From positions 124,001 to 188,000 of the forward strand of contig NZ_BMFC01000008.1 in NCBI RefSeq assembly GCF_014637725.1: 64,000 nt of DNA. The letters run 5' to 3'. A program made the translations under genes and the position numbers. The notes under the pieces are model-generated. The model was not told the DNA's origin and made no database searches. It was given only the letters and a program-made list of their open reading frames with translations. How positions within the stretch are numbered: position 1 is the first letter of the stretch; the number at the start of each line of letters is the position of its first letter. This document shows, piece by piece, positions 1 to 64,000 of this stretch. The stretch is from Marivita lacus. GTDB lineage: Bacteria; Pseudomonadota; Alphaproteobacteria; Rhodobacterales; Rhodobacteraceae.

Positions 1-231
1 ATCGTCGTGCGCAAGAGCGTCGATCTGGGCCTGCGCCATATCACGCGAGACGAACTGGCAACTGCACAGTCGGCCGGCCAGATGCTGGACATCCGCGTCC
101 TTGGCCTTGTCGTCATCGCGCAGGATGTCAGCGCCGATTTGGCCAAGGACACGATTGCCGGCCTGTCCGTTCTGGGCACGCTGCATGCCTCCGAGGCGGT
201 CAAAGCAGCGCTTGCCGACCGCATCACCTGA
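1..231 (+). CDS. 3' end of an unrecognised protein (partial)
   Basis: The reading frame is open from the first base of the window to a TGA at 229-231, so this is the C-terminal end of a gene that starts outside. The visible ~76 residues contain a hydrophobic stretch (VLGLVVIAQDV) followed by an alanine-rich helical tail. I do not recognise a family. It lies 24 nt before the esterase gene on the same strand and may share its transcript. Confidence 0.5.
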   Translation: MVVRKSVDLGLRHITRDELATAQSAGQMLDIRVLGLVVIAQDVSADLAKDTIAGLSVLGTLHASEAVKAALADRIT

Positions 232-255
232 CACCCGAACCCCTGAAAGTAGCCA

Positions 256-1431
256 ATGACCAATCCCTTCACCCGCGGTATGGCCCGCGCCACCGACCTG
301 ACCCGTGCCGGCAAGCTTGATGAGGCAACGGCGTTGATCCAGTCGCTCCTGATGCCGAACGCCACACCTGAGCATCCCACGACGACGGGCGACGACACCG
401 CCATCGAGGGCACGTTCACCCGTCTGGACGACGCAGACCCCGCGCCGCCCAAGGAACCCCCGGCATCCTCCACCGCAAGGACCGCTACGGGCAAGGCCCG
501 CAAGGGGCTGGGCGACACGCTGCGGGGGCTCGCGGCGGGTGGCATGCCGCTCCGCGATGCGTGGGCCTCGACAGCGGTCGCGCTTCCCGACGGGGCGCAA
601 TTCCTGTCGCTGACGCATTCCGGCCCACAAGGCAGCCGGGATTACCGCCTATACGTTCCGGCCACGAAGCCAGAGGGGCCCATGCCGCTGATCGTGATGC
701 TGCATGGTTGTACCCAGACGCCCGAGGATTTCGCCATCGGCACCGGCATGAACGCGTTGGCCGAAGAGGTCGGCTGCCTCGTCGCATGGCCCGCACAACC
801 AAGCGGGGCGAACGCGCAGAAATGCTGGAACTGGTTCCGGCCCGAGGATCAGGGACGTGACCGTGGCGAACCGGCGCTGATCGCGGGGATCGTGCGCGAC
901 ATCCTGCGCGAGCATCCAGCCGATGACGCCCGTGTCTACGCCGCCGGCCTGTCTGCGGGCGGGGCTGCGGCGGCCATCCTTGGCGCGGTCTACCCCGAAA
1001 TCTTTGCAGCGGTCGGCGTGCATTCCGGCCTGCCGGTCGGCAGTGCGCGGGATATGCCATCGGCCTTTGCCGCCATGCGCAGCGGTGCCATTGGCGGGGG
1101 GCGGTACGTGGCGGTTCCGACCATCGTGTTTCACGGATCAGCCGACACAACCGTGCACCCCGGCAACGGCGATGCGGTGCTGGCGCAAGCCCTGCGGGAC
1201 AAAACCGGTCTGACGCGCGGTCTGGTATCGGGCACGTCGGGGGGCGGGCGCAGTTTCCGCCAAACCCGCCATGACGATGCCGAGGGGCGCAGCGTCGCGG
1301 AGCTTTGGGAAATCGAAGGCGCAGGCCACGCCTGGTCCGGGGGGCAATCGGGGGGCAGCTACACCGACCCCAAGGGGCCGGAGGCATCGCGCGAAATGCT
1401 GCGGTTCTTCCTTCAGCACCACCTCTCCTGA
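256..1431 (+). CDS. PHB depolymerase family esterase (alpha/beta hydrolase)
   Basis: A 391-residue protein of the LpqC / short-chain polyhydroxyalkanoate depolymerase-like esterase family. The N-terminal ~100 residues are a low-complexity, Thr/Ala/Pro-rich leader without a clear signal peptide. The hydrolase domain begins near residue 120. An oxyanion-region motif MLHGCTQ is followed by the nucleophile elbow GLSAGG, which gives the catalytic Ser; a late Asp lies in FHGSADTTVHP and the catalytic His in GHAWSGG near the C-terminus. The family hydrolyses polyester or acyl ester bonds, but the substrate here cannot be read from sequence. A decayed paralogue lies at 14942-15826. Confidence 0.85.
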   Translation: MTNPFTRGMARATDLTRAGKLDEATALIQSLLMPNATPEHPTTTGDDTAIEGTFTRLDDADPAPPKEPPASSTARTATGKARKGLGDTLRGLAAGGMPLRDAWASTAVALPDGAQFLSLTHSGPQGSRDYRLYVPATKPEGPMPLIVMLHGCTQTPEDFAIGTGMNALAEEVGCLVAWPAQPSGANAQKCWNWFRPEDQGRDRGEPALIAGIVRDILREHPADDARVYAAGLSAGGAAAAILGAVYPEIFAAVGVHSGLPVGSARDMPSAFAAMRSGAIGGGRYVAVPTIVFHGSADTTVHPGNGDAVLAQALRDKTGLTRGLVSGTSGGGRSFRQTRHDDAEGRSVAELWEIEGAGHAWSGGQSGGSYTDPKGPEASREMLRFFLQHHLS

Positions 1432-1637
1432 CGGGCGGCCGACACCAAGAACCCGCCCCGGCCGTCCCGATGGAACGCCCCCAAGGTCTGCGGATTGTCT
1501 CTGTGACCATCCCCGCAGACAGGGGGCGCGCGTAGAACGTGCAGTATCTGGACAATTGATCCAGGCTTTGCCGCGGGTCTCATCACAAAATTCATGATGC
1601 CGCGCTCCGCCGCGCTGGATCCGGGGAATGTCAGATC

Positions 1638-1994
1638 ATGTCCGAGCCCATGCTTCGGGCGCACGACGGTCGCTATGTCGGAAAGACCGACATCTCCGAG
1701 ATCGGATCGGTCATTCTGCAAACGAATGGCTCCTTGACCGTCGTGCTTTGCGCTCGGTCCTGTGATGTTCATGGCACCCTGCCCACGCTGACCAGAATTC
1801 TGCTCGGCCGCAAACGGCGAGATGCGATTGCAAAAGGGCTCCAACTTGAAATCCCCTCCGATCCCGAGGAACGCCGCGCGGCCGTCAGGCGTTGGTGTGA
1901 TGCAGTGCGCAGAGTGTCCGAAGCAACCCCGCAAACGGACCGCTGTGGCGCTGTTCGAGGAGGGTTCCCATGTCACTCGACAAGGACAGAGTAA
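1638..1994 (+). CDS. Doubtful hypothetical protein
   Basis: A 118-residue open frame in an otherwise gene-free stretch (1432-1969). The N-terminal half reads as a plausible compact domain, but the last residues overlap the well-supported CsbD gene in another frame. A candidate EcfG promoter (1868-1893) lies inside it. The ribosome-binding site is weak. I recognise no family; it may be spurious or the decayed upstream neighbour of the CsbD gene. Confidence 0.3.
   Translation: MSEPMLRAHDGRYVGKTDISEIGSVILQTNGSLTVVLCARSCDVHGTLPTLTRILLGRKRRDAIAKGLQLEIPSDPEERRAAVRRWCDAVRRVSEATPQTDRCGAVRGGFPCHSTRTE
1868..1893 (+). promoter_or_regulatory. Candidate EcfG (general stress) promoter for the CsbD gene
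   Basis: GGAAC at 1868-1872, a 17-nt spacer and CGTT at 1890-1893. This matches the alphaproteobacterial EcfG consensus GGAAC-N16/17-CGTT exactly. It lies 76 nt before the ATG of the CsbD gene, a class of gene known to be under general-stress control in bacteria. Confidence 0.6.
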
Positions 1995-2149
1995 AAGGCT
2001 CGGCAAAGACCGTGGCCGGCAAGATCAAGGAAGCGTTCGGAAAAGCCACCGGCGACAAGAAGACCCAGGCAGAGGGCAAGGCCGACCAAGCTGAAGGCAA
2101 GGCCCAGAACGCGCTCGGCAGCGCAAAGGACAAAGCCAAGGGAAAATAA
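1970..2149 (+). CDS. CsbD family stress protein
   Basis: A 59-residue, highly charged Lys/Ala/Gly-rich protein with the CsbD hallmarks: an N-terminal DRVKGSAKTVAGKIKEAFGK stretch, then repeated AEGKADQAEGKAQN segments. CsbD proteins are small, hydrophilic stress-induced proteins of unknown mechanism. A strong ribosome-binding site (GAGGAGGG) sits just before the ATG. An exact EcfG-type promoter lies upstream at 1868-1893, fitting general stress induction by the sigma factor encoded at 23093. Confidence 0.9.
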   Translation: MSLDKDRVKGSAKTVAGKIKEAFGKATGDKKTQAEGKADQAEGKAQNALGSAKDKAKGK

Positions 2150-2314
2150 GCGGCATTGGCCATTTCAGGACAGCGGGTGGCGTGCCGTTATGTGCCATCC
2201 GCTGTATCGGCGCAGCAATTCCAGAAACGTCGCTCCATCCTTGGTGCAACATGCCCTCCAGACAAAATCCAGACAAAAGGTGGCTCGAAACCAATCGATT
2301 CCGATAGAACGCTC

Positions 2315-3739
2315 TTGGAAACCACATCTTCCGTCCTCCGGCAGGGTGACACCTGTTGTCGGATTGAGACGGCTGACCGTTTGTCCGTCATCGTCGATGC
2401 GGCCGATTACTTCGGCATCCTGCACGAGGTCATGCAGAAAGCGCAGCACAGCGTCATCATGGTCGGCTGGGAATTCGACACGCGGGTCTCTCTTGATCCA
2501 CGCAAGACCCGTATGGATGCGCCTTTCAAACTCGGAAAGTTTCTCAACTGGCTTGTGCGACGCCGCCCCGACCTCAGGATCTATCTGCTGCAATGGGACG
2601 TTGGGCTGTTATCGACGCTCGGACGGGGCTCCACGCCGCTCAGGCTCACCGACTGGCTGATCGGCCGACGCATCCGCCTGAAGCTGGACCATGCGCATGC
2701 CAGCGGGGCGGCGCATCATCAGAAGATCATCGTCATCGACGACGCGCTGGCATTTTGCGGCGGCATCGACGCCACGGCCGAACGCTGGGACACGTCCGAA
2801 CATGTCGATGACAACCCGTTGCGCGTCAGGCCCACGTCGAAGCGTCCCTACCAGCCTTGGCACGATGCGTCGATCATGGTGGATGGTGACGTGGCGCGCG
2901 CACTGGGGGAATTGGTACGGACGCGGTGGTCCCATGCCACGGGCGAAACGATCCCGCCACCGCCCGCCGTAGCGCCGATCTGGCCAGAGGCGCTCGAGCC
3001 GATGCTAACACAGGCAGAGGTGGCGATTTCCCGAACGGCGGCAGCCTACGCAACGCGCGAGGCGGTTCACGAGATCGAAGCACTCTACCTAGCCGCGATC
3101 GCGACCGCGAAACACGCGCTCTATATCGAAAGCCAGTATTTCGCCTCGCGCACGCTGGCCGAGGCGATCGCCGTGCGGCTGAAAGAGCCGGATGGTCCTG
3201 AATTCGTCGTGGTCAACCCGCACTCGGTCAAGGGATGGCTCGAGGAAAAGGCGATGGGAGCCGCACGTGCGCAGTTGCTGGACTTGGTACGGCAGGCCGA
3301 CAGGCACGGCCGGTTTCGACTCTATACACCCGTGTCAAAGGGCGGCACGGATATCTACGTGCACGCAAAGATCGTCATCATGGACGACACGCTGATGCGG
3401 GTGGGTTCATCCAATCTCAACAATCGCTCGATGGGGTTCGACACCGAATGCGACCTGTCGGTCGAGGCGAAGCCGGACGAGACAGATCTGAGGTCAAAGA
3501 TATCGGACCTTCGCACCGAACTGCTGGCCGAGCACCTGGATGTGGCGCCGCACACCGTCGAGCAGGCCATCACTGCCGCCAACGGATCGCTGATCGGCGC
3601 GATCGAAGCCTTGCGAGGCGATGGGCGCTCCCTGGTGCCGTTCGAGCCACCGGATTTCAGCGATGTCACAGACATGGTCCTGAAGGAAAACGATCTTCTC
3701 GACCCCGAGCGCCGAACCGGCTGGTGGCCCTGGTCCTGA
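2315..3739 (+). CDS. Phospholipase D-like protein (two HKD motifs)
   Basis: A phospholipase D / cardiolipin-synthase-like transphosphatidylase of about 474 residues. It has two HKD motifs, HHQKIIVIDD in the first half and HAKIVIMDD followed by GSSNLNNRSMGFDTE in the second, so both catalytic half-sites are present. No membrane segment or signal peptide is visible. The start is uncertain: the frame is open from a TTG at 2156, but family-like sequence begins only around 2315, where another TTG lies, and neither has a good ribosome-binding site. An N-terminal mutation is possible. Likely role: phospholipid turnover or cardiolipin formation within the envelope-stress block. Confidence 0.8.
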   Translation: METTSSVLRQGDTCCRIETADRLSVIVDAADYFGILHEVMQKAQHSVIMVGWEFDTRVSLDPRKTRMDAPFKLGKFLNWLVRRRPDLRIYLLQWDVGLLSTLGRGSTPLRLTDWLIGRRIRLKLDHAHASGAAHHQKIIVIDDALAFCGGIDATAERWDTSEHVDDNPLRVRPTSKRPYQPWHDASIMVDGDVARALGELVRTRWSHATGETIPPPPAVAPIWPEALEPMLTQAEVAISRTAAAYATREAVHEIEALYLAAIATAKHALYIESQYFASRTLAEAIAVRLKEPDGPEFVVVNPHSVKGWLEEKAMGAARAQLLDLVRQADRHGRFRLYTPVSKGGTDIYVHAKIVIMDDTLMRVGSSNLNNRSMGFDTECDLSVEAKPDETDLRSKISDLRTELLAEHLDVAPHTVEQAITAANGSLIGAIEALRGDGRSLVPFEPPDFSDVTDMVLKENDLLDPERRTGWWPWS

Positions 3740-3835
3740 CGCGGTGTCGCGGATATCTGGGAAAAAGGCAGGCGGATCCGGCACAGGCCGACCGTTGGCG
3801 AAAGCACCAGCCAAGCCGACAGGTGTTTAAGGTGC

Positions 3836-3861
3836 GGAACGACATCCGCGCTTCAGACGTT
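3836..3861 (+). promoter_or_regulatory. Candidate EcfG promoter for the small membrane protein
   Basis: GGAAC at 3836-3840, a 17-nt spacer and CGTT at 3858-3861: an exact match to the EcfG consensus, 28 nt before the ATG at 3890. Together with the other sites it suggests a local general-stress regulon. Confidence 0.65.
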
Positions 3862-3889
3862 CCCCTACCGAAGTCAAAAAGGATTAGAC

Positions 3890-4144
3890 ATGGACCGTCT
3901 CAGCATCATTCTAACACTCGTCGTGGGCTCGGTCATCACGGGCGGGCTCGTGATCACTGTCTTGTCCCTCGGCTGGTATTCGTGGCTTGCCATCGGCGGG
4001 GCTGCCGCAGTCGGCTTTCTGCTGAGTTGGCCCGCCAGCTATCTCGTCTCTCGCCGCATCAAGCGGCAAGACCCGGAGTGGGATGAAACCCGCGTCGACG
4101 ATGTGGATGGCGTCGTCCCCGACACCTCCGCAAAAGAGGTCTGA
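3890..4144 (+). CDS. Small two-helix membrane protein
   Basis: An 84-residue protein with two predicted membrane helices (about residues 5-27 and 30-52), then a short basic patch (SRRIKRQ) and an acidic, soluble C-terminal tail. The ribosome-binding site AAAGGA is well placed. No family was recognised. The exact EcfG-type promoter immediately upstream indicates a stress-induced inner-membrane protein; its function is unknown. The ~180 nt after it, up to the end of ndvB, show no convincing gene. Confidence 0.7.
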   Translation: MDRLSIILTLVVGSVITGGLVITVLSLGWYSWLAIGGAAAVGFLLSWPASYLVSRRIKRQDPEWDETRVDDVDGVVPDTSAKEV

Positions 4145-4322
4145 GCCCAAATGGTCGCCAAGTCATCGGTGATCGAGAGGGCAATTTGGTACCGGGCGAA
4201 CATGCGACGCGCCTCGGAGTTGGAGCGGGAAGGGTTCTGCAAAGGTCATGCTGAACCCATCGTCCAGTCTGTTTCGCTTCGGGCAATAGAAGCCATACCC
4301 ATCGCGATATCCCAAGCAACAC

Positions 4323-7300
4323 TCACCCAAGCGTGACGCAAAGGGCTTGCGACTGCCCGCCCCCCTGCACGGCAAGAGGCACACGCACGATCCCGTCCTC
4401 CTGCGGTATGGCCAGACCGTCCAGTGTCACAGACGCAATGCCACGACCCGAGCGGTTGGGGTTGTCGATGGTGATCGACAGACGCGCCCCTCCGATCCTG
4501 ATCTGTGCCTTGACCTGCGGCCAGTGTTTTGGAAAGCAAGGATCGACGATCAGCGTGTCACCCGCTCGCGTCAACCCGATCAGACCTTCGATCCCGGCGC
4601 GGTACATCCAAGCGGCAGACCCCGTGTACCAACTCCAGCCGCCCCGCCCCTCATGCGGCGCTGTCGAATAGACGTCGGCCGCCACCACGTAGGGTTCGAC
4701 CTTGTAGCGGTCCGCGTCCTGCGGGGTCAGCGCATGGTTGATTGGATTCAGCAGAGCAAACAGAGAACCTGCCGCGTCCCCGTCACCCCCTTTTGCATGG
4801 GCAAGGATCGCCCACATCGCCGCATGGCTGTACTGCCCGCCATTCTCGCGCAGACCGGGCGGATAGCCCTTGATATAGCCGGGATCCTGCGACGACGCAT
4901 CGAAGGGAGGCGTAAAGAGCAGCGCAAGGCCGGGATCCGGACGGATCAGGTGGTCTGCCATGGCGGCCATCGCCATGCGGGCGCGCTCGGGATCGGCGGC
5001 ACCCGATAGGACGGCCCAGGATTGCGCGATGCTGTCGATCCGGCATTCGTCCGAGCTCGAAGACCCGAGCAGCGCCCCGTCGTCATAGGTCCCGCGCCGA
5101 TACCACGCGCCGTCCCAGCCATCCCGCTCGATGGCCTGTCGCACCGCCGCCGCATGATCGCGCCAGCGCCGCGCGCGATCCGGATCGCGGCTGTCGGCAT
5201 GGGGCGCCATGGCGTTGATCGTCGCGATCAGCAGCCAGCCCAGCCAGACCGACGTGCCCTGCCCTGCTTCGCCCACGCGGTTCATGCCGTCGTTCCAGTC
5301 GCCCGTACCGATGAGCGGCATGCCATTGGCACCGGTCAGGGCGATGGCCTGATCAAGACCGCGCGCGCAATGTTCGAACAGGCTGGCCGTCTCGTCCGAC
5401 ATGGTTGGCAGGAAGAAGTCGTCATGCGCTCCGGGTGGCACTTCGGGACCGTTCAGGAACGGCACCATCTCGTCCAGAACAAGCGCATCTCCCGAGACGG
5501 CAACATAATGCGCCGTGGCATACCCCAGCCAAACCCGGTCATCCGAAATCCGCGTCCGCACGCCCTGCCCAGAATGTGGCAGCCACCAATGTTGCACATC
5601 GCCTTCCGGAAACTGGCGCGCGGCGGCACGCAGCAGATGCGCGCGCGTCATCTCTGGACGCAACGCCGCAAGCGCCATCCCGTCCTGCAACTGGTCGCGG
5701 AACCCGTAGGCACCGCTGGCCTGGTAGAAGCCGGCCCGCGCCCAAATCCGGCAGACCACCGTCTGATACAGCAGCCAGCCGTTCAGCAGGATGTCGGTGG
5801 CACGATCCGGCGTCGTCACCTGCACGGTTTCAAGCAAATCGGCCCAATGCCGTTTCACCAGGTCCAGCGTTGCGTCGGGATCGGCGTCGCGGTGGCGCAG
5901 GATCAGCGCTCGCGCGGCGTCGTCGCTCTCGGCCTGCCCCAGAAGCACAAGTATTTCGACCGTTTCGCCGGGCGCGAGCGTCACACACCGTTGCAACGCC
6001 GCGCAAGGATCAAGCGCAGGCCCTGTCCGCCCAGAGAGCGCCCCGGCCCCTATGCCTTTGGGCCGCGCCATGCTGCCGCCGATCCCCAAAACTTCCGCCC
6101 GGTCGCCGCTTTGGCTGGTGGTCTCGGGACCCAGGTCGGCAAAGGCCGTGCGGCCCTGAAAGGCGGTCGAAAAAGGATTGCGCGCAAAGATCGCGCCGGT
6201 GTCCGGGTCAAGGCTGGTGGTGACATGGCGAAGGGTCGCGCCGCGCGATGCCCCCAGAACCCACTCTGCGTAGGCTGTCACCGACAGCCGCCGCGCCCGG
6301 TTCGACCTGTTGCACAGCGTCAGGCGCGAAATGCGCAGGGGATCGTCCATCGGCACGAACTGGACCAGCGCGGCATCGATGCCGTGGGCGCTGTGCGCGA
6401 AGCGGCTGTAGCCGAAGCCGTGACGCGCGACGTAGAGCCCGCCATCCCGGATCGGCTGGGCGGTTGGGGTCCATGTATCGCCGGTATCAAGGTCATGCAG
6501 CCAGATCGCCTCACCCGCCGGGTCAGTGACCGGGTCGTTCGACCATGGCGTCAGCTGGTTTTCGCGGCTGTTTTCCGACCAGACATGACCACTGCCCAAG
6601 GCCGAGACCTGGAACCCGAAGCGCGGATTGGCGATCACGTTGATCCACGGCGCAGGCGTGGTCTGACCGTCCCGGAGCACGATGACGTATTCGCGGCCAT
6701 CCTCGGCAAACCCACCGGTACCGTTGAAAAACTCCAATTCAGAGGTGTCGAAGGGATCGGGTTGAGGCGCAGAGATCGGCTGCGTCGGTCGCGCGCTTTG
6801 TGCCAAGGCCCCCGGAACCAAAGGTCGGGACACGGCGTCCATCTGATGGCCCATGCTGCCGCGTGCGGCGACGAGCACGACGCTGGCCATCGCCAGCAGC
6901 ATGTCCCTCACCTCGGGCAGCAGATCGCTGCGCAGAACATGCACCTTGCCCAACAGTCTGCCCGTGGAGGAATCGGGATGCGAGCGCGCCCCGGCAGAGA
7001 GCACGGCTCCTTCGATCAGGGACTGCAGGTCCTGCACATAAGACGCCGCACGGTCGTTCAGGATCACCACGTCAAAGGCGCAACCCCGCATCCACAGGTA
7101 TTCATACGCGGCCAGCACCTCGCGAAGGCGAGGCGCATCCTGCACGTCCTCGATCCGAAACAGCACGATCGGCAGGTCACCCGATATGCCGTAGGGCCAG
7201 AGCGCCGATTGCGGTCCGGCATCGCTCACGATGGTTGGCGCTGGCGCCCGAAGGCGCGCATCGGCGCGCAGCAGCATTCCCCCCAACCGCTGGAAATCGG

Positions 7301-10300
7301 CGGCTGCGGTCGGGGTGATCCCTGAATGGCGCAACCGTACCTGCGCCTGCGTCCAAGACAGCGTGGCCGCGCGGCCAAAGGCAGAGCTGTCGCGATGGCG
7401 GTCCACCAGGTCCAGCAGTTTCTCGGGATCATCCGCAACCATCGTCCAGAAGGTGACAGATGTCCGCCCCCCCGCAGGTACGAGGACCGATCGCCTGATC
7501 GAGAACACCGGGTCAAGCACGGTGCCCGTCGTCTGCGACAGGTCGGTACCGTCCATTGCCGCCCGTCCGATGCGACCGCCCTGACCGATGAACCGGGCCC
7601 GGTCGGTTTCAAACTGGATCGGGGCGACTTCCGTCCCCTCGACCACCGCGATATGCGCCGCCCAGATTTCGGGGTCGCCCGGTGCGCGGCTGCGGCGCGT
7701 GGCAATGAGAACGCCAAGATCAGGCAGGAAATCAGTGACGACAAAGAGCTTGGAAAAGGCCGGGTGCGCCACATCTGACGCCATCGGCGCCAGCACAAGC
7801 TCGGCGTAGGAGGTCAGGTCGATCTCGCGCGGCTTGCGACCGGTGTTCGTCAGGGTCACGCGCCGCGCCTCGGCATCGTCTTCGGCCGAGACGACGATTT
7901 CGGTCAGCGTCTTGAGCGAGGCGGCCTTATGCGTAAATACAGCCTCATGCTCGCTGAACACGGCCTCGTGCCGGTCTTGCTCCCCATCGCTCGGTTGCAC
8001 AGCCGTCGACCAGCGTGCCCCCGACAGCCGGTCGCGCGCAAGGATGAACGCACCGTGTGGCGCGGTCGTCGGATCGTCGCGCCAACGGGTCACGGCAAGC
8101 CCACGCCAGCGGCTGTACCCGGCGCCGGTGGGCGTCAGCATGATGCCGTAAGATCCGTTTGACAGCAGATGCGCGGTCGGGTCGGCCGTGGCTGGCGACA
8201 GGAACTGGCGGACCACCGGTGTGCGGTTTGGCTCGGGATTGGTGACCGTCGCCTCCTCGGCCCGGGGCGGTGCTCCGGCCACGTCACGCGGCACGCGTTC
8301 CTGCAACAACAACTCCACCGCCATGATCATCGGCTCGGCATGGAACCGGGCGCGCAGGCGCCCTCCCTGCACGACGTTGGCGATGGCGGTGATGGTCATG
8401 CCCTGATGGTGCGCCATGTAGCTGCGGATGATGGCGTATTCTGTATCGGCGGGCAGGCGCGAACCGGTGTAGTCCAGCGCCTCGTAAAAGCCGAACTGCC
8501 CCTCGGCCCCAAGCCCAGCGAGCCTGTCGAAATTGCGCATCGCGGCCGCGGGCGCCATCATAGCGGCCAGTCCGGTGGCATAGGGTGCCACGACGCGGTT
8601 CTCGCTCAAACCCCTCTTGAGCGCGAGGCCCGGTACACCAAAATTGGAATATTGGTAATTCATATTGAGATCGCGGGCGTTGTAGGCGGATTCCGATATG
8701 CCCCATGGAATACCGAAAGCGGCGCCATGCGCCTGATGGCGCCCGACGATGCGGCGGTTGGTCTCGGACAGCAATGATCCTTCGGGCGCGCGCATCACCA
8801 GCGACGGCATCAGGTATTCGAACATGCTGCCCGACCACGAGATCAGGGCAGACCCCGCGCCCATCGGCAACGCGGCGCGGCCAAGTTGAAACCAGTGCCG
8901 GGTCGCGACATCGCCCTTGGCGATTGCAAACAGGCTGGCCAACCGCGCCTCGGAGGCCAGCAGGTCATAGCAGCTCGGGTCGAGCTGGTTGGTAGTGGTC
9001 GAAAAGCCGATCGACAGGAGCTTCTTCTCTTCGTCCAGAAGGAACCCGAACTCCATGCCGGTCGCGAACTCGCGGGCCAGATGTTCGACAACCGTGAGGC
9101 GCAGTCCATGGGACAGATTGCGGTCGGCGGCGTGGCTTGCGAGGCAGTCGCGCACGGCCACGACCCAGAACTCGGTCTCGGGGTCGGCTACCTTCATGGC
9201 ACGAAACCGTGTGACGGCGGCAGAACTCAGGTCAAGAAGCCGGTCGAGCGGAGCGTGTTGCGCAGCGGCATCCGAAAGCTCTGCCCATATGTTGGTCCAC
9301 GCGGCATCCGCGGCCGGCGCATCCTCCAGGGCGCGGCTGGCCAAGAGCAAGATGTCGGCCAGTCCAGCGCGCCAGTCGGTCTCGGACAGCGGGGTTCGTT
9401 GCCATTCCACGCAAGCTTGCGCCACGGCGATCAAGTGTCCTGCCAGGTTGCCGCTGTCCACCGAGGAGACATAAGCGGGTTCCAGCACGCTCAGGTCTTC
9501 CGTGGCATACCAGTTGTAGAGATGACCGCGAAAGGTCGGCATCCGCTGGATCGTGGCCAAGGTCCGTTGCAGGCGCGCGGTTGCCTCCGCGCGTCCGATC
9601 CAACCCAGATCATGCGCCGCCGTCGTGGCCAGCATGTAAAGCCCGATATTGGTGGGCGAGGTGCGCCGCGCCAGCAGGGGATGCGGGGTCTCTTGAAAGT
9701 TGTCGGGCGGCAGGTCGTTGTCAGCAGCCGTCACGTAGGTCTCGAAAAAGCGCCATGTGCGTCGGGCGACCAAGCGCAGATCCCGCCTGTCGGCATCCGA
9801 CAGCAGGGCTGTCTTGGCCGGCAGACTTGGTCGGCTCACTCGCAAGGCGATCAAGGGGCTCAACACCCAAAGCAGCGCGATGGGCGCGACCAGCGGCCAG
9901 ACGACCGGGTTCAGGGCAATCGCCCCGCCCACCACAACAAGCCCGAGCACGACACCAGCCGCCATGTCCTTGTATTGGTCCAACAGGCCAAGACGACCCC
10001 GCTGAGAAGCATTGGCAGCCGTCATCCATTCGAGCAGGTTGCGCCGGCTGACGCAAAGCCGCCATCCGGTGCGCAGGATGGCATCTGCCATGCGTGCGGC
10101 GGTGTCGGGCAGCAAGGCGATCTCAAGCGCGATGCGCTCTGCCGCCATTCGCGCGTCGTCGCCCAGGGCACCAACATGACTGGACGCCGTGATGCCGGCC
10201 CGCCCCGGCAGCAGTGCCAAGGGCAAAGGAAGCAGGAAGCGTAGCGCCAGCATGCCCAGCACAAGAGCTGTCCACGTCACAGCGGCGGGCACAGGCATCA

Positions 10301-12827
10301 ACCAGCCAATGCCGAGGGCTGCCAGCGACAGCGGTGCGGTGAGCGAGCGGCGCAGATTGTCGATGATCTTCCAGCGCCCCAGCGCCGAGATCGGTCCACG
10401 CCCCGCCACGGCCAGCCCGGTCAGCCAGGGCAGAAGCTGCCAGTCACCCCGCACCCAGCGATGTTGCCGGCGCGCGGCAATGTCATGGCGTACGGGGAAA
10501 TCCTCGACCAGTTCGATGTCGGACACCAGCGCCGCCCGCGCAAGATCGCCCTCGAACAGGTCATGGCTGAGCATGGTGTTGTCGGGCACCCGACCGACCA
10601 GCGCGGCCTCGAACGCATCGACATCATAGATGCCCTTGCCGGTGAAGGACCCTTCACCGAACAGATCCTGATACACATCCGAGATCGCAGCGGCATAGGC
10701 GTCGATGCCGCCGTGACTCGCGTTGAGCTGCTGGTAGCGCGTTCCCTCGTCTTCGACCGGCAAGCCGGGCGTCACACGCGGTTGCAGGATACCGTTGCCC
10801 CGCGTCACCCGCCCGGCCGCGGCATCGACATGCGGCGCATTCAGCGGATGGGCCATCTTGCCGATCAACCGGCGCACCGTATCGCGCAGCAGCCGAGTGT
10901 CGGCATCGAGCGTGATCACGAAACGTACGTCTTGCGGCACCGCGCAGGGGGCGACAAAGCTGGTGTCCGTCGCGCCGCGCAGCAGACGGTTCAACTCGGT
11001 CAGCTTGCCGCGCTTGCGCTCCCATCCCATCCAGACGCCCATTGCTGGGTTCCACAGACGGCGGCGCTGCAGAAACAGGAACCGGTCCTCCCCGGGGGAC
11101 GGATAGGCCTTGTTCAACCGGGCAACGGCGCTGTGGGCATGGGCGATCAGATCGGCATCCTGCGGCAGGTTCTCGGTGGTGGCATCCGGTCCATCGGACA
11201 GGATCGCATAGTGGACTGCCCCTTCGGTGCTGGACAGGTGATGCACCTCCAGCCGTTCGATGCAGGCGGCGACATCCTCGACCGTGTTCAGCAGCACGGG
11301 CACCGCGACGAGGCAGCGCATGTCGGACGGGATGCCATGCGCAAGCTCCAAACCCGGCAACTTTCGTGGCGGAACGATCCGCGTGATCGCCAGGTTGACG
11401 ATTGCGCTGCCCACCTCGAAGGCAGGGGCAAGGCCCGCGAGGGCAAGCGGCACCACAAGCCAGCCCTGCGCTCCCGATTGCACCAGCGCCAGCCCGAGAA
11501 TGCCAAGCGCCACAGCCCATAGCACGGCGAGGTAGCCGCGAAGACCCATGCGCACGAGGGTCCGGGGCAGCTGGAGGCGCAATGACGCGTGGTATCCGAT
11601 GTCGGCTTCCAGCGCCCGCCGACCCGGCCCGATCAGCCCATATCCGGGGTCACGCGCTGCAGCTGTCGCACCGTCCGCCACGAAAGCCATTGCTGCGTCC
11701 GTCACCGCGCCTTCGGTCATCCCCGAACCCCGCGCCAGCGTCTCGATCGCCGTGCGGTACTGGTTGCGCGACGCGAAATCCATCGCTGCGAACTCCGAGC
11801 TTGCACGCAGCTGCGCGTCAACCGCGCTGACTTCCTCGAAGACGTCGGGCCAGTCCATCTCGGAAATCAGCCGCATGCTGGTCACGATGTTCCGCATCGT
11901 GACGTTCGACGCGCCCTGCTCACTTTGGGCAAGCAGAACGACATCGTCCACCGTCAGGCCCTGCGCGATCAGGCATTCGGTCAGCCAGCCGTGCAAGGGT
12001 GTTTCGACCGCATCGAAACCGCGCAGCCGCTGGGCGATGCGGGCAGCAAAGGCATCCGGCAAAGGCCCCCCCTCCAAAGCCTGCGTAGCTTCGGCAAGAG
12101 CACGAAACGTGGGATCGGGCGCAACGGTGGCACTTCCGGCCCCGGCCTGGCCCATCACCCGGTCCACCAGATCATCAGCAGCCTGACGGTTGTTTTGCTC
12201 TGCCACGATCTGGTCCGTCACCCGGCGCATGTTCTCGATCAGCACGATGCGCAGGGTGATGGCCAGGGCCCAAAGCTCGCCGATCGTCAACGGATCGACG
12301 GTCTGATAGGCGCGCACGAAACGGGCAAAGACCGACCCGTTCATCAGGCTGTCGGTATGCGCCACGAAGGCCCAGGCAATGCCCAGAACGCGCGGATACC
12401 CCGTGAAGGGTCCGGTAGAGAGCTTCGGCAACTGGCGATAATACCCGGACGGCAGATCGCGCTTGATCTGCCGCAGCTGCTTTTCGACAAGGTGGTAGTT
12501 GTCGAGCAGCCACTCTGTCGCGGGGGTGACGGTCAGGCCGGCCTGCGACGCCTGCGTGCAGGAGCGATGGGCCGACAGCAGAACGGTCGCGTTCTCTTGG
12601 ACGCGCTTGCTCAATGGGGGCACCCGCGCCGCACGGCCGATGACCGGTTGGGCCTGCGCCAGCGAGATGGCGTGGTATTCCAGCCGCTCGGCCCCGAAAA
12701 GACCGGCCCGGATCACCGCGCCATCGTTCCAGGGGGGTGCAGGATGTCGAAGCGCATTGAACCAGGCCCGTGCCGACAAAACGCCATGCGTGATAAGTCT
12801 TCGACCCCGGCGATCCTGCAGCGTCAC
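4323..12827 (-). CDS. ndvB: Cyclic beta-1,2-glucan synthase (NdvB/ChvB type)
   Basis: A giant 2834-residue membrane enzyme, the usual length for NdvB/ChvB. The N-terminal part is followed by membrane helices around a GT84 glycosyltransferase domain: the DXD-like motif ITLDADTR is near residue 636 and a Q-x-x-RW-type motif (QHRWVRGDW) near residue 786. More helices follow. The C-terminal third is a GH94 phosphorylase-like domain with the catalytic-region motif GTGDWNDGM near residue 2506. The family makes cyclic beta-1,2-glucans from UDP-glucose for the periplasm, giving osmotic protection and host interaction. The GTG start at 12827 overlaps the end of the small upstream gene by 4 nt. The start is not strongly supported by a ribosome-binding site. 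Confidence 0.93.
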   Translation of the reverse strand: MTLQDRRGRRLITHGVLSARAWFNALRHPAPPWNDGAVIRAGLFGAERLEYHAISLAQAQPVIGRAARVPPLSKRVQENATVLLSAHRSCTQASQAGLTVTPATEWLLDNYHLVEKQLRQIKRDLPSGYYRQLPKLSTGPFTGYPRVLGIAWAFVAHTDSLMNGSVFARFVRAYQTVDPLTIGELWALAITLRIVLIENMRRVTDQIVAEQNNRQAADDLVDRVMGQAGAGSATVAPDPTFRALAEATQALEGGPLPDAFAARIAQRLRGFDAVETPLHGWLTECLIAQGLTVDDVVLLAQSEQGASNVTMRNIVTSMRLISEMDWPDVFEEVSAVDAQLRASSEFAAMDFASRNQYRTAIETLARGSGMTEGAVTDAAMAFVADGATAAARDPGYGLIGPGRRALEADIGYHASLRLQLPRTLVRMGLRGYLAVLWAVALGILGLALVQSGAQGWLVVPLALAGLAPAFEVGSAIVNLAITRIVPPRKLPGLELAHGIPSDMRCLVAVPVLLNTVEDVAACIERLEVHHLSSTEGAVHYAILSDGPDATTENLPQDADLIAHAHSAVARLNKAYPSPGEDRFLFLQRRRLWNPAMGVWMGWERKRGKLTELNRLLRGATDTSFVAPCAVPQDVRFVITLDADTRLLRDTVRRLIGKMAHPLNAPHVDAAAGRVTRGNGILQPRVTPGLPVEDEGTRYQQLNASHGGIDAYAAAISDVYQDLFGEGSFTGKGIYDVDAFEAALVGRVPDNTMLSHDLFEGDLARAALVSDIELVEDFPVRHDIAARRQHRWVRGDWQLLPWLTGLAVAGRGPISALGRWKIIDNLRRSLTAPLSLAALGIGWLMPVPAAVTWTALVLGMLALRFLLPLPLALLPGRAGITASSHVGALGDDARMAAERIALEIALLPDTAARMADAILRTGWRLCVSRRNLLEWMTAANASQRGRLGLLDQYKDMAAGVVLGLVVVGGAIALNPVVWPLVAPIALLWVLSPLIALRVSRPSLPAKTALLSDADRRDLRLVARRTWRFFETYVTAADNDLPPDNFQETPHPLLARRTSPTNIGLYMLATTAAHDLGWIGRAEATARLQRTLATIQRMPTFRGHLYNWYATEDLSVLEPAYVSSVDSGNLAGHLIAVAQACVEWQRTPLSETDWRAGLADILLLASRALEDAPAADAAWTNIWAELSDAAAQHAPLDRLLDLSSAAVTRFRAMKVADPETEFWVVAVRDCLASHAADRNLSHGLRLTVVEHLAREFATGMEFGFLLDEEKKLLSIGFSTTTNQLDPSCYDLLASEARLASLFAIAKGDVATRHWFQLGRAALPMGAGSALISWSGSMFEYLMPSLVMRAPEGSLLSETNRRIVGRHQAHGAAFGIPWGISESAYNARDLNMNYQYSNFGVPGLALKRGLSENRVVAPYATGLAAMMAPAAAMRNFDRLAGLGAEGQFGFYEALDYTGSRLPADTEYAIIRSYMAHHQGMTITAIANVVQGGRLRARFHAEPMIMAVELLLQERVPRDVAGAPPRAEEATVTNPEPNRTPVVRQFLSPATADPTAHLLSNGSYGIMLTPTGAGYSRWRGLAVTRWRDDPTTAPHGAFILARDRLSGARWSTAVQPSDGEQDRHEAVFSEHEAVFTHKAASLKTLTEIVVSAEDDAEARRVTLTNTGRKPREIDLTSYAELVLAPMASDVAHPAFSKLFVVTDFLPDLGVLIATRRSRAPGDPEIWAAHIAVVEGTEVAPIQFETDRARFIGQGGRIGRAAMDGTDLSQTTGTVLDPVFSIRRSVLVPAGGRTSVTFWTMVADDPEKLLDLVDRHRDSSAFGRAATLSWTQAQVRLRHSGITPTAAADFQRLGGMLLRADARLRAPAPTIVSDAGPQSALWPYGISGDLPIVLFRIEDVQDAPRLREVLAAYEYLWMRGCAFDVVILNDRAASYVQDLQSLIEGAVLSAGARSHPDSSTGRLLGKVHVLRSDLLPEVRDMLLAMASVVLVAARGSMGHQMDAVSRPLVPGALAQSARPTQPISAPQPDPFDTSELEFFNGTGGFAEDGREYVIVLRDGQTTPAPWINVIANPRFGFQVSALGSGHVWSENSRENQLTPWSNDPVTDPAGEAIWLHDLDTGDTWTPTAQPIRDGGLYVARHGFGYSRFAHSAHGIDAALVQFVPMDDPLRISRLTLCNRSNRARRLSVTAYAEWVLGASRGATLRHVTTSLDPDTGAIFARNPFSTAFQGRTAFADLGPETTSQSGDRAEVLGIGGSMARPKGIGAGALSGRTGPALDPCAALQRCVTLAPGETVEILVLLGQAESDDAARALILRHRDADPDATLDLVKRHWADLLETVQVTTPDRATDILLNGWLLYQTVVCRIWARAGFYQASGAYGFRDQLQDGMALAALRPEMTRAHLLRAAARQFPEGDVQHWWLPHSGQGVRTRISDDRVWLGYATAHYVAVSGDALVLDEMVPFLNGPEVPPGAHDDFFLPTMSDETASLFEHCARGLDQAIALTGANGMPLIGTGDWNDGMNRVGEAGQGTSVWLGWLLIATINAMAPHADSRDPDRARRWRDHAAAVRQAIERDGWDGAWYRRGTYDDGALLGSSSSDECRIDSIAQSWAVLSGAADPERARMAMAAMADHLIRPDPGLALLFTPPFDASSQDPGYIKGYPPGLRENGGQYSHAAMWAILAHAKGGDGDAAGSLFALLNPINHALTPQDADRYKVEPYVVAADVYSTAPHEGRGGWSWYTGSAAWMYRAGIEGLIGLTRAGDTLIVDPCFPKHWPQVKAQIRIGGARLSITIDNPNRSGRGIASVTLDGLAIPQEDGIVRVPLAVQGGGQSQALCVTLG

Positions 12828-13045
12828 CTGTGTGGCGTCAGGTCATGACCATTGTCGGTCGTCTTCACCGAGGTGGTTGGAGGCAATCTGATGCCCGGGG
12901 CGCTGTGGGGTCGTGTCGACGCCCCGGAACCGTTCGGTACGGCCTGCATCGGGCGGGCCCCCAGACTGGGTTCACCTTTTTGCCCGTCGTTGCGCAGACG
13001 CAAGGTCATCCTGGCCCAGTTGTTCGCGATTTTATCCCATTCCAT
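12824..13045 (-). CDS. Small hypothetical protein co-transcribed with ndvB
   Basis: A 73-residue hydrophilic protein starting MEWDKIANNWARMT, reminiscent of the opening of CsbD-type proteins, with a basic and Pro/Thr-rich tail. A good ribosome-binding site (GGAAGGA) precedes the ATG. Its stop overlaps the ndvB start by 4 nt, which implies translational coupling. An EcfG-like site lies about 70 nt upstream. Function is unknown; membership of CsbD is only suggested by the first residues. Confidence 0.5.
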   Translation of the reverse strand: MEWDKIANNWARMTLRLRNDGQKGEPSLGARPMQAVPNGSGASTRPHSAPGIRLPPTTSVKTTDNGHDLTPHR

Positions 13046-13114
13046 GCATAGATCCTTCCAGAACCAGCCGCAGACAACATGTCCATGCCGTCGACGCGAC
13101 GCACCACTTGAAAC

Positions 13115-13139
13115 AACCGCCCAGTCACCGGAACGTTCC
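13115..13139 (-). promoter_or_regulatory. Near-consensus EcfG promoter for the small gene and ndvB
   Basis: On the minus strand, GGAAC (13139-13135), a 16-nt spacer and GGTT (13118-13115), one mismatch from CGTT. It is about 70 nt before the ATG at 13045. A match at this quality is weaker evidence than the exact sites. Confidence 0.35.
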
Positions 13140-13252
13140 GTCCGGGTTCCCGGTCCGTGTCATTGCGCGGCACGCATGCAAACCGCGGCACAGATCCGCC
13201 GATGGCGCGACTGCCTGCACCCTTGCGGGCAGCGCTGCTGCGCCCCGGAAAG

Positions 13253-13277
13253 GGAACGGACTTGGCAGGCCCGAGTT
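13253..13277 (+). promoter_or_regulatory. Near-consensus EcfG promoter for the PRC-barrel gene
   Basis: GGAAC at 13253-13257, a 16-nt spacer and AGTT at 13274-13277, one mismatch from CGTT, ending 66 nt before the ATG at 13344. Confidence 0.4.
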
Positions 13278-13343
13278 GTCCTGATGTTGGGAGAGCAAGC
13301 GATCGGTTTTCGATCCGCCCCTCTCCCCCGGAGGATTTTTCGC

Positions 13344-14267
13344 ATGAATACGCTGCTTTCAACGACCGCGCTGGTCATCGCGCTTGGCGTGCCGTCCCTG
13401 ACCTTCGCACAAACCGAGGCACCTGCCGCCGACGCGGCAAATCAGAATGACACCACAGGCATGTCCGCCTTTCTCGACCAGCGCAGCCAATCCGACCTCT
13501 TCGCGTCGGAACTGATGGGCAAGGAGGTCTACGCACGCCGAACCATGTCCGACGAAACGCAGTCCCAGACTGATGCCAATGCGACCGCAGGCACTCCGCA
13601 GCCGGATGACACAGAAACAATGGCGACGATGAACCGGGATGATCTCGAGGACATGGACAACATCGGTGAAATCACAGAGATCGTGCTGTCCAACGACGGT
13701 GAGGTCCGCGCGCTGGTGATCGCCGCGGGTGGCTTTCTCGGCATGGGCGAACATGACGTCGCGGTGGCCATGGACCAGATCACCTTTGCATCCGACCCGG
13801 AAGACCGGTCCGAGACCTATGTCGTGCTCAACACCCGTGCCGAAATGTTGAAAGAATCCCCGTCTTATGATCGCATGGCGATGGCTCCGGCTGGCGACCA
13901 GCAACAGACGACCCAGGAAACCCGTTCAGACAGGACCGGTTTCTCGGCGCCTCAGATGGAGCGGGACGGCTACGATCGGGTTGAAGTCACGGATGTCTCG
14001 ACCGACATGCTGATCGGAAAATCGGTTTATGATGTCGACGACAACGATGTCGGAGAAGTGACCGACATCATTGTTAACGCCGACGGAGAAGTCTCAAACG
14101 TGATCATCGATTTCGGCGGCTTCCTCGGGATCGGCAGCAGCCAGGCGTCGCTGTCATTCGAAGAGCTGACCATCCTGTCGACTGAAGGTTTCGGCGACGT
14201 GCGTCTCTATGTGGATGCCACCCGGGACCAGATCCAGAACCTGCCGCAGTACCAGGCATCTAACTGA
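13344..14267 (+). CDS. Exported protein with two PRC-barrel domains
   Basis: A 307-residue protein. The first ~22 residues form a Sec signal peptide ending in LTFAQ, followed by a Thr/Asp-rich linker. Two PRC-barrel modules follow. Both carry the pattern of a VLSNDGEVRALVI or IVNADGEVSNVII strand pair, then GGFLGxG. PRC barrels are found in RNA maturation, photosynthetic reaction-centre H subunits and many small stress proteins. The start is set by GGAGG just upstream of ATG 13344; the frame is open further upstream but without family-like sequence. Likely a periplasmic stress protein. Confidence 0.85.
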   Translation: MNTLLSTTALVIALGVPSLTFAQTEAPAADAANQNDTTGMSAFLDQRSQSDLFASELMGKEVYARRTMSDETQSQTDANATAGTPQPDDTETMATMNRDDLEDMDNIGEITEIVLSNDGEVRALVIAAGGFLGMGEHDVAVAMDQITFASDPEDRSETYVVLNTRAEMLKESPSYDRMAMAPAGDQQQTTQETRSDRTGFSAPQMERDGYDRVEVTDVSTDMLIGKSVYDVDDNDVGEVTDIIVNADGEVSNVIIDFGGFLGIGSSQASLSFEELTILSTEGFGDVRLYVDATRDQIQNLPQYQASN

Positions 14268-14338
14268 CACCTCCGAAGATCCGGCCTCCGACCCGCTGAA
14301 CCAGGTCGGACACGTTCAAATTGACGCTGACGATGCAA

Positions 14339-14371
14339 AAGAGGCCGCACAATATGATTGTGCGGCCTCTT
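14339..14371. terminator. Bidirectional hairpin terminator
   Basis: Perfect 15-bp inverted repeat, AAGAGGCCGCACAAT and its complement, with a 3-nt loop, lying between two convergent PRC-barrel genes. T-rich sequence on the right (CTCTTGTC) and A-rich on the left (GCAAAAGAG) suit termination in both directions. Confidence 0.8.
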
Positions 14372-14399
14372 GTCTGTCGGGAGAACAAGGCTGTTCGGA

Positions 14400-14759
14400 T
14401 CACGCGTCGTGATGCGGCATCGCCTTGAGCTTTTCCTTGGTCGTGTCGAGATGGACCCGCAGATCGGCGCCATCGGTCTCGCGCAGGACCGTCAGCTGGT
14501 CGAACGGCATCACCACGGAATGCGCCGCGATGCCGAGGAATCCCCCGACGTCGATTACGGCATCCGTGATCTTGCCATCCGTGCCGACCTTGAGGGAATG
14601 GATCGACCCGATGGTCTCGTCGTCCCGGCCGTAGACCTTGGCGTTCTCGACATCTGCGGTGGTTATGTCGTGCATGTTTTCTTTGGCATAGCCATCTCGT
14701 GCGAAACCGTAGGCATTGCCTGTGCCTGTTGCGTGGGTCGTGGTTGCATGATCTGTCAT
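14400..14759 (-). CDS. Single PRC-barrel domain protein
   Basis: A 119-residue soluble protein. After a His/Thr-rich start comes MHDITTADVENAKVYGRDDE, then a PRC barrel with GTDGKITDAVIDVGGFLGIA and a C-terminal helix. The ribosome-binding site AGGAGA is 5 nt from the ATG at 14759. It is a likely paralogue of the two-barrel protein that ends convergently at 14267, but lacks a signal peptide. An exact EcfG site lies 143 nt upstream. Confidence 0.85.
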   Translation of the reverse strand: MTDHATTTHATGTGNAYGFARDGYAKENMHDITTADVENAKVYGRDDETIGSIHSLKVGTDGKITDAVIDVGGFLGIAAHSVVMPFDQLTVLRETDGADLRVHLDTTKEKLKAMPHHDA

Positions 14760-14902
14760 TGCAGTCTCCTTGATCCCGTCAGTCGGGATTTCTGGCAACA
14801 GGGGCCCCCTGCAGGGTCGTGACGCATCGTGGATGTTCGTCGGTCGTCCGGTCCCTTGTGGCAGGGTTGGCCTAGTCGACTCCCGATCAGCCACTTGATG
14901 AA

Positions 14903-14927
14903 AACGCGCAGTTGCAACTGGCGTTCC
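14903..14927 (-). promoter_or_regulatory. Candidate EcfG promoter for the minus-strand PRC-barrel gene
   Basis: Minus strand: GGAAC (14927-14923), a 16-nt spacer and CGTT (14906-14903), an exact consensus match. It overlaps the left edge of the decayed esterase and is 143 nt before the ATG at 14759. Confidence 0.5.
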
Positions 14928-14941
14928 GGCGATCTGAACCG

Positions 14942-15826
14942 TCAGGCGGATTTCGTCAGGAAGACGCGGATCATCTGTGTCGACGCATCTGGCCCCTTGG
15001 GGTCGGTATAGGAACCACACGCACGCCCGCCAGACCAAGCGTGGTCGGATTTCACGATCATCCAGTTCTCGACAAGCGTCGCCCCCGTCGGATCCGGCAT
15101 ACTCGTTGCGCGCATAGTCACGTCCCTTGACCGAACGTGGTGCACCTGGTCGACACTGCGTCGTCGCCAACCACCGCCGCGAGAAGCGCTGCGGCATTGG
15201 ACGGGTGCACCGTACTGTCATCGGTCCCCTGAAAGATGATCCAGCGGACCGGTCGCTTGTGCGTGGGGCCGACCGACCCCGAGATCTCGGAGGCACCGCT
15301 GTGCATCGCCGCCATGGCGCCGCCCGATGACAGCCCCGCCACGAAGACCGCGTTCCGAGCAAGTCCGAACTCCCGCATCAGCTTGCGCATGAGCGCGGCA
15401 AGAATGGCCGGTTCGCCCACACAACGGCTCTGGTGCCCAGGTTTGAACCAGTTCCAGCAGGATGCCGCGTTCTGCCGTCGCGTTTGGGCCGGACGGGCAA
15501 CCGCAAGACCGTGTTTTTTTGACAAACGCGTTCATGTGCATTCCGGTCGCGAAATCATCCGGGGTCTGGTTGCAGCCGTGCAGCATCACGATGAGGCCAG
15601 CAGGCTGGCCTGCGGGTTTGCGCGCCTTGGCTGTCTTTGACGTGAAGGCGGCAAGGGGCGCAAACCCGCAGGCGATCGTCAGACCGGTGACCGCATTGTG
15701 CAGGGATCGGACAGCCATGGCCGGTTTGGCCGGTTTCTTCGGGCGAGCGGCCCGGCGCAAGGTGGCCAGAAAGGAGCGTGGCCTTGGTTTTCGCATCAAA
15801 ATGAAGGGCGCGTCTGACCACGCCAC
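14942..15826 (-). pseudogene. Decayed PHB-depolymerase-like esterase
   Basis: Read from 15826 down, the first frame gives MLHGCNQTPDDFATGMHMNAFVKK and breaks at a run of seven T (15514-15520). A second frame continues with CWNWFKPGH, then the nucleophile elbow GLSSGG and FQGTDDSTVHP. A third frame carries DHAWSGG and SYTDPKGPDAS. The segment between the elbow and the Asp region is about 40 residues shorter than in the intact homologue at 256-1431, apparently by deletion between two AAM-coding stretches. All three catalytic motifs are present but in three frames, so the gene is inactive unless there are sequencing errors. Confidence 0.75.
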
Positions 15827-15925
15827 GCAAAGAAAGCGGGCGGCAGACGCTATTTCCTGAGAACGCGCCCGTCGGGTTTTCGTTGCGACAGACCTGCCAA
15901 TCAGGGCGCGGCACCAATGACGGTG

Positions 15926-18900
15926 TCACATGTCGTGGACGTTTGCCAAAAGCGCCAACCGCACCAGCGCGGGCAAGGAGGGCGCTCCCGTCTTGCGCAT
16001 CACTGAGGCGCGATGGTTCTCGACCGTGCGTTGATTGATCCCCAGATCGGCGGCGATGATCTTGTTTGGCATGCCTTCAAGAACCTTTGCCATGACCTCG
16101 CGTTCGCGCTTGGTAAGACCGTCTAACTTGAGACGCGCGGCCCTGTGGTTCTCGGTCGGGGCGCCACCCTCCGTGTCTGCCTTGCCCGATTTGAGGGCCT
16201 GCCGAACACTGGCCAGAAGATCGGAGGCACTTGCCGGTTTCTCGATCAGGTCCGCGGCCCCCGCCTTCATCGCGGCCACGGCAATGGCAGCATCCCCGTG
16301 GCCCGTCAGCATGACGATTGGCAGACGTGTCTTCTTTGCGCGCAGCCGATCGATCAAGGTCACGCCATCCATGTTCGGCAAGAGGTTATCGACCAGAAGG
16401 CAGGCAGGGTCATCGGGTCTTGGCGCCGCCAGGAATTCTTCTGCCGAGGCATAGGTCACCACACTGTAGCCCTCGGCCTCGAACAAACGCCGCATGGATT
16501 CCCGGATCATCGGATCGTCGTCGATGACATGAATGGTCGCTGTAGACATGCGGTGGGTTTGCTCGTTTCGCGCCCTTGCAGCCCTGGCCTTGAGGATGAG
16601 ATCGGATATCGTCGCCAGCAGGACTTCGGGCATCACCGGTTTGGTGATCTGATGACACGGCGACGCGGCAATGCTCTTGAGCGTCTCTTTCGTGATGTCC
16701 CCGGTCAGAATGACGGTTGGCACTGGATCGCCCAGAATGTTCGGCATGTCCTGGGCAAGCTTCAGGCCGTTGATCTCGCCATGCAGGTCGAAATCCGTCA
16801 AGAGAAGATCGGGCGCCGCGTGGTCGCCGCTGGCCCAGTCCAGCGCATCCTTCGCATTGCGCATGGCGATGACCGTGTGCCCTTCGTTTTCAAGCACTTC
16901 GACCAGAAGCCCCCGAAGCGGCTCTTCATCCTCGACCATCAGGATCGTGCCGGTCTGGCGCACGGCATCGGCCAGCGGAGCAGCGTGCTGCATCTTGTCG
17001 GTGCGCGTGGGCGCTGGTTCGATCATCGGCATGGTGATCATGAAGGACGATCCCTTACCGGGGTTCGACAGCACGGTGATCGGGTGCTCCATCAACTCGG
17101 CAAGCCGCTTGACGATCGAAAGCCCGAGCCCGAGCCCCGGCCCGGCCAATGCGGCGGCCTTCTTGCCCTGGTGGTAGGCGTCGAAGATCTGATCGGTTTC
17201 GGATGCCGCCAGACCGATGCCGGTGTCGCATACGCGGATCGCCAAATACCCGTTGCGTCGTTGGCAGCCAATCAGGATGCCCCCGCTCGGGGTATATTTC
17301 AACGCGTTGGACAGAAGATTGCGCAGCATCTGCGTCAAGAGCTGCGGGTCCGTCCTGACCCAGGCCGTGCTCGCCACGACCCGAAGTTTCAGACCCTTCA
17401 ATTCACAGGCAGTCCGAAACTCATCCGCAAGGGCCTGCATCACCGGACCGATCTGGACCGGCCTCATGTCCGGCCGGACGATGCCGGTTTCGATGCGGTT
17501 CACATCCAGCATCGAGTCCAACATCGCAGTCATCGAGGTGAGCGTCAGATCCATCAGCGCCGACAGCCGTGCGCCCTCGGTCGACCGCTTGTTGCGGGAC
17601 AGAAGGCTGTGCAGCAACGCCATGGATTGCAACGGCTGACGCAGATCATGGCTGGCCGCAGCCAGAAACCGTGACTTGGCGCGGGTTGCCCTGTCTGCCT
17701 CGGTCATGGCGGCCATGAGTTCCGCGTTGATGCGGTGGCGTTCGGTGACATCGACATAGGTGATGACAACGCCTTCCACCCGGCCACCTTCGGCACGATA
17801 GGGCTGCGCCCGCCGCAGGAACCTCAGATCCCCCTGGCTTTCGATCTCGCGCTCGGCAACCTCCGAAGAGGCCAGCACCTCACGGCAATCGGCTTCGAGG
17901 TCGTCGTCCCGTGACACCGAGGCAAGATCGGACAGGGGACGGCCCACATCGGTCTGGATCACGCGGAAGATCTGGCGCGCCGCCGGCGTGAAGAAGCGGA
18001 TGTTGAGATCAAGATCGAGAAACAACGTGGCGACATCGGTGCTGTAGAGCACGTTCTGCAGGTCATCGGCAGTGGTGCGGTGCCGTTCAAGGGTTTCCTG
18101 CAACTGGCTGTTGAGCGCGGTCAGTTCTTCGTTCAGCGATTGCAGTTCCTCTTTCGAGGCCAGCAATTCCTCATTTGTGGACTGGAATTCCTCATTGACC
18201 GACAAGGCTTCCGCCGCGTCCGCGCCATGGGCTTCGACCTCCTGCTCCAGATCGCGCAGCGCATCGGACAGATCATTGCGGGTGGCCTCCAGATCGGCCT
18301 CCAGATCGCCGGTGTGGCGCGCCTGATCGGCGGCGGCTTCGGACTCGCTCGTTCGTGGCACCGGGCGCTGGGTGTCAATGAAGCACGCCAGCAGCAACGG
18401 GTCGGGTCCGGCGCTGACGTTATGCAGGGCGATGTCAAAGCCGACAGCCCCATGGATACGTCCCCCCGAAACGGTGACCAACGGCTTTTGCGGACCGCAT
18501 TCTGCCGCCGCGCTGCGCACCCGCGCCCGCAGGACCTTGGGCAGCATCCCGATGATGCCGGGATCGGGGTGCCCTTGAGTGATCGTCAGGTATTTCTCGG
18601 TTGGCCCCAGAAGGTAGAGAACCTCAAGACGGGTGTTCAGCAACACCGCCGCCGGGGCATAGTGCTCCATCACGATGCGGCGGCACAGATCGGCCAGTGC
18701 ACTGCGACGGACCGGCGCGTCTTCGGTCGGCACGGTTGGCTCTTCGCGCTTTTCCGTCCCGAAGTGCAGATCGGCGGGCAGGCTTTTGCCGACCCGGCGC
18801 CAAAGCCGCAACTCCTTGTCTTCGACGGCGAAGCACCCGTCGCTCGCCCCCGGCATTTCGGCTGCGCCAAGCAACAGCAATCCCCCCGGTCGCAAGGCAA

Positions 18901-20248
18901 AACAGCAGCGCGCGATGACGCGTTTCTGCGCCTCCGGCCCCAGGTAGATCAACACATTGCGGCAAGACACGAGGTCGATCTTGGAAAACGGCGGGTCCGA
19001 CAGAAGATCGGCGACTGTAAAGACGATGACGTCGCGCAAGGCCGCGGTGGCTCTCCAGCCCTCGTCCTCGGGAACGAAGAAGCGCGCCAATTGCTCGGGC
19101 GGTATCGCAGCGGCGATGTCCCCGGAATAGAATCCCGCGCGCGCCGTCGCGATGGCTTCTGGATCGACGTCGGAGGCCAGGATCTGCAACCGGACACCGG
19201 TCCCCTCCATGGCATCGAGGCAGAGCATCGCCAGACTGTAGGCCTCTTCGCCCGTGCTGCATCCCGCCACCCAGACGCGCAACGAGCGATCCGACGGAAG
19301 CGTCTTGACCAGGTCCGGAATGACCTTGGCGGAAAGAGCCTCGAAAACACGCTCATCGCGGAAAAAGCTGGTGACATGGATCAGCAGATCAGCTGCCAGA
19401 TGGTCGCGTTCCGCTCGATCGGACCGCAGCAGGTCGAGGTAGCGGTCGACGTCGTCCTGTCCAAGGCCGACCAGCGCCATCCGCCGGGCGATGCGGCGCT
19501 CGAGGGTGCCCCGCTTGTAGAGCGTGAGGTTCTGTTCGGTATAATCCCGCATGAACGACAAGACATCGTCATAGCTTTGAGGGGCCTGCGTCGTCGGCTC
19601 GGAGGGAGACTGCGTGTCGTCCGGCGCCGTCGCGGCGTCAGCGTCGGGTTTGGCACAGACAGTGGCGTCAGAAACAAATTTTTCGATCGCTGGGACCATC
19701 TGATCGGTGCTCAGAACCCGGGACACCAGGCCGGTTGCCATGGCGCTTTCGGGCATGCCGGGATACCCTGCTTCCTTAGGCTCCTGCGCGATCACAAGAC
19801 CTCCGGCGGCATGGATGTCCGCAATGCCCAGGGTCCCGTCCGATCCGGTGCCCGACAACACGATACAGGCCGATGACGCGCCTGCGTCCTTGGCCAGCGA
19901 CCGCAGCAACACATCAAACGGAAGGCGCACGGCCTTGCCGTCCTCGGGTTCGGACAGATGGATGGCCCGCTTGCTGATAGTCAAAAAGACACCGGGCGGA
20001 ATGACATGGAGGACCCCGGCCCGCAATGCCATGCCGTCGGCAGCCTGGACCACCTTCAGCCCTGAGCGACGGCCAAGCAGATCGACCATCATGCTGTCAT
20101 GGGTCGGGTCGAGATGCAGGATCAGGACAACCGCGGCAGGCAGATCGTCGGGCATGTGGCCAAGCAAGGCGCGACACGCCTCAAGGCCCCCGGCAGACGC
20201 CCCGATGGCGACGACCGGCAGGTGCGTGCTTGACTGGCCTTTCGACAC
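15926..20248 (-). CDS. CheB-CheR-PAS-histidine kinase-REC-REC-LuxR fusion protein
   Basis: A 1440-residue signalling protein. Domains in order: CheB methylesterase (GASAGG near residue 13); CheR methyltransferase (SAM motif GCSTGEEAYS near 331); a long Glu-rich coiled coil (EEFQSTNEELLASKEELQS); PAS; HisKA with phospho-acceptor SHDLRQPLQ near 866; HATPase (NLLSNALKY); a receiver with Asp in LLLTDFD near 1150; a second FixJ-like receiver with Asp in LLVDNLLPNMDG near 1286; and a C-terminal LuxR-type helix-turn-helix from about 1380. The second receiver plus HTH is normally a separate response regulator. The GTG start at 20248 is chosen because AAGGAG precedes it; the frame extends to 20425 without homology. 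No chemotaxis genes are nearby. Confidence 0.88.
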   Translation of the reverse strand: MSKGQSSTHLPVVAIGASAGGLEACRALLGHMPDDLPAAVVLILHLDPTHDSMMVDLLGRRSGLKVVQAADGMALRAGVLHVIPPGVFLTISKRAIHLSEPEDGKAVRLPFDVLLRSLAKDAGASSACIVLSGTGSDGTLGIADIHAAGGLVIAQEPKEAGYPGMPESAMATGLVSRVLSTDQMVPAIEKFVSDATVCAKPDADAATAPDDTQSPSEPTTQAPQSYDDVLSFMRDYTEQNLTLYKRGTLERRIARRMALVGLGQDDVDRYLDLLRSDRAERDHLAADLLIHVTSFFRDERVFEALSAKVIPDLVKTLPSDRSLRVWVAGCSTGEEAYSLAMLCLDAMEGTGVRLQILASDVDPEAIATARAGFYSGDIAAAIPPEQLARFFVPEDEGWRATAALRDVIVFTVADLLSDPPFSKIDLVSCRNVLIYLGPEAQKRVIARCCFALRPGGLLLLGAAEMPGASDGCFAVEDKELRLWRRVGKSLPADLHFGTEKREEPTVPTEDAPVRRSALADLCRRIVMEHYAPAAVLLNTRLEVLYLLGPTEKYLTITQGHPDPGIIGMLPKVLRARVRSAAAECGPQKPLVTVSGGRIHGAVGFDIALHNVSAGPDPLLLACFIDTQRPVPRTSESEAAADQARHTGDLEADLEATRNDLSDALRDLEQEVEAHGADAAEALSVNEEFQSTNEELLASKEELQSLNEELTALNSQLQETLERHRTTADDLQNVLYSTDVATLFLDLDLNIRFFTPAARQIFRVIQTDVGRPLSDLASVSRDDDLEADCREVLASSEVAEREIESQGDLRFLRRAQPYRAEGGRVEGVVITYVDVTERHRINAELMAAMTEADRATRAKSRFLAAASHDLRQPLQSMALLHSLLSRNKRSTEGARLSALMDLTLTSMTAMLDSMLDVNRIETGIVRPDMRPVQIGPVMQALADEFRTACELKGLKLRVVASTAWVRTDPQLLTQMLRNLLSNALKYTPSGGILIGCQRRNGYLAIRVCDTGIGLAASETDQIFDAYHQGKKAAALAGPGLGLGLSIVKRLAELMEHPITVLSNPGKGSSFMITMPMIEPAPTRTDKMQHAAPLADAVRQTGTILMVEDEEPLRGLLVEVLENEGHTVIAMRNAKDALDWASGDHAAPDLLLTDFDLHGEINGLKLAQDMPNILGDPVPTVILTGDITKETLKSIAASPCHQITKPVMPEVLLATISDLILKARAARARNEQTHRMSTATIHVIDDDPMIRESMRRLFEAEGYSVVTYASAEEFLAAPRPDDPACLLVDNLLPNMDGVTLIDRLRAKKTRLPIVMLTGHGDAAIAVAAMKAGAADLIEKPASASDLLASVRQALKSGKADTEGGAPTENHRAARLKLDGLTKREREVMAKVLEGMPNKIIAADLGINQRTVENHRASVMRKTGAPSLPALVRLALLANVHDM

Positions 20249-20765
20249 TGGCTGCTCCTTCAGGGAAAACCGCCAAGCCCAAAACCCGGGCCAGAACACG
20301 TATCCGGCATCTCGTTTGGTCACCCTGCGGGTAATTACAGTCTCGTGATTAACATATCCCGGTGCGCCTGCACATAGGGGATTCCCTGTGCAAAGCATCT
20401 CACCAAAAACCAAGTATTCTCCCAAAGTGAGTAGATTCCGAGTCTACCAGCATCCCAGCCGGAGCCGTAATCTACTAATTCGAAGTGACCCTAATCCCTT
20501 CGAACCGTAAGTACAGAGTAAACCCTTTTAACTATCCCTCGTGAATGGCTGGGTGAGCAATTCGACGCGTCGTATATTGTCGAATCGCGGCCGCCCCAAC
20601 GGCATTTCTTGCGCAAATTCGCATGAGACACCCAGTCAATTCTCAAAAACGCCGAGTGCCGACATGTGAAGTCTACAGTCTGCACTCTTTTTGTCTTTAT
20701 CGAAACGTTCAACCATTCCCGTGGCTCGGCGACGGGATTGTCATGTTCAACCGAAAGAGAAACTC
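20249..20765. other. Divergent intergenic region without a recognised gene
   Basis: This 517-nt stretch separates the hybrid kinase (minus) from the membrane-protein operon (plus) and is more AT-rich than its surroundings. A small inverted repeat GTAGA-N7-TCTAC lies at 20431-20447. I found no EcfG-type site and no convincing reading frame, so it is probably a regulatory region for both sides. Confidence 0.4.
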
Positions 20766-20840
20766 ATGAATCAGATCGTTTATATCGTCGGCGCCGTTGT
20801 CATCGTCGTGGCCGTGCTCAGCTTTGTCGGCCTCGCCTGA
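20766..20840 (+). CDS. Tiny 24-residue membrane peptide
   Basis: The frame MNQIVYIVGAVVIVVAVLSF plus four residues, then TGA, is almost entirely one transmembrane helix. AAAGAGA sits before the ATG. It is 30 nt before a larger membrane protein, and a second tiny one-helix peptide follows that gene. Function is unknown. Confidence 0.6.
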   Translation: MNQIVYIVGAVVIVVAVLSFVGLA

Positions 20841-20870
20841 AGACATGTCCCCATTGAAGGAAGACCTGCG

Positions 20871-21917
20871 ATGATATCTCAAAACGTGCCACCGCGACAG
20901 AACACTTCGGACAAAGTCGGAGCCATCACGGTCGACGGGTCCTATCTTGATTGGTCCGCCATCATTGCAGGCGGTGTCCTTGCGCTTGCGATTTCGTTCC
21001 TGTTGATCAGTTTTGGCGCCAGTCTCGGACTGTCTCTGACCTCTCCGTATCGCGGCGAAGGCGTATCCGCAGCCTGGTTGACCATCGCCTCCGGCATCTG
21101 GTTCGTGTGGGTCATGGTCACGGGCTTCGGGGCGGGTGGCTATCTTGCCGGCCGCATGCGCCGCCGGGTCGGTGACGCGACCGCAGACGAAGTCGAAGTG
21201 CGCGATGGCGCCCATGGGCTGATGGTCTGGGCGATCAGCGCACTCGTCAGCGCGGTTCTTGCCACTGCTGGTGTTGGCGGAATGCTGGGTGCGGGCGCAT
21301 CTGCTGTCGGTTCGGCCGCCGACACTGTCACCGATGTCGCATCAGAGGCGGCCTCGTCGGACTATTTTGCCAACCTGATGCTGCGAGGCAATGGACAGGC
21401 TGAAACCAGCACGACCGAGGCCGACGATACGCCTGCCGTCGGCGACACCGAGGGCACCGACAGCAGCCCAATTGCTGGTGATGCGACCGATGACACCACG
21501 AACACGGCCAATAGAGGTGGAGCAACGCCGCAGTCCAACGCAGGCGGCAACACGGATCTCCCGGGCATCGACCCCGACATACAGCAACAGGTCGCCAGCA
21601 TCATCGCACGCAGCCTGTCAACCGGTGACATGGCGGACAGGGACAGCACCTATCTCGCACAGCTCGTCGCCGCCAATACCGACATGACCCCTGACGCCGC
21701 ACGTGCCCGCGTCGAAGAGATCAACACCGAGATTGCCGACGCCCGTGGGGCAGCGCTCGACGTTGTCGAAAAGGCCCGCGTGGCCGCTGTCGTCTTTGGC
21801 TTCATCGCTGCAGCAACGCTGTTGATCGGTGCCCTCGCCGCGTTCTTTTCCGCAACCGCCGGTGGGCATCACAGGGATAAAGGCCTCGGACTGGATGTGC
21901 TGATTGCACGGAATTGA
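20871..21917 (+). CDS. PhnA-like membrane protein
   Basis: A 348-residue integral membrane protein. Two helices lie at about residues 29-55 and 66-90, then a basic loop (GRMRRR), a third helix near 112-140, a long Thr/Asp-rich acidic extracytoplasmic linker (about 150-235), a helical segment, and a last helix near 310-333. It resembles proteins annotated as PhnA-like in Rhodobacteraceae; that name does not imply phosphonate metabolism. It is flanked on the same strand by one-helix micropeptides at 20766 and 21955. Confidence 0.7.
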   Translation: MISQNVPPRQNTSDKVGAITVDGSYLDWSAIIAGGVLALAISFLLISFGASLGLSLTSPYRGEGVSAAWLTIASGIWFVWVMVTGFGAGGYLAGRMRRRVGDATADEVEVRDGAHGLMVWAISALVSAVLATAGVGGMLGAGASAVGSAADTVTDVASEAASSDYFANLMLRGNGQAETSTTEADDTPAVGDTEGTDSSPIAGDATDDTTNTANRGGATPQSNAGGNTDLPGIDPDIQQQVASIIARSLSTGDMADRDSTYLAQLVAANTDMTPDAARARVEEINTEIADARGAALDVVEKARVAAVVFGFIAAATLLIGALAAFFSATAGGHHRDKGLGLDVLIARN

Positions 21918-21954
21918 CGCAACGCCCTCTTCACCTGCCGAAAAGGACAGACCC

Positions 21955-22026
21955 ATGCCCGCACTCTTCGCCTGGCTTCTCGGAGCCCCCCTTCTGGTCG
22001 TGATCATCATTGCCGTGCTGCTCTGA
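21955..22026 (+). CDS. Tiny 23-residue membrane peptide
   Basis: MPALFAWLLGAPLLVVIIIA plus three residues, then TGA: a single hydrophobic helix. AAAGGA precedes the ATG with normal spacing. It lies 38 nt after the PhnA-like gene and probably belongs to the same transcript. Confidence 0.55.
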   Translation: MPALFAWLLGAPLLVVIIIAVLL

Positions 22027-22079
22027 TCAAGCCCCAAACTCAAGACAAAGCCGCGTGACTTCCAAGGGAAAAACTCACC

Positions 22080-22301
22080 ATGCCCAAGCAGACCCAAGCC
22101 GACCTCTTCATACGCATTCTGATAGAAGAACTGGACGCGCACCGACTGGTTGCAAAGTCCGATTTCTCCCGAAATGTCAAAACGCACGCCAAGCGGTTCA
22201 AGCAGTTTTGCGCACCGGCTCCCGACACCGCAATGGGCGAGACACAGCCACCTGATTGCCTGCACATCATGTCCACGCCTCTTGCGCAGTGGAGTGGCTG
22301 A
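22080..22301 (+). CDS. Small hypothetical protein
   Basis: A 73-residue soluble protein with a helical N-terminal half (ADLFIRILIEELDAHRLV) and a Pro-rich C-terminus. AAGGGA lies about 11 nt before the ATG. No family recognised; same strand and spacing as its neighbours suggests it is part of the stress operon. Confidence 0.4.
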   Translation: MPKQTQADLFIRILIEELDAHRLVAKSDFSRNVKTHAKRFKQFCAPAPDTAMGETQPPDCLHIMSTPLAQWSG

Positions 22302-22419
22302 CACCTCTGAAGACGGCGATCCCATCACACATGTACGGTACCGCCCTATTCGCCAATCCTGCCTCATCCATGCAAACAAGTGACGAGGCTGCAGACCCAC
22401 CAATCGCAGGAGCTGCCCA

Positions 22420-22911
22420 ATGACCATCGAAACCCTTGACGATTTGTTCCTTCATACCCTGAAGGACATACTCTACGCCGAACGCCAAATTCTCAAGACG
22501 TTGCCGAAAATGGCGCGCAAGGCGACAGACTCAAAGTTGAAAACGGCCCTGTCGTCGCACAAGGACGAAACAGAGGACCATGTCACGCGCCTGGAAGAGG
22601 TGTTCGAGATTCTGGGCAAGCCTGCCCGGGGCGCGAAATGCGATGCGATGATCGGTCTTGTCGAGGAAGCCGAAGGCCTGATGGACGAGATCGACGACAA
22701 GGAAACCATGGACGCGGCCCTCATTTCGCTTGCTCAGGCTGTCGAGCATTACGAGATTGCCCGCTACGGCACCCTCGTGGCCTGGGCCACGCAGCTCGGA
22801 CATCCGGAAGCCGCCACCTTGCTCAAGAAGACACTCGATCAGGAATACGGCGCCGACAAGACTCTGACGAAACTGGCCGAGACGCGTCTGAACGCCGAAG
22901 CCACGGCCTGA
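22420..22911 (+). CDS. DUF892 / YciE-YciF family ferritin-like protein
   Basis: A 163-residue four-helix-bundle protein. It starts with LDDLFLHTLKDILYAERQIL, then has regularly spaced Glu/His residues (SHKDETEDHVTRLEEVFE, AVEHYEIARYGTL, DQEYGADKTL) typical of the ferritin-like DUF892 family. Family members bind a di-metal centre and are induced by general or osmotic stress. It lies directly upstream of the sigma factor gene. No EcfG-type site was found in its upstream 120 nt. Confidence 0.88.
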   Translation: MTIETLDDLFLHTLKDILYAERQILKTLPKMARKATDSKLKTALSSHKDETEDHVTRLEEVFEILGKPARGAKCDAMIGLVEEAEGLMDEIDDKETMDAALISLAQAVEHYEIARYGTLVAWATQLGHPEAATLLKKTLDQEYGADKTLTKLAETRLNAEATA

Positions 22912-22939
22912 CCTGCGACGCGTCCGGATGGTGCGACCC

Positions 22940-22975
22940 CCACCGAGAACCACCGGGTGGCGCCACCCTCGGTGG
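22940..22975 (+). terminator. Hairpin between DUF892 gene and sigma factor gene
   Basis: CCACCGAG (22940-22947) pairs with CTCGGTGG (22968-22975), with an inner perfect palindrome GGTGGCGCCACC at 22956-22967. There is no T-run, so it may be an attenuator or RNA stabiliser rather than a strong terminator. Confidence 0.4.
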
Positions 22976-23092
22976 CCGGGCTGGTCGACTCAAGGCCGGC
23001 CAAAACAAGACCTCCTCTCTTACCCTAAATGGATCCAGCGGTGTCATGCCGGTGTCCCCTCTGGTCCGTGTTCAACTCAAGGCGTGTTTTCC

Positions 23093-23689
23093 ATGAACGA
23101 TGACAACCACCCGTTCCACGACCTCTTGCCGCGTCAGTTTGCGCCGCTGCGACGACGTGCCCTTTCGCTGACATCCAACGAGCATCGCGCGCATGATCTG
23201 GTTCAGACAACCCTGCTGAAGGCTTGGACCAGTCGCGCAAGCTACAGCCCGGAGACCAATCTGCGCGCGTGGCTTTTTACAATCATGCGCAACACGTTCT
23301 TCTCGGAGCTGCGCAAGCTTCGCCGCGAGGTGGAGGATGTGGATGAGGTCTGGGCACATGCGCTTGCCGAGCTGCCGCGCCAGGAAGACGCGCTCGCGCT
23401 CAAGGAACTGATCGCTGCCATAGCAGACCTGCCCCGCGCTCAACGTCAACCGCTGGTGCTCATGGGCGCTTACGGGTTCTCCCAACTGGAAGCTGCCGAT
23501 GCCTGCGGCTGCACCATTGGCACGATCAAAAGCCGGGTCAGCCGCAGCAGGGCAACACTGAGCCAGGTTTTCGCCCAGGACGATCGGACATCGGGTTCAC
23601 GGGCACCGCGGGTGAGCACGCAGGAGCGACAGCGCGACATGCGCCGCAAGGACACGGTCACGATGGACGCGGAAGCCTCATCGAACTGA
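23093..23689 (+). CDS. ecfG: EcfG-type general stress response sigma factor
   Basis: A 198-residue ECF sigma factor. Region 2 includes SNEHRAHDLVQTTLLKAW and NLRAWLFTIMRNTFFSELRK, and is followed by REVEDVDE, a signature of the EcfG (ECF15) group. Region 4 has PLVLMGAYGFSQLEAADACG and GTIKSRVSRSR. EcfG factors drive the alphaproteobacterial general stress response through GGAAC-N16/17-CGTT promoters, and several such sites occur in this window. The anti-sigma NepR and PhyR genes that usually adjoin ecfG are absent, so this may be an extra copy. The C-terminal ~25 residues are unusually long and abut an IS remnant, so the original 3' end may have been altered. Confidence 0.87.
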   Translation: MNDDNHPFHDLLPRQFAPLRRRALSLTSNEHRAHDLVQTTLLKAWTSRASYSPETNLRAWLFTIMRNTFFSELRKLRREVEDVDEVWAHALAELPRQEDALALKELIAAIADLPRAQRQPLVLMGAYGFSQLEAADACGCTIGTIKSRVSRSRATLSQVFAQDDRTSGSRAPRVSTQERQRDMRRKDTVTMDAEASSN

Positions 23690-24018
23690 GGCGCAGACAT
23701 CCGTCTGCCGGCCCGGCACGTTATTGGCACAGCGCGCATTCGCGAGGACCACGTTGAACCCGTGTTGCTCGAGAGTCTCGAAGGTCGGTATCCAGCAGAC
23801 GCCAGTCGACGCCATCGTGACACTGGTCACGCCACAGGACCGGAACCGCACCGCCAGTGCATGCAGATCGCACGTGAACGTGCCAAACGCGCGCACAGGG
23901 GTATCCGTGCTGTCGGGATCACCGCAGCCATGTGCATCGTCGATCCGGTATCGATGGCCGCCGCGGCAGGATTGACCAACTGCACATCCGTGTGGTCGCC
24001 GGTCGACGTCTTTGCCAT
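23690..24018 (-). pseudogene. IS110/IS1111-family transposase remnant
   Basis: Minus-strand fragments match the N-terminal domain of IS1111-type DEDD transposases in two frames: VNPAAAAIDTGSTMHMAAV in one, then FGTFTCDLHALAVRF, CGVTSVTMASTGVCWIP and NNVPGRQTDV in the next. The usual MESTGVYW motif reads MASTGVCW, so a catalytic Glu is lost. The C-terminal half is missing; the remnant stops at the end of the sigma factor gene. It is not related closely enough to the complete element at 36854-38295 to be its copy. Confidence 0.7.
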
Positions 24019-24299
24019 GGCATATCCTGCATGCAGTCGACAGGGCGTGGGTCATGCAAGTCCGTCATCTTCCCAACCGGGATCACCGCCAAGGCGGTGT
24101 CACCACTCTCACGTGCGCATCAGCCCATATGCCACATCTTTTAACGGGGTCAGTCTCTCCAAGAAGCGATCGGCAACTGAACTCAACTCGAGATGATAGC
24201 ACAGGCTTTTTCTACCGCGCACAGGCGGTCGGCGCGCCGGGACGCTTTTATAAGACGTCCCTGTCCTCCTTGAGGATGCGGTTCGCGCGCCAAAGCAGT

Positions 24300-24569
24300 T
24301 CATTCTGCTTTCGTGTATTCCAATGCGCGCATTGCACGATGAATGGCCAAGAGAAAGTCCACCTCATGCCCGCGCATCGCAGAAGTACCGGCAATGCTCA
24401 ATTGCAGTCTAGCAGTATCCTTTTTTGGACCATCCTCTGCGCGTTGATACGCCATCAGTGCGTCTCGGTGAAACGTAGCATGTCTGGAAATCAAGTCATT
24501 CGAAACGCTCACTTGAAAGCTCGCACTTGAACATGGCGCATAACCCAAGGATGCAGATGTTATCTTCAT
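24300..24569 (-). CDS. Hypothetical protein (low support)
   Basis: An 89-residue frame with GAGAGG before the ATG at 24569. It contains SALMAY-like helical sequence (HRDALMAYQRAEDGPKKDTA) and no recognised domain. It lies among IS remnants, and the frame stays open upstream to 24785, so it may be a gene fragment. The flanking stretches 24019-24299 and 24570-24869 hold nothing I recognise. Confidence 0.3.
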   Translation of the reverse strand: MKITSASLGYAPCSSASFQVSVSNDLISRHATFHRDALMAYQRAEDGPKKDTARLQLSIAGTSAMRGHEVDFLLAIHRAMRALEYTKAE

Positions 24570-24869
24570 AACCTCTCCCGGCATTTTTGCGCCGCCCTGT
24601 ACCACCAGCCTGCACATGCTTTGAGGGCAAACAATCGGCAACTGATCGATCTTGGTGACTGAGCCATTCAAGCCGCTCCTGATCCTGCAAGCCGTGCAAG
24701 ACAATATGCATCGGGCTTTCAAAAGTAACATTCCCCTAAACTCTCTCTCAAGGACCGGAAAATACTCACGGACCGCCGCGTTCATGGCTCTCGCTGGCCG
24801 AGCGTCCGTGCGCGTTTCGCGTCACCGCGGGCAGTGATTTCGCAGGAGCGTGGGCAGAACTCGTCGACG

Positions 24870-25160
24870 AACTGAGGGGCAATGGCCATGTCGACATGGA
24901 GTCCACCCTCGTCGAGAACGCGATCATAAGCCTGGCCATGAGACGCCGAAACCTGCTTTTGCCGGACACGATGATGGGGCTCGTAGCCGGGCTCCTGTGC
25001 CAGCCTAATCGGAACCTGCCGAATGAATGCCGTCGAGCCATTCGCCTACCTCGTCGACCTGTTTACCAAAGCGGCCATCTCGACAAAGACATCGATGCCC
25101 TGACCCCTTGGGGCTACGCCGCCAAATCGGAAGACGTGAGCTTTCCAGTGACCCCTTGAT
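24870..25160 (+). pseudogene. IS66-family transposase C-terminal remnant
   Basis: Plus-strand sequence reads GNGHVDMESTLVENAIISLA and RRRNLL, matching the conserved IS66 block VELDTNxVENAIRPxALxRKN. A second frame gives MNAVEPFAYLVDLFTKAAIS and the first returns with DALTPWGYAA, matching the end of IS66 transposases (PYAYL ... DLLPW). At least two frameshifts and loss of everything upstream show it is dead. The following 230 nt up to fadE hold no gene. Confidence 0.65.
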
Positions 25161-25389
25161 GAGTTCACAAACCAACTCCTCGGAAACCGGTCAGCTGGCC
25201 AGGACCAAACATTTCAATGGGACAGAAACTGCGCATATAGTGAACCGTTCTCCGGTCGCGGTTCTAGCCCGTTGCATCGCGGTCTGACCACGCGGCTTGG
25301 TAAAGCATGGCACGTCGGCCTCGGTGGCGTGCTGACGATTGAGGAACCACTCCGTCCCTGCCCACGTTGGGTGCGCAGGAGAGTGAAAC

Positions 25390-27636
25390 ATGACGAACTC
25401 ACGCGCCCGGCTGTTGACCAAGCCGATACACAAGTGGGCACAGCGGGCATTGCCTCGGTTGTCGGAAACCGAAAGTGAGGCCATGGAAGCCGGCGAGGTC
25501 TGGTGGGAGGCCGAGTTGTTTTCGGGCAATCCCGACTGGTCGAAACTCCGCAACATTCGCGCGCCGGCCCTCAGCGAAAGGGAACAAGCCTTTCTGGACG
25601 GACCATGTACGGAGCTGTGCACGTTGCTCGATGATTGGTCGATCAACCAGACCGACGCCGATCTGTCCCCCGAGGTCTGGGCGTTTCTTCGCAAGAACAA
25701 GTTCTTTGGGATGATCATCCCGGAAAAGCACGGCGGACTGGACTTCTCAGCATATGCCCACTCCGAGATCGTGCGCTTCATCGCCACCCGCTCGGTGGCG
25801 GCGGCTGTCACGGTCATGGTCCCGAATTCCTTGGGCCCAGGTGAATTGCTTCACATGTTCGGCACGCAGGAACAACAGGATCACTGGCTGCCGCGTCTGG
25901 CGCGCGGTGAGGAACTGCCGGCGTTCGGGCTAACCAGTGACAAGGCCGGATCAGACGCCAGCGCAATGACGGATGAGGGTGTCATAGAAAAAGGCACGTG
26001 GAACGGTGAAGAGGTTCTGGGCATTCGACTGAACTGGTCCAAGCGCTACATTACGCTCTCCCCAGCATGCACGATCCTTGGACTTGCATTCAAGCTGCGC
26101 GATCCCGACGGACTTCTGGGAGACAAGCAGGATATCGGGATCACCTGCGCGCTTGTTCCGTCCGACCTGCCTGGCGTCGAAACCGGACGCCGCCATATAC
26201 CCTCTGCCACCATGTTCCTGAACGGACCGACCACCGGGACTGACGTCTTCATTCCCCTTGATCACATTATCGGCGGACCGGAATATGCGGGGCGCGGCTG
26301 GATGATGCTGATGAGCGCGCTTGCCGCAGGACGGGGGATTTCGCTGCCTTCAATGGGCTGCGCCGCAATCGCATTGTCTGCACACACTGCCGGCGCCTAC
26401 TCGCGCATTCGCCAGCAGTTCGGATTGCCCATCGGCAAATTCGGCGGAATCCAGGAGCGGCTCGGCAGGCTTGCAGCCGACAGCTATGCGATGGATGCCG
26501 CACGGCGACTGACCTGTGCGGGTCTGGACGAGGGGAAATCCTTGTCCGTCATTTCGGCGATCATGAAGGCGCACGCCACCTTCCGGATGCGCGAGGCGGT
26601 GAATGATGCGATGGATGTGCATTCCGGCAAGGCAGTTATCGACGGACCCTCGAACTATCTTCAGGCACTCTATCGTGCCGTTCCCATCGGGATCACAGTC
26701 GAAGGGGCAAACATCGTCACCCGGTCGCTGATCATCTTCGGCCAAGGCGCCATTCGCGCACACCCACATATTCTCGACGAAATGAAAGCCTTGGGCATCG
26801 AGGATCAATCCGAGAGTCTCGAGGCCTTCGATCAGCACTTCTGGGCGCATGTCGGGCATACCTTGCGCACGACGACCCGAGCTTTCGTTCGCGGCTGGAG
26901 CGGTGGACGCATCGGTCCCGCGCCTGCCGCCGGTCCCCTTACAGATATCTATCGCCAGATGTCGCGCTGGTCCGCCGCCTATGCGCTCACGGCCGACATG
27001 GCCTTTCTGACCATGGGTGGCGCGCTCAAGCGCAAGGAGATGATTTCGGGACGTATGGGCGACATCCTGTCGGAAATGTACATTCTCAGCGCCACGCTGA
27101 AGCGATGGGAAGACGAAGGGCGACAACAGGCCGACCTGCCGGTTGTGCGGTACGCTGCGGATCGTGCCCTGGCGCGCATCCAACTGTCCCTTAACGAGGT
27201 TCTGGACAACTTCCCGAACCGCTGGTCCGCGCGGCTGTTGCGCGCCATAATGCGTCCGGGTGGTCGCGCATCGGGACGCGACGACGAGATCACCAAGGCC
27301 TGCTCCGATCTGATCTATGACCCGTCGGAGGCGCGGGACAGGATTGTCGGGCGGATTTATGGTGGGTGCAATCGCGACGGCGTGGCGCTGCTGAACGACT
27401 GTTACGACAAGGTCATCGCATGCGCGCCGGTGATGAAACGGCTGCGCGAGGCAGATGAGGATCCCGATGCCGGTCTGGACGCGGGGACCATCACGCGCGA
27501 CGAGCGCGACCTTATTGCCGAAATGCATGAATTGGTGGCCGAGGTGGTCGCAGTCGACGATTTCACTCCCGAGGAGCTTGGCCGTCTCTATCCCGGTCTG
27601 ACCGCAGACCGCAATCGAATGGAGGCCGCCGAATGA
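25390..27636 (+). CDS. fadE: Acyl-CoA dehydrogenase, long FadE type
   Basis: A 748-residue acyl-CoA dehydrogenase of the long E. coli FadE form, with a C-terminal DUF1974 extension. The N-terminal segment includes LPRLSETESEAMEAGEVWWE. FAD/substrate-binding regions appear as FFGMIIPEKHGGLDFSAYAH, AFGLTSDKAGSDA and AGRGISLPSMG. It performs the first beta-oxidation step, converting acyl-CoA to trans-2-enoyl-CoA. AGGAGA precedes the ATG. The stop overlaps the fadI start by 4 nt, marking the head of a four-gene operon. Confidence 0.93.
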   Translation: MTNSRARLLTKPIHKWAQRALPRLSETESEAMEAGEVWWEAELFSGNPDWSKLRNIRAPALSEREQAFLDGPCTELCTLLDDWSINQTDADLSPEVWAFLRKNKFFGMIIPEKHGGLDFSAYAHSEIVRFIATRSVAAAVTVMVPNSLGPGELLHMFGTQEQQDHWLPRLARGEELPAFGLTSDKAGSDASAMTDEGVIEKGTWNGEEVLGIRLNWSKRYITLSPACTILGLAFKLRDPDGLLGDKQDIGITCALVPSDLPGVETGRRHIPSATMFLNGPTTGTDVFIPLDHIIGGPEYAGRGWMMLMSALAAGRGISLPSMGCAAIALSAHTAGAYSRIRQQFGLPIGKFGGIQERLGRLAADSYAMDAARRLTCAGLDEGKSLSVISAIMKAHATFRMREAVNDAMDVHSGKAVIDGPSNYLQALYRAVPIGITVEGANIVTRSLIIFGQGAIRAHPHILDEMKALGIEDQSESLEAFDQHFWAHVGHTLRTTTRAFVRGWSGGRIGPAPAAGPLTDIYRQMSRWSAAYALTADMAFLTMGGALKRKEMISGRMGDILSEMYILSATLKRWEDEGRQQADLPVVRYAADRALARIQLSLNEVLDNFPNRWSARLLRAIMRPGGRASGRDDEITKACSDLIYDPSEARDRIVGRIYGGCNRDGVALLNDCYDKVIACAPVMKRLREADEDPDAGLDAGTITRDERDLIAEMHELVAEVVAVDDFTPEELGRLYPGLTADRNRMEAAE

Positions 27637-28916
27637 CCCGTCCCGTTTATCTGGTGGATGGCGCAAGAACGCCGTTTCTCAAGGCAAGGGGAACGCCGGG
27701 ACCCTTCACGCCTGTCGATCTGGCGGTAGAATGCGGGCGACCCCTGCTGACACGTCAGCCCTTCGACCGCCGCGCGTTGGACTTGGTGATCCTTGGCTGT
27801 GTCAATGTCCTTCAGGACGAGATGAACCCGGCGAGGGTCGCCGCACTGCGGCTGGGATTGGGGGCGGACATGGTCGCCTTTACCATGCAGATCAACTGTG
27901 GGTCAGGCATGCAGTCGATCGACACCGCATACCGCTATGTCCGCGACGGCAGCCACGACATGATCCTTGCCGGCGGAACCGAAGCGTTGAGCCATGCACC
28001 CCTCGTGCTGCGACAATCGGCGGTCGAATGGTTCGGGGAAATGGCGCAAGCCAAGGATATAATGGACAAGGCCAAAGCCTTGACTGGCCTGCGCCCTGAA
28101 TTTTTCAAACCGATACTGGGCCTGGAACGTGGCCTGACCGATCCGATCACCACCTTGAACATGGGTCAGACCGCCGAAATTCTGGCACATCGGTTCGGGA
28201 TCGACCGCACGGCCGCCGACACCTACGCGATGCAAAGCCATCATCGCCTGGCACAGGCCCAGAAGAAGAATTGGCTGGACGACGAGGTGATGCCGGCTTT
28301 CTCAAAGGATGGCACGGTGCACGAGCACGATGACGGAGTGCGCCCCGACAGCGATCTTGACGGGCTGGCCAAACCGAAACCAGCCTTCGAGCCGCCCTAT
28401 GGCAAGGTCACGGCCGGCAATTCCAGCCAGATCACCGATGGAGCTTCCTGGGTGATCGTGGCGTCCGAGGCGGCGGTAGAAAAATACGGTCTGACACCGC
28501 TCGCCCGGATCGTGGACAGCCAGTGGGCGGCTCTTGATCCATCTGTGATGGGCCTCGGTCCCGTTCTGGCATCGACGCCGATCGTGGCCCGTCACGATCT
28601 GGGTCTGGACGATATCGACCTGTGGGAAATCAACGAGGCCTTTGCCGCGCAGGTGCTGGCCTGTCTCGCGGCGTGGGAAGACGACGCATTCTGCCGGGAT
28701 GTTCTGGAGCTCGACGGCGCCTTCGGGCGGATTGACCGTGATCGACTGAACATCGATGGCGGCGCGATCTCGCTGGGCCATCCTGTCGGCACAAGCGGCA
28801 ACCGCATCGTGTTGCACTTGGCGAACGCGTTGAAAAGACGGGGCAAGGTCCGTGGCATCGCCACCGAATGCATCGGCGGAGGCCAGGGTGGCGCATTATT
28901 ACTGGAGGCGGCGTGA
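27633..28916 (+). CDS. fadI: Acetyl-CoA acyltransferase (thiolase, FadI type)
   Basis: A 427-residue thiolase that cleaves 3-ketoacyl-CoA with CoA to acetyl-CoA and a shortened acyl-CoA. The nucleophilic Cys lies in MQINCGSGMQS; the C-terminal His in GHPVGTSGNR and the second Cys in CIGGGQGGA complete the active site. Length and position before fadJ fit FadI. It overlaps fadE by 4 nt and its TGA overlaps the fadJ ATG by 1 nt. Confidence 0.93.
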   Translation: MTRPVYLVDGARTPFLKARGTPGPFTPVDLAVECGRPLLTRQPFDRRALDLVILGCVNVLQDEMNPARVAALRLGLGADMVAFTMQINCGSGMQSIDTAYRYVRDGSHDMILAGGTEALSHAPLVLRQSAVEWFGEMAQAKDIMDKAKALTGLRPEFFKPILGLERGLTDPITTLNMGQTAEILAHRFGIDRTAADTYAMQSHHRLAQAQKKNWLDDEVMPAFSKDGTVHEHDDGVRPDSDLDGLAKPKPAFEPPYGKVTAGNSSQITDGASWVIVASEAAVEKYGLTPLARIVDSQWAALDPSVMGLGPVLASTPIVARHDLGLDDIDLWEINEAFAAQVLACLAAWEDDAFCRDVLELDGAFGRIDRDRLNIDGGAISLGHPVGTSGNRIVLHLANALKRRGKVRGIATECIGGGQGGALLLEAA

Positions 28917-30997
28917 TGTTCGGATCAAACACGGGACCGGTCCTGCGCAATCTCGGCGAGACCAGACTTGAATGCGGTCCGGTGCGCCCGGGCGCAGGGG
29001 ATACAGCGTGGCACCAAGGCCGCGATGACGACATCGTCTGGTTGGTGCTGGACCAAGCAGACACGTCTATCAACAAGGTATCACGTGATGTGATCCAAGC
29101 TCTGGCAGCCGAAGTGGACAAACTTGAACGCGATCCCCCACGGGCGCTGGTGATCCGGTCGGGCAAGCCCGCCGGGTTCGCCGCAGGGGCCGATATCAAG
29201 GGTTTCAACGACATGAGCCGGGATCAAATGTCCGATCTGCTCCGACAGGGGCACGAGGTGCTGGATCGCCTCGCAGCGCTCGAGTGTCCGACGATCTGTG
29301 TCGTACACGGTGCTGCCCTCGGGGCCGGGTTGGAGATTGCGCTGGCCTGCGATTGGCGGATCGCAGTGCAGGGTGCGTCATTCGGATTCCCCGAGGTAAA
29401 GCTTGGCCTGCATCCCGGGCTCGGTGGCACCTTCCGATTGCCCGCGCTGATCGATCCGACCGAAGCGATGACACTGATGCTGACTGGCAAGACAGCCCAT
29501 ACGGACAAAGCCGAAAAGCTGGGGCTGGCGGATGTCATCACCCAAGAGCGCCACGTTCGCGCCGCGATCGAGGCCATCGTGGCGGATAAGATCGACCGAG
29601 ACCAGCCGGGGTTGAAGGCACGCGCGTTCAACCTCGCATCGGCCCGCACATTGGCAGCGCAGCGGATGCGTTCGGAAACTCAAAAAAAGGCCCCGAAGGA
29701 TCATTATCCCGCTCCACATGCCTTGATCGACCTTTGGGAAAAGCACGGTGATGATCCAGCAGCGATGCAATCCGCCGAAATCGAGAGTTTCGCGGCACTG
29801 CTGGACACCGAAACCTCCAAGAACCTGCGTCGCGTCTTCTTTCTGCAGCAGGACCTGAAAAACGACGGACGCGAGGAGGATGGGATCAGGCAGGTCCATG
29901 TCATCGGTGCCGGGGCCATGGGAGCCGAAATCGCCGCATGGGCCGCGCTCAAGGGCAAGAGCGTGACCTTGGGGGATGTCGAACTCGAACCCCTCGGCAA
30001 GACCGTCAGCTTGGCGCGCAAAATCTGCAAGGATCAACATCTGAGCAGCATCGAGACGCGTAACGCCCTTGATCGACTGATGCCGGATCCGAAGGGCTAT
30101 GGCATCGCGCAAGCTGATCTGATCGTGGAGGCCGCCCCCGAGACGGCGGATCTGAAGGAAAAGATCTACTCCGCCTTGTCGGACAAGATGAAAGAGGGGG
30201 CGATCCTTGCGTCGAACACGTCAAGCCTGCGCCTGAAGGATTTGCGCGGTGCCGCACCCGATGCTGGCCGTTTCGCAGGTCTTCATTTCTTCAACCCTGT
30301 CAGCAAGATGAAGCTGGTCGAAGTGGTGCGCCACGACGGCACCGAAGACGAGGTGGTCGACCGACTGGCCAGGTTCTGTGGAGCCATCGACCGGCTCCCG
30401 GTGCGTGTGACCGATTATCCCGGCTTCTTGGTGAACCGGGCGCTGACGCCGTACCTGATGGAGGCAATGGTTCTCATGGACGAGGGCGTAGAAAAGGAAA
30501 AGATCGATGCCGCAGCCATTGCCTTCGGTATGCCGATGGGGCCAGTTACGCTCAGTGATCAGGTTGGACTGGATATCTGCCTGCATGTCGCCGAGAGCCT
30601 GACGTCGCACCTCGACAAGTCCATGCCCGCAATTTCCGATCGCCTTCGCGAAAAAGTCGAGGCCGGCGACACTGGCAAGAAGGCGGGGCGGGGCTTTTAT
30701 GACTGGTCCAAGGGCACTCCTCACCCGGACGCGGCAGGCGGGCCGGATGATCTGACAGATCGCATGATCCTTCCCATGCTGAATGCCTGCGTTGAATGTC
30801 TGCGCCAGAACGTCGTGGGCTCGGTTGACGAAACGGATGCCGCGATGATCTTCGCCACTGGCTTTGCCCCGTTCCGAGGTGGTCCGATGCATTATGCCCG
30901 CACACGCGGCGTCGATGCCATTCTCCAACGGCTAGACGATTTGCAGGATCGCCACGGGGACCGCTTTGTTCCGGACCCCGGCTGGCAGGACCTGTAA
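28916..30997 (+). CDS. fadJ: Fatty acid oxidation complex alpha subunit (FadJ type)
   Basis: A 693-residue bifunctional enzyme. The N-terminal enoyl-CoA hydratase domain has the oxyanion stretch AGFAAGADIKGF and GAALGAGLEIALACDWRIA. The 3-hydroxyacyl-CoA dehydrogenase domain begins near residue 325 with the NAD-binding motif VIGAGAMGAEIA and contains GLHFFNPVSKMKLVE and PGFLVNR. It converts enoyl-CoA to 3-ketoacyl-CoA for FadI. The ATG at 28916 overlaps the fadI stop (TGATG); an earlier in-frame start at 28868 would overlap fadI more and is less likely. Confidence 0.93.
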   Translation: MFGSNTGPVLRNLGETRLECGPVRPGAGDTAWHQGRDDDIVWLVLDQADTSINKVSRDVIQALAAEVDKLERDPPRALVIRSGKPAGFAAGADIKGFNDMSRDQMSDLLRQGHEVLDRLAALECPTICVVHGAALGAGLEIALACDWRIAVQGASFGFPEVKLGLHPGLGGTFRLPALIDPTEAMTLMLTGKTAHTDKAEKLGLADVITQERHVRAAIEAIVADKIDRDQPGLKARAFNLASARTLAAQRMRSETQKKAPKDHYPAPHALIDLWEKHGDDPAAMQSAEIESFAALLDTETSKNLRRVFFLQQDLKNDGREEDGIRQVHVIGAGAMGAEIAAWAALKGKSVTLGDVELEPLGKTVSLARKICKDQHLSSIETRNALDRLMPDPKGYGIAQADLIVEAAPETADLKEKIYSALSDKMKEGAILASNTSSLRLKDLRGAAPDAGRFAGLHFFNPVSKMKLVEVVRHDGTEDEVVDRLARFCGAIDRLPVRVTDYPGFLVNRALTPYLMEAMVLMDEGVEKEKIDAAAIAFGMPMGPVTLSDQVGLDICLHVAESLTSHLDKSMPAISDRLREKVEAGDTGKKAGRGFYDWSKGTPHPDAAGGPDDLTDRMILPMLNACVECLRQNVVGSVDETDAAMIFATGFAPFRGGPMHYARTRGVDAILQRLDDLQDRHGDRFVPDPGWQDL

Positions 30998-31000
30998 GCC

Positions 31001-32836
31001 ATGCAGCGGAGCCAGGATGTAGACGCCATCATCCGCGAAATCGTGATCCGGACCCAAGGTGATATCCGCCTCGCCCTCCCTTTGGGTCTGGGAAAGCCGG
31101 TTTCCTTGGTCAACGCGCTGGTCGAGGCGGCCTGCACCGATCCCGCCATCCGGTTGACGATCTTCACCGCGTTGACGCTGGAGCGACCCAGCACATCTTC
31201 CGAGGTCAAGCGCAGGTTTCTCGAACCCGCCTTGGACCGGCTTTTTGGGGCTTATCCCGAAATTCTCTATGCCAAGCTGATCCGCGACGGAAAGCTGCCC
31301 TCCAACATCATGGTGCACGAATTTTTTTTGATGGCGGGACGTTGGTTGGGCGTGGACGCCGCGCAACAGAGCTATATCTCGGCCAATTACACCCATGCCC
31401 GCGACATGTTGCTTGCACGGCGGCCCAATGTGCTGATGCAGCTTGTGTCTGAAGAGAATGGCCGTTTCAGCCTGTCTTGCAACACCGATATCTCGACAGA
31501 CCTGTTCCGCGCCCGCGACGCGGGACAGGCGGATTTCATCGCCGTGTTCGAGACCAATCCCGAGTTGCCTTTTCTGGAAGGACCCGGCGCGATCTTGGGT
31601 CAGGAAAGTGTGGATCTGGTTCACGATCCGCAAGATCCGTTCGAGCTGTTCTCCGCGCCGCGCCGTCCACTGGCCCTGAGTGACCATGCGATCGGTCTGC
31701 ATGTATCGCGCCTGATCCGGGACGGGGGAACCCTGCAGATCGGTATCGGAACTCTCGGCGATACCGTGGCGCATTCCCTCATCTTGCGCGAGCAGGGCAA
31801 GGCCGCGCAGATCCATGCCGATTGCCCATTTCCTGTCGAACCGAACGAGGAAGGTGCGTTCCAGACCGGCATCTATTGCGTGACCGAGATGCTGGTGGGG
31901 GGCGTTCTGGAACTGTTCGAGGCAGGTGTGATACGGCGCGAGGTGGAGGGCGTCGCAGTTCACGCGGGATTTTTCGTCGAAACACGAGCGGTCTATTCCC
32001 GGTTGCGCGGCTTGCCTGACGAACGCCGCAGGAAGATCGCGATGGTGCCGGTCAGCTTTACCAACACGCTTTACGGCGATGAGCCGGCAAAACGCGCGGC
32101 CCGGACGGATGCACGTTTCGTCAATGGGGCGATGAAGGTCTCTGCGCTGGGGGACGTGATGTCAGACAGTGTCGAGGACGGTCAGGTTGTCAGTGGCGTG
32201 GGTGGTCAGTTCAACTTCGTCGATCAGGCCTTTGCGCTTGAAGGCGCTCGGGCGATCATCACGCTGCCTGCGACCCGGATCAATGGGGGCACAGTGGAAA
32301 GCAATATTGTGTGGGATGTGCCGAGTGTCACCGTGCCGCGCCACCTGCGCGATATCGTCGTTACCGAATACGGCATTGCCGACCTGCGGGGCCTGCCGGA
32401 CGCAAAGGTCATCGCCGCATTGCTGGACATCACGGACAGTCGGTTTCAAGACGACCTCTCGGAGCGCGCCAAGTCCGCAGGCAAATTGCCTTCGGATCAT
32501 GAGATCGCGCCGGCTCATCGTCACAACCTTCCGGAAACGCTCTCTGCCTGGCTGGGCGCGCATCGCGATCTGCTGCCCGATTTTCCGTTCGGGTCCGATT
32601 TCGATACAATCGAACGGATGCTGCTGCCTGCGCTGACGGAACTCGAGGTACACTCGCACACCCTTTCCGGAAAGGTGCGCCTGATGGCGGCGTCCCTGCG
32701 CGGGCCGGCCCATCCCCACGAAGGCGAGGCGATGGCGCGGATGGGATATGAAAACGCCCGTGGGCTGACGGCACGCGGGCTGCGGGGCGCGCTGCGGCGG
32801 GTGGTCTTGCAGCGTTCCTCCGGTTCTGATCCGTGA
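31001..32836 (+). CDS. Acetyl-CoA hydrolase/transferase family protein
   Basis: A 611-residue CoA-transferase-fold protein. The C-terminal domain has INGGTVESNIVWDVPSVTVP and VVTEYGIADLRGL, conserved in acetyl-CoA hydrolase/transferases; LHVSRLIRDGGTLQIGIGTL lies mid-protein. It starts 3 nt after fadJ, so it is the last gene of the beta-oxidation operon. In this place it could release or exchange CoA from acyl-CoA products (acetyl-CoA:acid CoA transfer). The exact acyl substrate is not visible. It is longer than the classical ~500-residue enzymes. Confidence 0.85.
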   Translation: MQRSQDVDAIIREIVIRTQGDIRLALPLGLGKPVSLVNALVEAACTDPAIRLTIFTALTLERPSTSSEVKRRFLEPALDRLFGAYPEILYAKLIRDGKLPSNIMVHEFFLMAGRWLGVDAAQQSYISANYTHARDMLLARRPNVLMQLVSEENGRFSLSCNTDISTDLFRARDAGQADFIAVFETNPELPFLEGPGAILGQESVDLVHDPQDPFELFSAPRRPLALSDHAIGLHVSRLIRDGGTLQIGIGTLGDTVAHSLILREQGKAAQIHADCPFPVEPNEEGAFQTGIYCVTEMLVGGVLELFEAGVIRREVEGVAVHAGFFVETRAVYSRLRGLPDERRRKIAMVPVSFTNTLYGDEPAKRAARTDARFVNGAMKVSALGDVMSDSVEDGQVVSGVGGQFNFVDQAFALEGARAIITLPATRINGGTVESNIVWDVPSVTVPRHLRDIVVTEYGIADLRGLPDAKVIAALLDITDSRFQDDLSERAKSAGKLPSDHEIAPAHRHNLPETLSAWLGAHRDLLPDFPFGSDFDTIERMLLPALTELEVHSHTLSGKVRLMAASLRGPAHPHEGEAMARMGYENARGLTARGLRGALRRVVLQRSSGSDP

Positions 32837-32852
32837 ATGTGGCCCCCGAAAC

Positions 32853-32889
32853 GCCTCGCCCGGGACCGCAGGCGGAAGCCGGGCGAGGC
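32853..32889. terminator. Hairpin terminator between convergent operons
   Basis: Perfect 11-bp inverted repeat GCCTCGCCCGG / CCGGGCGAGGC with a 15-nt loop, 16 nt after the stop of the last fad-operon gene and facing the end of the TRAP permease gene. No T-run follows, so strength is uncertain. Confidence 0.6.
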
Positions 32890-32996
32890 CGAGGCCAAAA
32901 GCACCGACATTCCGCCAGTGACCAAACATCAACTTGAGGATCAGAATGACGGATCTGACAAGAGCATCGCCCGTTTCGTCTTTTGCGTCACAGGTC

Positions 32997-34838
32997 TCAC
33001 AGCAAGAAGATCACCCCCAGACCGACGGGCAAGGCCGGCACGCGGAGTAGCTCCCACAGGCGCACCCGCGCGCCACCAATCACCGCGAAGCTGATGAGCC
33101 AGAGGCCCAGTGCGATTTGCGCCATCGTGGCCAGCGCAGCCAAGGGTTCGGTCGCCAGTTGCAACAAGGCGGGGTTCGCGATGAAACCCAGCGGCACAAC
33201 GAAAAGACCCACCCCCAGCCGCATGGAGTTGCCTGCCACAGGCAACCACGGCGTCTGCGCGATGGCGGCGGCAATGAAGACATTGCCGCAGACAGGTGGC
33301 GTAATCGTGCACAAAAGAGCGTACCAGAAGACGAAGAGATGCGCATACAGATCGGGTACGCCAAGACCCACAAGGGCCGGCACCGCAACCGAGGCGCAGA
33401 TCACGTAGGCCGCAGTCGTCGGCAGCTCCATCCCCAGCACAAGGGCCGCGAGTGCAGTAAGAAGCAGCGCCATCCACAGATGCCCGCCGCTGGCCGAGAG
33501 GATCAGCGAGGTGAGCTTGACGCCAAGGCCGGTCATGTTGAACACACCCACCACGATGCCCGCGCAGATGATCACGGCAGCAATGATGGAGACCTGTTGC
33601 GCGGCGGTGATGATCGCCACCAGCGTGCGGCGATACCAGCCCGCAAGCGACAGCCGCCCGTCGGGCTCGAAGATCAGGGTAGCCCAGGTGACCACCGTCG
33701 CGAATACCGCCGCATAGGCCAGGGTGTAACTGGTGAAGGCAAGCGTGCCGACCAGGATCGAGAAGGGCAGCAGGAAGAAGGGCACCGAGCGCGACACAGC
33801 TGCCCAGCCGGGCATGGCACTGCGAGGCAGAGCGGGAAGATCGATGCGCAATGCATAGACATGTACCCCGAACCACGCCGCAAGGAAGAACAGGATCGCG
33901 GGCAGCAAGGCCGCAACCATGATATCGGTGTAAGGCATGCGCACCAGTTCGGCCATGACGAAGATACCCGCGCCCATGACGGGCGGCAGGATCTGGCCAC
34001 CGGTCGACGCCACGGCCTCGGTCGCGGCGGCCAGTTGCGGCGGGTAGCCAAGGCGCTTCATCGCGGGAATGGTGATCATGCCGGTCGTTGCGGTGTTGGC
34101 CGCGGCAACACCCGAGATCGACCCATAGAAGGCCGAGGACAGGATGGCCACCTTGGCCGCGCCCGCCCGCGTGCGCCCGGCCAGTTGCGTGGCAAAGGCC
34201 ATGAAGCCCGTGCCCGCCTGGCCTGCCGAAATGAATCCGCCGAGGATCACGAACATGGCGATGGTATCGACCGAGGTGCCTGTCAGCGTCCCCCAAAGCC
34301 CGCCCTCGGTGATGGTCAGAGTGCCAAGGAGGTAATCGACCGGCATTCCTCCATGACCGAAGCGCCCCGGGATCTGATCGCCCAGGAAGGCATAGGCCAA
34401 CACCAGCGCGGCAACGGTCGGCAACACGATCTTGATCGCGCGGCGCGCCATTTCCAGCACCACCACGATCAGCGTCAGCGCGAGCACGATCTGTACCGTT
34501 CCATCAAGCGCGCCGTATTGCAGCACCAGATCGCGGCGGTTGAGCATGATCCAGCCACAAACGCTGAGCCCCATGGCGAGGAAGAACCAGCCCGTGAGCC
34601 GCGCGCTGCGGCCAGCCTGTGCCGCCGCGCCAAGGACGAAGATCCAGGGCAGGGCGAGGGCCAGATGCGCGGGTCGGGTGATGAGGTTGGGGATCAGCCC
34701 GGCAAAGGCGTTCCACATATGAAACCCCACCAGCAGCAGCGCCAGAGCAATGGCCACGGCGCCGTAGCGCTGACCGTCCATCTCGACCGAGAGCCAGCTT
34801 TGTGACTCGCCCTCAGCCGTATTCCGGGTTTCGTTCAT
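32997..34838 (-). CDS. TRAP transporter fused permease (DctQ-DctM type, TAXI system)
   Basis: A ~613-residue polytopic membrane protein in which the small (DctQ-like) and large (DctM-like) TRAP permease subunits form one chain, as is usual for TAXI-type systems. The N-terminal third has four helices; the remainder is the DctM domain with GTSVDTIAMFVILGGFISAG, IPAMKRLGYPPQLAAATEA and GMELPTTAAYVI. The ATG at 34838 was chosen because the family sequence starts there; the frame is open to 34895. It is 72 nt downstream of its binding-protein gene. Confidence 0.88.
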   Translation of the reverse strand: MNETRNTAEGESQSWLSVEMDGQRYGAVAIALALLLVGFHMWNAFAGLIPNLITRPAHLALALPWIFVLGAAAQAGRSARLTGWFFLAMGLSVCGWIMLNRRDLVLQYGALDGTVQIVLALTLIVVVLEMARRAIKIVLPTVAALVLAYAFLGDQIPGRFGHGGMPVDYLLGTLTITEGGLWGTLTGTSVDTIAMFVILGGFISAGQAGTGFMAFATQLAGRTRAGAAKVAILSSAFYGSISGVAAANTATTGMITIPAMKRLGYPPQLAAATEAVASTGGQILPPVMGAGIFVMAELVRMPYTDIMVAALLPAILFFLAAWFGVHVYALRIDLPALPRSAMPGWAAVSRSVPFFLLPFSILVGTLAFTSYTLAYAAVFATVVTWATLIFEPDGRLSLAGWYRRTLVAIITAAQQVSIIAAVIICAGIVVGVFNMTGLGVKLTSLILSASGGHLWMALLLTALAALVLGMELPTTAAYVICASVAVPALVGLGVPDLYAHLFVFWYALLCTITPPVCGNVFIAAAIAQTPWLPVAGNSMRLGVGLFVVPLGFIANPALLQLATEPLAALATMAQIALGLWLISFAVIGGARVRLWELLRVPALPVGLGVIFLL

Positions 34839-34910
34839 GTTGTCATCAGCCCCAAAGGCAGGAAGGGAGGCACAAAGCCCCCCTCCCCTAGTCACTGTTC
34901 CAGGCTTCGT

Positions 34911-35876
34911 TCAGGGCAACGTCACGCCGCGTTCGGCGTAGAAAGCCGTGACGCCTTCATGAAGCGGCGCGCCCAGTTGCGGCACCAGCTCGGGCGACAC
35001 GCCCGCCCACCAGGGGTTGGTTTCAGCCATGTCCTCGCGCTGCTCCCAGAAGGCCGCGACGATGGCGAGCGCGGTGTCATCGTCCATGTTCACCGCGAAG
35101 GCGCCGACGGGGACGGCCATGGTGTCGATGGCCGCGTCGATGCCCGCATAGGTGCCGCCCGCGATGCTGACCGCGCCCGCGCTCGGGTTGGCGGCGATGA
35201 TCGCGGCCTGTTCCTCGGGCGTGAAGGACAAGATCCGCACGGGCAAGGTCGCGGCCAGTTCCTGAACCTGCGGAGTGGGGTGCGAGGAACAGGTCGCATA
35301 GCCATCGACCTGGTTGTTGCGCAGGGCTGCGGGGGCACCGGAGAGTTCCATCTCGGGCGCGGTCACGCTGTCGGCGATGCCGAGTGTCTCGAAGATCGAG
35401 GCCACCTGTCGCTGGCAGAAGGTGCCGGTGCCGCCCGAGATGAAGCTGCGCCCGGCAAGATCTGCCACCGTGGTGATGTCGCTGTCGGCGCGAACAACCA
35501 TGTGAATGGTGATGAAGGGCATTGGAAAGAGCGTGCGCAGCCCGTCGTAATTGCCGCCGGTGAAGGGATCGGCACCAGCCAGCGCATCCGCGATCAGGTT
35601 CGGCGGCGAGGTGAAGAGAAACGCACCGGAGCGGCGCCCGGCCTCTGTCACGTTCTGCACTGAGCCCTGGCTTTCCTCGACAGTCGGCAAGATCTCACCA
35701 TCTGACTGCGTCTGGAGCATCTCACCCAGCTGCACCATCATCACGTAATACGAACTTGAAGAGGACGCCGATTTCAGCGTCACGCGGGTTTCGGCGCTTG
35801 CCGCCGTGCCGCCGATGGCCAATGCTGCCGCGAGCGCGGCCGTGAGTGCGCCCTTGCGCAAGGGGGTATGAAACAT
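34911..35876 (-). CDS. TAXI family TRAP transporter substrate-binding protein
   Basis: A 321-residue periplasmic protein. The signal peptide covers residues 1-28 (ending TAASAE). The mature domain has LKSASSSSSYYVMMVQLGEM, RSFISGGTGTFCQRQVASIF and FTGGNYDGLRTLF, fitting the TAXI (immunogenic-protein-like) family; TAXI proteins feed fused TRAP permeases. Ligands in the family include glutamate and other organic acids, not deducible here. Its gene leads the two-gene operon and has ~900 nt of non-coding or decayed sequence upstream. Confidence 0.88.
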   Translation of the reverse strand: MFHTPLRKGALTAALAAALAIGGTAASAETRVTLKSASSSSSYYVMMVQLGEMLQTQSDGEILPTVEESQGSVQNVTEAGRRSGAFLFTSPPNLIADALAGADPFTGGNYDGLRTLFPMPFITIHMVVRADSDITTVADLAGRSFISGGTGTFCQRQVASIFETLGIADSVTAPEMELSGAPAALRNNQVDGYATCSSHPTPQVQELAATLPVRILSFTPEEQAAIIAANPSAGAVSIAGGTYAGIDAAIDTMAVPVGAFAVNMDDDTALAIVAAFWEQREDMAETNPWWAGVSPELVPQLGAPLHEGVTAFYAERGVTLP

Positions 35877-36237
35877 GGGTATCCTCCGCTACCGTGTCGG
35901 GAGGCTGTATGCTGTACAGCCCCTGATGCACACAAGACCAGCACGCATGGCCAACGGCAAGAGTTTTGCACGACCTGCGCGTCCGCCAAAACTTCCGACC
36001 ACCAAATGCCCGGCTGGCCTTCAAGTTGATCGTCCATGCGACGCATTTACTCCTTGGACGACGTGACCTGAATACCGGCTGGAGGTCAAAGCGCTGCCGT
36101 CACGGCGGTTTCGGCGTTCAGCTGGCAGATGATCCGCGCCGCACGCCTCATCTGGCGACGCGTGCATCGGCGGCAGTGCCGTAGCGCGGCAAATCGGCGG
36201 TGCTATGGCCACGGGCGTCCATCAAAGTGTCGCGGAC
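35877..36237. other. Gene-free region upstream of the TAXI TRAP operon
   Basis: Several short frames on both strands, none with a recognised motif, good ribosome-binding site or family-like composition. It presumably holds the promoter of the TRAP operon next to decayed sequence that continues into the aldolase remnant. Confidence 0.35.
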
Positions 36238-36423
36238 TTAAGCGATATGGGCCGTTTCCTCTATGATCTCAGAAAGGTATTGCGCTGCCCTCAGGGTCGG
36301 GCCGACGCGGATCGTGCCGTGATTGGCGAGCACCGCCGGACGGATCACGGGATCGCGAAAGACATGTCTGATCTCTCCCTAGGTCTGTGAGCCACCTTTG
36401 GCCGAGAGCGGGATCAGCGGCAT
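36238..36423 (-). pseudogene. Class II aldolase/adducin C-terminal remnant
   Basis: Minus-strand frame from 36423 reads MPLIPLSAKGGSQT, an in-frame TAG, then RPAVLANHGTIRVGPTLRAA and EIIEETAHIA before a TAA at 36238. The VLANHG motif, followed by a short strand and an E-rich helix, is typical of class II aldolase-family C-termini. The N-terminal two thirds are not found, so it is a remnant of a gene probably broken by the mobile elements just upstream. Confidence 0.55.
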
Positions 36424-36540
36424 GCGCCCAATACTGTGGCGCCGGGTTCACCAGCAAGGCGATCCTGAAGCGCGCCAGGCGATTGAGCATTCTGAGGACC
36501 CCGCGCCGGGCGCGCTTGCCCAACCCGAAACCGACCACTA

Positions 36541-36741
36541 TCACCCCCAAGGTCTCTCGTTATGAACGAAGGACGACCGGGGGAAGGTCACCGGCTCGAG
36601 GGTTTCCGGGTGTTCAACACAGGATGACTGCGTTTTGGGTGGTTCGTTCCACCAATCCCTTGGAAAAGCCGGTGGGTCCATGTCGTAGGTGTAGTAATCG
36701 GTCAGGACCAGCAGGACATCGGCTTTCTGCGGGATTTCCAT
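36541..36741 (-). CDS. Short unrecognised protein or gene fragment
   Basis: A 66-residue frame starting MEIPQKADVLLVLTDYYTYD, acidic and Trp/Pro-rich in the middle (FPRDWWNEPPK). A strong purine-rich site (AAGGGGGGATT) precedes the ATG, but that sequence is probably the end of the IS3-type element. It may be a gene truncated by that insertion. No family recognised. Confidence 0.35.
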   Translation of the reverse strand: MEIPQKADVLLVLTDYYTYDMDPPAFPRDWWNEPPKTQSSCVEHPETLEPVTFPRSSFVHNERPWG

Positions 36742-36780
36742 GGGTAATCCCCCCTTTTTAACGGGGTGCATCCGTAGAAC

Positions 36781-36855
36781 TTACACGGCCATTTTCAGTT
36801 TCATTGAGCGTGTGATGCCGCCAATGCCAATGTTGGGGCGGTCTTTGTTATGAGA
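36781..36855 (-). pseudogene. IS3-family orfB, 3' fragment (left of the IS110 insertion)
   Basis: Minus-strand reading gives SHNKDRPNIGIGGITRSMKL and KMAV, then TAA: the C-terminus of an IS3-type OrfB transposase. The other part of the same gene is at 38294-38500. Joining the two restores ATQWLWTSHNKDRPNIGIGG in frame, so an IS110-family element split it here. Confidence 0.8.
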
Positions 36856-36955
36856 TGCCGTAACGGGTCCTGCGTTGCGCATCACCATTACCGCTTGCAA
36901 GATCACCACTGCGCTGTCGCCATTCCCGTATCAAACCTGATTGGAGGAAAAGGGG

Positions 36956-37981
36956 ATGAGACTGTTTATCGGATTGGATGTGTCACTGGCCAAGACGGCG
37001 ATATGCGTGGTTAGCGAGCATGGAAAAATCGTTCAGGAAGCTGAGGTCGCCAGCGAACCAGAGCCGCTTCTTGCGTGGCTTCACACCTTGGACGGCACCA
37101 TTGCCGCCTTGGGCCTTGAGGCTGGTCCCTTGTCACAGTGGCTACATCGTGGGCTGACAGATGCCGGGCTGGATGCTGTTCTGATGGAGACACGACAGGT
37201 GAAGGGCGCCTTGAAGGCCATGCCCATCAAGACAGATCGGAGAGATGCTGAGGGGATTGCCCGTCTACTCCACCTCGGTTGGTTCCGCCCCGTCCACTGC
37301 AAGTCAGTTTCAGCACAGGAAGTTCGCGCCATTCTCAGCGCTCGGAAGGCGATCCAGCAGAACATGATCGCTCTGGAGATGTCACTGCGCGGGCTCTTGC
37401 GTAACTTTGGTTTGAAAGTCGGTGCGATTTCCCGAGGAAGGTTCGAGCATCGCATTCGAGAACTCGCTGAGGGCAATGCCATGCTCGATACAGCGACAGC
37501 TCCCATGTTGCGTGCAAGAGCGTCGTTGCGCCAGGAACTTGCGGGCCTCGAAAAACTGGTTCGGCAGATGGCCCAGGACGACCCGGTTTGTGTGCGACTG
37601 ATGACGATGCCGGGAGTTGGTGCAGTCGTCGCCCTGACTTACCGGTCTGCCGTCGACGACCCTGCGCGCTTCACCTCTTCGAAGAACGTTGGCCCCTGGG
37701 CTGGCCTAACACCATCACGCAACCAGTCTGGCGAACGCGATGTCTCAGGCGGCATAACCAAGGCCGGCGACGTGAACTTGAGGCGCGCGTTATGCCAGGC
37801 CGCAACCGTAATGATGAACCGTGGTCGATCGACATGGCTGAGAACATGGGGCGCTCAACTCGCAAAGCGCCGGGGCCGGAAGCGAGCCATGGTCGCGTTA
37901 GCGCGCAGGATCGCAGTGATACTGCATCGCATGTGGGTCGACGGCTCAACATTCCAGTTTGAAGCGGCACCGACGCATTAA
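36956..37981 (+). CDS. IS110-family DEDD transposase (recombinase)
   Basis: A 341-residue transposase that looks intact. The N-terminal RuvC-like domain has the DEDD residues D8 (FIGLDVS), E55 (ALGLEAG), D94 and D97 (KTDRRDAEG). A helical middle part links to the C-terminal Transposase_20 domain with MPGVGAVVALTYRSAV, AGLTPSRNQSG and GGITKAGDVNLRRAL, where the catalytic Ser is expected. IS110 enzymes recombine DNA guided by an RNA encoded in the element. The ATG at 36956 is chosen because GGAGG is 8 nt upstream; a TTG at 36941 is less likely. Confidence 0.9.
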   Translation: MRLFIGLDVSLAKTAICVVSEHGKIVQEAEVASEPEPLLAWLHTLDGTIAALGLEAGPLSQWLHRGLTDAGLDAVLMETRQVKGALKAMPIKTDRRDAEGIARLLHLGWFRPVHCKSVSAQEVRAILSARKAIQQNMIALEMSLRGLLRNFGLKVGAISRGRFEHRIRELAEGNAMLDTATAPMLRARASLRQELAGLEKLVRQMAQDDPVCVRLMTMPGVGAVVALTYRSAVDDPARFTSSKNVGPWAGLTPSRNQSGERDVSGGITKAGDVNLRRALCQAATVMMNRGRSTWLRTWGAQLAKRRGRKRAMVALARRIAVILHRMWVDGSTFQFEAAPTH

Positions 37982-38281
37982 CATCAAACCCGTTGCTCGC
38001 TTGATCGCAGGCCCCAAGGTCCGGCAGGGACGTGGTTCCGATGATGTCGTGCTCAGGACAGTCGCTGGCTGATAACAGTCAAGCACGCCTATGAGATTGG
38101 CACATTGGGATTGCACCGAACCAGCATCATGTTGGCAGCCTGCGCGCTGACCACGGACCGAAGCATGAGCCCCAAGGACCCAATTACGGGCTGGTGTGAA
38201 GAACGGCAGCGGACAGGTCGGAAAACAAAACTCCTGCTTGTGCGGGCTCTGAAGTTTTGTGAAAAAAGCCTTGACTAGGAC
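37982..38281 (+). ncRNA. Candidate guide (bridge/seek) RNA region of the IS110-family element
   Basis: This is 300 nt of non-coding sequence between the transposase stop and the right subterminal repeat. In IS1111-type elements the guide RNA is encoded downstream of the transposase, so it is expected here. A 7-nt stretch TATGAGA (38090-38096) is identical to the left flank plus core of the occupied target (36849-36855). The fold and ends of the RNA were not worked out; the call rests on position and this short match. Confidence 0.45.
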
Positions 38282-38293
38282 GGACCCGTTACC

Positions 38294-38500
38294 GAAGTCC
38301 ATAGCCATTGCGTGGCCTGATCCTGTGCCTCCTCGATACTTTCGCATGATGTATTGATCCACCCACTCATGCCTAACCGTCCGGTTGTAGCGCTCGACAT
38401 AAGCGTTCTGCAGTGGCCGGCCGAGTTGGATGTGCTGGATCGTAACCCCATGTTTCTCTGCCCGTTTTCTCAGCAATTCACTGATGTATTCGGCCCCGTA
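38294..38500 (-). pseudogene. IS3-family orfB, internal fragment (right of the IS110 insertion)
   Basis: Minus-strand reading gives YGAEYISELLRKRAEKHGV, GRPLQNAYVERYNRTVRHEW and VDQYI, then after a one-base frameshift IEEAQDQATQWLWT, the integrase core of an IS3 OrfB. The DNGxEYIS motif that carries the second catalytic Asp is corrupted (CYGAEYIS), so the IS3 gene was already degraded. OrfA and the N-terminal half of OrfB are missing. Confidence 0.75.
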
Positions 38501-38526
38501 GCACGTCGGGAAGAAGGGTTGTTGGT

Positions 38527-38765
38527 CGGTTATGGCCGCCTGCGCAGCCCCTAAACTGCGCAACGGGTGGCCATAACCGGCTCTCAGGTCTCAACAGTGG
38601 TTTTGCACAACCACACTGCTGAGGAGACCGGCTATGACCGCTGTGGCGTTGGCTTGGCTGGCATACCAACAAAGTGCCGGATGAACCGGCGGCTCTTTCT
38701 CTCGCGCGAGCCGCCGGTCGGTCACTCAGATTCGAACTGCGGTCAGAAAGAGTGTCCGACCGCAG
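38527..38765. repeat. Series of four hairpins of unknown role
   Basis: Four inverted repeats in 240 nt: 38527-38537 with 38569-38579 (11 bp, nested with a 7-bp TGCGCAG pair inside); 38597-38602 with 38609-38614; 38685-38695 with 38708-38718 (11 bp, ACCGGCGGCTC); 38737-38744 with 38758-38765 (CTGCGGTC). A 16-residue frame at 38634-38684 (MTAVALAWLAYQQSAG) has GAGGAG before it and ends exactly at the third hairpin. The last two could terminate the TRAP operon that ends at 38792. Confidence 0.55.
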
Positions 38766-38791
38766 CAAGATGTTCAGAAGCAGATTTTCGA

Positions 38792-39769
38792 TTATAAACC
38801 GTTGATCGCTTCCAGCATGCCTTCCGGCCAGCTCTCGGACAAGGGCGAGTTCAGATACTGCTCTTGTGCGTAGGATTGGAAGGCCTCCAGATCGGGTTCA
38901 TAGACCGTCAAGCCCTCACCTTCAAAGAAGGCGACAAGCTCGGCTTCCTGATCAAGATATTGCTGATCGGACCATGCGGTCGCCTTGTCGGCCGCGGCCT
39001 GCATTGTGGCTTTCTGGTCGTCGCTTAGCGCATCCCAAACCTGCGAGGACACCAGGAGCATGCCGAAGCCGACATTGTGACCTGTGAGGACGATTTGATC
39101 GGTCACTTCATGGAACTTCATCTGGCGGTTATTTGGCAGAGGGTTGTCCTGGCCGTCCACCACACCAGACTGCAGCGCGGTATAAAGCTCGGTATAGGGG
39201 ATCGGCACCGGGTTGGCGCCCAGGGACTTGCCCAGGAACTGCCAACTTTCGCCGCCCGGCATGCGCAACTTGACGCCCGACAGGTCGGCGGGGGTCATGA
39301 ATTGGGCGTCTCCCTTGAGGTTCAGATGACGGGTGCCGTAGTAGAATGTGCCCAGGATCTCGACGCCCAGCTCTTCACGGGCAAGCGCCTTCAGCTGCTC
39401 ACCGACTTCACTGTCAAAGATCGCCTTGAGGTGGGCCTGATCCCGCACGACGTAAGCCGCGCCCAGAATGTCGAAGGCAGGCACCTGCTGTGCCAGGTCC
39501 GACGGCGGAAGGCCCGCCATCTGGATGTTGCCGCGCTGCAGACCGATCAATTCGGTGCCTTGCTTCATCAGCGTGGCTCCGAAATAGGGCTGGAAGGAAA
39601 AATCATCGCCAAGCTCTTTGGCGAAAATTTCGGTCATCGCCTTGGAACGCGGCACTTCGGCCGGGTTCACATCCGAAAAGATCAGTTCGACCTGAGCGGA
39701 AGCGGTTCCAGCGATGGAGATCGTTGCCACGGCGGCAGCGATCAGGTTGCGTAGACTTCTGTAGTGCAT
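38792..39769 (-). CDS. dctP: TRAP transporter substrate-binding protein DctP (second copy)
   Basis: A 325-residue periplasmic binding protein with a signal peptide of ~25 residues (ending GTASAQ). The DctP signature appears as MTPADLSGVKLRMPGGESWQ, TELYTALQSGVVDGQDNP and MKFHEVTDQIVLTGH; the Arg in the KLRMPGG segment is expected to bind a ligand carboxylate. It is the last gene of the seven-gene operon and clearly paralogous to the DctP at 44507-45493. It has no permease of its own, so it may hand ligand to the DctQM pair upstream. Confidence 0.9.
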   Translation of the reverse strand: MHYRSLRNLIAAAVATISIAGTASAQVELIFSDVNPAEVPRSKAMTEIFAKELGDDFSFQPYFGATLMKQGTELIGLQRGNIQMAGLPPSDLAQQVPAFDILGAAYVVRDQAHLKAIFDSEVGEQLKALAREELGVEILGTFYYGTRHLNLKGDAQFMTPADLSGVKLRMPGGESWQFLGKSLGANPVPIPYTELYTALQSGVVDGQDNPLPNNRQMKFHEVTDQIVLTGHNVGFGMLLVSSQVWDALSDDQKATMQAAADKATAWSDQQYLDQEAELVAFFEGEGLTVYEPDLEAFQSYAQEQYLNSPLSESWPEGMLEAINGL

Positions 39770-39790
39770 GGTTTCCTCCCTAGAGAAACG

Positions 39791-40675
39791 TCAGAGTGCA
39801 AATAGGTTTTCCGCCACGCCCTGCCCGGCACCTTCGATGGCGAAGACGGATCCGGCCAGAGGCTCGGCCGCCAGTTCCTCATCGGAGAGGAACTTGAAGG
39901 CAGTTGTGACGAAAAGTGTCTTCAGATCCCGCCCGCCGAAGCAGAGGCAGGTGGGATTCGTGACCGGCAGAGCAATCTGCCGGTCCAAACGGCCGTCTGG
40001 CGCATAGCGCACCACTTGACCGCCCGCGAAGAAGGCCTGCCAAAGACAGCCATCGGCATCCACGCATGCCCCGTCGGGGCGGATGCCAGTGCTGCTGTAA
40101 TCGGCAAGGACCTCGCGGTAGGTGATCTCTCGGCCAGTCTCATCGAGACCAAGCCGCCAGGTCACATGTCGGCGGGTATCCGTGAAATACATGCTGCGCC
40201 CGTCAGGCGCGAAGGCGATGCCGTTGGCGACGATCACATCGTCGAGCATCCGGGTCATCGTGCTGTCGGGATCGACACGATACAATCCGCCCAGACCTCG
40301 GGTCAGCCCGTTATCCATAGTGCCGATCCAGAGGCTGCCATTGGCATCAACGCGCCCGTCGTTCAGCCGTGTGGCTGGCATCGCTTCATCCGGCGTTGTC
40401 GCGAAAGGCAGCCAGTCGCTGGTCTTTGGGGCGCGGTGAAGCAGTTTCAGATCGCGCGCTGCCAAAAGGCCACCCGACCGTGTCATGGCAATGGAGCCCA
40501 GATAGGTGCAGGGATGCGCCTCGGCCTCGGTCACGCCGCTTTCGGGGTCAAGCCGCCAAAGAGTTGGTTGCTCGATGTCAATCCACCAAAGCACTCCACG
40601 AGCAAGGTCCCATAGGGGCGTTTCGCCAAGTCGAGCATCCACTTTCTGGATCAGCTCCACCTTGCAGTCGGACAT
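39791..40675 (-). CDS. SMP-30/gluconolactonase family protein
   Basis: A 294-residue six-bladed beta-propeller of the SMP-30/gluconolactonase/LRE family. Motifs: the metal-ligand Glu in ARLGETPLWD, PATRLNDGRVDANGSLWIGT, VANGIAFAPDGRSMYFTDT and STGIRPDGACVDADGCLW. The family hydrolyses sugar and related lactones with a divalent metal. In this operon it may open a lactone of a cyclitol or sugar acid; that is an inference from context. ATG 40675 was chosen for AGGAAACAGG just upstream. Confidence 0.85.
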   Translation of the reverse strand: MSDCKVELIQKVDARLGETPLWDLARGVLWWIDIEQPTLWRLDPESGVTEAEAHPCTYLGSIAMTRSGGLLAARDLKLLHRAPKTSDWLPFATTPDEAMPATRLNDGRVDANGSLWIGTMDNGLTRGLGGLYRVDPDSTMTRMLDDVIVANGIAFAPDGRSMYFTDTRRHVTWRLGLDETGREITYREVLADYSSTGIRPDGACVDADGCLWQAFFAGGQVVRYAPDGRLDRQIALPVTNPTCLCFGGRDLKTLFVTTAFKFLSDEELAAEPLAGSVFAIEGAGQGVAENLFAL

Positions 40676-40716
40676 CCTGTTTCCTGTTCTTGTCCTCGGG
40701 GCGGGTTTGGGACCAG

Positions 40717-42606
40717 TCATATGCGGGGAATTCCGGACGGTCGCGCCAGCCGCCGTTGGGCAGCGATGCGGAAGGGTGCATTGGCAGCGCCATAACCAGT
40801 GTAGCCGTCCTTGCGCTGGCAGATCTCTAGAAAAATCCCATCTCCGACAGACCGGGTATAGACTTGAAAGAAAGATCCGGAGGCGTCCTCGTCATAAAGG
40901 ATGTGATCGGCCTTGAGCCGGCCCGTGACGTCGGGCGACAGCGACAACCGCGCGGCAAGGTCGTCATAGTAGTTCTCGGGCATCGGCAGCGGCTCGAACC
41001 CGCATTTGCGCATCTTGGCAACGCAGGCAAAGATGTCATCGGTGGCAAAGGCCACGTGCTGCACGGAAGACCCGAAGCTGTCGGCAATGAACCGCCCGGC
41101 AAAGGTACGATGGGTCTCGGCCCCGTTCAGAGTGACGCGCAGAGCCGCGTCGGGGCTTTCGATTGCCTGGCTGCGCACCAGCCCGCCGGGATCAACCACA
41201 TCAACTGTGGCCTGTTTTTTCGTCTCGAAAAGGGACAGGTAGAAAAGCGACCAGGTCAGCATCTCCTCATAGTTCATGGTCTGACCGATATGGTCGATGC
41301 GCGTCAGCCCGGCCTCATGTGCGGCACCGCCTTCTGCGGGTGCGAACTCGATCTCCCAGACCTTGCCAAGATCAGAGTTGCGGTCGATGAAATGCAGCAG
41401 GCCCGAGCCGACGCCACGGATGGCAGGGATCTGCATCTCTCCTGGTCCGACAGACTGGCTGAAGGGCGTGGCCCCCAGAGCGCGGGCACGGGTCACCGTA
41501 TCCTCGGCGCTGTCCACCAGCAAACCCACGTCGCAAATGTTCAACCCATGTGCGATATGGGCAGTGTGCGCGAAACCCTCCTGGTCGGTGTTCAGGACGA
41601 TGCGGATTTCGCCTTGCTGCCAGACCTCGACCTGCTTGGAGATATGCTTGCCCGCGCGATGAAATCCAAGTGATCCTAGCAGCTTGCGCAACCCTTCGGC
41701 TTCGGCTTCCGACGCTGCGAATTCCACGAAAGCCACACCCTCTGTCGTGACGCGGGGTGGGATATCGAGCGAATCCAGACGCAACTCGGGCTCCGCGCGT
41801 CTGACCTGATCCATCAGGTATATGAGCGATCGGTGTCCGTCCCGCGCGATGGCCTTGGCGCTCCCCCCGCGAAACTGATCATTGAAGACCTCAAGGCTGA
41901 TTGGCCCGGCATACCCGGTGGCGGCCACGGCGCGCATGAAGCCTGTCACGTCCAGATCGCCTTGTCCCGGCATGTTGCGGAAGTGCCGCGACCAATAAAG
42001 TAGGTCCATCTCGATCATCGGTGCATCGGCAAGCTGGACAAAGAATATCTTGTCACCCGGAATGGCGCGGATCGACTCCGGGTCCAGCTTGCGGCCCAGC
42101 GTATGGAAACTGTCGACGACCAGTCCGATGTTCGGATGATCGGCGCGGCGCACCACCTCCCATGCATCGCGGTGGTCCCAGACATGACGTCCCCATGCCA
42201 GCGCTTCGTAACCCACGCGCAGGTTGCGGGCGGCGGCACGCTCTCCCAGTTCGGCGAAATCACGGGACATGCGATCGATACCGCCAAGCGCCTTGGGATG
42301 CACGGATGAGCACACCAGAATGAGGTCGGTGCCCAGCTCCTGCATCAGATCGAACTTGCGCTCCATCCGCTCGAACGCCCGGCTTCTTTCGGGATCAGGC
42401 AGCCCTTCAAAGTCGCGGAACGGCTGAAACAAAGAGATCTCCAGCCCGTGGTCCCGCACCATCGCTCCGACCTCACGCGGAGAGGCATCGAAGGTGATGA
42501 AGTCCTGCTCGAAGATTTCAATACCGTCAAAGCCGGCCGCCGCGATGGCGGCGAGCTTTTCCCGAAGGTCTCCTGCGATGCAGACGGTGGCAATCGAGGT
42601 TTTCAT
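40717..42606 (-). CDS. quiC: 3-dehydroshikimate dehydratase fused to HPPD-like domain (QuiC type)
   Basis: A 629-residue two-domain protein. Residues ~1-270 are a xylose-isomerase/AP-endonuclease-type TIM barrel (GFDGIEIFEQDFI, GYEALAWGRHVWD, GLVVDSFHTL, ISLEVFNDQF) with the His/Glu/Asp metal ligands. The C-terminal half resembles 4-hydroxyphenylpyruvate dioxygenase, with metal-type residues in LTRIDHIGQ, VQHVAFATDDIF and IFLEICQRK. This architecture is known for bacterial QuiC-type dehydratases that convert 3-dehydroshikimate to protocatechuate. It lies 7 nt after dctM and 42 nt before the SMP-30 gene. Confidence 0.88.
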   Translation of the reverse strand: MKTSIATVCIAGDLREKLAAIAAAGFDGIEIFEQDFITFDASPREVGAMVRDHGLEISLFQPFRDFEGLPDPERSRAFERMERKFDLMQELGTDLILVCSSVHPKALGGIDRMSRDFAELGERAAARNLRVGYEALAWGRHVWDHRDAWEVVRRADHPNIGLVVDSFHTLGRKLDPESIRAIPGDKIFFVQLADAPMIEMDLLYWSRHFRNMPGQGDLDVTGFMRAVAATGYAGPISLEVFNDQFRGGSAKAIARDGHRSLIYLMDQVRRAEPELRLDSLDIPPRVTTEGVAFVEFAASEAEAEGLRKLLGSLGFHRAGKHISKQVEVWQQGEIRIVLNTDQEGFAHTAHIAHGLNICDVGLLVDSAEDTVTRARALGATPFSQSVGPGEMQIPAIRGVGSGLLHFIDRNSDLGKVWEIEFAPAEGGAAHEAGLTRIDHIGQTMNYEEMLTWSLFYLSLFETKKQATVDVVDPGGLVRSQAIESPDAALRVTLNGAETHRTFAGRFIADSFGSSVQHVAFATDDIFACVAKMRKCGFEPLPMPENYYDDLAARLSLSPDVTGRLKADHILYDEDASGSFFQVYTRSVGDGIFLEICQRKDGYTGYGAANAPFRIAAQRRLARPSGIPRI

Positions 42607-42612
42607 GGTGCT

Positions 42613-43908
42613 TTAGCCTCCGTAACCCAGCAAACGCGGCAGCCAGAGCACGAAGTCCGGTACGAAGGTGATCACTCCGAGTGCGACGAAAAGCGCGAAA
42701 AGAAACGGCATCAGGTCGCGAATGATGCGGCCGAGAGGCTCCTTGGTGATTGATGAAACGATGAACAACAACAATCCGTAGGGCGGCGTGATCAGGCCCA
42801 GCATCGCATTTACCACACAGACAACACCAAAGTGGACCAGGTCGATGCCAAGGGCCTGTGCCGTGGGGATGAAGATCGGCACGATGATCAGCAGGATAGC
42901 GCCGGATTCCAGGATGCAGCCCAAGGCGATGAACAGTATGTTGATCGCGATCAGGAAACCCACTGGCCCCAGATCATACTGCGCCAGAAACGCGGCCAGC
43001 TGATCCGGCACGTTTTCCCGCGTGATGACATACTGAAAGGTCAGAGCACCGGCGATCAGGATACCGACGGTGGCGGTGGAGCGGGCTGACGCCAACAATG
43101 TCTCGAAGAATTGCCCGGCAGTTACCGAGCGGTAGAACACGACCGAAATTGAGAGCGCATAGAAGGCCGCCACGGCAGCTGCCTCGGTCGGGGTCATGAC
43201 CCCTCCGTAGATTCCACCCAGTAGGATCACCGGCAGCAGCAATGCGGGGATGGCGCGGAAGGTGACGCCGGGCATGTCGCGCAGCGGTATGGCCTCGTCC
43301 ACGTCGAAACCGCGACTGTGGGCGATGATCATGTTCATGGTGATCAACACCACCCCCATCAGCAGGCCGGGCATCATGCCGGCGGCAAAGAGGTAGCCGA
43401 CCGATTGGTCCGACACGAGCGCATAGAGCACCATGGGGATCGACGGCGGGATGATGGGTCCGATGGTCGCCGAAGCCGCGGTGATCGCGGCGGCATAGGA
43501 CTTGGTATACTTCCCGTCCTTGGTCATCATGTTGATGATGATCTTGCCCATGCCCACCGCATCGGCCACGGCAGACCCGGACATGCCCGAGAAGATCAGC
43601 GAGGATACGACATTGACGTGACCCAGCCCGCCCTTGAAGCGTCCGACCAAGGCTTGGCTGAACCGCAGCAGGCGGTCAGCCAGCGAGCCGATGTTCATGA
43701 TGTCAGCGGCCAGGATGAACAATGGAATCGCCAGCAGCGTGTAGCTGTTGAACAGGCCTTGCAGCAGGGTTTCCGCGGCGATCGACGGATCGAAACCCCG
43801 CATGATCAGGTAGACGGAAGACCCGCAGATCATCGCCAGCCCCATCGACAGGCCGCCGAAGGCAAGAAAGGCGATCAGGACAATAGAGACTGTAAAGGGA
43901 TCACTCAT
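42613..43908 (-). CDS. dctM: TRAP transporter large permease DctM
   Basis: A 431-residue membrane protein with about 12 helices, the normal DctM length. Typical segments: FILAADIMNIGSLADRLLRF, GMSGSAVADAVGMGKIIINM, AAITAASATIGPIIPPSIPM and GMMTPTEAAAVAAFYAL-like GGVMTPTEAAAVAAFYAL. It forms the Na+/H+-driven translocation channel with DctQ. The ATG at 43908 overlaps the end of dctQ by 8 nt. The frame is open further upstream but inside dctQ. Confidence 0.93.
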   Translation of the reverse strand: MSDPFTVSIVLIAFLAFGGLSMGLAMICGSSVYLIMRGFDPSIAAETLLQGLFNSYTLLAIPLFILAADIMNIGSLADRLLRFSQALVGRFKGGLGHVNVVSSLIFSGMSGSAVADAVGMGKIIINMMTKDGKYTKSYAAAITAASATIGPIIPPSIPMVLYALVSDQSVGYLFAAGMMPGLLMGVVLITMNMIIAHSRGFDVDEAIPLRDMPGVTFRAIPALLLPVILLGGIYGGVMTPTEAAAVAAFYALSISVVFYRSVTAGQFFETLLASARSTATVGILIAGALTFQYVITRENVPDQLAAFLAQYDLGPVGFLIAINILFIALGCILESGAILLIIVPIFIPTAQALGIDLVHFGVVCVVNAMLGLITPPYGLLLFIVSSITKEPLGRIIRDLMPFLFALFVALGVITFVPDFVLWLPRLLGYGG

Positions 43909-44422
43909 AGTCGTGTGTGCCTGCAGTTTTGGGCGTTTCGAACGCTGGGCCGGCGCCGGTGAGCCCGCGCCAAATGGACATGCCGCAACGGATGACAACA
44001 GAAAGTGCGAAGGGAACGTAGATCGCGAAGACATAATCGAAGCGGATCTTCATGTATGAGGTCTTCTCGATCGACATGAAGTCGATGTAGCCCCAGACCT
44101 GCGGCAGCGTCCAAAGGAAGATCCCCGCGCAGATTGTCCCGGTAATGACGTCGAGCGCGCGACGCGCCCAGCTGGGCAGCGCCGCATAGATGATGTCCAG
44201 CCGGATCACGTCGCTTTCGCGCACCACGAAGGCATAGCCAAAGAGGATTCCCCAGAGCCAGGCAATCGAGACGAACTCGACCGTCCAGCCCAGCGGGAGG
44301 TTCAGCAGATAACGGAACACGATCTGGATCAGGAAGCTCACGAACAGCGATCCGAGGATCAGACCGAGGATCACCTCGGCGCCGCGTTCACCCCATCCGG
44401 CGAGTGTTTTCAAACGCTCCAT
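43901..44422 (-). CDS. dctQ: TRAP transporter small permease DctQ
   Basis: A 173-residue protein with four membrane helices (for example LILGLILGSLFVSFLIQIVF) and the family pattern WGILFGYAFVVRESDVIRLD. It is the small membrane partner of DctM. Its 3' end overlaps dctM, and dctP lies 84 nt upstream, giving the usual P-Q-M order. The start at 44422 is the first ATG next to the conserved N-terminus; an upstream in-frame start at 44503 is possible. Confidence 0.9.
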   Translation of the reverse strand: MERLKTLAGWGERGAEVILGLILGSLFVSFLIQIVFRYLLNLPLGWTVEFVSIAWLWGILFGYAFVVRESDVIRLDIIYAALPSWARRALDVITGTICAGIFLWTLPQVWGYIDFMSIEKTSYMKIRFDYVFAIYVPFALSVVIRCGMSIWRGLTGAGPAFETPKTAGTHDYE

Positions 44423-44506
44423 TCTCAACCCGTTCCCCTTGCCTTTTTCGGTGTGTCTGTTCAGAGGCTCGGCGGTATTGTCCCGCCGGAAGCCTTGCTG
44501 CACGAC

Positions 44507-45493
44507 TTAAAGACCATTGATTCCGTCAAGCACACCATCCGGCCAAGACTCGGAGAAACGCGAGCTCTGGAAGACCTGCAGCACATGGGTGCGGAAAGCT
44601 TCCTTGTCGGGCTCGTAGACCTCAAGGCCTTCGCTTTTGAAGAAATCGACCAACTCGGCTTCCTGGCTGATCGTGTCGGCATCCATCGCATCCTGAAACG
44701 AAATCGCGCAGTCCTGCACCCTGGCCTGCTGTGCCTCGTCCAGGCTGTCCCACTTGGACCCGGACATTGAGAACACGTTTGAGGCGATCAGGTGACCTGT
44801 CAGGATGATCTGGTCCGTCACTTCATGAAATTTCATCTGCTTGTTTGCGGTAAGCGGATTGTCCTGGCCGTCGATGGCGCCTGTCTGCAGCGCGGTATAG
44901 ACTTCGGTGAAAGCCAGCGGCGTCGGGTTTGCACCAAGAGCCTCGCCAACGAATTGCCAGCCTTCGCCGCCGGGCATGCGCAGCTTGACACCGTTGAGAT
45001 CGGCGGGCCTCATGACTTTGCGTTCGCCGCGAATGTTGACATGGCGTGTGCCGATATAGGGCCAGGCAAGCACCTTGATTCCGGTGGCCTCCTCCATCGT
45101 GTCGATCAAGCCGTCAAGCACGTCGCTGTTGAACGTCGCGCGCATGTGCTCGTAGTCACGCCACAGGTAGGCCGTGCCGAGGATCGACGTCGCGGGCACC
45201 TGGTTGTAGAAATCAAAGATCGCCAGGTTGGCCATGTCCAGGTTAGCCCGTTGCATTGCTGTGAGCTCGGTCCCCTGCTTGAACAGGGTCGCACCAAAAT
45301 AAGGTGTGAACTGAAATCCCTCACCCAGACAGTCGCCGAAGTGTTCTCTCAGCAAGGTGGAGCGGCGGTCACCTTCCTGCACGGTATCCGAATAGATGAT
45401 CTCGACCGTGTCGGCAGAGACGGCACTGGCGCTCATTCCGGCAACCAGGGCGAGAACCAGCGCGCTTGCGGTTCCTTTGGTTGAAATGGTCAT
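44507..45493 (-). CDS. dctP: TRAP transporter substrate-binding protein DctP (first copy)
   Basis: A 328-residue binding protein with a signal peptide of ~25 residues (ending SAVSAD) and the DctP blocks MRPADLNGVKLRMPGGEGWQ, TEVYTALQTGAIDGQDNP and MKFHEVTDQIILTGH. GGGAGGAAAT precedes the ATG at 45493. It lies directly before dctQ-dctM, and between an AroE-like dehydrogenase and a QuiC dehydratase, so quinate, shikimate or a related hydroaromatic acid is the likely ligand. Confidence 0.9.
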   Translation of the reverse strand: MTISTKGTASALVLALVAGMSASAVSADTVEIIYSDTVQEGDRRSTLLREHFGDCLGEGFQFTPYFGATLFKQGTELTAMQRANLDMANLAIFDFYNQVPATSILGTAYLWRDYEHMRATFNSDVLDGLIDTMEEATGIKVLAWPYIGTRHVNIRGERKVMRPADLNGVKLRMPGGEGWQFVGEALGANPTPLAFTEVYTALQTGAIDGQDNPLTANKQMKFHEVTDQIILTGHLIASNVFSMSGSKWDSLDEAQQARVQDCAISFQDAMDADTISQEAELVDFFKSEGLEVYEPDKEAFRTHVLQVFQSSRFSESWPDGVLDGINGL

Positions 45494-45537
45494 GATTTCC
45501 TCCCTATGACGCATTGAACGAGGATGGCGAACCGTCC

Positions 45538-46416
45538 TCAAGTGAAGGAGTCGAATGCTTCGCGCATCCGATCCACGTCTGGTTCACAGCCCGTGAAAAG
45601 CTCGAAGGCCCGAACAGCCTGATAAAGCGCCATCCCCGACCCAGGCAGCACCGCGCAACCCTTGGCACGCGCGGTGGACAACAGATCCGTCTCCAATGGG
45701 AAATAGACGATGTCAGCAACCCAGTGATCGGGGCGGATCGCCTCTTCTGGCAGCGGCATTCCCGGTAGCTTATCCATCCCCACGGGGCTCGCGTTGACAA
45801 TGCCCTGAGCCTGATCGGCAGCCTCGTATACGTCGGTGGCGACCTCAGCCCGGTGTGGACCGTAATGTTCAGTCAACAGCGCCACGAGCTCGATTGCGAC
45901 CTGATCATTCACATCACGTATCGCCAAGCGTGCGACACCCGCATCCAGCAACGCATGTGCGACAGCACCACCTGCCCCGCCGGCGCCCAACAAGAGCACG
46001 CGGTCGCGCGGAGCACCGGGCAGCCCTTGGCGCAGGCTCTCGCTGAACCCCCAGTGATCAGTGTTATGCCCCGAACGGCGCCCGTCGCGGAAAACGACTG
46101 TATTCACAGCGCCCACATTGCGCGCCGCTTGCGAGAGTTCGTCCATGAGCGGCAGCACCGCACGCTTGTAAGGATAGGTAACGTTCAGACCATCGAAACC
46201 CTCGGCCTCCAGCAACGCCAGAATCTCGGCGGGGTCCTCGGGAAGGCTGCGCACTTGGGAATCGACCAGATAATAGTCGTAAGAAACCCCTGCCGACGTG
46301 GCTGCCGCCATATGCATGCGCGGCGTCCGCGTCCCGGCGATGCCACTTCCAAGAAGTCCGATCTTCAAGGCGCGGGCCGGGCTTTCGCCTGCCTGCGCCG
46401 CGATTGTGCTGTTCAC
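45538..46416 (-). CDS. aroE: Quinate/shikimate dehydrogenase (AroE-like)
   Basis: A 292-residue member of the shikimate dehydrogenase family. Substrate-binding motif GIAGTRTPRMHM replaces the HSxSPxMHN of biosynthetic AroE, a pattern closer to catabolic QsuD-type enzymes. NVTYPYK supplies the catalytic Lys and GHNTDHWGF the Asp. The cofactor site is LLLGAGGAGGAVAHALL, then NASPVGM and VADIVYFPLET. With QuiC and TRAP genes in the same operon a catabolic quinate/shikimate role is more likely than biosynthesis. It is the first gene of the operon. Confidence 0.87.
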   Translation of the reverse strand: MNSTIAAQAGESPARALKIGLLGSGIAGTRTPRMHMAAATSAGVSYDYYLVDSQVRSLPEDPAEILALLEAEGFDGLNVTYPYKRAVLPLMDELSQAARNVGAVNTVVFRDGRRSGHNTDHWGFSESLRQGLPGAPRDRVLLLGAGGAGGAVAHALLDAGVARLAIRDVNDQVAIELVALLTEHYGPHRAEVATDVYEAADQAQGIVNASPVGMDKLPGMPLPEEAIRPDHWVADIVYFPLETDLLSTARAKGCAVLPGSGMALYQAVRAFELFTGCEPDVDRMREAFDSFT

Positions 46417-46453
46417 TGCGGTTCTCCTCCCAGACGCCGCATCCCTTGACGAG

Positions 46454-46482
46454 ACAATGGACTAGGTGGTTAATTCAGTCAA
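46454..46482 (-). promoter_or_regulatory. Candidate promoter of the quinate/shikimate operon
   Basis: Minus-strand TTGACT (46482-46477), a 17-nt spacer and CATTGT (46459-46454), 37 nt before the ATG at 46416. It lies in the divergent spacer next to the TetR-type regulator gene, whose operator is probably here too; I could not define a clear palindrome. Confidence 0.4.
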
Positions 46483-46598
46483 CACTATGTTCGCTACGGT
46501 TAAAAAAGATCCCGCAGCACATGAGGATTGCCTTGGTTTCCTGCAGGTAGGCCAATAGGTTACAAGCGGGTAGAACCGGGCGAGAGGGGGCGCAAGAC

Positions 46599-48251
46599 AT
46601 GGGAGAGACGGGCGAGAGCGGGGAACAGCAACGCGGGGGGTGGAAGCAGAACCCGGACGCGGTGCGTGACAACATCCTTCATGCGGCCCGAGAAGTCTTC
46701 GCCCGTCACGGCCTCTCGGGCGCTCGCATCGACGAAATCGCCCGGCGCACCCGCACGTCAAAACGGATGATCTATTACTACTTTTCCGACAAGGAGACAC
46801 TCTATCAAGCCGTCCTGGAAGATGCCTACACGCGCATGCGCCGTGAAGAAGACGCGCTGGATTTGGGCAAGCTTCATCCTGTCGCGGCCCTTCGTGAATT
46901 GGCCGAATTCACATTCGAACACCACCGCCACGACACCGACTTCGTGCGTTTGGTGATGATCGAGAACATCCATGAGGGAGAGCATATGTCCCGGATCAAG
47001 TCGATCTCGGGGCAAAACAGTTCGGCCATCGCGTTGCTGGAAGACATCTACCAGCGCGGGGTCGAAATGGGGCTGTTCCGTCGCGGACTCTCGGCGCTTG
47101 AATTGCATTGGCATATTTCGGCGGCCTCGGTCTTCAACGTCTCCAACCGCGCGACGTTCTCGCACATTTTCGGAGACGACATTTTCACGGAACGCGGCCA
47201 GCAAAAGCTACGCCGACAGGTTGGCGACATGATCCTGGGTATCGCAATGAAACCGGGCCTGTCCGCCGAAACCGACATGCCCCGCGCAAGAGAGGAAGCA
47301 CGCATGATCAATCCAGATATTTTCCGGTTCCTGGAGGTGTGGGACGCAAAATGGGCCACTCTGACACCCGAGGCCACAGCCGCCGATCGCCGAGTGCATT
47401 TCGAAAGCATCGCGCGTGACATGCGCCTGCCCACCCCACCGGATGTCGAAACAGATGAGGAACATTGGATCGATAGTGACGGCGGTCCCGTGCGCGTGCG
47501 CATCTTCCGCCATGCCTCGGGCGGCAGCCAGCCCGCGCTGATCTACATGCACGGCGGCGCATGGATGCAAGGCAGCCCCGAGACGCATTGGGACATCACC
47601 GCACGGATCGCTGCCTGGAACAAGCAGACGGTGATTTCAGTCGACTATGCGCTGGCTCCGGAACACCCGTTCCCAGCAGGCTACTTGCAAGTCCTTGCAG
47701 TAGCCCGCTGGGCCCATGAAAAGGCCGCCGAACTGGGCATTGATCGCACCCGCATCGCGATCGGCGGTGACAGTGCCGGCGGCAATCTGGCCGCCGCCGT
47801 CGCGCTGACAGCCCGCGATGAAGGGATTCCCATGGCCGGGCAGCTCCTGATTTACCCGGCTTGCGACTTTGACCGGTCACGTCCCTCCTACACCGAAAAC
47901 GCCGAGGGCCCGCTGCTGAAGGTTGCCGGGATGGCGGCAACAAACGCGCTCTATTGTGCCGATGTCGCGCAACTCAACACCGATCCCCGCATCGCGCCCT
48001 TGGCCGCGCAAACCCATGCAGGCCTGCCGCCTGCCTATGTGGCCGTGGCCCAGAATGACCCGCTACGCGATTCTGGCAATGCCTATGCCGAGGCCATGAA
48101 AAACGCCGGTGTCCCAGTCACGATCGAGCCGGGCGAGGGCCTCATCCACGGATATCTGCGCGCGATGGAGTACTGTCCAGAGGCGGAAATCCGGTTAAAG
48201 GAAATGGCAGCGTGGCTCGACAAAACTGTGAATCAAAATCAGAGATCATGA
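46599..48251 (+). CDS. TetR regulator fused to an HSL-family esterase
   Basis: A 550-residue single chain. Residues ~17-65 are a TetR helix-turn-helix (ILHAAREVFARHGLSGARID, RTSKRMIYYYFSDKETLY) and ~70-225 a TetR ligand domain. From residue 236 the chain is an alpha/beta hydrolase of the hormone-sensitive-lipase family: oxyanion motif YMHGGAW, nucleophile elbow GGDSAGG, and Asp and His in QNDPLRD and GLIHGY. Met236 (ATG at 47304) follows GAGAGGAAG, so the esterase may also be made alone by internal initiation. It is divergent from the quinate/shikimate operon and probably regulates it; the esterase could cleave a quinate or shikimate ester. Confidence 0.85.
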   Translation: MGETGESGEQQRGGWKQNPDAVRDNILHAAREVFARHGLSGARIDEIARRTRTSKRMIYYYFSDKETLYQAVLEDAYTRMRREEDALDLGKLHPVAALRELAEFTFEHHRHDTDFVRLVMIENIHEGEHMSRIKSISGQNSSAIALLEDIYQRGVEMGLFRRGLSALELHWHISAASVFNVSNRATFSHIFGDDIFTERGQQKLRRQVGDMILGIAMKPGLSAETDMPRAREEARMINPDIFRFLEVWDAKWATLTPEATAADRRVHFESIARDMRLPTPPDVETDEEHWIDSDGGPVRVRIFRHASGGSQPALIYMHGGAWMQGSPETHWDITARIAAWNKQTVISVDYALAPEHPFPAGYLQVLAVARWAHEKAAELGIDRTRIAIGGDSAGGNLAAAVALTARDEGIPMAGQLLIYPACDFDRSRPSYTENAEGPLLKVAGMAATNALYCADVAQLNTDPRIAPLAAQTHAGLPPAYVAVAQNDPLRDSGNAYAEAMKNAGVPVTIEPGEGLIHGYLRAMEYCPEAEIRLKEMAAWLDKTVNQNQRS

Positions 48252-48847
48252 GAGATCCATTTTGCGCTTTGAGCGCGCGATGATCTCTTTGTCCCGTCAG
48301 ACAACGGCGAAGATACCTTGAACCATCAATCAAGCCGGATCGCGCTCGATCCATGGCAATAGGCGGGACATATCGTCGAAGGCGGCGATATTGGCTTTCG
48401 AGCGCGTATCCTTCAACGCCGTTTGGTGTGAAATACTGTGTCGGACGCTTGTCACGGGAAGATTTTGCAATGGCATAAAGGTGTCTGCGCGATGCGTCGC
48501 GAATGCGCGGTCACACTGCCCTATCTTTGAGCGTGTTCGGCGAAAAAGCAGACGAATGCTGTCGAGCAGAAAGACCTAACGGCAGCCTGAGCGCAGTTTT
48601 TATTTTCAAGCGTACCCGAGCCACTAAGGCTGAATTGGGTAAAGCAAATTTTAACCGTGAATTTCCAACGGAACGTCCATTGTCTATCAAATGAACACTC
48701 GTCATCCAAGGAGCGATCCTGAAATATGCAGGGTCGGATTTTAAAGGAGTCTGTCTAATCTTGTGCCGCCGCTGGATCAAGGCGCAGATGACCGACGCCT
48801 GGGTATCGGAGGAAACCATCTATACTATAACAGTCGAGAACATTCTT
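48252..48847. other. Gene-free stretch after the TetR-esterase gene
   Basis: No supported gene in ~600 nt. Just after the stop, AGAGATC and GATCTCT could pair around an inner GCGC stem (48247-48293) and may act as a weak terminator. Short frames on both strands have no recognised motif. The right part adjoins an IS5-type end. Confidence 0.35.
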
Positions 48848-48872
48848 CAGGGCATCTCTAAAAATTGCCCTG
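48848..48872. repeat. Probable IS5-type terminal inverted repeat
   Basis: CAGGGCATCTCTAAAAATTG followed by CCCTG, itself a small palindrome (CAGGGCA / TGCCCTG), 49 nt before the start of the IS5-type transposase remnant. The matching right end was not found. Confidence 0.4.
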
Positions 48873-48921
48873 ACCACCCCGCTGGGACAGAAAGCGGAGG
48901 AGAGACGGCTGGGGTATAACG

Positions 48922-49192
48922 ATGGCGCAGATGGGGTTCTGTGATCTTTCCGACTGCTACGCAAGCCTTGGTGCCAAGCGCAACCCTCTGGTCGAGATCG
49001 ACGCGGTGGTCCCGTGGGAGGAATTCCGCCCGACACTTGACGAGGTCTGACGCAAGCCCGAGGCGAAGCGCAAGTCGCGTGCCCGGCGCAAGCCGAAGGA
49101 CGCCGTGGTGATGTTCAAGACGATGTTTCTTGGCGCGCTCTACAACCTGTCGGACGACCAGATCGAGTATCAGGTCCGCGATCGGCTGAGTT
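48922..49192 (+). pseudogene. IS5-family transposase, truncated with internal stop
   Basis: The frame opens MAQMGFCDLSDCYASLGAKR and continues VVPWEEFRPTLDEV to an in-frame TGA at 49048-49050. It then resumes KPKDAVVMFKTMFLGALYNL and SDDQIEYQVRDRLS, a highly conserved IS5 N-terminal block. Homology ends at about 49192 and the DDE catalytic domain is absent. An IS5-like terminal repeat lies upstream. Confidence 0.75.
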
Positions 49193-49334
49193 CCAACGAG
49201 ACAAAAGTCGCGCCAAGATCAGTGTGGATCGCGGCCGACGTGATGATTGCAGTACAAGGCTTTTTCATGGCTGTCTGTCTCCTGTACAGGTGGGTGCCTG
49301 AGCAACCCCACTCTGCCAGAGCGCCGGTCGCGAT

Positions 49335-49520
49335 CCACCGCTCATGGAATCTTGAACCGGGACTTCGATGCGGTCAAAAAACGCCATCGAGGTGCCTTGG
49401 AGCAACGGCCTGGCGAAAGGTCAGATCAACCGCCTGAAACCCCTCAAACGCGCTATTTACGGCCGGGCCGGTCCAGAATTGTTGCGCGCGAGAATGCTAC
49501 CATTCCGCCACACAAATTGA
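49335..49520 (+). pseudogene. ISL3-family transposase C-terminal remnant
   Basis: NRDFDAVKK leads into a run of six A (about 49376-49381); removing one A restores the frame to AIEVPWSNGLAKGQINRLKP, then LKRAIYGRAGPELLRARML and a TGA at 49518-49520. This is the conserved C-terminus of ISL3 (IS204/IS1001/IS1165) DDE transposases. The upstream part is lost. Confidence 0.65.
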
Positions 49521-49607
49521 GGCAGAGCCCAATAAAGATCTACGCGACATCCGGCGACTTCACCTATAAATCCTGTGATGAATATTCGCGAGGGAAGGCC
49601 GAACTCC

Positions 49608-50297
49608 ATGATCTCGGAAGGCACCAACCGGACGCTTGATCTGGCGATTTCACCAGATGGGAGCGCCGCGCCGGGACAGCTCTACACCATTGAGGCACGC
49701 AGCGGGGTCGCGGTGCGGCTGCAAAAGGTGCAGCTGCTGCGCATCTTCAATCCAAGCGGACATCAAGTCTGCGATTTCTGGGCCTTTGCAGCAGGTGATC
49801 TGACCGAGTACCTGTCCATGGCGCATCTGCACACGTCCCTCGGCTCGATCTTTCCAAAGGTCGGTGACAAGCTGGTCACCACTCGGCGGCGGGCGTTGTT
49901 CACGCTGACGGAAGACACCTCTCCGGGCGTACATGACACGATCATCGCCTCTTGCGATGCGGCGCGGTACCGCGAACTGGGCTGTACGCAATATCACGAC
50001 AATTGCGCCGACAACCTCTGCATGGCGCTCTGCGCCATCGGATTGGAGGCGCCACTGGTCCCGGCGCCCTTCAATATCTGGATGAATGTCCCAGTCGCTG
50101 CCGATGGCAGCACCCGGTTCGCGCCCCCGGTGTCAAAACCCGGCGACCGGGTGGTCCTGCGCGCCGAGGATGACGCCATCGCCGTGATGTCTGCCTGTCC
50201 GCAGGATCTCACGCCGGTGAATGGCGAGAATGCCGCGCCGGATATCCTGCAATTCGACGTGGTAGATCAGGCCGGGAACGCGAGCTCGGGACGGTAG
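49608..50297 (+). CDS. DUF1989 domain protein (urea carboxylase-associated type)
   Basis: A 229-residue protein with the DUF1989 core: QLLRIFNPSGHQVCDFWAF, SMAHLHTSLGSIFPKVGD and the metal-site-like segment SPGVHDTIIASCDAARY, then YHDNCADNLC. Members of this family form carboxyguanidine deiminase subunits next to urea/guanidine carboxylases; here it is a single copy without carboxylase genes. ATG 49608 is preceded by AGGGAAGG; in-frame GTG/ATG at 49575-49578 are alternatives. Its 3' end overlaps the convergent phosphoribosyltransferase gene by 31 nt. Confidence 0.85.
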   Translation: MISEGTNRTLDLAISPDGSAAPGQLYTIEARSGVAVRLQKVQLLRIFNPSGHQVCDFWAFAAGDLTEYLSMAHLHTSLGSIFPKVGDKLVTTRRRALFTLTEDTSPGVHDTIIASCDAARYRELGCTQYHDNCADNLCMALCAIGLEAPLVPAPFNIWMNVPVAADGSTRFAPPVSKPGDRVVLRAEDDAIAVMSACPQDLTPVNGENAAPDILQFDVVDQAGNASSGR

Positions 50298-50890
50298 GCC
50301 TCAAAGCTCGAGAGAGTTTGCGCGTTGCATTCGGTTTGCCAACGGGAGCCAGGTAGGACGGCCGAGATGCAGGGATAGGTCGCGCGGTAGTGATCGGTGC
50401 GCTCATTTTCCTCGATCGCAACCGCCACAAGGCCGGCAACCACACCCTTCTGCCGTTCAACGAGGTGGATTGCACCATCCATGGTCCCGCCGGTTTCCAC
50501 CCATTGATCGACCAGCAAGACGCGGGTGCCCGCCGCAAAGGCGGGAAGGCGCATTTCCATGTCCTGTGTGCGGCCCGAATAATTGCCGAAGGAGACCCTG
50601 TCGGTGTCCACGCACAGCTTGCCAGCCTTGCGGATCGGCAGGAAACCAACGTCGGAGCGGGCCGCGAGCGCCGCAGCAAGCACGAAGCCCATCGCGTCAA
50701 GCCCGGCGACAACGTCGTATTCGACCTTCTCGAGGTCCGCCATCAGGTCATCGAGAAGATGCGTGAATGCCTTTTGGTTGATGTAAATCGAGGTCGGATC
50801 GAGCCATGCGAATTTGTCGCCCTTTGTGTTGGGTGCCATGATGTTCAGATACCAACGGTCGTCGCGGGGGCCTTTGTCGTGCTCGGTCAT
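50267..50890 (-). CDS. Phosphoribosyltransferase family protein
   Basis: A 207-residue type I phosphoribosyltransferase-like protein. The PRPP-binding loop appears as VLLVDQWVETGGTMDGAIHL and the hood region as VVAGLDAMGFVLAAALA, near adenine phosphoribosyltransferases in layout. Substrate is unknown. It overlaps the BtpA-like gene by 4 nt (ATGA), so the two are translationally coupled. Together they suggest handling of a nucleobase or its ribosyl product within the nitrogen-compound cluster. Confidence 0.8.
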   Translation of the reverse strand: MTEHDKGPRDDRWYLNIMAPNTKGDKFAWLDPTSIYINQKAFTHLLDDLMADLEKVEYDVVAGLDAMGFVLAAALAARSDVGFLPIRKAGKLCVDTDRVSFGNYSGRTQDMEMRLPAFAAGTRVLLVDQWVETGGTMDGAIHLVERQKGVVAGLVAVAIEENERTDHYRATYPCISAVLPGSRWQTECNAQTLSSFEAYRPELAFPA

Positions 50891-51633
50891 GTCAACGGTT
50901 CCTGTCCTAGGGTTCGGGTGACGCGCATCAGCGCGGCGAGCCGTTCCGGGTCGATGTCGTAGAAATTGCCTGGAATGTTGATGCCGGTTGCGACCATGAA
51001 ACAGTCCACATCCGCATAGCTCGCCGCATTTTCAGGTGTGATGCCGGAGGCCAGCGCGAGGGGTTTGTCCCCGATGGCCGCGCGGAAGGTTTCGATCTTG
51101 CCCAGGTCGGCCTCTTGTCCGGTGGCCACGCCGGAGGTCGTGACAACATCCATGAAGGCACAGGCCTCGCGGGCGGCGGCGCCATGGTGCTCTGGGGCGA
51201 TCTCGCGTTGCTTCTTGAAGCAGGTGCCGCCAAAATAGAGCCCCCGCCAGCCGTTCTGCTCGTAGACCTGCGCGATCTCGCGCGCCTCTGCGTTTTGCCC
51301 ATGCTCGTCGATGCATGCGTCATCAGCCCAATAGGCATCGACGGTCACGCCGTCTTCGGCCAGGGCGCCGAGCATCGGAAAGGCATTCTTCCCGGTCACC
51401 GCGAGAAAATTCACGCCGAGCCACAGGGATGGGTAGGCGGCGCGCACATTGCGGATGATCGGAAGAAAGCGCTCGGGCTCGAAATCGTGGTTGATCAGAA
51501 AACAGCCCGGCGCGCCCGCCGCGATCACGTGGCGCAGGTTTCGCAAGGTCCGGGGTGTGTCGAGCACATGCAGGACAGGCAGGACCACAGGTCCTGGCGC
51601 TTTGAAATATTTGTGAAAGTCAGATCGGTTCAT
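50887..51633 (-). CDS. BtpA/SgcQ-like TIM-barrel protein
   Basis: A 248-residue TIM-barrel protein resembling BtpA/SgcQ: PVVLPVLHVLDTPRTLRNLR, APGCFLINHDFEP, LWLGVNFLAVTG, FMDVVTTSGVATGQ and a phosphate-binding-like ALASGITPENAASY. Proteins of this family were linked to photosystem I stability in cyanobacteria and to sugar operons in enterics, without a fixed reaction. It is the first gene of a two-gene operon with the phosphoribosyltransferase and is divergent from the LysR gene. Confidence 0.75.
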   Translation of the reverse strand: MNRSDFHKYFKAPGPVVLPVLHVLDTPRTLRNLRHVIAAGAPGCFLINHDFEPERFLPIIRNVRAAYPSLWLGVNFLAVTGKNAFPMLGALAEDGVTVDAYWADDACIDEHGQNAEAREIAQVYEQNGWRGLYFGGTCFKKQREIAPEHHGAAAREACAFMDVVTTSGVATGQEADLGKIETFRAAIGDKPLALASGITPENAASYADVDCFMVATGINIPGNFYDIDPERLAALMRVTRTLGQEPLT

Positions 51634-51712
51634 GGGAACATGATTAATCTTGGATCGCGGATTGATGAAATTTATAGTTGCAATTGTTCAATAAGGATTT
51701 GAAATCTCAATC
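51634..51712. promoter_or_regulatory. Divergent control region between btpA-like and LysR genes
   Basis: A 79-nt AT-rich spacer, unlike its GC-rich surroundings, between two divergent starts. Such spacers commonly hold the LysR operator and both promoters. Minus-strand TTGAAC and TATAAA occur but not at standard spacing, so no promoter is assigned. Confidence 0.45.
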
Positions 51713-52603
51713 ATGCGCATTGTCAACTTGCCCACCGACCTTTTGCGGACCTTCATCACCGTGATCGAGGTTCGAAGTCACACCAAGGCTGCCGAGTTGC
51801 TCAACCGGTCGCAGCCCGCCGTCAGCCTTCAGATCAAGCGACTGGAAGACATGGTTGGATACAAGCTTATCCGGCAGAAGGGGCGCATAATGCATGTCAG
51901 CGAGAAAGGCGAGGCGCTTGCGATGCATGCACGGCAAATCCTGCGTCTGAACGACCTCGCGATCGGACTCTTCGAGCGAAAGCACGCGGACAGCCTTCTG
52001 CGGATCGGCCTGCCACTGGATTACGGCGTCCGGCATTTGCAACGGGCGGTCACAGGGGTGATTCATGCGCATCCGGCGTTGCGCCTTACGGTTCGCTGCG
52101 ACCTATCTCGGAGCTTGCAGGAAGCACTCTTGCGCGACGAACTCGACATGATCGTCGCGCTCTATCAAGGGGGCGATCCGCAGTTTCTCGTGCAGAGTTG
52201 GGAAGAGCAGCCGGTTTGGGTTGGCGCGGATGCGCTACAGCTGGACGCGTTCGACGCGTTGCCGCTTGTCGCTCACCCGACGGGATGCGTTTACCGGCAA
52301 CGCATGACGGACGCGCTGAGCTCTGTGGAGCGCAACTGGAATGTCGTTTTCTCTAGCCCTGACATCGATGCGGTACAGCAAGCCGTGCGCGATGGTCTTG
52401 GCTTCACCAGCCTGACCTCACCCACCACGCTGGAGGGAATGCGGCGCGTTTCGCCCAGCGAAGGTCTGCCAGCGCTGGAGCCGATCCGTATCGGTCTGTT
52501 CTACCGGCAGACCCGGTTTGGCAGTTGGGGCAACCTGGTCGCGGAGACGCTGACCGAAGCAATCGAAACGACCCTGCAAATCGACGCAAAACTGCGTGCC
52601 TGA
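51713..52603 (+). CDS. LysR family transcriptional regulator
   Basis: A 296-residue LysR-type regulator. The N-terminal winged helix has LPTDLLRTFITVIEVRSHTK and AAELLNRSQPAVSLQIKRLE; the rest is a periplasmic-binding-like effector domain. It is divergent from the BtpA-phosphoribosyltransferase pair and 145 nt upstream of the ABC transporter operon in the same direction, so it probably controls both in response to the imported compound. The 145-nt spacer has an AT-rich segment (52610-52640) that may carry the operator and promoter for the transporter. Confidence 0.9.
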   Translation: MRIVNLPTDLLRTFITVIEVRSHTKAAELLNRSQPAVSLQIKRLEDMVGYKLIRQKGRIMHVSEKGEALAMHARQILRLNDLAIGLFERKHADSLLRIGLPLDYGVRHLQRAVTGVIHAHPALRLTVRCDLSRSLQEALLRDELDMIVALYQGGDPQFLVQSWEEQPVWVGADALQLDAFDALPLVAHPTGCVYRQRMTDALSSVERNWNVVFSSPDIDAVQQAVRDGLGFTSLTSPTTLEGMRRVSPSEGLPALEPIRIGLFYRQTRFGSWGNLVAETLTEAIETTLQIDAKLRA

Positions 52604-52748
52604 GATAACAAACGTTAATGCATTTATATGCGCGATAAATTTCCTCCCCTCCCTGATTCTTACTAACCTTCTCTCGACTGCACTTGGAGGCTTTGAACGA
52701 CCTCTTTCCAAGGCATGACGAACAACAAACAGCAGTGGAGTATGGAAG

Positions 52749-53885
52749 ATGGCTATCAAGGACAAAACAACGATAAAACATTACGTTAGACGAGATGTTC
52801 TGAGGCTTGGCGGGGGTGTCGCGCTGTCTGCTCCCTTTGTCGGAAGGGCATGGGCGCAGACCACCGAGATCAACATGCTGGCGTGGTACGGGCATGGCGA
52901 GCCGGACATGGTGGGGGCGTTTGAGGAGGCCAACAACGTCAAGTTTGTGCCCAAATATTATGCAGGTGGGGACAATATGTTGGCACTCATCGCGCAATCG
53001 CCTCCCGGCACCTATGACATCATCCTCTCCGACGGCGAGTTCGTCCAGCAGCTCAACGCCGCTGGCTACATCGAAGAGCTGGACGCGAATGACTATCCGT
53101 TCGACGACATGCTGCATGAGGATTTCACCAAGTTCCCCGGTCACTGGGAGGGCGACACGCTCTACTCGATGATCCTGCGCGGCGGGCATCTCGGGGTTTC
53201 CTACAACACCACCGCGATGAGTGCCGAAGAGGCAGCGAGCTACGAGGGCTTCTGGAAGCCGGAGCTTGCTGGCAAGGTCGGCCATTTCGACTGGCACCTG
53301 CCGAGCCTTGGCATGATGAGCCTCAAGAACGGCAACGGTGCTGGCCTTTGGGATCTGACGGACGATCAGTGGCAGGCTGTTCAGGACGTGACGATGACGC
53401 TGCGCCCGCAGGTCGGTGGCTTCTTCGACTATGGCGGCACGTTCAACAGCCTCAAGAACGGTGAAATGCTCGCCATGTGCGGCATCGGCGATTGGATCAC
53501 GGGTGTTCTGGAACGCGACGGCGCGCCGGTCGCCTCGGTGATTCCGAAAGAGGGCGGCATCCAGTTCACCGAAAGCTATTGCATCGGCAAGAACAGCAGC
53601 AAGGCGGATCTCGTCAAGAGCTTCATCCAGTACATGATGTCTCCCGAGGGGCAGGTCAAATCGGCCCAGATGCTCGCCTATCCCGGCTTCTGCGTGACCA
53701 AGGCCGGCCGGGCGCTCCTGCAGGAGGTCGATCCTGCCGAAGCCAAGCGCAGCCACCAGATGGACGGGATGCCGAACGATCCGATCGCGCTCATCAACGA
53801 AGGCCGCATCCACTATCGCGACATTCCCAAGCAGCAGACGCTGGAGGACTGGAACGACTTCTGGTCGGAATACAAGAACGCCTGA
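52749..53885 (+). CDS. PotD-like ABC transporter substrate-binding protein
   Basis: A 378-residue binding protein with a twin-arginine-type leader (VRRDVLRLGGGVALSAPFVG, Arg14-Arg15). The mature part fits the spermidine/putrescine (PotD/PotF) class: INMLAWYGHGEPDMVGAFEE, GTYDIILSDGEFVQQL, GVSYNTTAMSAEEAASYEGF and AMCGIGDWITGVL. It is the first of seven same-strand genes ending in a ureohydrolase. A polyamine or guanidino-type cation is a plausible ligand, but this class also binds other small compounds. Confidence 0.9.
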   Translation: MAIKDKTTIKHYVRRDVLRLGGGVALSAPFVGRAWAQTTEINMLAWYGHGEPDMVGAFEEANNVKFVPKYYAGGDNMLALIAQSPPGTYDIILSDGEFVQQLNAAGYIEELDANDYPFDDMLHEDFTKFPGHWEGDTLYSMILRGGHLGVSYNTTAMSAEEAASYEGFWKPELAGKVGHFDWHLPSLGMMSLKNGNGAGLWDLTDDQWQAVQDVTMTLRPQVGGFFDYGGTFNSLKNGEMLAMCGIGDWITGVLERDGAPVASVIPKEGGIQFTESYCIGKNSSKADLVKSFIQYMMSPEGQVKSAQMLAYPGFCVTKAGRALLQEVDPAEAKRSHQMDGMPNDPIALINEGRIHYRDIPKQQTLEDWNDFWSEYKNA

Positions 53886-53900
53886 TACAGGCCACATCGC

Positions 53901-53973
53901 GTCCCGGTCCTGACCCGGGGCCTCGCGCTTCACAGGCACGGGGTCCCGGATCAGGGTCGGGGCCAGGTTTTTT
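53901..53973 (+). terminator. Attenuator-like hairpin between the binding protein and permease genes
   Basis: Imperfect inverted repeat, 53901-53922 against 53942-53963 (most positions pair, GTCCCGGTCCTGACCCGGGG in the left arm), followed by six T at 53968-53973, directly before the GTG start of the permease. This looks like a leaky intrinsic terminator that lets the binding protein be made in excess. Confidence 0.6.
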
Positions 53974-53974
53974 G

Positions 53975-54838
53975 GTGAACATTGTGAACAGACGCCTCGA
54001 CCTCTACGCACTGACATGGCGGTTGCCGATCATCCTTTGGCAACTGGTCTTTTTCGTTGGCCCTGTCGTGTTCATGGTCGCGATGTCCTTTTTCGTCGTG
54101 CGCAATTACCGCATGATGGAAGCCTTTGAATTCGCCAACTGGGAGCGGATGCTCACCCGCGGCTTTTTCTGGGACAGCTACTGGTACACGCTCTTCGTTG
54201 CGTCCCTCAGTGCAACCATCGCCATGTGCGTGGCCTTCCCGGCAGCATGGGCGCTGGCGTTCCGCGCCTCGGAGTCGGTGCGGCGATGGGCGATTTTCCT
54301 GCTCGTGATCCCTTTTTTCACCTCGTATCTCGTGCGGACCTTCTCCTGGTACGTGATCCTTGCCGAAAGCGGGGTTTTGAACGCGATGCTTGGCTATATC
54401 GGCCTTGGTCCGTTCCGGATGCTCAACACCCATTTCGGAACAATCGTCGGCTACCTGACTCTGACTCTGCCGCTGGTGGTGATCCTGCAGACCGTGAGCA
54501 TGGCGAATATCGACAAGACGCTGGTCGAGGCCGCGCGGAACCTCGGATGCAAGCCACTGGCGACAATCTGGCGGGTGGTGCTGCCGCTGTCGAAAACCGG
54601 GTTCATCGTGGCGGCGTTGTTCTGCTTCATCCTTGCCTTCGGGGATTTCGTCGCGCCCTTCTACCTCGGTGGCTCGCAGGAGCCGACCCTGCCGATCCTG
54701 ATCCTCGACACGACCAAGTCCGGGCAACAATGGCCGCGCGCTGCCGTGGTTGCGATCATGATGATGCTCACGCTCTTTACCATCGCCTTTACCGCCATCG
54801 CGCTGGCGTATCGCAAACCAAAGGGGGCACGGGCATGA
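53975..54838 (+). CDS. PotB-like ABC transporter permease
   Basis: A 287-residue membrane protein with six helices and the permease EAA loop (VEAARNLGCKPLATIWRVVL). The N-terminus reads LPIILWQLVFFVGPVVFMVA. The GTG at 53975 (a second GTG is at 53984) is chosen by homology; there is no good ribosome-binding site because the attenuator hairpin and T-run lie immediately upstream. Its stop overlaps the next permease start (ATGA). Confidence 0.88.
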   Translation: MNIVNRRLDLYALTWRLPIILWQLVFFVGPVVFMVAMSFFVVRNYRMMEAFEFANWERMLTRGFFWDSYWYTLFVASLSATIAMCVAFPAAWALAFRASESVRRWAIFLLVIPFFTSYLVRTFSWYVILAESGVLNAMLGYIGLGPFRMLNTHFGTIVGYLTLTLPLVVILQTVSMANIDKTLVEAARNLGCKPLATIWRVVLPLSKTGFIVAALFCFILAFGDFVAPFYLGGSQEPTLPILILDTTKSGQQWPRAAVVAIMMMLTLFTIAFTAIALAYRKPKGARA

Positions 54839-55629
54839 TGGGGCGCGGGCTGAACATCTTTCTTGGCCTTTATGTCGGCCTCATCTTCGCCTTCGTCTTC
54901 GCGCCAATTCTCTTCAGCCTTGTCTTCTCGTTGAACTCCCAGCGGTTTCCGACGATCCCGCTCGGCGAGTTCACCCTCGAATGGTATGTGCAGATCTGGA
55001 ACGATGAGGATGTCTGGCAGGCGGTGCGCAACTCTGTGATCGTGTCGAGCAGCACCGCGGTGCTCGCCACTTTCCTCGGCTTCTGCACGGCCTATTCCGA
55101 TTTTCGCTACAATTTCCGGTTCAAGGGCCCCTATCTCGCGCTCATCCTGCTGCCGCCGACGATCCCGCTCATCATCATGGCGCTTGCGATGCTGGCATGG
55201 CTGTCGCGCATCGGGCTGTCGGGGCAGCTCTGGTCGATCATCCTGGCGCATTCGGTGCTGACAGCGCCCTTCGCCATGGCGCTAATCCGCCTGCGCCTGC
55301 ATCAGATGGACCCCGATCTGGAGGCTGCCGCGTGGAATCTCGGAGGAAGCGAGTGGCAGGCGATGCGCCATGTGATCGTGCCATTCTGCGCCCCGGCCAT
55401 CGTCTCGGCGCTCTGCCTCACCGCGGCCATATCCTTCGACGAGTTTGCCGTGTCCTGGTTTGTCTCGGGCCTCAACAAGACCGTGCCCATCGTGATCCTC
55501 GAAATTGTGCAGGGCAATATCGACCCTACCGTGAACGCCATCGGAACCTTCGTGTTCCTGACTTCCATGACGCTGGTGATCCTTGCACAAGTGATCTTCA
55601 TCGGCCGCCAGATAAAGAGCCACTCATGA
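54835..55629 (+). CDS. PotC-like ABC transporter permease
   Basis: A 264-residue second permease with six helices, an extracytoplasmic loop (FTLEWYVQIWNDEDVWQAVR) and the EAA loop LEAAAWNLGGSEWQAMRHVI. It pairs with the PotB-like subunit in the membrane. It overlaps both neighbours by 4 nt (ATGA at each junction), so permeases and ATPase are translationally coupled. Confidence 0.92.
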   Translation: MMGRGLNIFLGLYVGLIFAFVFAPILFSLVFSLNSQRFPTIPLGEFTLEWYVQIWNDEDVWQAVRNSVIVSSSTAVLATFLGFCTAYSDFRYNFRFKGPYLALILLPPTIPLIIMALAMLAWLSRIGLSGQLWSIILAHSVLTAPFAMALIRLRLHQMDPDLEAAAWNLGGSEWQAMRHVIVPFCAPAIVSALCLTAAISFDEFAVSWFVSGLNKTVPIVILEIVQGNIDPTVNAIGTFVFLTSMTLVILAQVIFIGRQIKSHS

Positions 55630-56711
55630 GCGAGCCACTTGTCACTTTCCGCAATGTCGAAAAACGCTTCGACGATTTCGTTGCTGTCCGGGACATGTCC
55701 CTCGACATCCATGAAGGAGAATTCCTCGCGATCATGGGCTCGTCAGGCTGTGGCAAGACCACAACCCTGCGGATGCTTGCTGGGTTGGAGGCACCCACAT
55801 CCGGGGAGATCCGGATCGGCGGGCGGCTGATGAATGATGTCAAACCCCATGAGCGAGATACACCGCTTGTCTGGCAATCGCTGGCCTTGTTTCCCTTCCT
55901 GACCGCGCGGGAGAACGTCGAATTCGGGTTGAAGATGCGCGGCATGGCAGCGGCCGAGCGCAAGCGGCGCGCCCTCGACTGGTTGGAGCGGATGCAGATA
56001 GAGGCGTTTGCCGAACGCAACGTGGCCACGCTCTCGGGAGGGCAGAAACAGCGTGTCGCGCTGGCCCGCAGTCTGGTGATGGAGCCGCGGATGCTTCTGC
56101 TCGATGAGCCGCTTTCTGCGCTCGATGCCAACCTCGTGATCCGGATGCAGGGTGTTCTGACGCGGTTGCAACGCGAGTTGGGGATCACCTTTGTCTACGT
56201 GACGCATTCCCAGTCTGAAGCCTTTGCCATGGCCGACCGGGTGGTGATCATGAGCCAGGGCGATATCGCGCAGATCGGCTCGCCCAAGGACATCTACCGC
56301 GCCCCGGCGAACCGCTTCGTGGCGGAGTTTGTCGGGCGCAACAATATCCTCAGCGGCACGGTTGGCGAGACCGGTGGCAATGGATTGCACATCGACACCC
56401 CACAGGGGCGCTTTGTTGCCCACATGCCCGAGACCGTGCCCGCGCAAGGCGCAGAGGTCAGCTTTACCGTTTCGGCTGATCTGGTCACGCTCTCGCTCAC
56501 CGAGCCCGAGGCAGTGAACAAGGTACAGGCCACGCTGATCTCGGAGGAATTCATTGGCTCCGTGGTCACATTGTTCTTCGAGGGCGCGGACAGGTTGGAG
56601 TTCAAGGTGCAGATGCAGGAACGCGCGCTTCTGGAGCTCGATCTGGAACCGGGCAGTGCCGTCTGGCTCAGCTGGGAGGCCGAAAACGCCAATATCCTGG
56701 AGGATAATTGA
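55626..56711 (+). CDS. PotA-like ABC transporter ATPase
   Basis: A 361-residue ATPase. Walker A is GSSGCGKTTT, the Q-loop lies in LVWQSLALFPFLTARENV, the signature is LSGGQKQRVALARS, and Walker B is MLLLDEPLSALDA. The H-loop reads VTHSQSEA, where most relatives have VTHDQEEA; the catalytic His is kept. A TOBE domain fills residues ~235-361, as in PotA/MalK-type importers. It energises the PotB/PotC-like permeases. Confidence 0.92.
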   Translation: MSEPLVTFRNVEKRFDDFVAVRDMSLDIHEGEFLAIMGSSGCGKTTTLRMLAGLEAPTSGEIRIGGRLMNDVKPHERDTPLVWQSLALFPFLTARENVEFGLKMRGMAAAERKRRALDWLERMQIEAFAERNVATLSGGQKQRVALARSLVMEPRMLLLDEPLSALDANLVIRMQGVLTRLQRELGITFVYVTHSQSEAFAMADRVVIMSQGDIAQIGSPKDIYRAPANRFVAEFVGRNNILSGTVGETGGNGLHIDTPQGRFVAHMPETVPAQGAEVSFTVSADLVTLSLTEPEAVNKVQATLISEEFIGSVVTLFFEGADRLEFKVQMQERALLELDLEPGSAVWLSWEAENANILEDN

Positions 56712-56712
56712 G

Positions 56713-57600
56713 ATGATCCGCAATCCAATCCCATGGCCGAACGGCGCGAAATGCGCCGTGGCGATTACCTTCGACATGGATGCCGACAGCCTCATCCATA
56801 TCGCGCGGCCCGAGGACAGCCACCGCCGTCTCTATCCGACCTCGATGGGGCGCTACGGGCCGAATGTCGCGATCCCGCGCATTCTGGACACCTACGCGCG
56901 CCTCGGTCTGAAACAGTCCTTCTTCATTCCCGGCTGGTGCCTTGAGCACTACCCGGCAGCCGTGGAGGCGATCCTCAAAGGCGGGCACGAGATCGGCCAT
57001 CACGGATGGATCCACGAGGATCCGATTGCCACCTATGGCAGTCAGCGCGAGCCCTTCGAGCGGGCGCTCGACGCCCATAAGAGCATCTGCGGCAAGATCC
57101 CGGCAGGATATCGCGCCCCGGTCTACAATATCACCGACGAGGTGGTGGACCTGATGCTGGAGCATGGGATGCGCTATGACAGCTCGCTGATGGGAGACGA
57201 TATCCCGCACGCGTTGCAAAACGCCAGAGGACAGCTTTACGAGATGCCCGTACATTGGGGCACTGATGACTGGCCGCCCTTCGCCCATTACGACGAGATC
57301 GGCTACCTGATGCCGGTGAAGTCCCCCTCCGAGGGGCTTGCGGGGTTCTGGCAAGAGTTTGACGCGCAATATGAGGCAGGGGGCTTCTTCATGCTGATTG
57401 TGCATCCGTTCCTGACCGGGCGCCTCGCCCGCTGGCGGCTGGTGGAGCAGTGGATCGAAAGCACGCTGGAGACCAAGGACGTGTGGTTTACAACGCTTGG
57501 CGGGATCGCCGATCATATGGACACTCTGGTCGCAACAGGTGCATGGTCGCCCAGTATCGAGCGTCTTCCCTATTTCGACATGCCCCCGGCACAAACCTGA
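56713..57600 (+). CDS. Polysaccharide deacetylase-fold amidohydrolase (PuuE-like)
   Basis: A 295-residue NodB-fold protein. Metal-site motifs are FDMDAD near the N-terminus and GHEIGHHGWIHEDP; the C-terminal part has IVHPFLTGR. No signal peptide, so it acts in the cytoplasm, unlike cell-wall deacetylases. The fold also includes metal-independent allantoinase PuuE and related C-N hydrolases, which suits its place between an importer and two nitrogen hydrolases. It begins 2 nt after the ATPase stop. The substrate is unknown. Confidence 0.85.
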   Translation: MIRNPIPWPNGAKCAVAITFDMDADSLIHIARPEDSHRRLYPTSMGRYGPNVAIPRILDTYARLGLKQSFFIPGWCLEHYPAAVEAILKGGHEIGHHGWIHEDPIATYGSQREPFERALDAHKSICGKIPAGYRAPVYNITDEVVDLMLEHGMRYDSSLMGDDIPHALQNARGQLYEMPVHWGTDDWPPFAHYDEIGYLMPVKSPSEGLAGFWQEFDAQYEAGGFFMLIVHPFLTGRLARWRLVEQWIESTLETKDVWFTTLGGIADHMDTLVATGAWSPSIERLPYFDMPPAQT

Positions 57601-57609
57601 GGTTTTCCC

Positions 57610-58056
57610 ATGATGACAGAAGACGACAAGCGCCTGCTTCGGATCGCCTATGACGAGGCCAAGGCGGGATTTGACGAGGGCGGATGCCCGATTGGCTCGG
57701 TGCTTGCGCGCGGCGGCGAAGTGGTGAGCCGGGGCCGGAACCAGCGGGTGCAAGGCGGCGATCCGATTGCCCATGGCGAGATGGACGCGCTGCGCAAGGC
57801 AGGTCGGCAAAAGACCTACCGCGACGCGGTGCTCTACACATCGCTCAGCCCCTGCATGATGTGCTCTGGCACGATCGTGCAGTTCGGTATTCCCCGCGTG
57901 GTGATCGGGGATGCGACCAATTTCGGTGGCAACGAGGAGTTCCTGCGGTCACGCGGCGTCGAGGTGGTGATTGCGGAAGACCCTGATTGCGTGGCGTTGA
58001 TGAAACGCTTCATCGAGGAAAAACCGGAACTTTGGGCCGAGGATATCGCCGAATGA
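57610..58056 (+). CDS. Cytidine/cytosine deaminase-fold nucleoside/base deaminase (Fcy1-like)
   Basis: A 148-residue zinc deaminase. The zinc site is AHGEMDAL (His and catalytic Glu) and SPCMMCSG (two Cys). EGGCPIGSVLARGG, TLYT-like VLYTSLSPC and the C-terminal IEEKPELWAEDIAE closely resemble yeast cytosine deaminase Fcy1. It likely deaminates an amino-pyrimidine or another amidine-like group of the imported compound. It starts 9 nt after the deacetylase-fold gene and overlaps the next gene by 4 nt. Confidence 0.87.
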   Translation: MMTEDDKRLLRIAYDEAKAGFDEGGCPIGSVLARGGEVVSRGRNQRVQGGDPIAHGEMDALRKAGRQKTYRDAVLYTSLSPCMMCSGTIVQFGIPRVVIGDATNFGGNEEFLRSRGVEVVIAEDPDCVALMKRFIEEKPELWAEDIAE

Positions 58057-59015
58057 GTGATCCTTTCTTTCACCCGGTCTCTGGCTTCGATCTGCCGCGC
58101 TTTGCCGGGGTGCCGACTTTCATGCGCCTGCCCCATGTGGATCTCGATCATCCACGCCTTTCTGAGGTTCAGATCGGACTCATTGGCGTGCCCTGGGACA
58201 GCGGGACCACGAACCGGCCCGGCCCGCGCCATGGGCCGCGCCAGTTGCGCGATGCCTCCACCATGATCCGCGCGCAGAACGGCGCGACCGGCGTGCGTCC
58301 GTTCGAAAGGGTCAATTGTGCCGATCTGGGCGATGTGCCGCCAAACCCAGCCGACCTCCTTGATTCCATGGAACGGATTACGGGTTTTTATAACCGTGTC
58401 ATGGCTGCCGGCATCACGCCGCTGACGGCGGGGGGCGATCACTTGTCTTCACTGCCCATCCTGCGGGCCCTGGCAAAGAACGCGCCACTGGGCATGATCC
58501 ATTTCGACAGTCACACGGATCTCTTCCACAGCTATTTCAACGGCACGAAATACACGCATGGCACCCCGTTCCGCCGCGCAGTCGAGGAAGGGCTGCTGGA
58601 CCCGAAACGGGTGATCCAGATCGGCATTCGCGGCACCACCTATGACATGGAAGACCGCGATTTTGCCGCGTCGGTGGGTATCCGAATTGTCCCCATCGAA
58701 GAGTTTTTCGCGCGCGGTGTCGAGGACGTCATGCGTGAGGCGCGCGAGATCGTCGGCACCGAAGCCACCTATGTCTCTTACGATATCGACTTCGTCGATC
58801 CGGCCTTCGCGCCTGGCACGGGCACACCGGAGGTTGGCGGACCAACCGCATTTCAGGCCTTGCAGGTGGCGCGGCTTCTTGGTGGTGTGAACATTATCGG
58901 CGCTGATCTCGTGGAAGTCTCACCCCCCTTCGACGCATCGGGAAACACAGCGTTTCTCGGCATGTCGATCCTCTTCGAGATGCTTTGCGTGATGAGCACG
59001 CCCCGCGAAGGGTGA
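58053..59015 (+). CDS. Agmatinase/guanidino-compound ureohydrolase
   Basis: A 320-residue ureohydrolase. The Mn ligands are in GGDH (near residue 127), HFDSHTDLFH and SYDIDFVDPAFAPGTGTPE. The third block matches agmatinase-type enzymes rather than arginase. Such enzymes remove urea from a guanidino group (agmatine, guanidinobutyrate, guanidinopropionate, or guanidine itself). The second motif has Ser in place of the common Ala (FDAHTD). Last gene of the cluster; its start overlaps the deaminase stop (ATGA). Confidence 0.9.
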   Translation: MSDPFFHPVSGFDLPRFAGVPTFMRLPHVDLDHPRLSEVQIGLIGVPWDSGTTNRPGPRHGPRQLRDASTMIRAQNGATGVRPFERVNCADLGDVPPNPADLLDSMERITGFYNRVMAAGITPLTAGGDHLSSLPILRALAKNAPLGMIHFDSHTDLFHSYFNGTKYTHGTPFRRAVEEGLLDPKRVIQIGIRGTTYDMEDRDFAASVGIRIVPIEEFFARGVEDVMREAREIVGTEATYVSYDIDFVDPAFAPGTGTPEVGGPTAFQALQVARLLGGVNIIGADLVEVSPPFDASGNTAFLGMSILFEMLCVMSTPREG

Positions 59016-59287
59016 CCCGCCTTACCGCGCGGCAGTCATCGAGCCGGTCGCGTATCCCGGAAGACACCAAAACCACTCTCCCGGATGGCGTGAACTTGCG
59101 TTTGCAAAGGGCGTGATGGATGTAGCAACGGTGCAAGCGTCTGTTGTCGCGTGGGAATTGAAAAGTTTTGGGGTTCCAGATCGAGGACGACCTGGAGCCT
59201 CCCAGATTTTGTCTGAATCGAAAAGGGATTCGCCTTCGGTCCTTGATGTAATTCAGAATCCATAGTGGTGATGGAGGCCAGCATGGA

Positions 59288-59368
59288 TTACAAAAAACCT
59301 ATTCAGATGACCTTCGCGAACGCATTGTTTCGGCGATGCAGTCAGGAGGGGATGCTTGCGTGAATTGA
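59288..59368 (+). pseudogene. IS630-family transposase N-terminal remnant
   Basis: A short plus-strand frame reads LQKTYSDDLRERIVSAMQSG and GDACVN before TGA at 59366-59368, matching the first helix of IS630-type transposases (YSxDLRxRVVxAVxxGG). The remainder is missing. Stretches 59016-59287 and 59369-59516 contain nothing I recognise. Confidence 0.5.
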
Positions 59369-59516
59369 CGACGGGCGCATGGATAGCAGTGTTGTAGACA
59401 GGCGTATGCGACGGCAGGCGCGAACAGTCCCAACCTAGATTACAATACGCCACATTCGAAACCGCCGCTGCCCTGTCACCTCAGAGCTATTGTCGAGTCT
59501 GCTGTCCAAGCGATCC

Positions 59517-59752
59517 TCACGCAACGGCTTGATCTTGGTTTAAGGCTTGATGCCGTTGACGAAATCGACGCCTTGGATGACGTCGGCGAGATGGGCAAAA
59601 CCGCGCAGCTTGCGCCAGCTTTTTTCCCCGCATTGCCCGAGCTTGAACATCATGTTCAGCATGCCGTCTCTGCTGAGACAGCCTTTGCGTTTGATCAGGT
59701 GCCGGATTTGTGAGGTAGACTGCACCAAATTGGAGCGGACTGGCGATATCAT
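59517..59752 (-). pseudogene. IS256-family (mutator-type) transposase C-terminal remnant
   Basis: The minus strand reads IKRKGCLSRDGMLNMMFKLG, QCGEKSWRKLRGFAHLADVI and QGVDFVNGIKP. This resembles the C-terminal tail of IS256-type transposases (K-W-RKL-G ... VI-GV-F-DG). The catalytic domain is absent. The 130 nt up to scpB contain no gene. Confidence 0.55.
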
Positions 59753-59885
59753 TCACCGATACCACCCTGCATCGGCCCATACCCAGGCCGTGCTCCGCCT
59801 CTACAAGTCCGCATTTGGCAGACCTCGCACAGGCGGCAGCGCGGCTCCATCAGAAGCGGCTGGCGCTTTGAAGGTTTGACGGGTT

Positions 59886-60488
59886 TCAAGGGCGCGCGGC
59901 CAGCCCGGCGTCACCCAGTTGCTCCCGATCGGGCAGGTCGCGCAAACTCTCGATCCCGAAGGCCGCAAGGAACGCGTCTGTGGTCACAAAGGTATAGGGG
60001 GCACCACGACGCGGGGCGCGCGGTCCGGTTGCAATCAGACCGTGAGCATGCAGCCGCCCGACCAGGTCACGGCTGATCTCCTTACCGAAGATGTCCTTCA
60101 GCCCATCGCGGGTGATCGGCTGGTGATAGGCGATGGCGGCCAGCACCGCGACGTCGAACTCGTTCAGGTCCAACAGCTGGTCGCCGACATCTGCCGCAAT
60201 GCGGATCGCAGGCGCGTAAGCGGTCCGCGTCCGGAACATCCACCCCCCGGCGACTTGGGCAATCTCGAACGCTCGGCCTTGCAGATCGGCGGCCAGATCC
60301 TCGACCAGCAGATCAACCGAGGCCGCCTGCCCCACCACGCGCGCCAGGTCCTCGCGCGGTACAGGCGAGGCGGAGGCAAACAGCACCGCCTCGACCCGAC
60401 GCATCCATTCCCGCCAGCGCAACTCCGGCGGCAGGTCCGCCAACTCAAGGTCAAGCTCGGGCTCTGGGCGATCCTTGGTCACGCTCAC
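59886..60488 (-). CDS. scpB: ScpB-like segregation and condensation protein
   Basis: A 200-residue winged-helix protein of the ScpB family: VEAVLFASASPVPREDLARV at the N-terminus, then the second winged helix with VAVLAAIAYHQPITRDGLKD and GRLHAHGLIATGPRAPRRGA-PYTFVTTDAF. Canonical ScpB works with ScpA and SMC, but here the partner is a DUF1403 gene, with a 4-nt overlap, and no scpA is present. This accessory form is typical of mobile or plasmid-borne segments in Rhodobacterales. Confidence 0.87.
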   Translation of the reverse strand: MSVTKDRPEPELDLELADLPPELRWREWMRRVEAVLFASASPVPREDLARVVGQAASVDLLVEDLAADLQGRAFEIAQVAGGWMFRTRTAYAPAIRIAADVGDQLLDLNEFDVAVLAAIAYHQPITRDGLKDIFGKEISRDLVGRLHAHGLIATGPRAPRRGAPYTFVTTDAFLAAFGIESLRDLPDREQLGDAGLAARP

Positions 60489-61444
60489 ACCCCGTAAAGG
60501 CGAAAACTATCGCGACCTGTCAGTTCTCGCACCGCGTCGAGATCAACCAATCGGTCACAGAGCCGCCGCGCGGCGCGGTCCGGCAAGGGCAAGGCACCAG
60601 GTGCCACCGCGTCCTGTGTCAGGAATATCTCGACCGCCTCCCCGGCCCCCTTGGCCCGAAGCTTTGGTGCAACCCCTTTCAAAAGCGCAGCCCGGCGCGC
60701 GAGGTCGCCGGCGAGACGCACGGCGTCGACCGCGGATGCGGTCACAGCGCGATGACAGGCCAGGCGAAGGTCGTCGCCTCGCTTGCGCAGGTCGGCGCGT
60801 TTCACTCCCGCCGCCAGCAGCGGCACGAGGTGATCCCACCCGAGCGCCTGCGCAAGGGCCGCGTCCGCGAGGATCAGCGCCGGGACTTCTGCACGGGGTG
60901 CCTCCATCAGGACAGCCTCCAGCACCATCGCCGCGCGGGTCACCGGTTCCCCTTTTCCCGCATCGAGCCACGTGCCGATCTGACTTGGCTCCAGGGTCGG
61001 CAAGGCTCGACCCAGCGCCTTGACCGACACCGGCCGGTCAGTGGCGCGACGCCACGCCAGATATGCCTCCCCAGCCGGGCCGGGCAGGTCGCCGGGTCGC
61101 AACAGGTGTACCGCGTCGCGCAACTCCCCTGCCCGTTCCGGACGACCCGAAAACGCGACACAGGCCTCGGCCGCGCGCAACGCAAGCCGATTCCGCGACA
61201 AGGCTTGGGGTACCGCATGATGTCCCAGCACAACATGCAGGTGGTTCAACGCCGCACCCGACAAAAACGCCACATCTTCAAGGGTATCACCTCGCGCAGA
61301 GGTGATCCAAGAGGGTTTCTTGGCTATCCTTTCGAGGGTGTCGATGGGATCGTGCCGGGCAAATGTCATGTTTGGAGCGTACACCGAAGCGGCGCTTTTT
61401 GCCAGAATGAAACGTACAAACCGCCCTGCCTTGTCGCCGTTCAT
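60485..61444 (-). CDS. DUF1403 family protein
   Basis: A 319-residue, Ala/Leu/Arg-rich helical protein of the DUF1403 family (TLEDVAFLSGAALNHLHVVL, AFSGRPERAGELRDAVHLLR, ALGWDHLVPLLAAGVKRADL). Function is unknown. Its only stable neighbour is scpB, overlapping by 4 nt, so a role in a chromosome- or plasmid-maintenance complex is an inference. The ATG at 61444 sits right beside a perfect palindrome; an in-frame ATG at 61369 is the alternative start. Confidence 0.82.
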   Translation of the reverse strand: MNGDKAGRFVRFILAKSAASVYAPNMTFARHDPIDTLERIAKKPSWITSARGDTLEDVAFLSGAALNHLHVVLGHHAVPQALSRNRLALRAAEACVAFSGRPERAGELRDAVHLLRPGDLPGPAGEAYLAWRRATDRPVSVKALGRALPTLEPSQIGTWLDAGKGEPVTRAAMVLEAVLMEAPRAEVPALILADAALAQALGWDHLVPLLAAGVKRADLRKRGDDLRLACHRAVTASAVDAVRLAGDLARRAALLKGVAPKLRAKGAGEAVEIFLTQDAVAPGALPLPDRAARRLCDRLVDLDAVRELTGRDSFRLYGV

Positions 61445-61445
61445 T

Positions 61446-61474
61446 ACGTCCGATAAGTTTGCATTATCGGACGT
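61446..61474. promoter_or_regulatory. Perfect palindrome upstream of DUF1403 (operator or recombination site)
   Basis: ACGTCCGATAA (61446-61456), a 7-nt spacer GTTTGCA and TTATCGGACGT (61464-61474): 11-bp perfect arms, starting 2 nt from the DUF1403 ATG. Position suggests an operator for DUF1403-scpB, but the arms-plus-spacer layout would also fit a site-specific recombinase site. Confidence 0.6.
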
Positions 61475-61501
61475 GACGAGATATTCTCAAAAACATGGGC
61501 A

Positions 61502-61630
61502 TGTCGTTTTAGTTTTGTCGGATGACCGGAAATCATGAGATTCAAGCACTTCCCTGAAAAACGAGTCGGGGTTCATGAGATTCTGTACCGGTATTTATGA
61601 GACTGGATGAGTCGATATTTGTGAGACTGG
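61502..61630. repeat. Transposon end with four transposase-binding-like repeats
   Basis: Four 19-bp imperfect direct repeats: 61526-61544, 61566-61584, 61588-61606 and 61612-61630, with consensus YCGG-N2-TTYATGAGAYT. They cover the last codons of tniQ and the sequence beyond. A terminus of type TGTCG is found at 61502 (TGTCGTTTTAG) or 61516 (TGTCGGATGACC). Such multiple repeats are the binding sites of TniA/TnsB transposases at Tn5053/Tn7-like ends. Confidence 0.6.
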
Positions 61631-62592
61631 CGTTGTCTCGCGGTTTTTTCGGCAGTCTGGTGTGCTTTCTCGTCGCGCTCAGCGCGCCAGAACCGGGCCG
61701 AGATGCTTCGCCTCAACGAGAGAGGCCATGAGCGGAGCGCCTCCCGGACCCGCTCTTGTCCGTTCATGTCACTTGCGAGCAGCACGTCAATTGCTCGGGC
61801 CACGGGATCTTCGACGATCCGGCCGATGCCAGCCGTCAGCGAGAAACACTGCAATAGCGAGCCCTGCGTCAGGGCGTGGAGACCGGGTCGCACCGGCTTG
61901 GTAAGCACTGGCGCCACCTGATCGTATTCAGGAACGACGACCGTCAGCGCTTGTCGGATGATCGGCGTGGTCAGAAAATCATGATAGTCCCGTCGGTCTT
62001 TCAAAGACATTCGCGGCTGCTCGTCGACGTTCGGCGGCGAAGCCCGGCGATGCCGCGCCGTCAGAACCTGGAGCACTTCGGGCACCCCTAGGTCCCCCTG
62101 CCCCGCGCCGCGCACCCAGGCATCGAGATGCGTGGCTCCGGCTCCGGCATATTCTTCGAGTTTCTTGAAGTGATCGCTTCCGAACCGGGCGGACAGGGTC
62201 TCGCCGGTGGCATCATGAAATTCCATACCATGCACCGGACAGCGAAATCGCCACGGTAGAGCGGCGGCTTTGCGGTGCAGGTCTTCGGGACAGTGCGGGC
62301 ACGGAAGCCGGTTCTTCCGCGCGATCATCATGCGTGCCTGCGGCCCCAACTCCCGGAAGGTCATGGCCTGCACCGCTTCGGGCAAAAGGCCGGTCCGAGC
62401 CGCGATCAGGGCCCCCTGCCCTTCTGAAAGCCGCCATTCCAGGTCGAACACGTCCTGCCCCTGCAGGCCAAGTGCTGCGACGAATTCCGAAACCGTCATG
62501 GCGTAGAACGGGGCCATGCGCGCGGCCCAGGAAGACAGTCGTTCGTCGACCTCGGGGGGGTAAACAACCGGCAGGCGCCCAAACCCCGTCAC
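61573..62592 (-). CDS. tniQ: TniQ family target-selection protein
   Basis: A 339-residue TniQ/TnsD-like protein. The N-terminus reads LPVVYPPEVDERLSSWAARM, followed by a zinc finger with CPHC and CPVHGMEFHD (two Cys pairs/His). TniQ proteins guide insertion of Tn5053/Tn7-like transposons. The last residues (SHKYRLIQSHKYR) are encoded by the transposon-end repeats, so the coding region runs into the element's terminus. It overlaps tniB by 4 nt. Confidence 0.87.
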   Translation of the reverse strand: MTGFGRLPVVYPPEVDERLSSWAARMAPFYAMTVSEFVAALGLQGQDVFDLEWRLSEGQGALIAARTGLLPEAVQAMTFRELGPQARMMIARKNRLPCPHCPEDLHRKAAALPWRFRCPVHGMEFHDATGETLSARFGSDHFKKLEEYAGAGATHLDAWVRGAGQGDLGVPEVLQVLTARHRRASPPNVDEQPRMSLKDRRDYHDFLTTPIIRQALTVVVPEYDQVAPVLTKPVRPGLHALTQGSLLQCFSLTAGIGRIVEDPVARAIDVLLASDMNGQERVREALRSWPLSLRRSISARFWRAERDEKAHQTAEKTARQRQSHKYRLIQSHKYRYRIS

Positions 62593-63467
62593 ACCGGCTC
62601 TCCCAGGACCGCCTGCAACCGGTCGCCGCCCAGAATATCGCGCGGAAGGATGCGTTCTTCGCCGCTTTTGATGGCGGCGATCGCCAGCTGCGACAGGATC
62701 GAAAAGATACCAGAGGTGATACCGCCGGTCACCTTGATCAATCGCGTCAGCGCCTTCTCGTCGATCTGGCTTTCGCGTCGAAGCGGCAGCGTGCGCGTGA
62801 GCGTGCTCATCAACCCATTCAAATCATCGCCTTCCCGCCAGGGCGGCAATGCGAAGGCCTCGAAACGGCGTACCAGCTGATCATCGGTGCGCAGTGCGTT
62901 GCGAGCCTGCGCTGTACCAACACAGACCAGCGGGATGCGCAGCTCGTTGCCCAGAAAGCGCAGCATGTTCAGGAATCGCGCCTGTTCGCGGATCGTCCCC
63001 GCCTGCAGGCTGTGGATCTCGTCGATGACCAGCGTCCCCGGGCGCAATTCGGCGAGCAGGCGCAAGGCCAGGCTTTCCAGCACAGAAAGTGTTGCCCTCG
63101 GTGGCTCCGGGGCACCAATCGCCGCCAGGATCCGGCGGTAGAAACGCGACTCGTCAGGCCCAGACACCATCTGCACGGCGACGACCGGCATATGCAGCCG
63201 TCCGCTCACCTCATCGAAGCTGGCAGCGTGATCGCGGGTGAACTTCTCGATGATCATCGTCTTGCCCATGCCGCTGTCACCGACAATGAGCAGGTTCGGC
63301 ATGCGGGCGCGCTCAGGAAACGACATCAGCGTTTCCAGCTTCTCCAAGGCGGCCTCGGCCCTGGGATAGGAGACCCAGCGGTCGGCGCGGATCCGGTGAA
63401 TGCGCTCCTCGGCGCTGAGCGCGGCGATCTTGCCAGCCCCCGGATAGAGATGCGGAAACTCAGTCAT
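62589..63467 (-). CDS. tniB: TniB AAA+ ATPase of a Tn5053/Tn7-like transposon
   Basis: A 292-residue AAA+ ATPase. Walker A is GDSGMGKTMI and Walker B LVIDEIHSL, with SGPDESRFYRRIL and GTAQARNALRTDDQLVRRFE typical of TniB/TnsC. It is the ATP-dependent regulator that links target choice by TniQ to the transposase. Gene order tniA-tniB-tniQ with overlaps of 8 and 4 nt indicates one transcript. Confidence 0.92.
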   Translation of the reverse strand: MTEFPHLYPGAGKIAALSAEERIHRIRADRWVSYPRAEAALEKLETLMSFPERARMPNLLIVGDSGMGKTMIIEKFTRDHAASFDEVSGRLHMPVVAVQMVSGPDESRFYRRILAAIGAPEPPRATLSVLESLALRLLAELRPGTLVIDEIHSLQAGTIREQARFLNMLRFLGNELRIPLVCVGTAQARNALRTDDQLVRRFEAFALPPWREGDDLNGLMSTLTRTLPLRRESQIDEKALTRLIKVTGGITSGIFSILSQLAIAAIKSGEERILPRDILGGDRLQAVLGEPV

Positions 63468-64000
63468 CGTCGTACCACTCCTCGACCTTGAAGCCGGGAT
63501 GGCTGAGGAACGGGCTCCCCTCCCCTTCCGGCCCAGGCAGGGCTTCTCGCGCAGCGATATCCGGTGTCACATCGATCATCGGCAGAGGGGTGAGATGCGA
63601 CCGCCGCGCCTGATGGCGCCGTATCGCCTTGGTCTGTCGCTCGGCGCTGTCGACGAGGTTGCGCTGCGCCTCGATCGCCCTAAAAATAAGCTCCTCATCT
63701 ACCGACTGGCGCCCGGCCTCACGCAAAGCCCGTCGCGCCGCGCGGTGCTCCCAGAGCGTGATCGCAGGCCGTGTCAGATCCGCCGGTCGGGCTTCGATGA
63801 TCCCGTTCTCTGTCAGCACGAAGAGGCGCGAAAGATCGCGCGGGTCGTATTTGAGCGTGAACTTGCGGCTTTCCCGGCCCATCAGCCAGCGCAGCTCGTC
63901 CGACCAGTAGCGAATATGGAAGAGATGAAAGCCATCGCGCTGCAAAACGCGCTGCTCTGAGGGCAGAAAATCGACCAAGAACTGCCTGAGATCGGCCGGC
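63460..64000 (-). CDS. tniA: TniA transposase, C-terminal part (partial)
   Basis: The frame is open to the right edge of the window, so only ~180 C-terminal residues are seen. They include DFLPSEQRVLQRDGFHLFHI, RYWSDELRWLMGRE and KYDPRDLSRLFV, matching the beta-barrel and tail of Mu/TniA-type DDE transposases. The catalytic domain lies outside the window. The acidic end (EEWYDDD) is where such transposases contact TniB. Confidence 0.88.
   Translation of the reverse strand, partial: PADLRQFLVDFLPSEQRVLQRDGFHLFHIRYWSDELRWLMGRESRKFTLKYDPRDLSRLFVLTENGIIEARPADLTRPAITLWEHRAARRALREAGRQSVDEELIFRAIEAQRNLVDSAERQTKAIRRHQARRSHLTPLPMIDVTPDIAAREALPGPEGEGSPFLSHPGFKVEEWYDDD

Follow-up and report, generated by a model that had tools for sequence, protein, structure and literature searches.

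An eleven-gene island of Marivita lacus probably encodes a variant creatinine-utilization system that scavenges creatinine, or a close cyclic guanidine, for nitrogen. Creatinine is a waste product of muscle that ends up in urine, and creatininase is the usual enzyme that opens it. The case is built on gene order and conservation, on the protein families and their key residues, and on the kinship of the importer with those of creatininase/creatinase operons. The island occupies positions 49608–59015 of the window (i.e., the whole 64-kb stretch of DNA analyzed here). When the layout was re-read from the sequence, every gene of the first-pass annotation was recovered in the order it gave, and there are four 4-nt overlaps (PRT/BtpA, PotB/PotC, PotC/PotA, and Fcy1/ureohydrolase). 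In the proposed scheme, whose substrates and reaction order are all inferred, a LysR regulator would respond to a creatinine-like compound that a Pot-type importer would take up; an Fcy1-type deaminase would convert creatinine to N-methylhydantoin and ammonia; and a NodB-fold hydrolase would open the cyclic amide of N-methylhydantoin, or creatinine itself. The ureohydrolase of the island, together with a creatinase and urease encoded elsewhere, would finish the guanidino and urea intermediates, while a type I phosphoribosyltransferase (PRT) would join a base to PRPP and a BtpA-like barrel would process the 5-phosphoribosyl adduct.

The importer consists of a periplasmic binding protein (SBP; 52749–53885, plus strand; SBP_bac_8), a PotB-like permease (53972–54838, plus strand, starting at TTG 53972 or GTG 53975), a PotC-like permease (54835–55629, plus strand), and a PotA-like ATPase (55626–56711, plus strand). 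It follows a LysR gene (51713–52603, plus strand; PF00126/PF03466) divergent from the BtpA–PRT pair. Families were assigned by Pfam and NCBIfam profiles and are backed by them (PotB by NCBIfam only, PotC by Pfam only), the weak assignment being the BtpA barrel. SBPs 59–64% identical to that of the window have a creatininase within 9 kb on 12 plasmids, in loci whose LysR genes are 42–49% identical. Of the 20 places inspected (20 of 22 SBP records, some from near relatives, e.g., two from Paracoccus aminovorans), 14 have creatininase and 13 have a creatinase-like M24 protein. The hosts of the creatininase-linked plasmids are Paracoccus, Mesorhizobium, Shinella, and others. Sarcosine oxidase also accompanies a related importer in three annotated examples, and hydantoinase A/B does so in others, one of which also has a nucleoside deaminase. 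Given these neighbors of the related plasmid-borne importers (creatininase and creatinase, plus sarcosine oxidase in three), creatinine is the best substrate candidate. The modified nucleobase or guanidino/ureido compound suggested in the first-pass annotation was right in kind and can be narrowed to this candidate.

A phylogenetic tree of SBP matches ≥300 residues long placed 68 BtpA-linked SBPs in one clade (support 0.954). Its sister is a group of 14 SBPs (support 0.856), 13 of them creatininase-linked, and joint support for the two sister clades is 1.0. Eight loci were left out, i.e., the duplicates L034, L036, L037, L189, and L190, and also L035, L038, and L182, these three without need; the SBP of L188 falls outside both sister clades. 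Two importer relatives (L230 and L232) have none of the genes searched for nearby, and two others (L228 and L231) are accompanied by NodB, DUF1989, and amidase genes instead. This clade structure, together with the plasmid linkage, suggests a dedicated importer of the creatinine-operon type, with the SBP as a probable creatinine binder. In the plasmid operons of Mesorhizobium, Paracoccus, and Shinella, a creatininase gene diverges from LysR–SBP–PotBCA and an M24 creatinase, and some operons add a GlxA regulator and sarcosine oxidase. The window shares their regulator and importer types, and the divergent layout matches in seven loci. It differs from them in adding NodB, Fcy1, ureohydrolase, and DUF1989 genes, and in a divergent slot that holds BtpA–PRT, where most related creatinine operons examined have creatininase.

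Several observations speak against the creatinine reading: neither creatininase nor creatinase was found within the 64-kb window, the PRT is adenine-PRT-like, and genomes of the order often have creatinase even without BtpA (10 of 16 such genomes). Creatininase and creatinase occur inside a few islands. Locus L127 combines both with BtpA; in L188, PotA and an Fcy1-like gene flank a pair of creatininases that score 361 and 350 bits (cut-off 235); and creatinase occurs in at least five of 80 BtpA loci, against 0.2 expected if loci were independent, which they are not. Elsewhere, the M. lacus genome encodes urease and a creatinase (G000:C4, 66% identical to the creatinase of L078); with this protein and the ureohydrolase of the island, a creatinase or equivalent amidinohydrolase is available. 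No gene for N-carbamoylsarcosine hydrolysis was recognized in the island.

A neighborhood search found the gene set co-occurring in other genomes, in line with the earlier claim of a nitrogen-compound importer coupled to C–N hydrolases, although the ureohydrolase proved not to be core (see below). The comparison covered 80 of 194 loci; many are partial, so gene counts are lower bounds, and some contigs appear twice (L071 = L034, L121 = L036, L124 = L037, L100 = L189, and L089 = L190). The order BtpA–PRT–LysR–SBP–PotBCA–NodB, with or without Fcy1, recurs in many of the 80 BtpA loci from relatives, and all eleven genes are found in two others, L067 and L068 (Tateyamaria and Marivita); the island is therefore more than a chance assembly. 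PotA matches at ≥38% identity may include unrelated ABC ATPases; at ≥55%, 51 loci keep PotA, and 45 of these have NodB. Tni genes adjoin the window copy. Optional genes differ from locus to locus, several hosts carry the island on plasmids, and we favor, as part of the best explanation, a horizontally moving unit. The Comamonadaceae BtpA–PRT loci L087, L098, L103, and L123, and also L105 and L125, were set aside for want of a readable metabolic context, as were distant BtpA matches on Variovorax (36%) and Bosea (35%) plasmids, whose neighbors are mostly hypothetical genes.

The Fcy1-type deaminase (57610–58056, plus strand) matches yeast cytosine deaminase with 143.7 bits. Yeast Fcy1 is described as having Zn ligands His62, Cys91, and Cys94, contacts Asn51, Gly63, Glu64, and Asp155, and aromatic residues Phe114 and Trp152 (PMC11000218). 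All nine are kept in the window (H55, C82, C85, N44, G56, E57, D145, F105, and W142), each at ≥97% in 27 aligned rows. In other loci, a CodA-type cytosine deaminase (PRK07572, 704 bits, cut-off 438) adjoins PotA in place of Fcy1. Within the 80 BtpA loci, Fcy1 occurs only where NodB also occurs (27/27) and never together with CodA. Either enzyme could serve as a creatinine deaminase, and the window pocket appears to suit creatinine no better than cytosine. In Corynebacterium, CodA has been linked to the degradation of creatinine (PMC8864220), and cytosine deaminase appears in a figure legend on creatinine degradation in a review (PMC11764249). Like this CodA route and Ancylobacter pLGM (an isochorismatase-family gene, HyuA, HyuB, a nucleoside deaminase, and an importer), the island joins a nucleobase-kind deaminase to a dedicated uptake system. 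Unlike Ancylobacter, whose deaminase has no match to the window Fcy1 at E ≤ 1e-15, its deaminase is of the Fcy1 type, NodB would stand in for HyuAB, and no isochorismatase-type gene was seen in the island. Fcy1 relatives 75–91% identical occur in 15 of 292 genomes of the order, only four of which have BtpA, and NodB, BtpA, and an importer of the island kind were absent from eight other Fcy1-relative contexts viewed. In L188, pocket positions have been lost from the Fcy1-like protein encoded next to creatininase.

The intact pocket and the replacement of Fcy1 by a family named cytosine deaminase also fit a modified-pyrimidine salvage or catabolic island, which we regard as unlikely. Here, cytosine-like bases would be imported and deaminated by Fcy1 or CodA, the PRT would form a nucleotide with PRPP, NodB would open the ring, and BtpA would act on a phosphoribosyl intermediate; a PRPP synthetase beside the BtpA–PRT pair in at least 13 of 80 loci is in keeping with this. 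Such an island is harder to reconcile with the importer clade being sister to creatininase-linked importers, or with creatininase and creatinase inside a few islands. Dihydropyrimidinase and uracil PRT are already encoded in each of the eight BtpA genomes checked, which counts against the modified-pyrimidine reading and weakens plain uracil/cytosine salvage. For a uracil URC-type ring-opening pathway, likewise discarded, the literature found concerns yeasts.

The NodB-fold hydrolase (56713–57600, plus strand; PF01522) has its best solved matches in 3rxz (180 bits), named only polysaccharide deacetylase, 3qbu (HpPgdA, HP0310; 100 bits), PuuE (44 and 42 bits), and 3s6o (39 bits), and scores ≤34 bits against peptidoglycan and chitin deacetylases. 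D21, D23, H97, and H101 are present at ≥97% in 46 aligned rows. By its nearest characterized branch (HxnM, Pseudomonas imidase, HP0310, and PuuE) and the HxxxH metal motif (H97, H101), the protein probably belongs near cyclic-imide hydrolases, and a cyclic amide is its predicted substrate. HxnM has been assigned as a cyclic imide hydrolase with HP0310 as closest structural relative (PMC9304392). In one account, HP0310 showed no activity toward allantoin or any other compound assayed, PuuE is said to bind no metal at the site, and HP0310 relatives next to polyamine importers were already reported (PMC3084791). At ≥76% identity, NodB occurs in six of 292 genomes of the order, all among the eight with BtpA.

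The PRT (50267–50890, minus strand) has a type I phosphoribosyltransferase domain (PF00156, 37.3 bits, cut-off 26.3), and its nearest solved relative is APRT (67 bits). The PRPP motif of type I phosphoribosyltransferases contains two acidic residues; the window motif, VLLVDQWVETGGT, has D-Q replacing D-D, as do all 76 PRTs scanned (DQW). The adjacent BtpA/SgcQ-like protein (50887–51633, minus strand), a putative phosphate-binding TIM barrel, matches the family models in its C-terminal part, below the curated cut-offs (PF03437, 24.3 bits versus 30; TIGR00259, 27.8 versus 153.4), and no solved sequence relative was found (best E 0.2). Of the best 50 Foldseek matches listed for its AlphaFold model (pLDDT 93.6), all but one, a ribulose-phosphate 3-epimerase, are tryptophan synthase alpha chains, so that its likely mode of action is suggested by fold. 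Unlike the BtpA/SgcQ family, it is coupled to the PRT: in 75 of 79 loci the two genes are co-oriented and no more than 1.5 kb apart, and in one genome (L188) they are fused.

We know of no role for BtpA, PRT, or PRPP synthetase in creatinine breakdown, and the pair may process a phosphoribosyl-creatinine adduct. A fuller version, to which we attach a rather small probability, is a phosphoribosyl-handle route. The PRT would make creatinine riboside 5'-phosphate out of creatinine and PRPP, the ring would open spontaneously or via NodB, the barrel would split creatine from ribose 5-phosphate, and PRPP synthetase would recharge the latter. In L099 and L129 (Shinella and a relative), PRT is missing and BtpA is accompanied by RbsD and a PfkB-family kinase; in this version, the three would degrade creatin(in)e ribosides after import. 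Creatine riboside is described as a human tumor and urine metabolite and traced to catalyzed creatinine ribosylation, in a passage that names no enzyme. If the handle route is true, these would be, to our knowledge, the first known enzymes for creatine riboside.

The ureohydrolase (58053–59015, plus strand) matches 3nip best among solved structures (395.6 bits, near-full length), guanidinopropionase being a better solved match than agmatinase. Against agmatinase models, it scores above TIGR01230 (179.2, cut-off 174.3) and below PRK02190 (264.9, cut-off 302). Its alignment keeps Tyr157, which we take to be the specificity tyrosine of 3-guanidinopropionase GpuA; unlike GpuA, it is an island accessory of predicted activity. 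The DUF1989/urea-carboxylase-associated family protein (49608–50297, plus strand; PF09347, 163 bits; closest solved 3oru, 233 bits) is also accessory. It falls short of the UAAP2 model TIGR03424 (95.9 bits, cut-off 284.7), occupies three different positions across loci, and, with the identity threshold set at 38%, is found in at least 12 of the 80 BtpA loci (14 including two at 31–33%). The first-pass annotation had implied one linear guanidino/ureido pathway needing importer, NodB, deaminase, ureohydrolase, DUF1989, and PRT together. The complete loci L067 and L068 agree with such a pathway, as does the distribution of ureohydrolase-family genes: where NodB is ≥47% identical, 9 of 20 loci have one, versus one of nine where it is 33–37% identical. 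We nevertheless judge it very improbable given the DUF1989 count and a ureohydrolase found in at least three of 80 BtpA loci, while 216 of the 292 order genomes have relatives at E ≤ 1e-80. On these counts, and with NodB, Fcy1, BtpA, and PRT absent from the ten ureohydrolase contexts examined outside the island, the ureohydrolase was rejected as a core step. There is an equally slim chance of a loose nitrogen-scavenging patch, i.e., co-regulated, co-transferred neighbors acting on different compounds, which would suit the variable optional genes, the Fcy1 relatives elsewhere, the plasmid carriage, and the adjoining Tni genes, but not the strict pairing of Fcy1 with NodB or its mutual exclusion with CodA.

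Searches of the open PMC library for a BtpA and phosphoribosyltransferase operon, for BtpA/SgcQ, and for this gene combination listed no description of the island. The earlier statement that no described pathway has this combination survives for the BtpA–PRT module and the NodB/Fcy1 combination, while creatinine catabolism itself is of a known kind. Growth on creatine has been reported for Roseobacter denitrificans despite its having no CreT homologue (PMC8864220), and for marine Rhodobacterales the island supplies a candidate importer of creatinine. An ATP-independent 1-methylhydantoin hydrolase is listed among alternatives in a review figure legend (PMC11764249), and the island points to a NodB-type ring opener. 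Finally, BtpA-like barrels gain a testable metabolic setting beside a phosphoribosyltransferase.

The island at 49608..59015 of the window is, with high confidence, a real unit. The eleven genes that the first-pass annotation placed there were all found at those positions, as were four overlaps of 4 nt, and the set it described recurs in full in Tateyamaria (L067) and Marivita cryptomonadis (L068). The families of the window genes are backed by Pfam and NCBIfam, with a weak assignment for the BtpA-like barrel (24.3 bits against a cut-off of 30). A BtpA-centred scan of bacterial genomes gave 194 relatives, for which 80 loci were retained; gene presence was counted at ≥38% identity, and many contigs are incomplete, so the counts are lower bounds. 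BtpA was found in at least 79 of the 80 loci, the type I phosphoribosyltransferase (PRT) in at least 76, the periplasmic binding protein of the Pot-type importer (SBP) in at least 68, PotB in at least 60, PotA in at least 55, PotC and LysR in at least 48 each, the NodB-fold hydrolase (NodB) in at least 45, the yeast-cytosine-deaminase-type Fcy1 in at least 27, PRPP synthetase (beside BtpA) in at least 13, DUF1989 in at least 12, and the ureohydrolase in at least three. PRT lies on the same strand, ≤1.5 kb from BtpA, in 75 of 79 loci, the exceptions being L099, L127, L129, and L136, the last of which ends at a contig edge. Among the 51 loci with PotA at ≥55% identity, NodB occurs in 45 and Fcy1 in 27, each time with NodB; CodA occurs in three (L102 and L138 without NodB, L136 with it), Fcy1 and CodA together in none, and four loci lack NodB, Fcy1, and CodA.

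The strongest evidence on the substrate is the importer, and we propose creatinine with moderate confidence. An SBP match was found in 22 plasmid records; of the 20 places that we inspected, 14 have creatininase and 13 have an M24 protein resembling creatinase. In seven of ten annotated plasmid cases, creatininase is divergent from LysR-SBP-PotBCA, i.e., it occupies the place held in the window by BtpA-PRT; sarcosine oxidase genes lie nearby in three annotated cases. The Ancylobacter pLGM set combines an isochorismatase-family hydrolase, hydantoinase A/B, a nucleoside deaminase, the importer, and creatininase, and the Azoarcus pAZKH set a creatinase-like M24 protein, creatininase, the importer, and hydantoinase A/B. 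Against creatinine count two plasmid places with none of the searched genes (L230, L232), two with NodB-DUF1989-amidase instead (L228, L231), one with a deaminase only (L233), and L212, a BtpA-PRT-CodA island. In a tree of 90 SBPs, the 68 BtpA-linked sequences form one clade (support 0.954), whose sister is a group of 14 (support 0.856; joint support 1.0), 13 of them creatininase-linked; the SBPs of L188, L233, and L234 fall outside both. The SBP-PotB gap of the window (53883-53972) contains a strong predicted G+C-rich hairpin (raw folding energy −51.7 kcal/mol), which could serve surplus synthesis of the binding protein.

Creatinine genes also occur inside BtpA islands. Creatinase is present in five of the 80 BtpA loci (L078, L099, L114, L124, and L127), against 0.2 expected if loci are taken as independent, and the L078 copy aligns with a solved creatine amidinohydrolase at 518 bits. 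In L127, a creatininase gene and a creatinase gene separate LysR from BtpA; in L188, PotA and an Fcy1-like gene flank two creatininases (361 and 350 bits; cut-off 235), which take the place that NodB has in the window. L071 (=L034) and L095 encode a relative of arginine:glycine amidinotransferase close to their Fcy1 end. Creatinase anywhere in the genome (8/8 genomes with BtpA versus 10/16 without) is a weak comparison because so many genomes without BtpA have it too.

Fcy1 keeps all nine yeast cytosine-deaminase zinc, contact, and aromatic positions; in the Fcy1-like protein of L188, read from sequence, the residues corresponding to Phe114, Asp155, and Gly63 are Y, V, and A, respectively. In L102, L136, L138, L183, L187, and Rhodovulum pRGUI01, the position after PotA belongs to a cytosine deaminase of the CodA type, and passages of one study tie CodA to creatinine degradation in Corynebacterium (PMC8864220). 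The nearest solved match of NodB is 3rxz, followed by HP0310 and PuuE. HxnM is described as an assigned cyclic imide hydrolase with HP0310 as its closest structural relative (PMC9304392); the sections on HP0310 in PMC3084791 already note polyamine importers beside its relatives and report no activity on allantoin or the other compounds tried. From this kinship with HP0310, PuuE, and HxnM, we infer that NodB would open the ring of N-methylhydantoin or creatinine. Another recurrent set, in L039 (6726-12500), L040, L043, and L044, comprises DUF1989, a TRZ/ATZ-type amidohydrolase, NodB, an amidase-signature protein, and a flavodoxin-fold reductase, and is reminiscent, by analogy, of the HxnM/HxnN imidase-amidase pair. 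NodB relatives in L043 (1422-6042), L044, and L053 adjoin an ABC importer that resembles, as read from its sequences, the BMP/nucleoside type.

The fold matches listed for the model of the BtpA-like barrel (pLDDT 93.6) are tryptophan synthase alpha chains and one ribulose-phosphate 3-epimerase; both are phosphate-binding barrels. BtpA and PRT are fused in L188 (460 aa), and in L099, which also carries creatinase, and L129, BtpA occurs with an importer, RbsD, and a PfkB kinase in place of PRT. Together with the PRPP synthetase neighbors, these features tie BtpA to ribose phosphate chemistry. The island PRT is a phosphoribosyltransferase by sequence-based prediction, and its catalysis is likewise predicted; all 76 PRTs scanned have D-Q in the PRPP motif instead of the usual acidic pair. 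In human cells, creatinine ribosylation is reported to limit the rate at which creatine riboside forms, with PRPP as the suggested donor and no enzyme named in section 8 of that source (PMC9282934). We hypothesize that creatine riboside formation is linked to the island; confidence in the proposed role of BtpA-PRT is low.

The ureohydrolase and DUF1989 are accessory to the island. The window ureohydrolase, whose best match is 3-guanidinopropionase, has relatives at E ≤ 1e-80 in 216 of the 292 genomes scanned from the order, and ten contexts of ~80%-identical copies held no NodB, Fcy1, BtpA, or PRT. Ureohydrolase-family genes lie near NodB relatives of 47–58% identity in nine of 20 loci, and near those of 33–37% in one of nine; two of the nine loci in the former group (L052, L053) also have creatininase. 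L045 (15261-16226), L046, and L047 hold a ureohydrolase 80–84% identical to that of the window in the same locus as NodB (57–58%), with another ABC importer and SDR enzymes. DUF1989 takes three positions across island loci: after PRT, upstream of BtpA, and after Fcy1. Fcy1 relatives of 75–91% identity, the window's own copy aside, occur in 15 of the 292 genomes, only four with BtpA; eight other Fcy1 contexts viewed had no NodB, BtpA, or importer of the island kind.

The BtpA subfamily is rare, occurring (the window's own genome included) in 8/292 genomes of the order, 4/385 of the class, and 1/398 of the phylum; NodB at ≥76% identity occurs in six of the 292, all within the eight with BtpA. 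The island is mobile: in genome G147 it sits on a contig of 48 kb with a 127-base overlap between its two ends, a plasmid of Rhodovulum sp. P5 carries it with CodA, and transposases flank BtpA-PRT-PRPP synthetase-LysR on a Pseudohalocynthiibacter plasmid. Directly downstream of the window island, on the minus strand (59886-63467), lie ScpB, DUF1403, TniQ, and TniB genes, so a Tni-type transposon module adjoins it. Other window neighbors are a single 550-aa protein (46599-48251) that joins a TetR-type regulator to an alpha/beta hydrolase (Abhydrolase_3) and, at 44507-46416, a TRAP binding protein (DctP) gene whose 4-nt overlap with a shikimate-dehydrogenase-like gene suggests uptake of a shikimate/quinate-like compound. 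Creatinine utilization itself is a known kind of system, of which the window island, with moderate confidence as to its substrate, is a variant.
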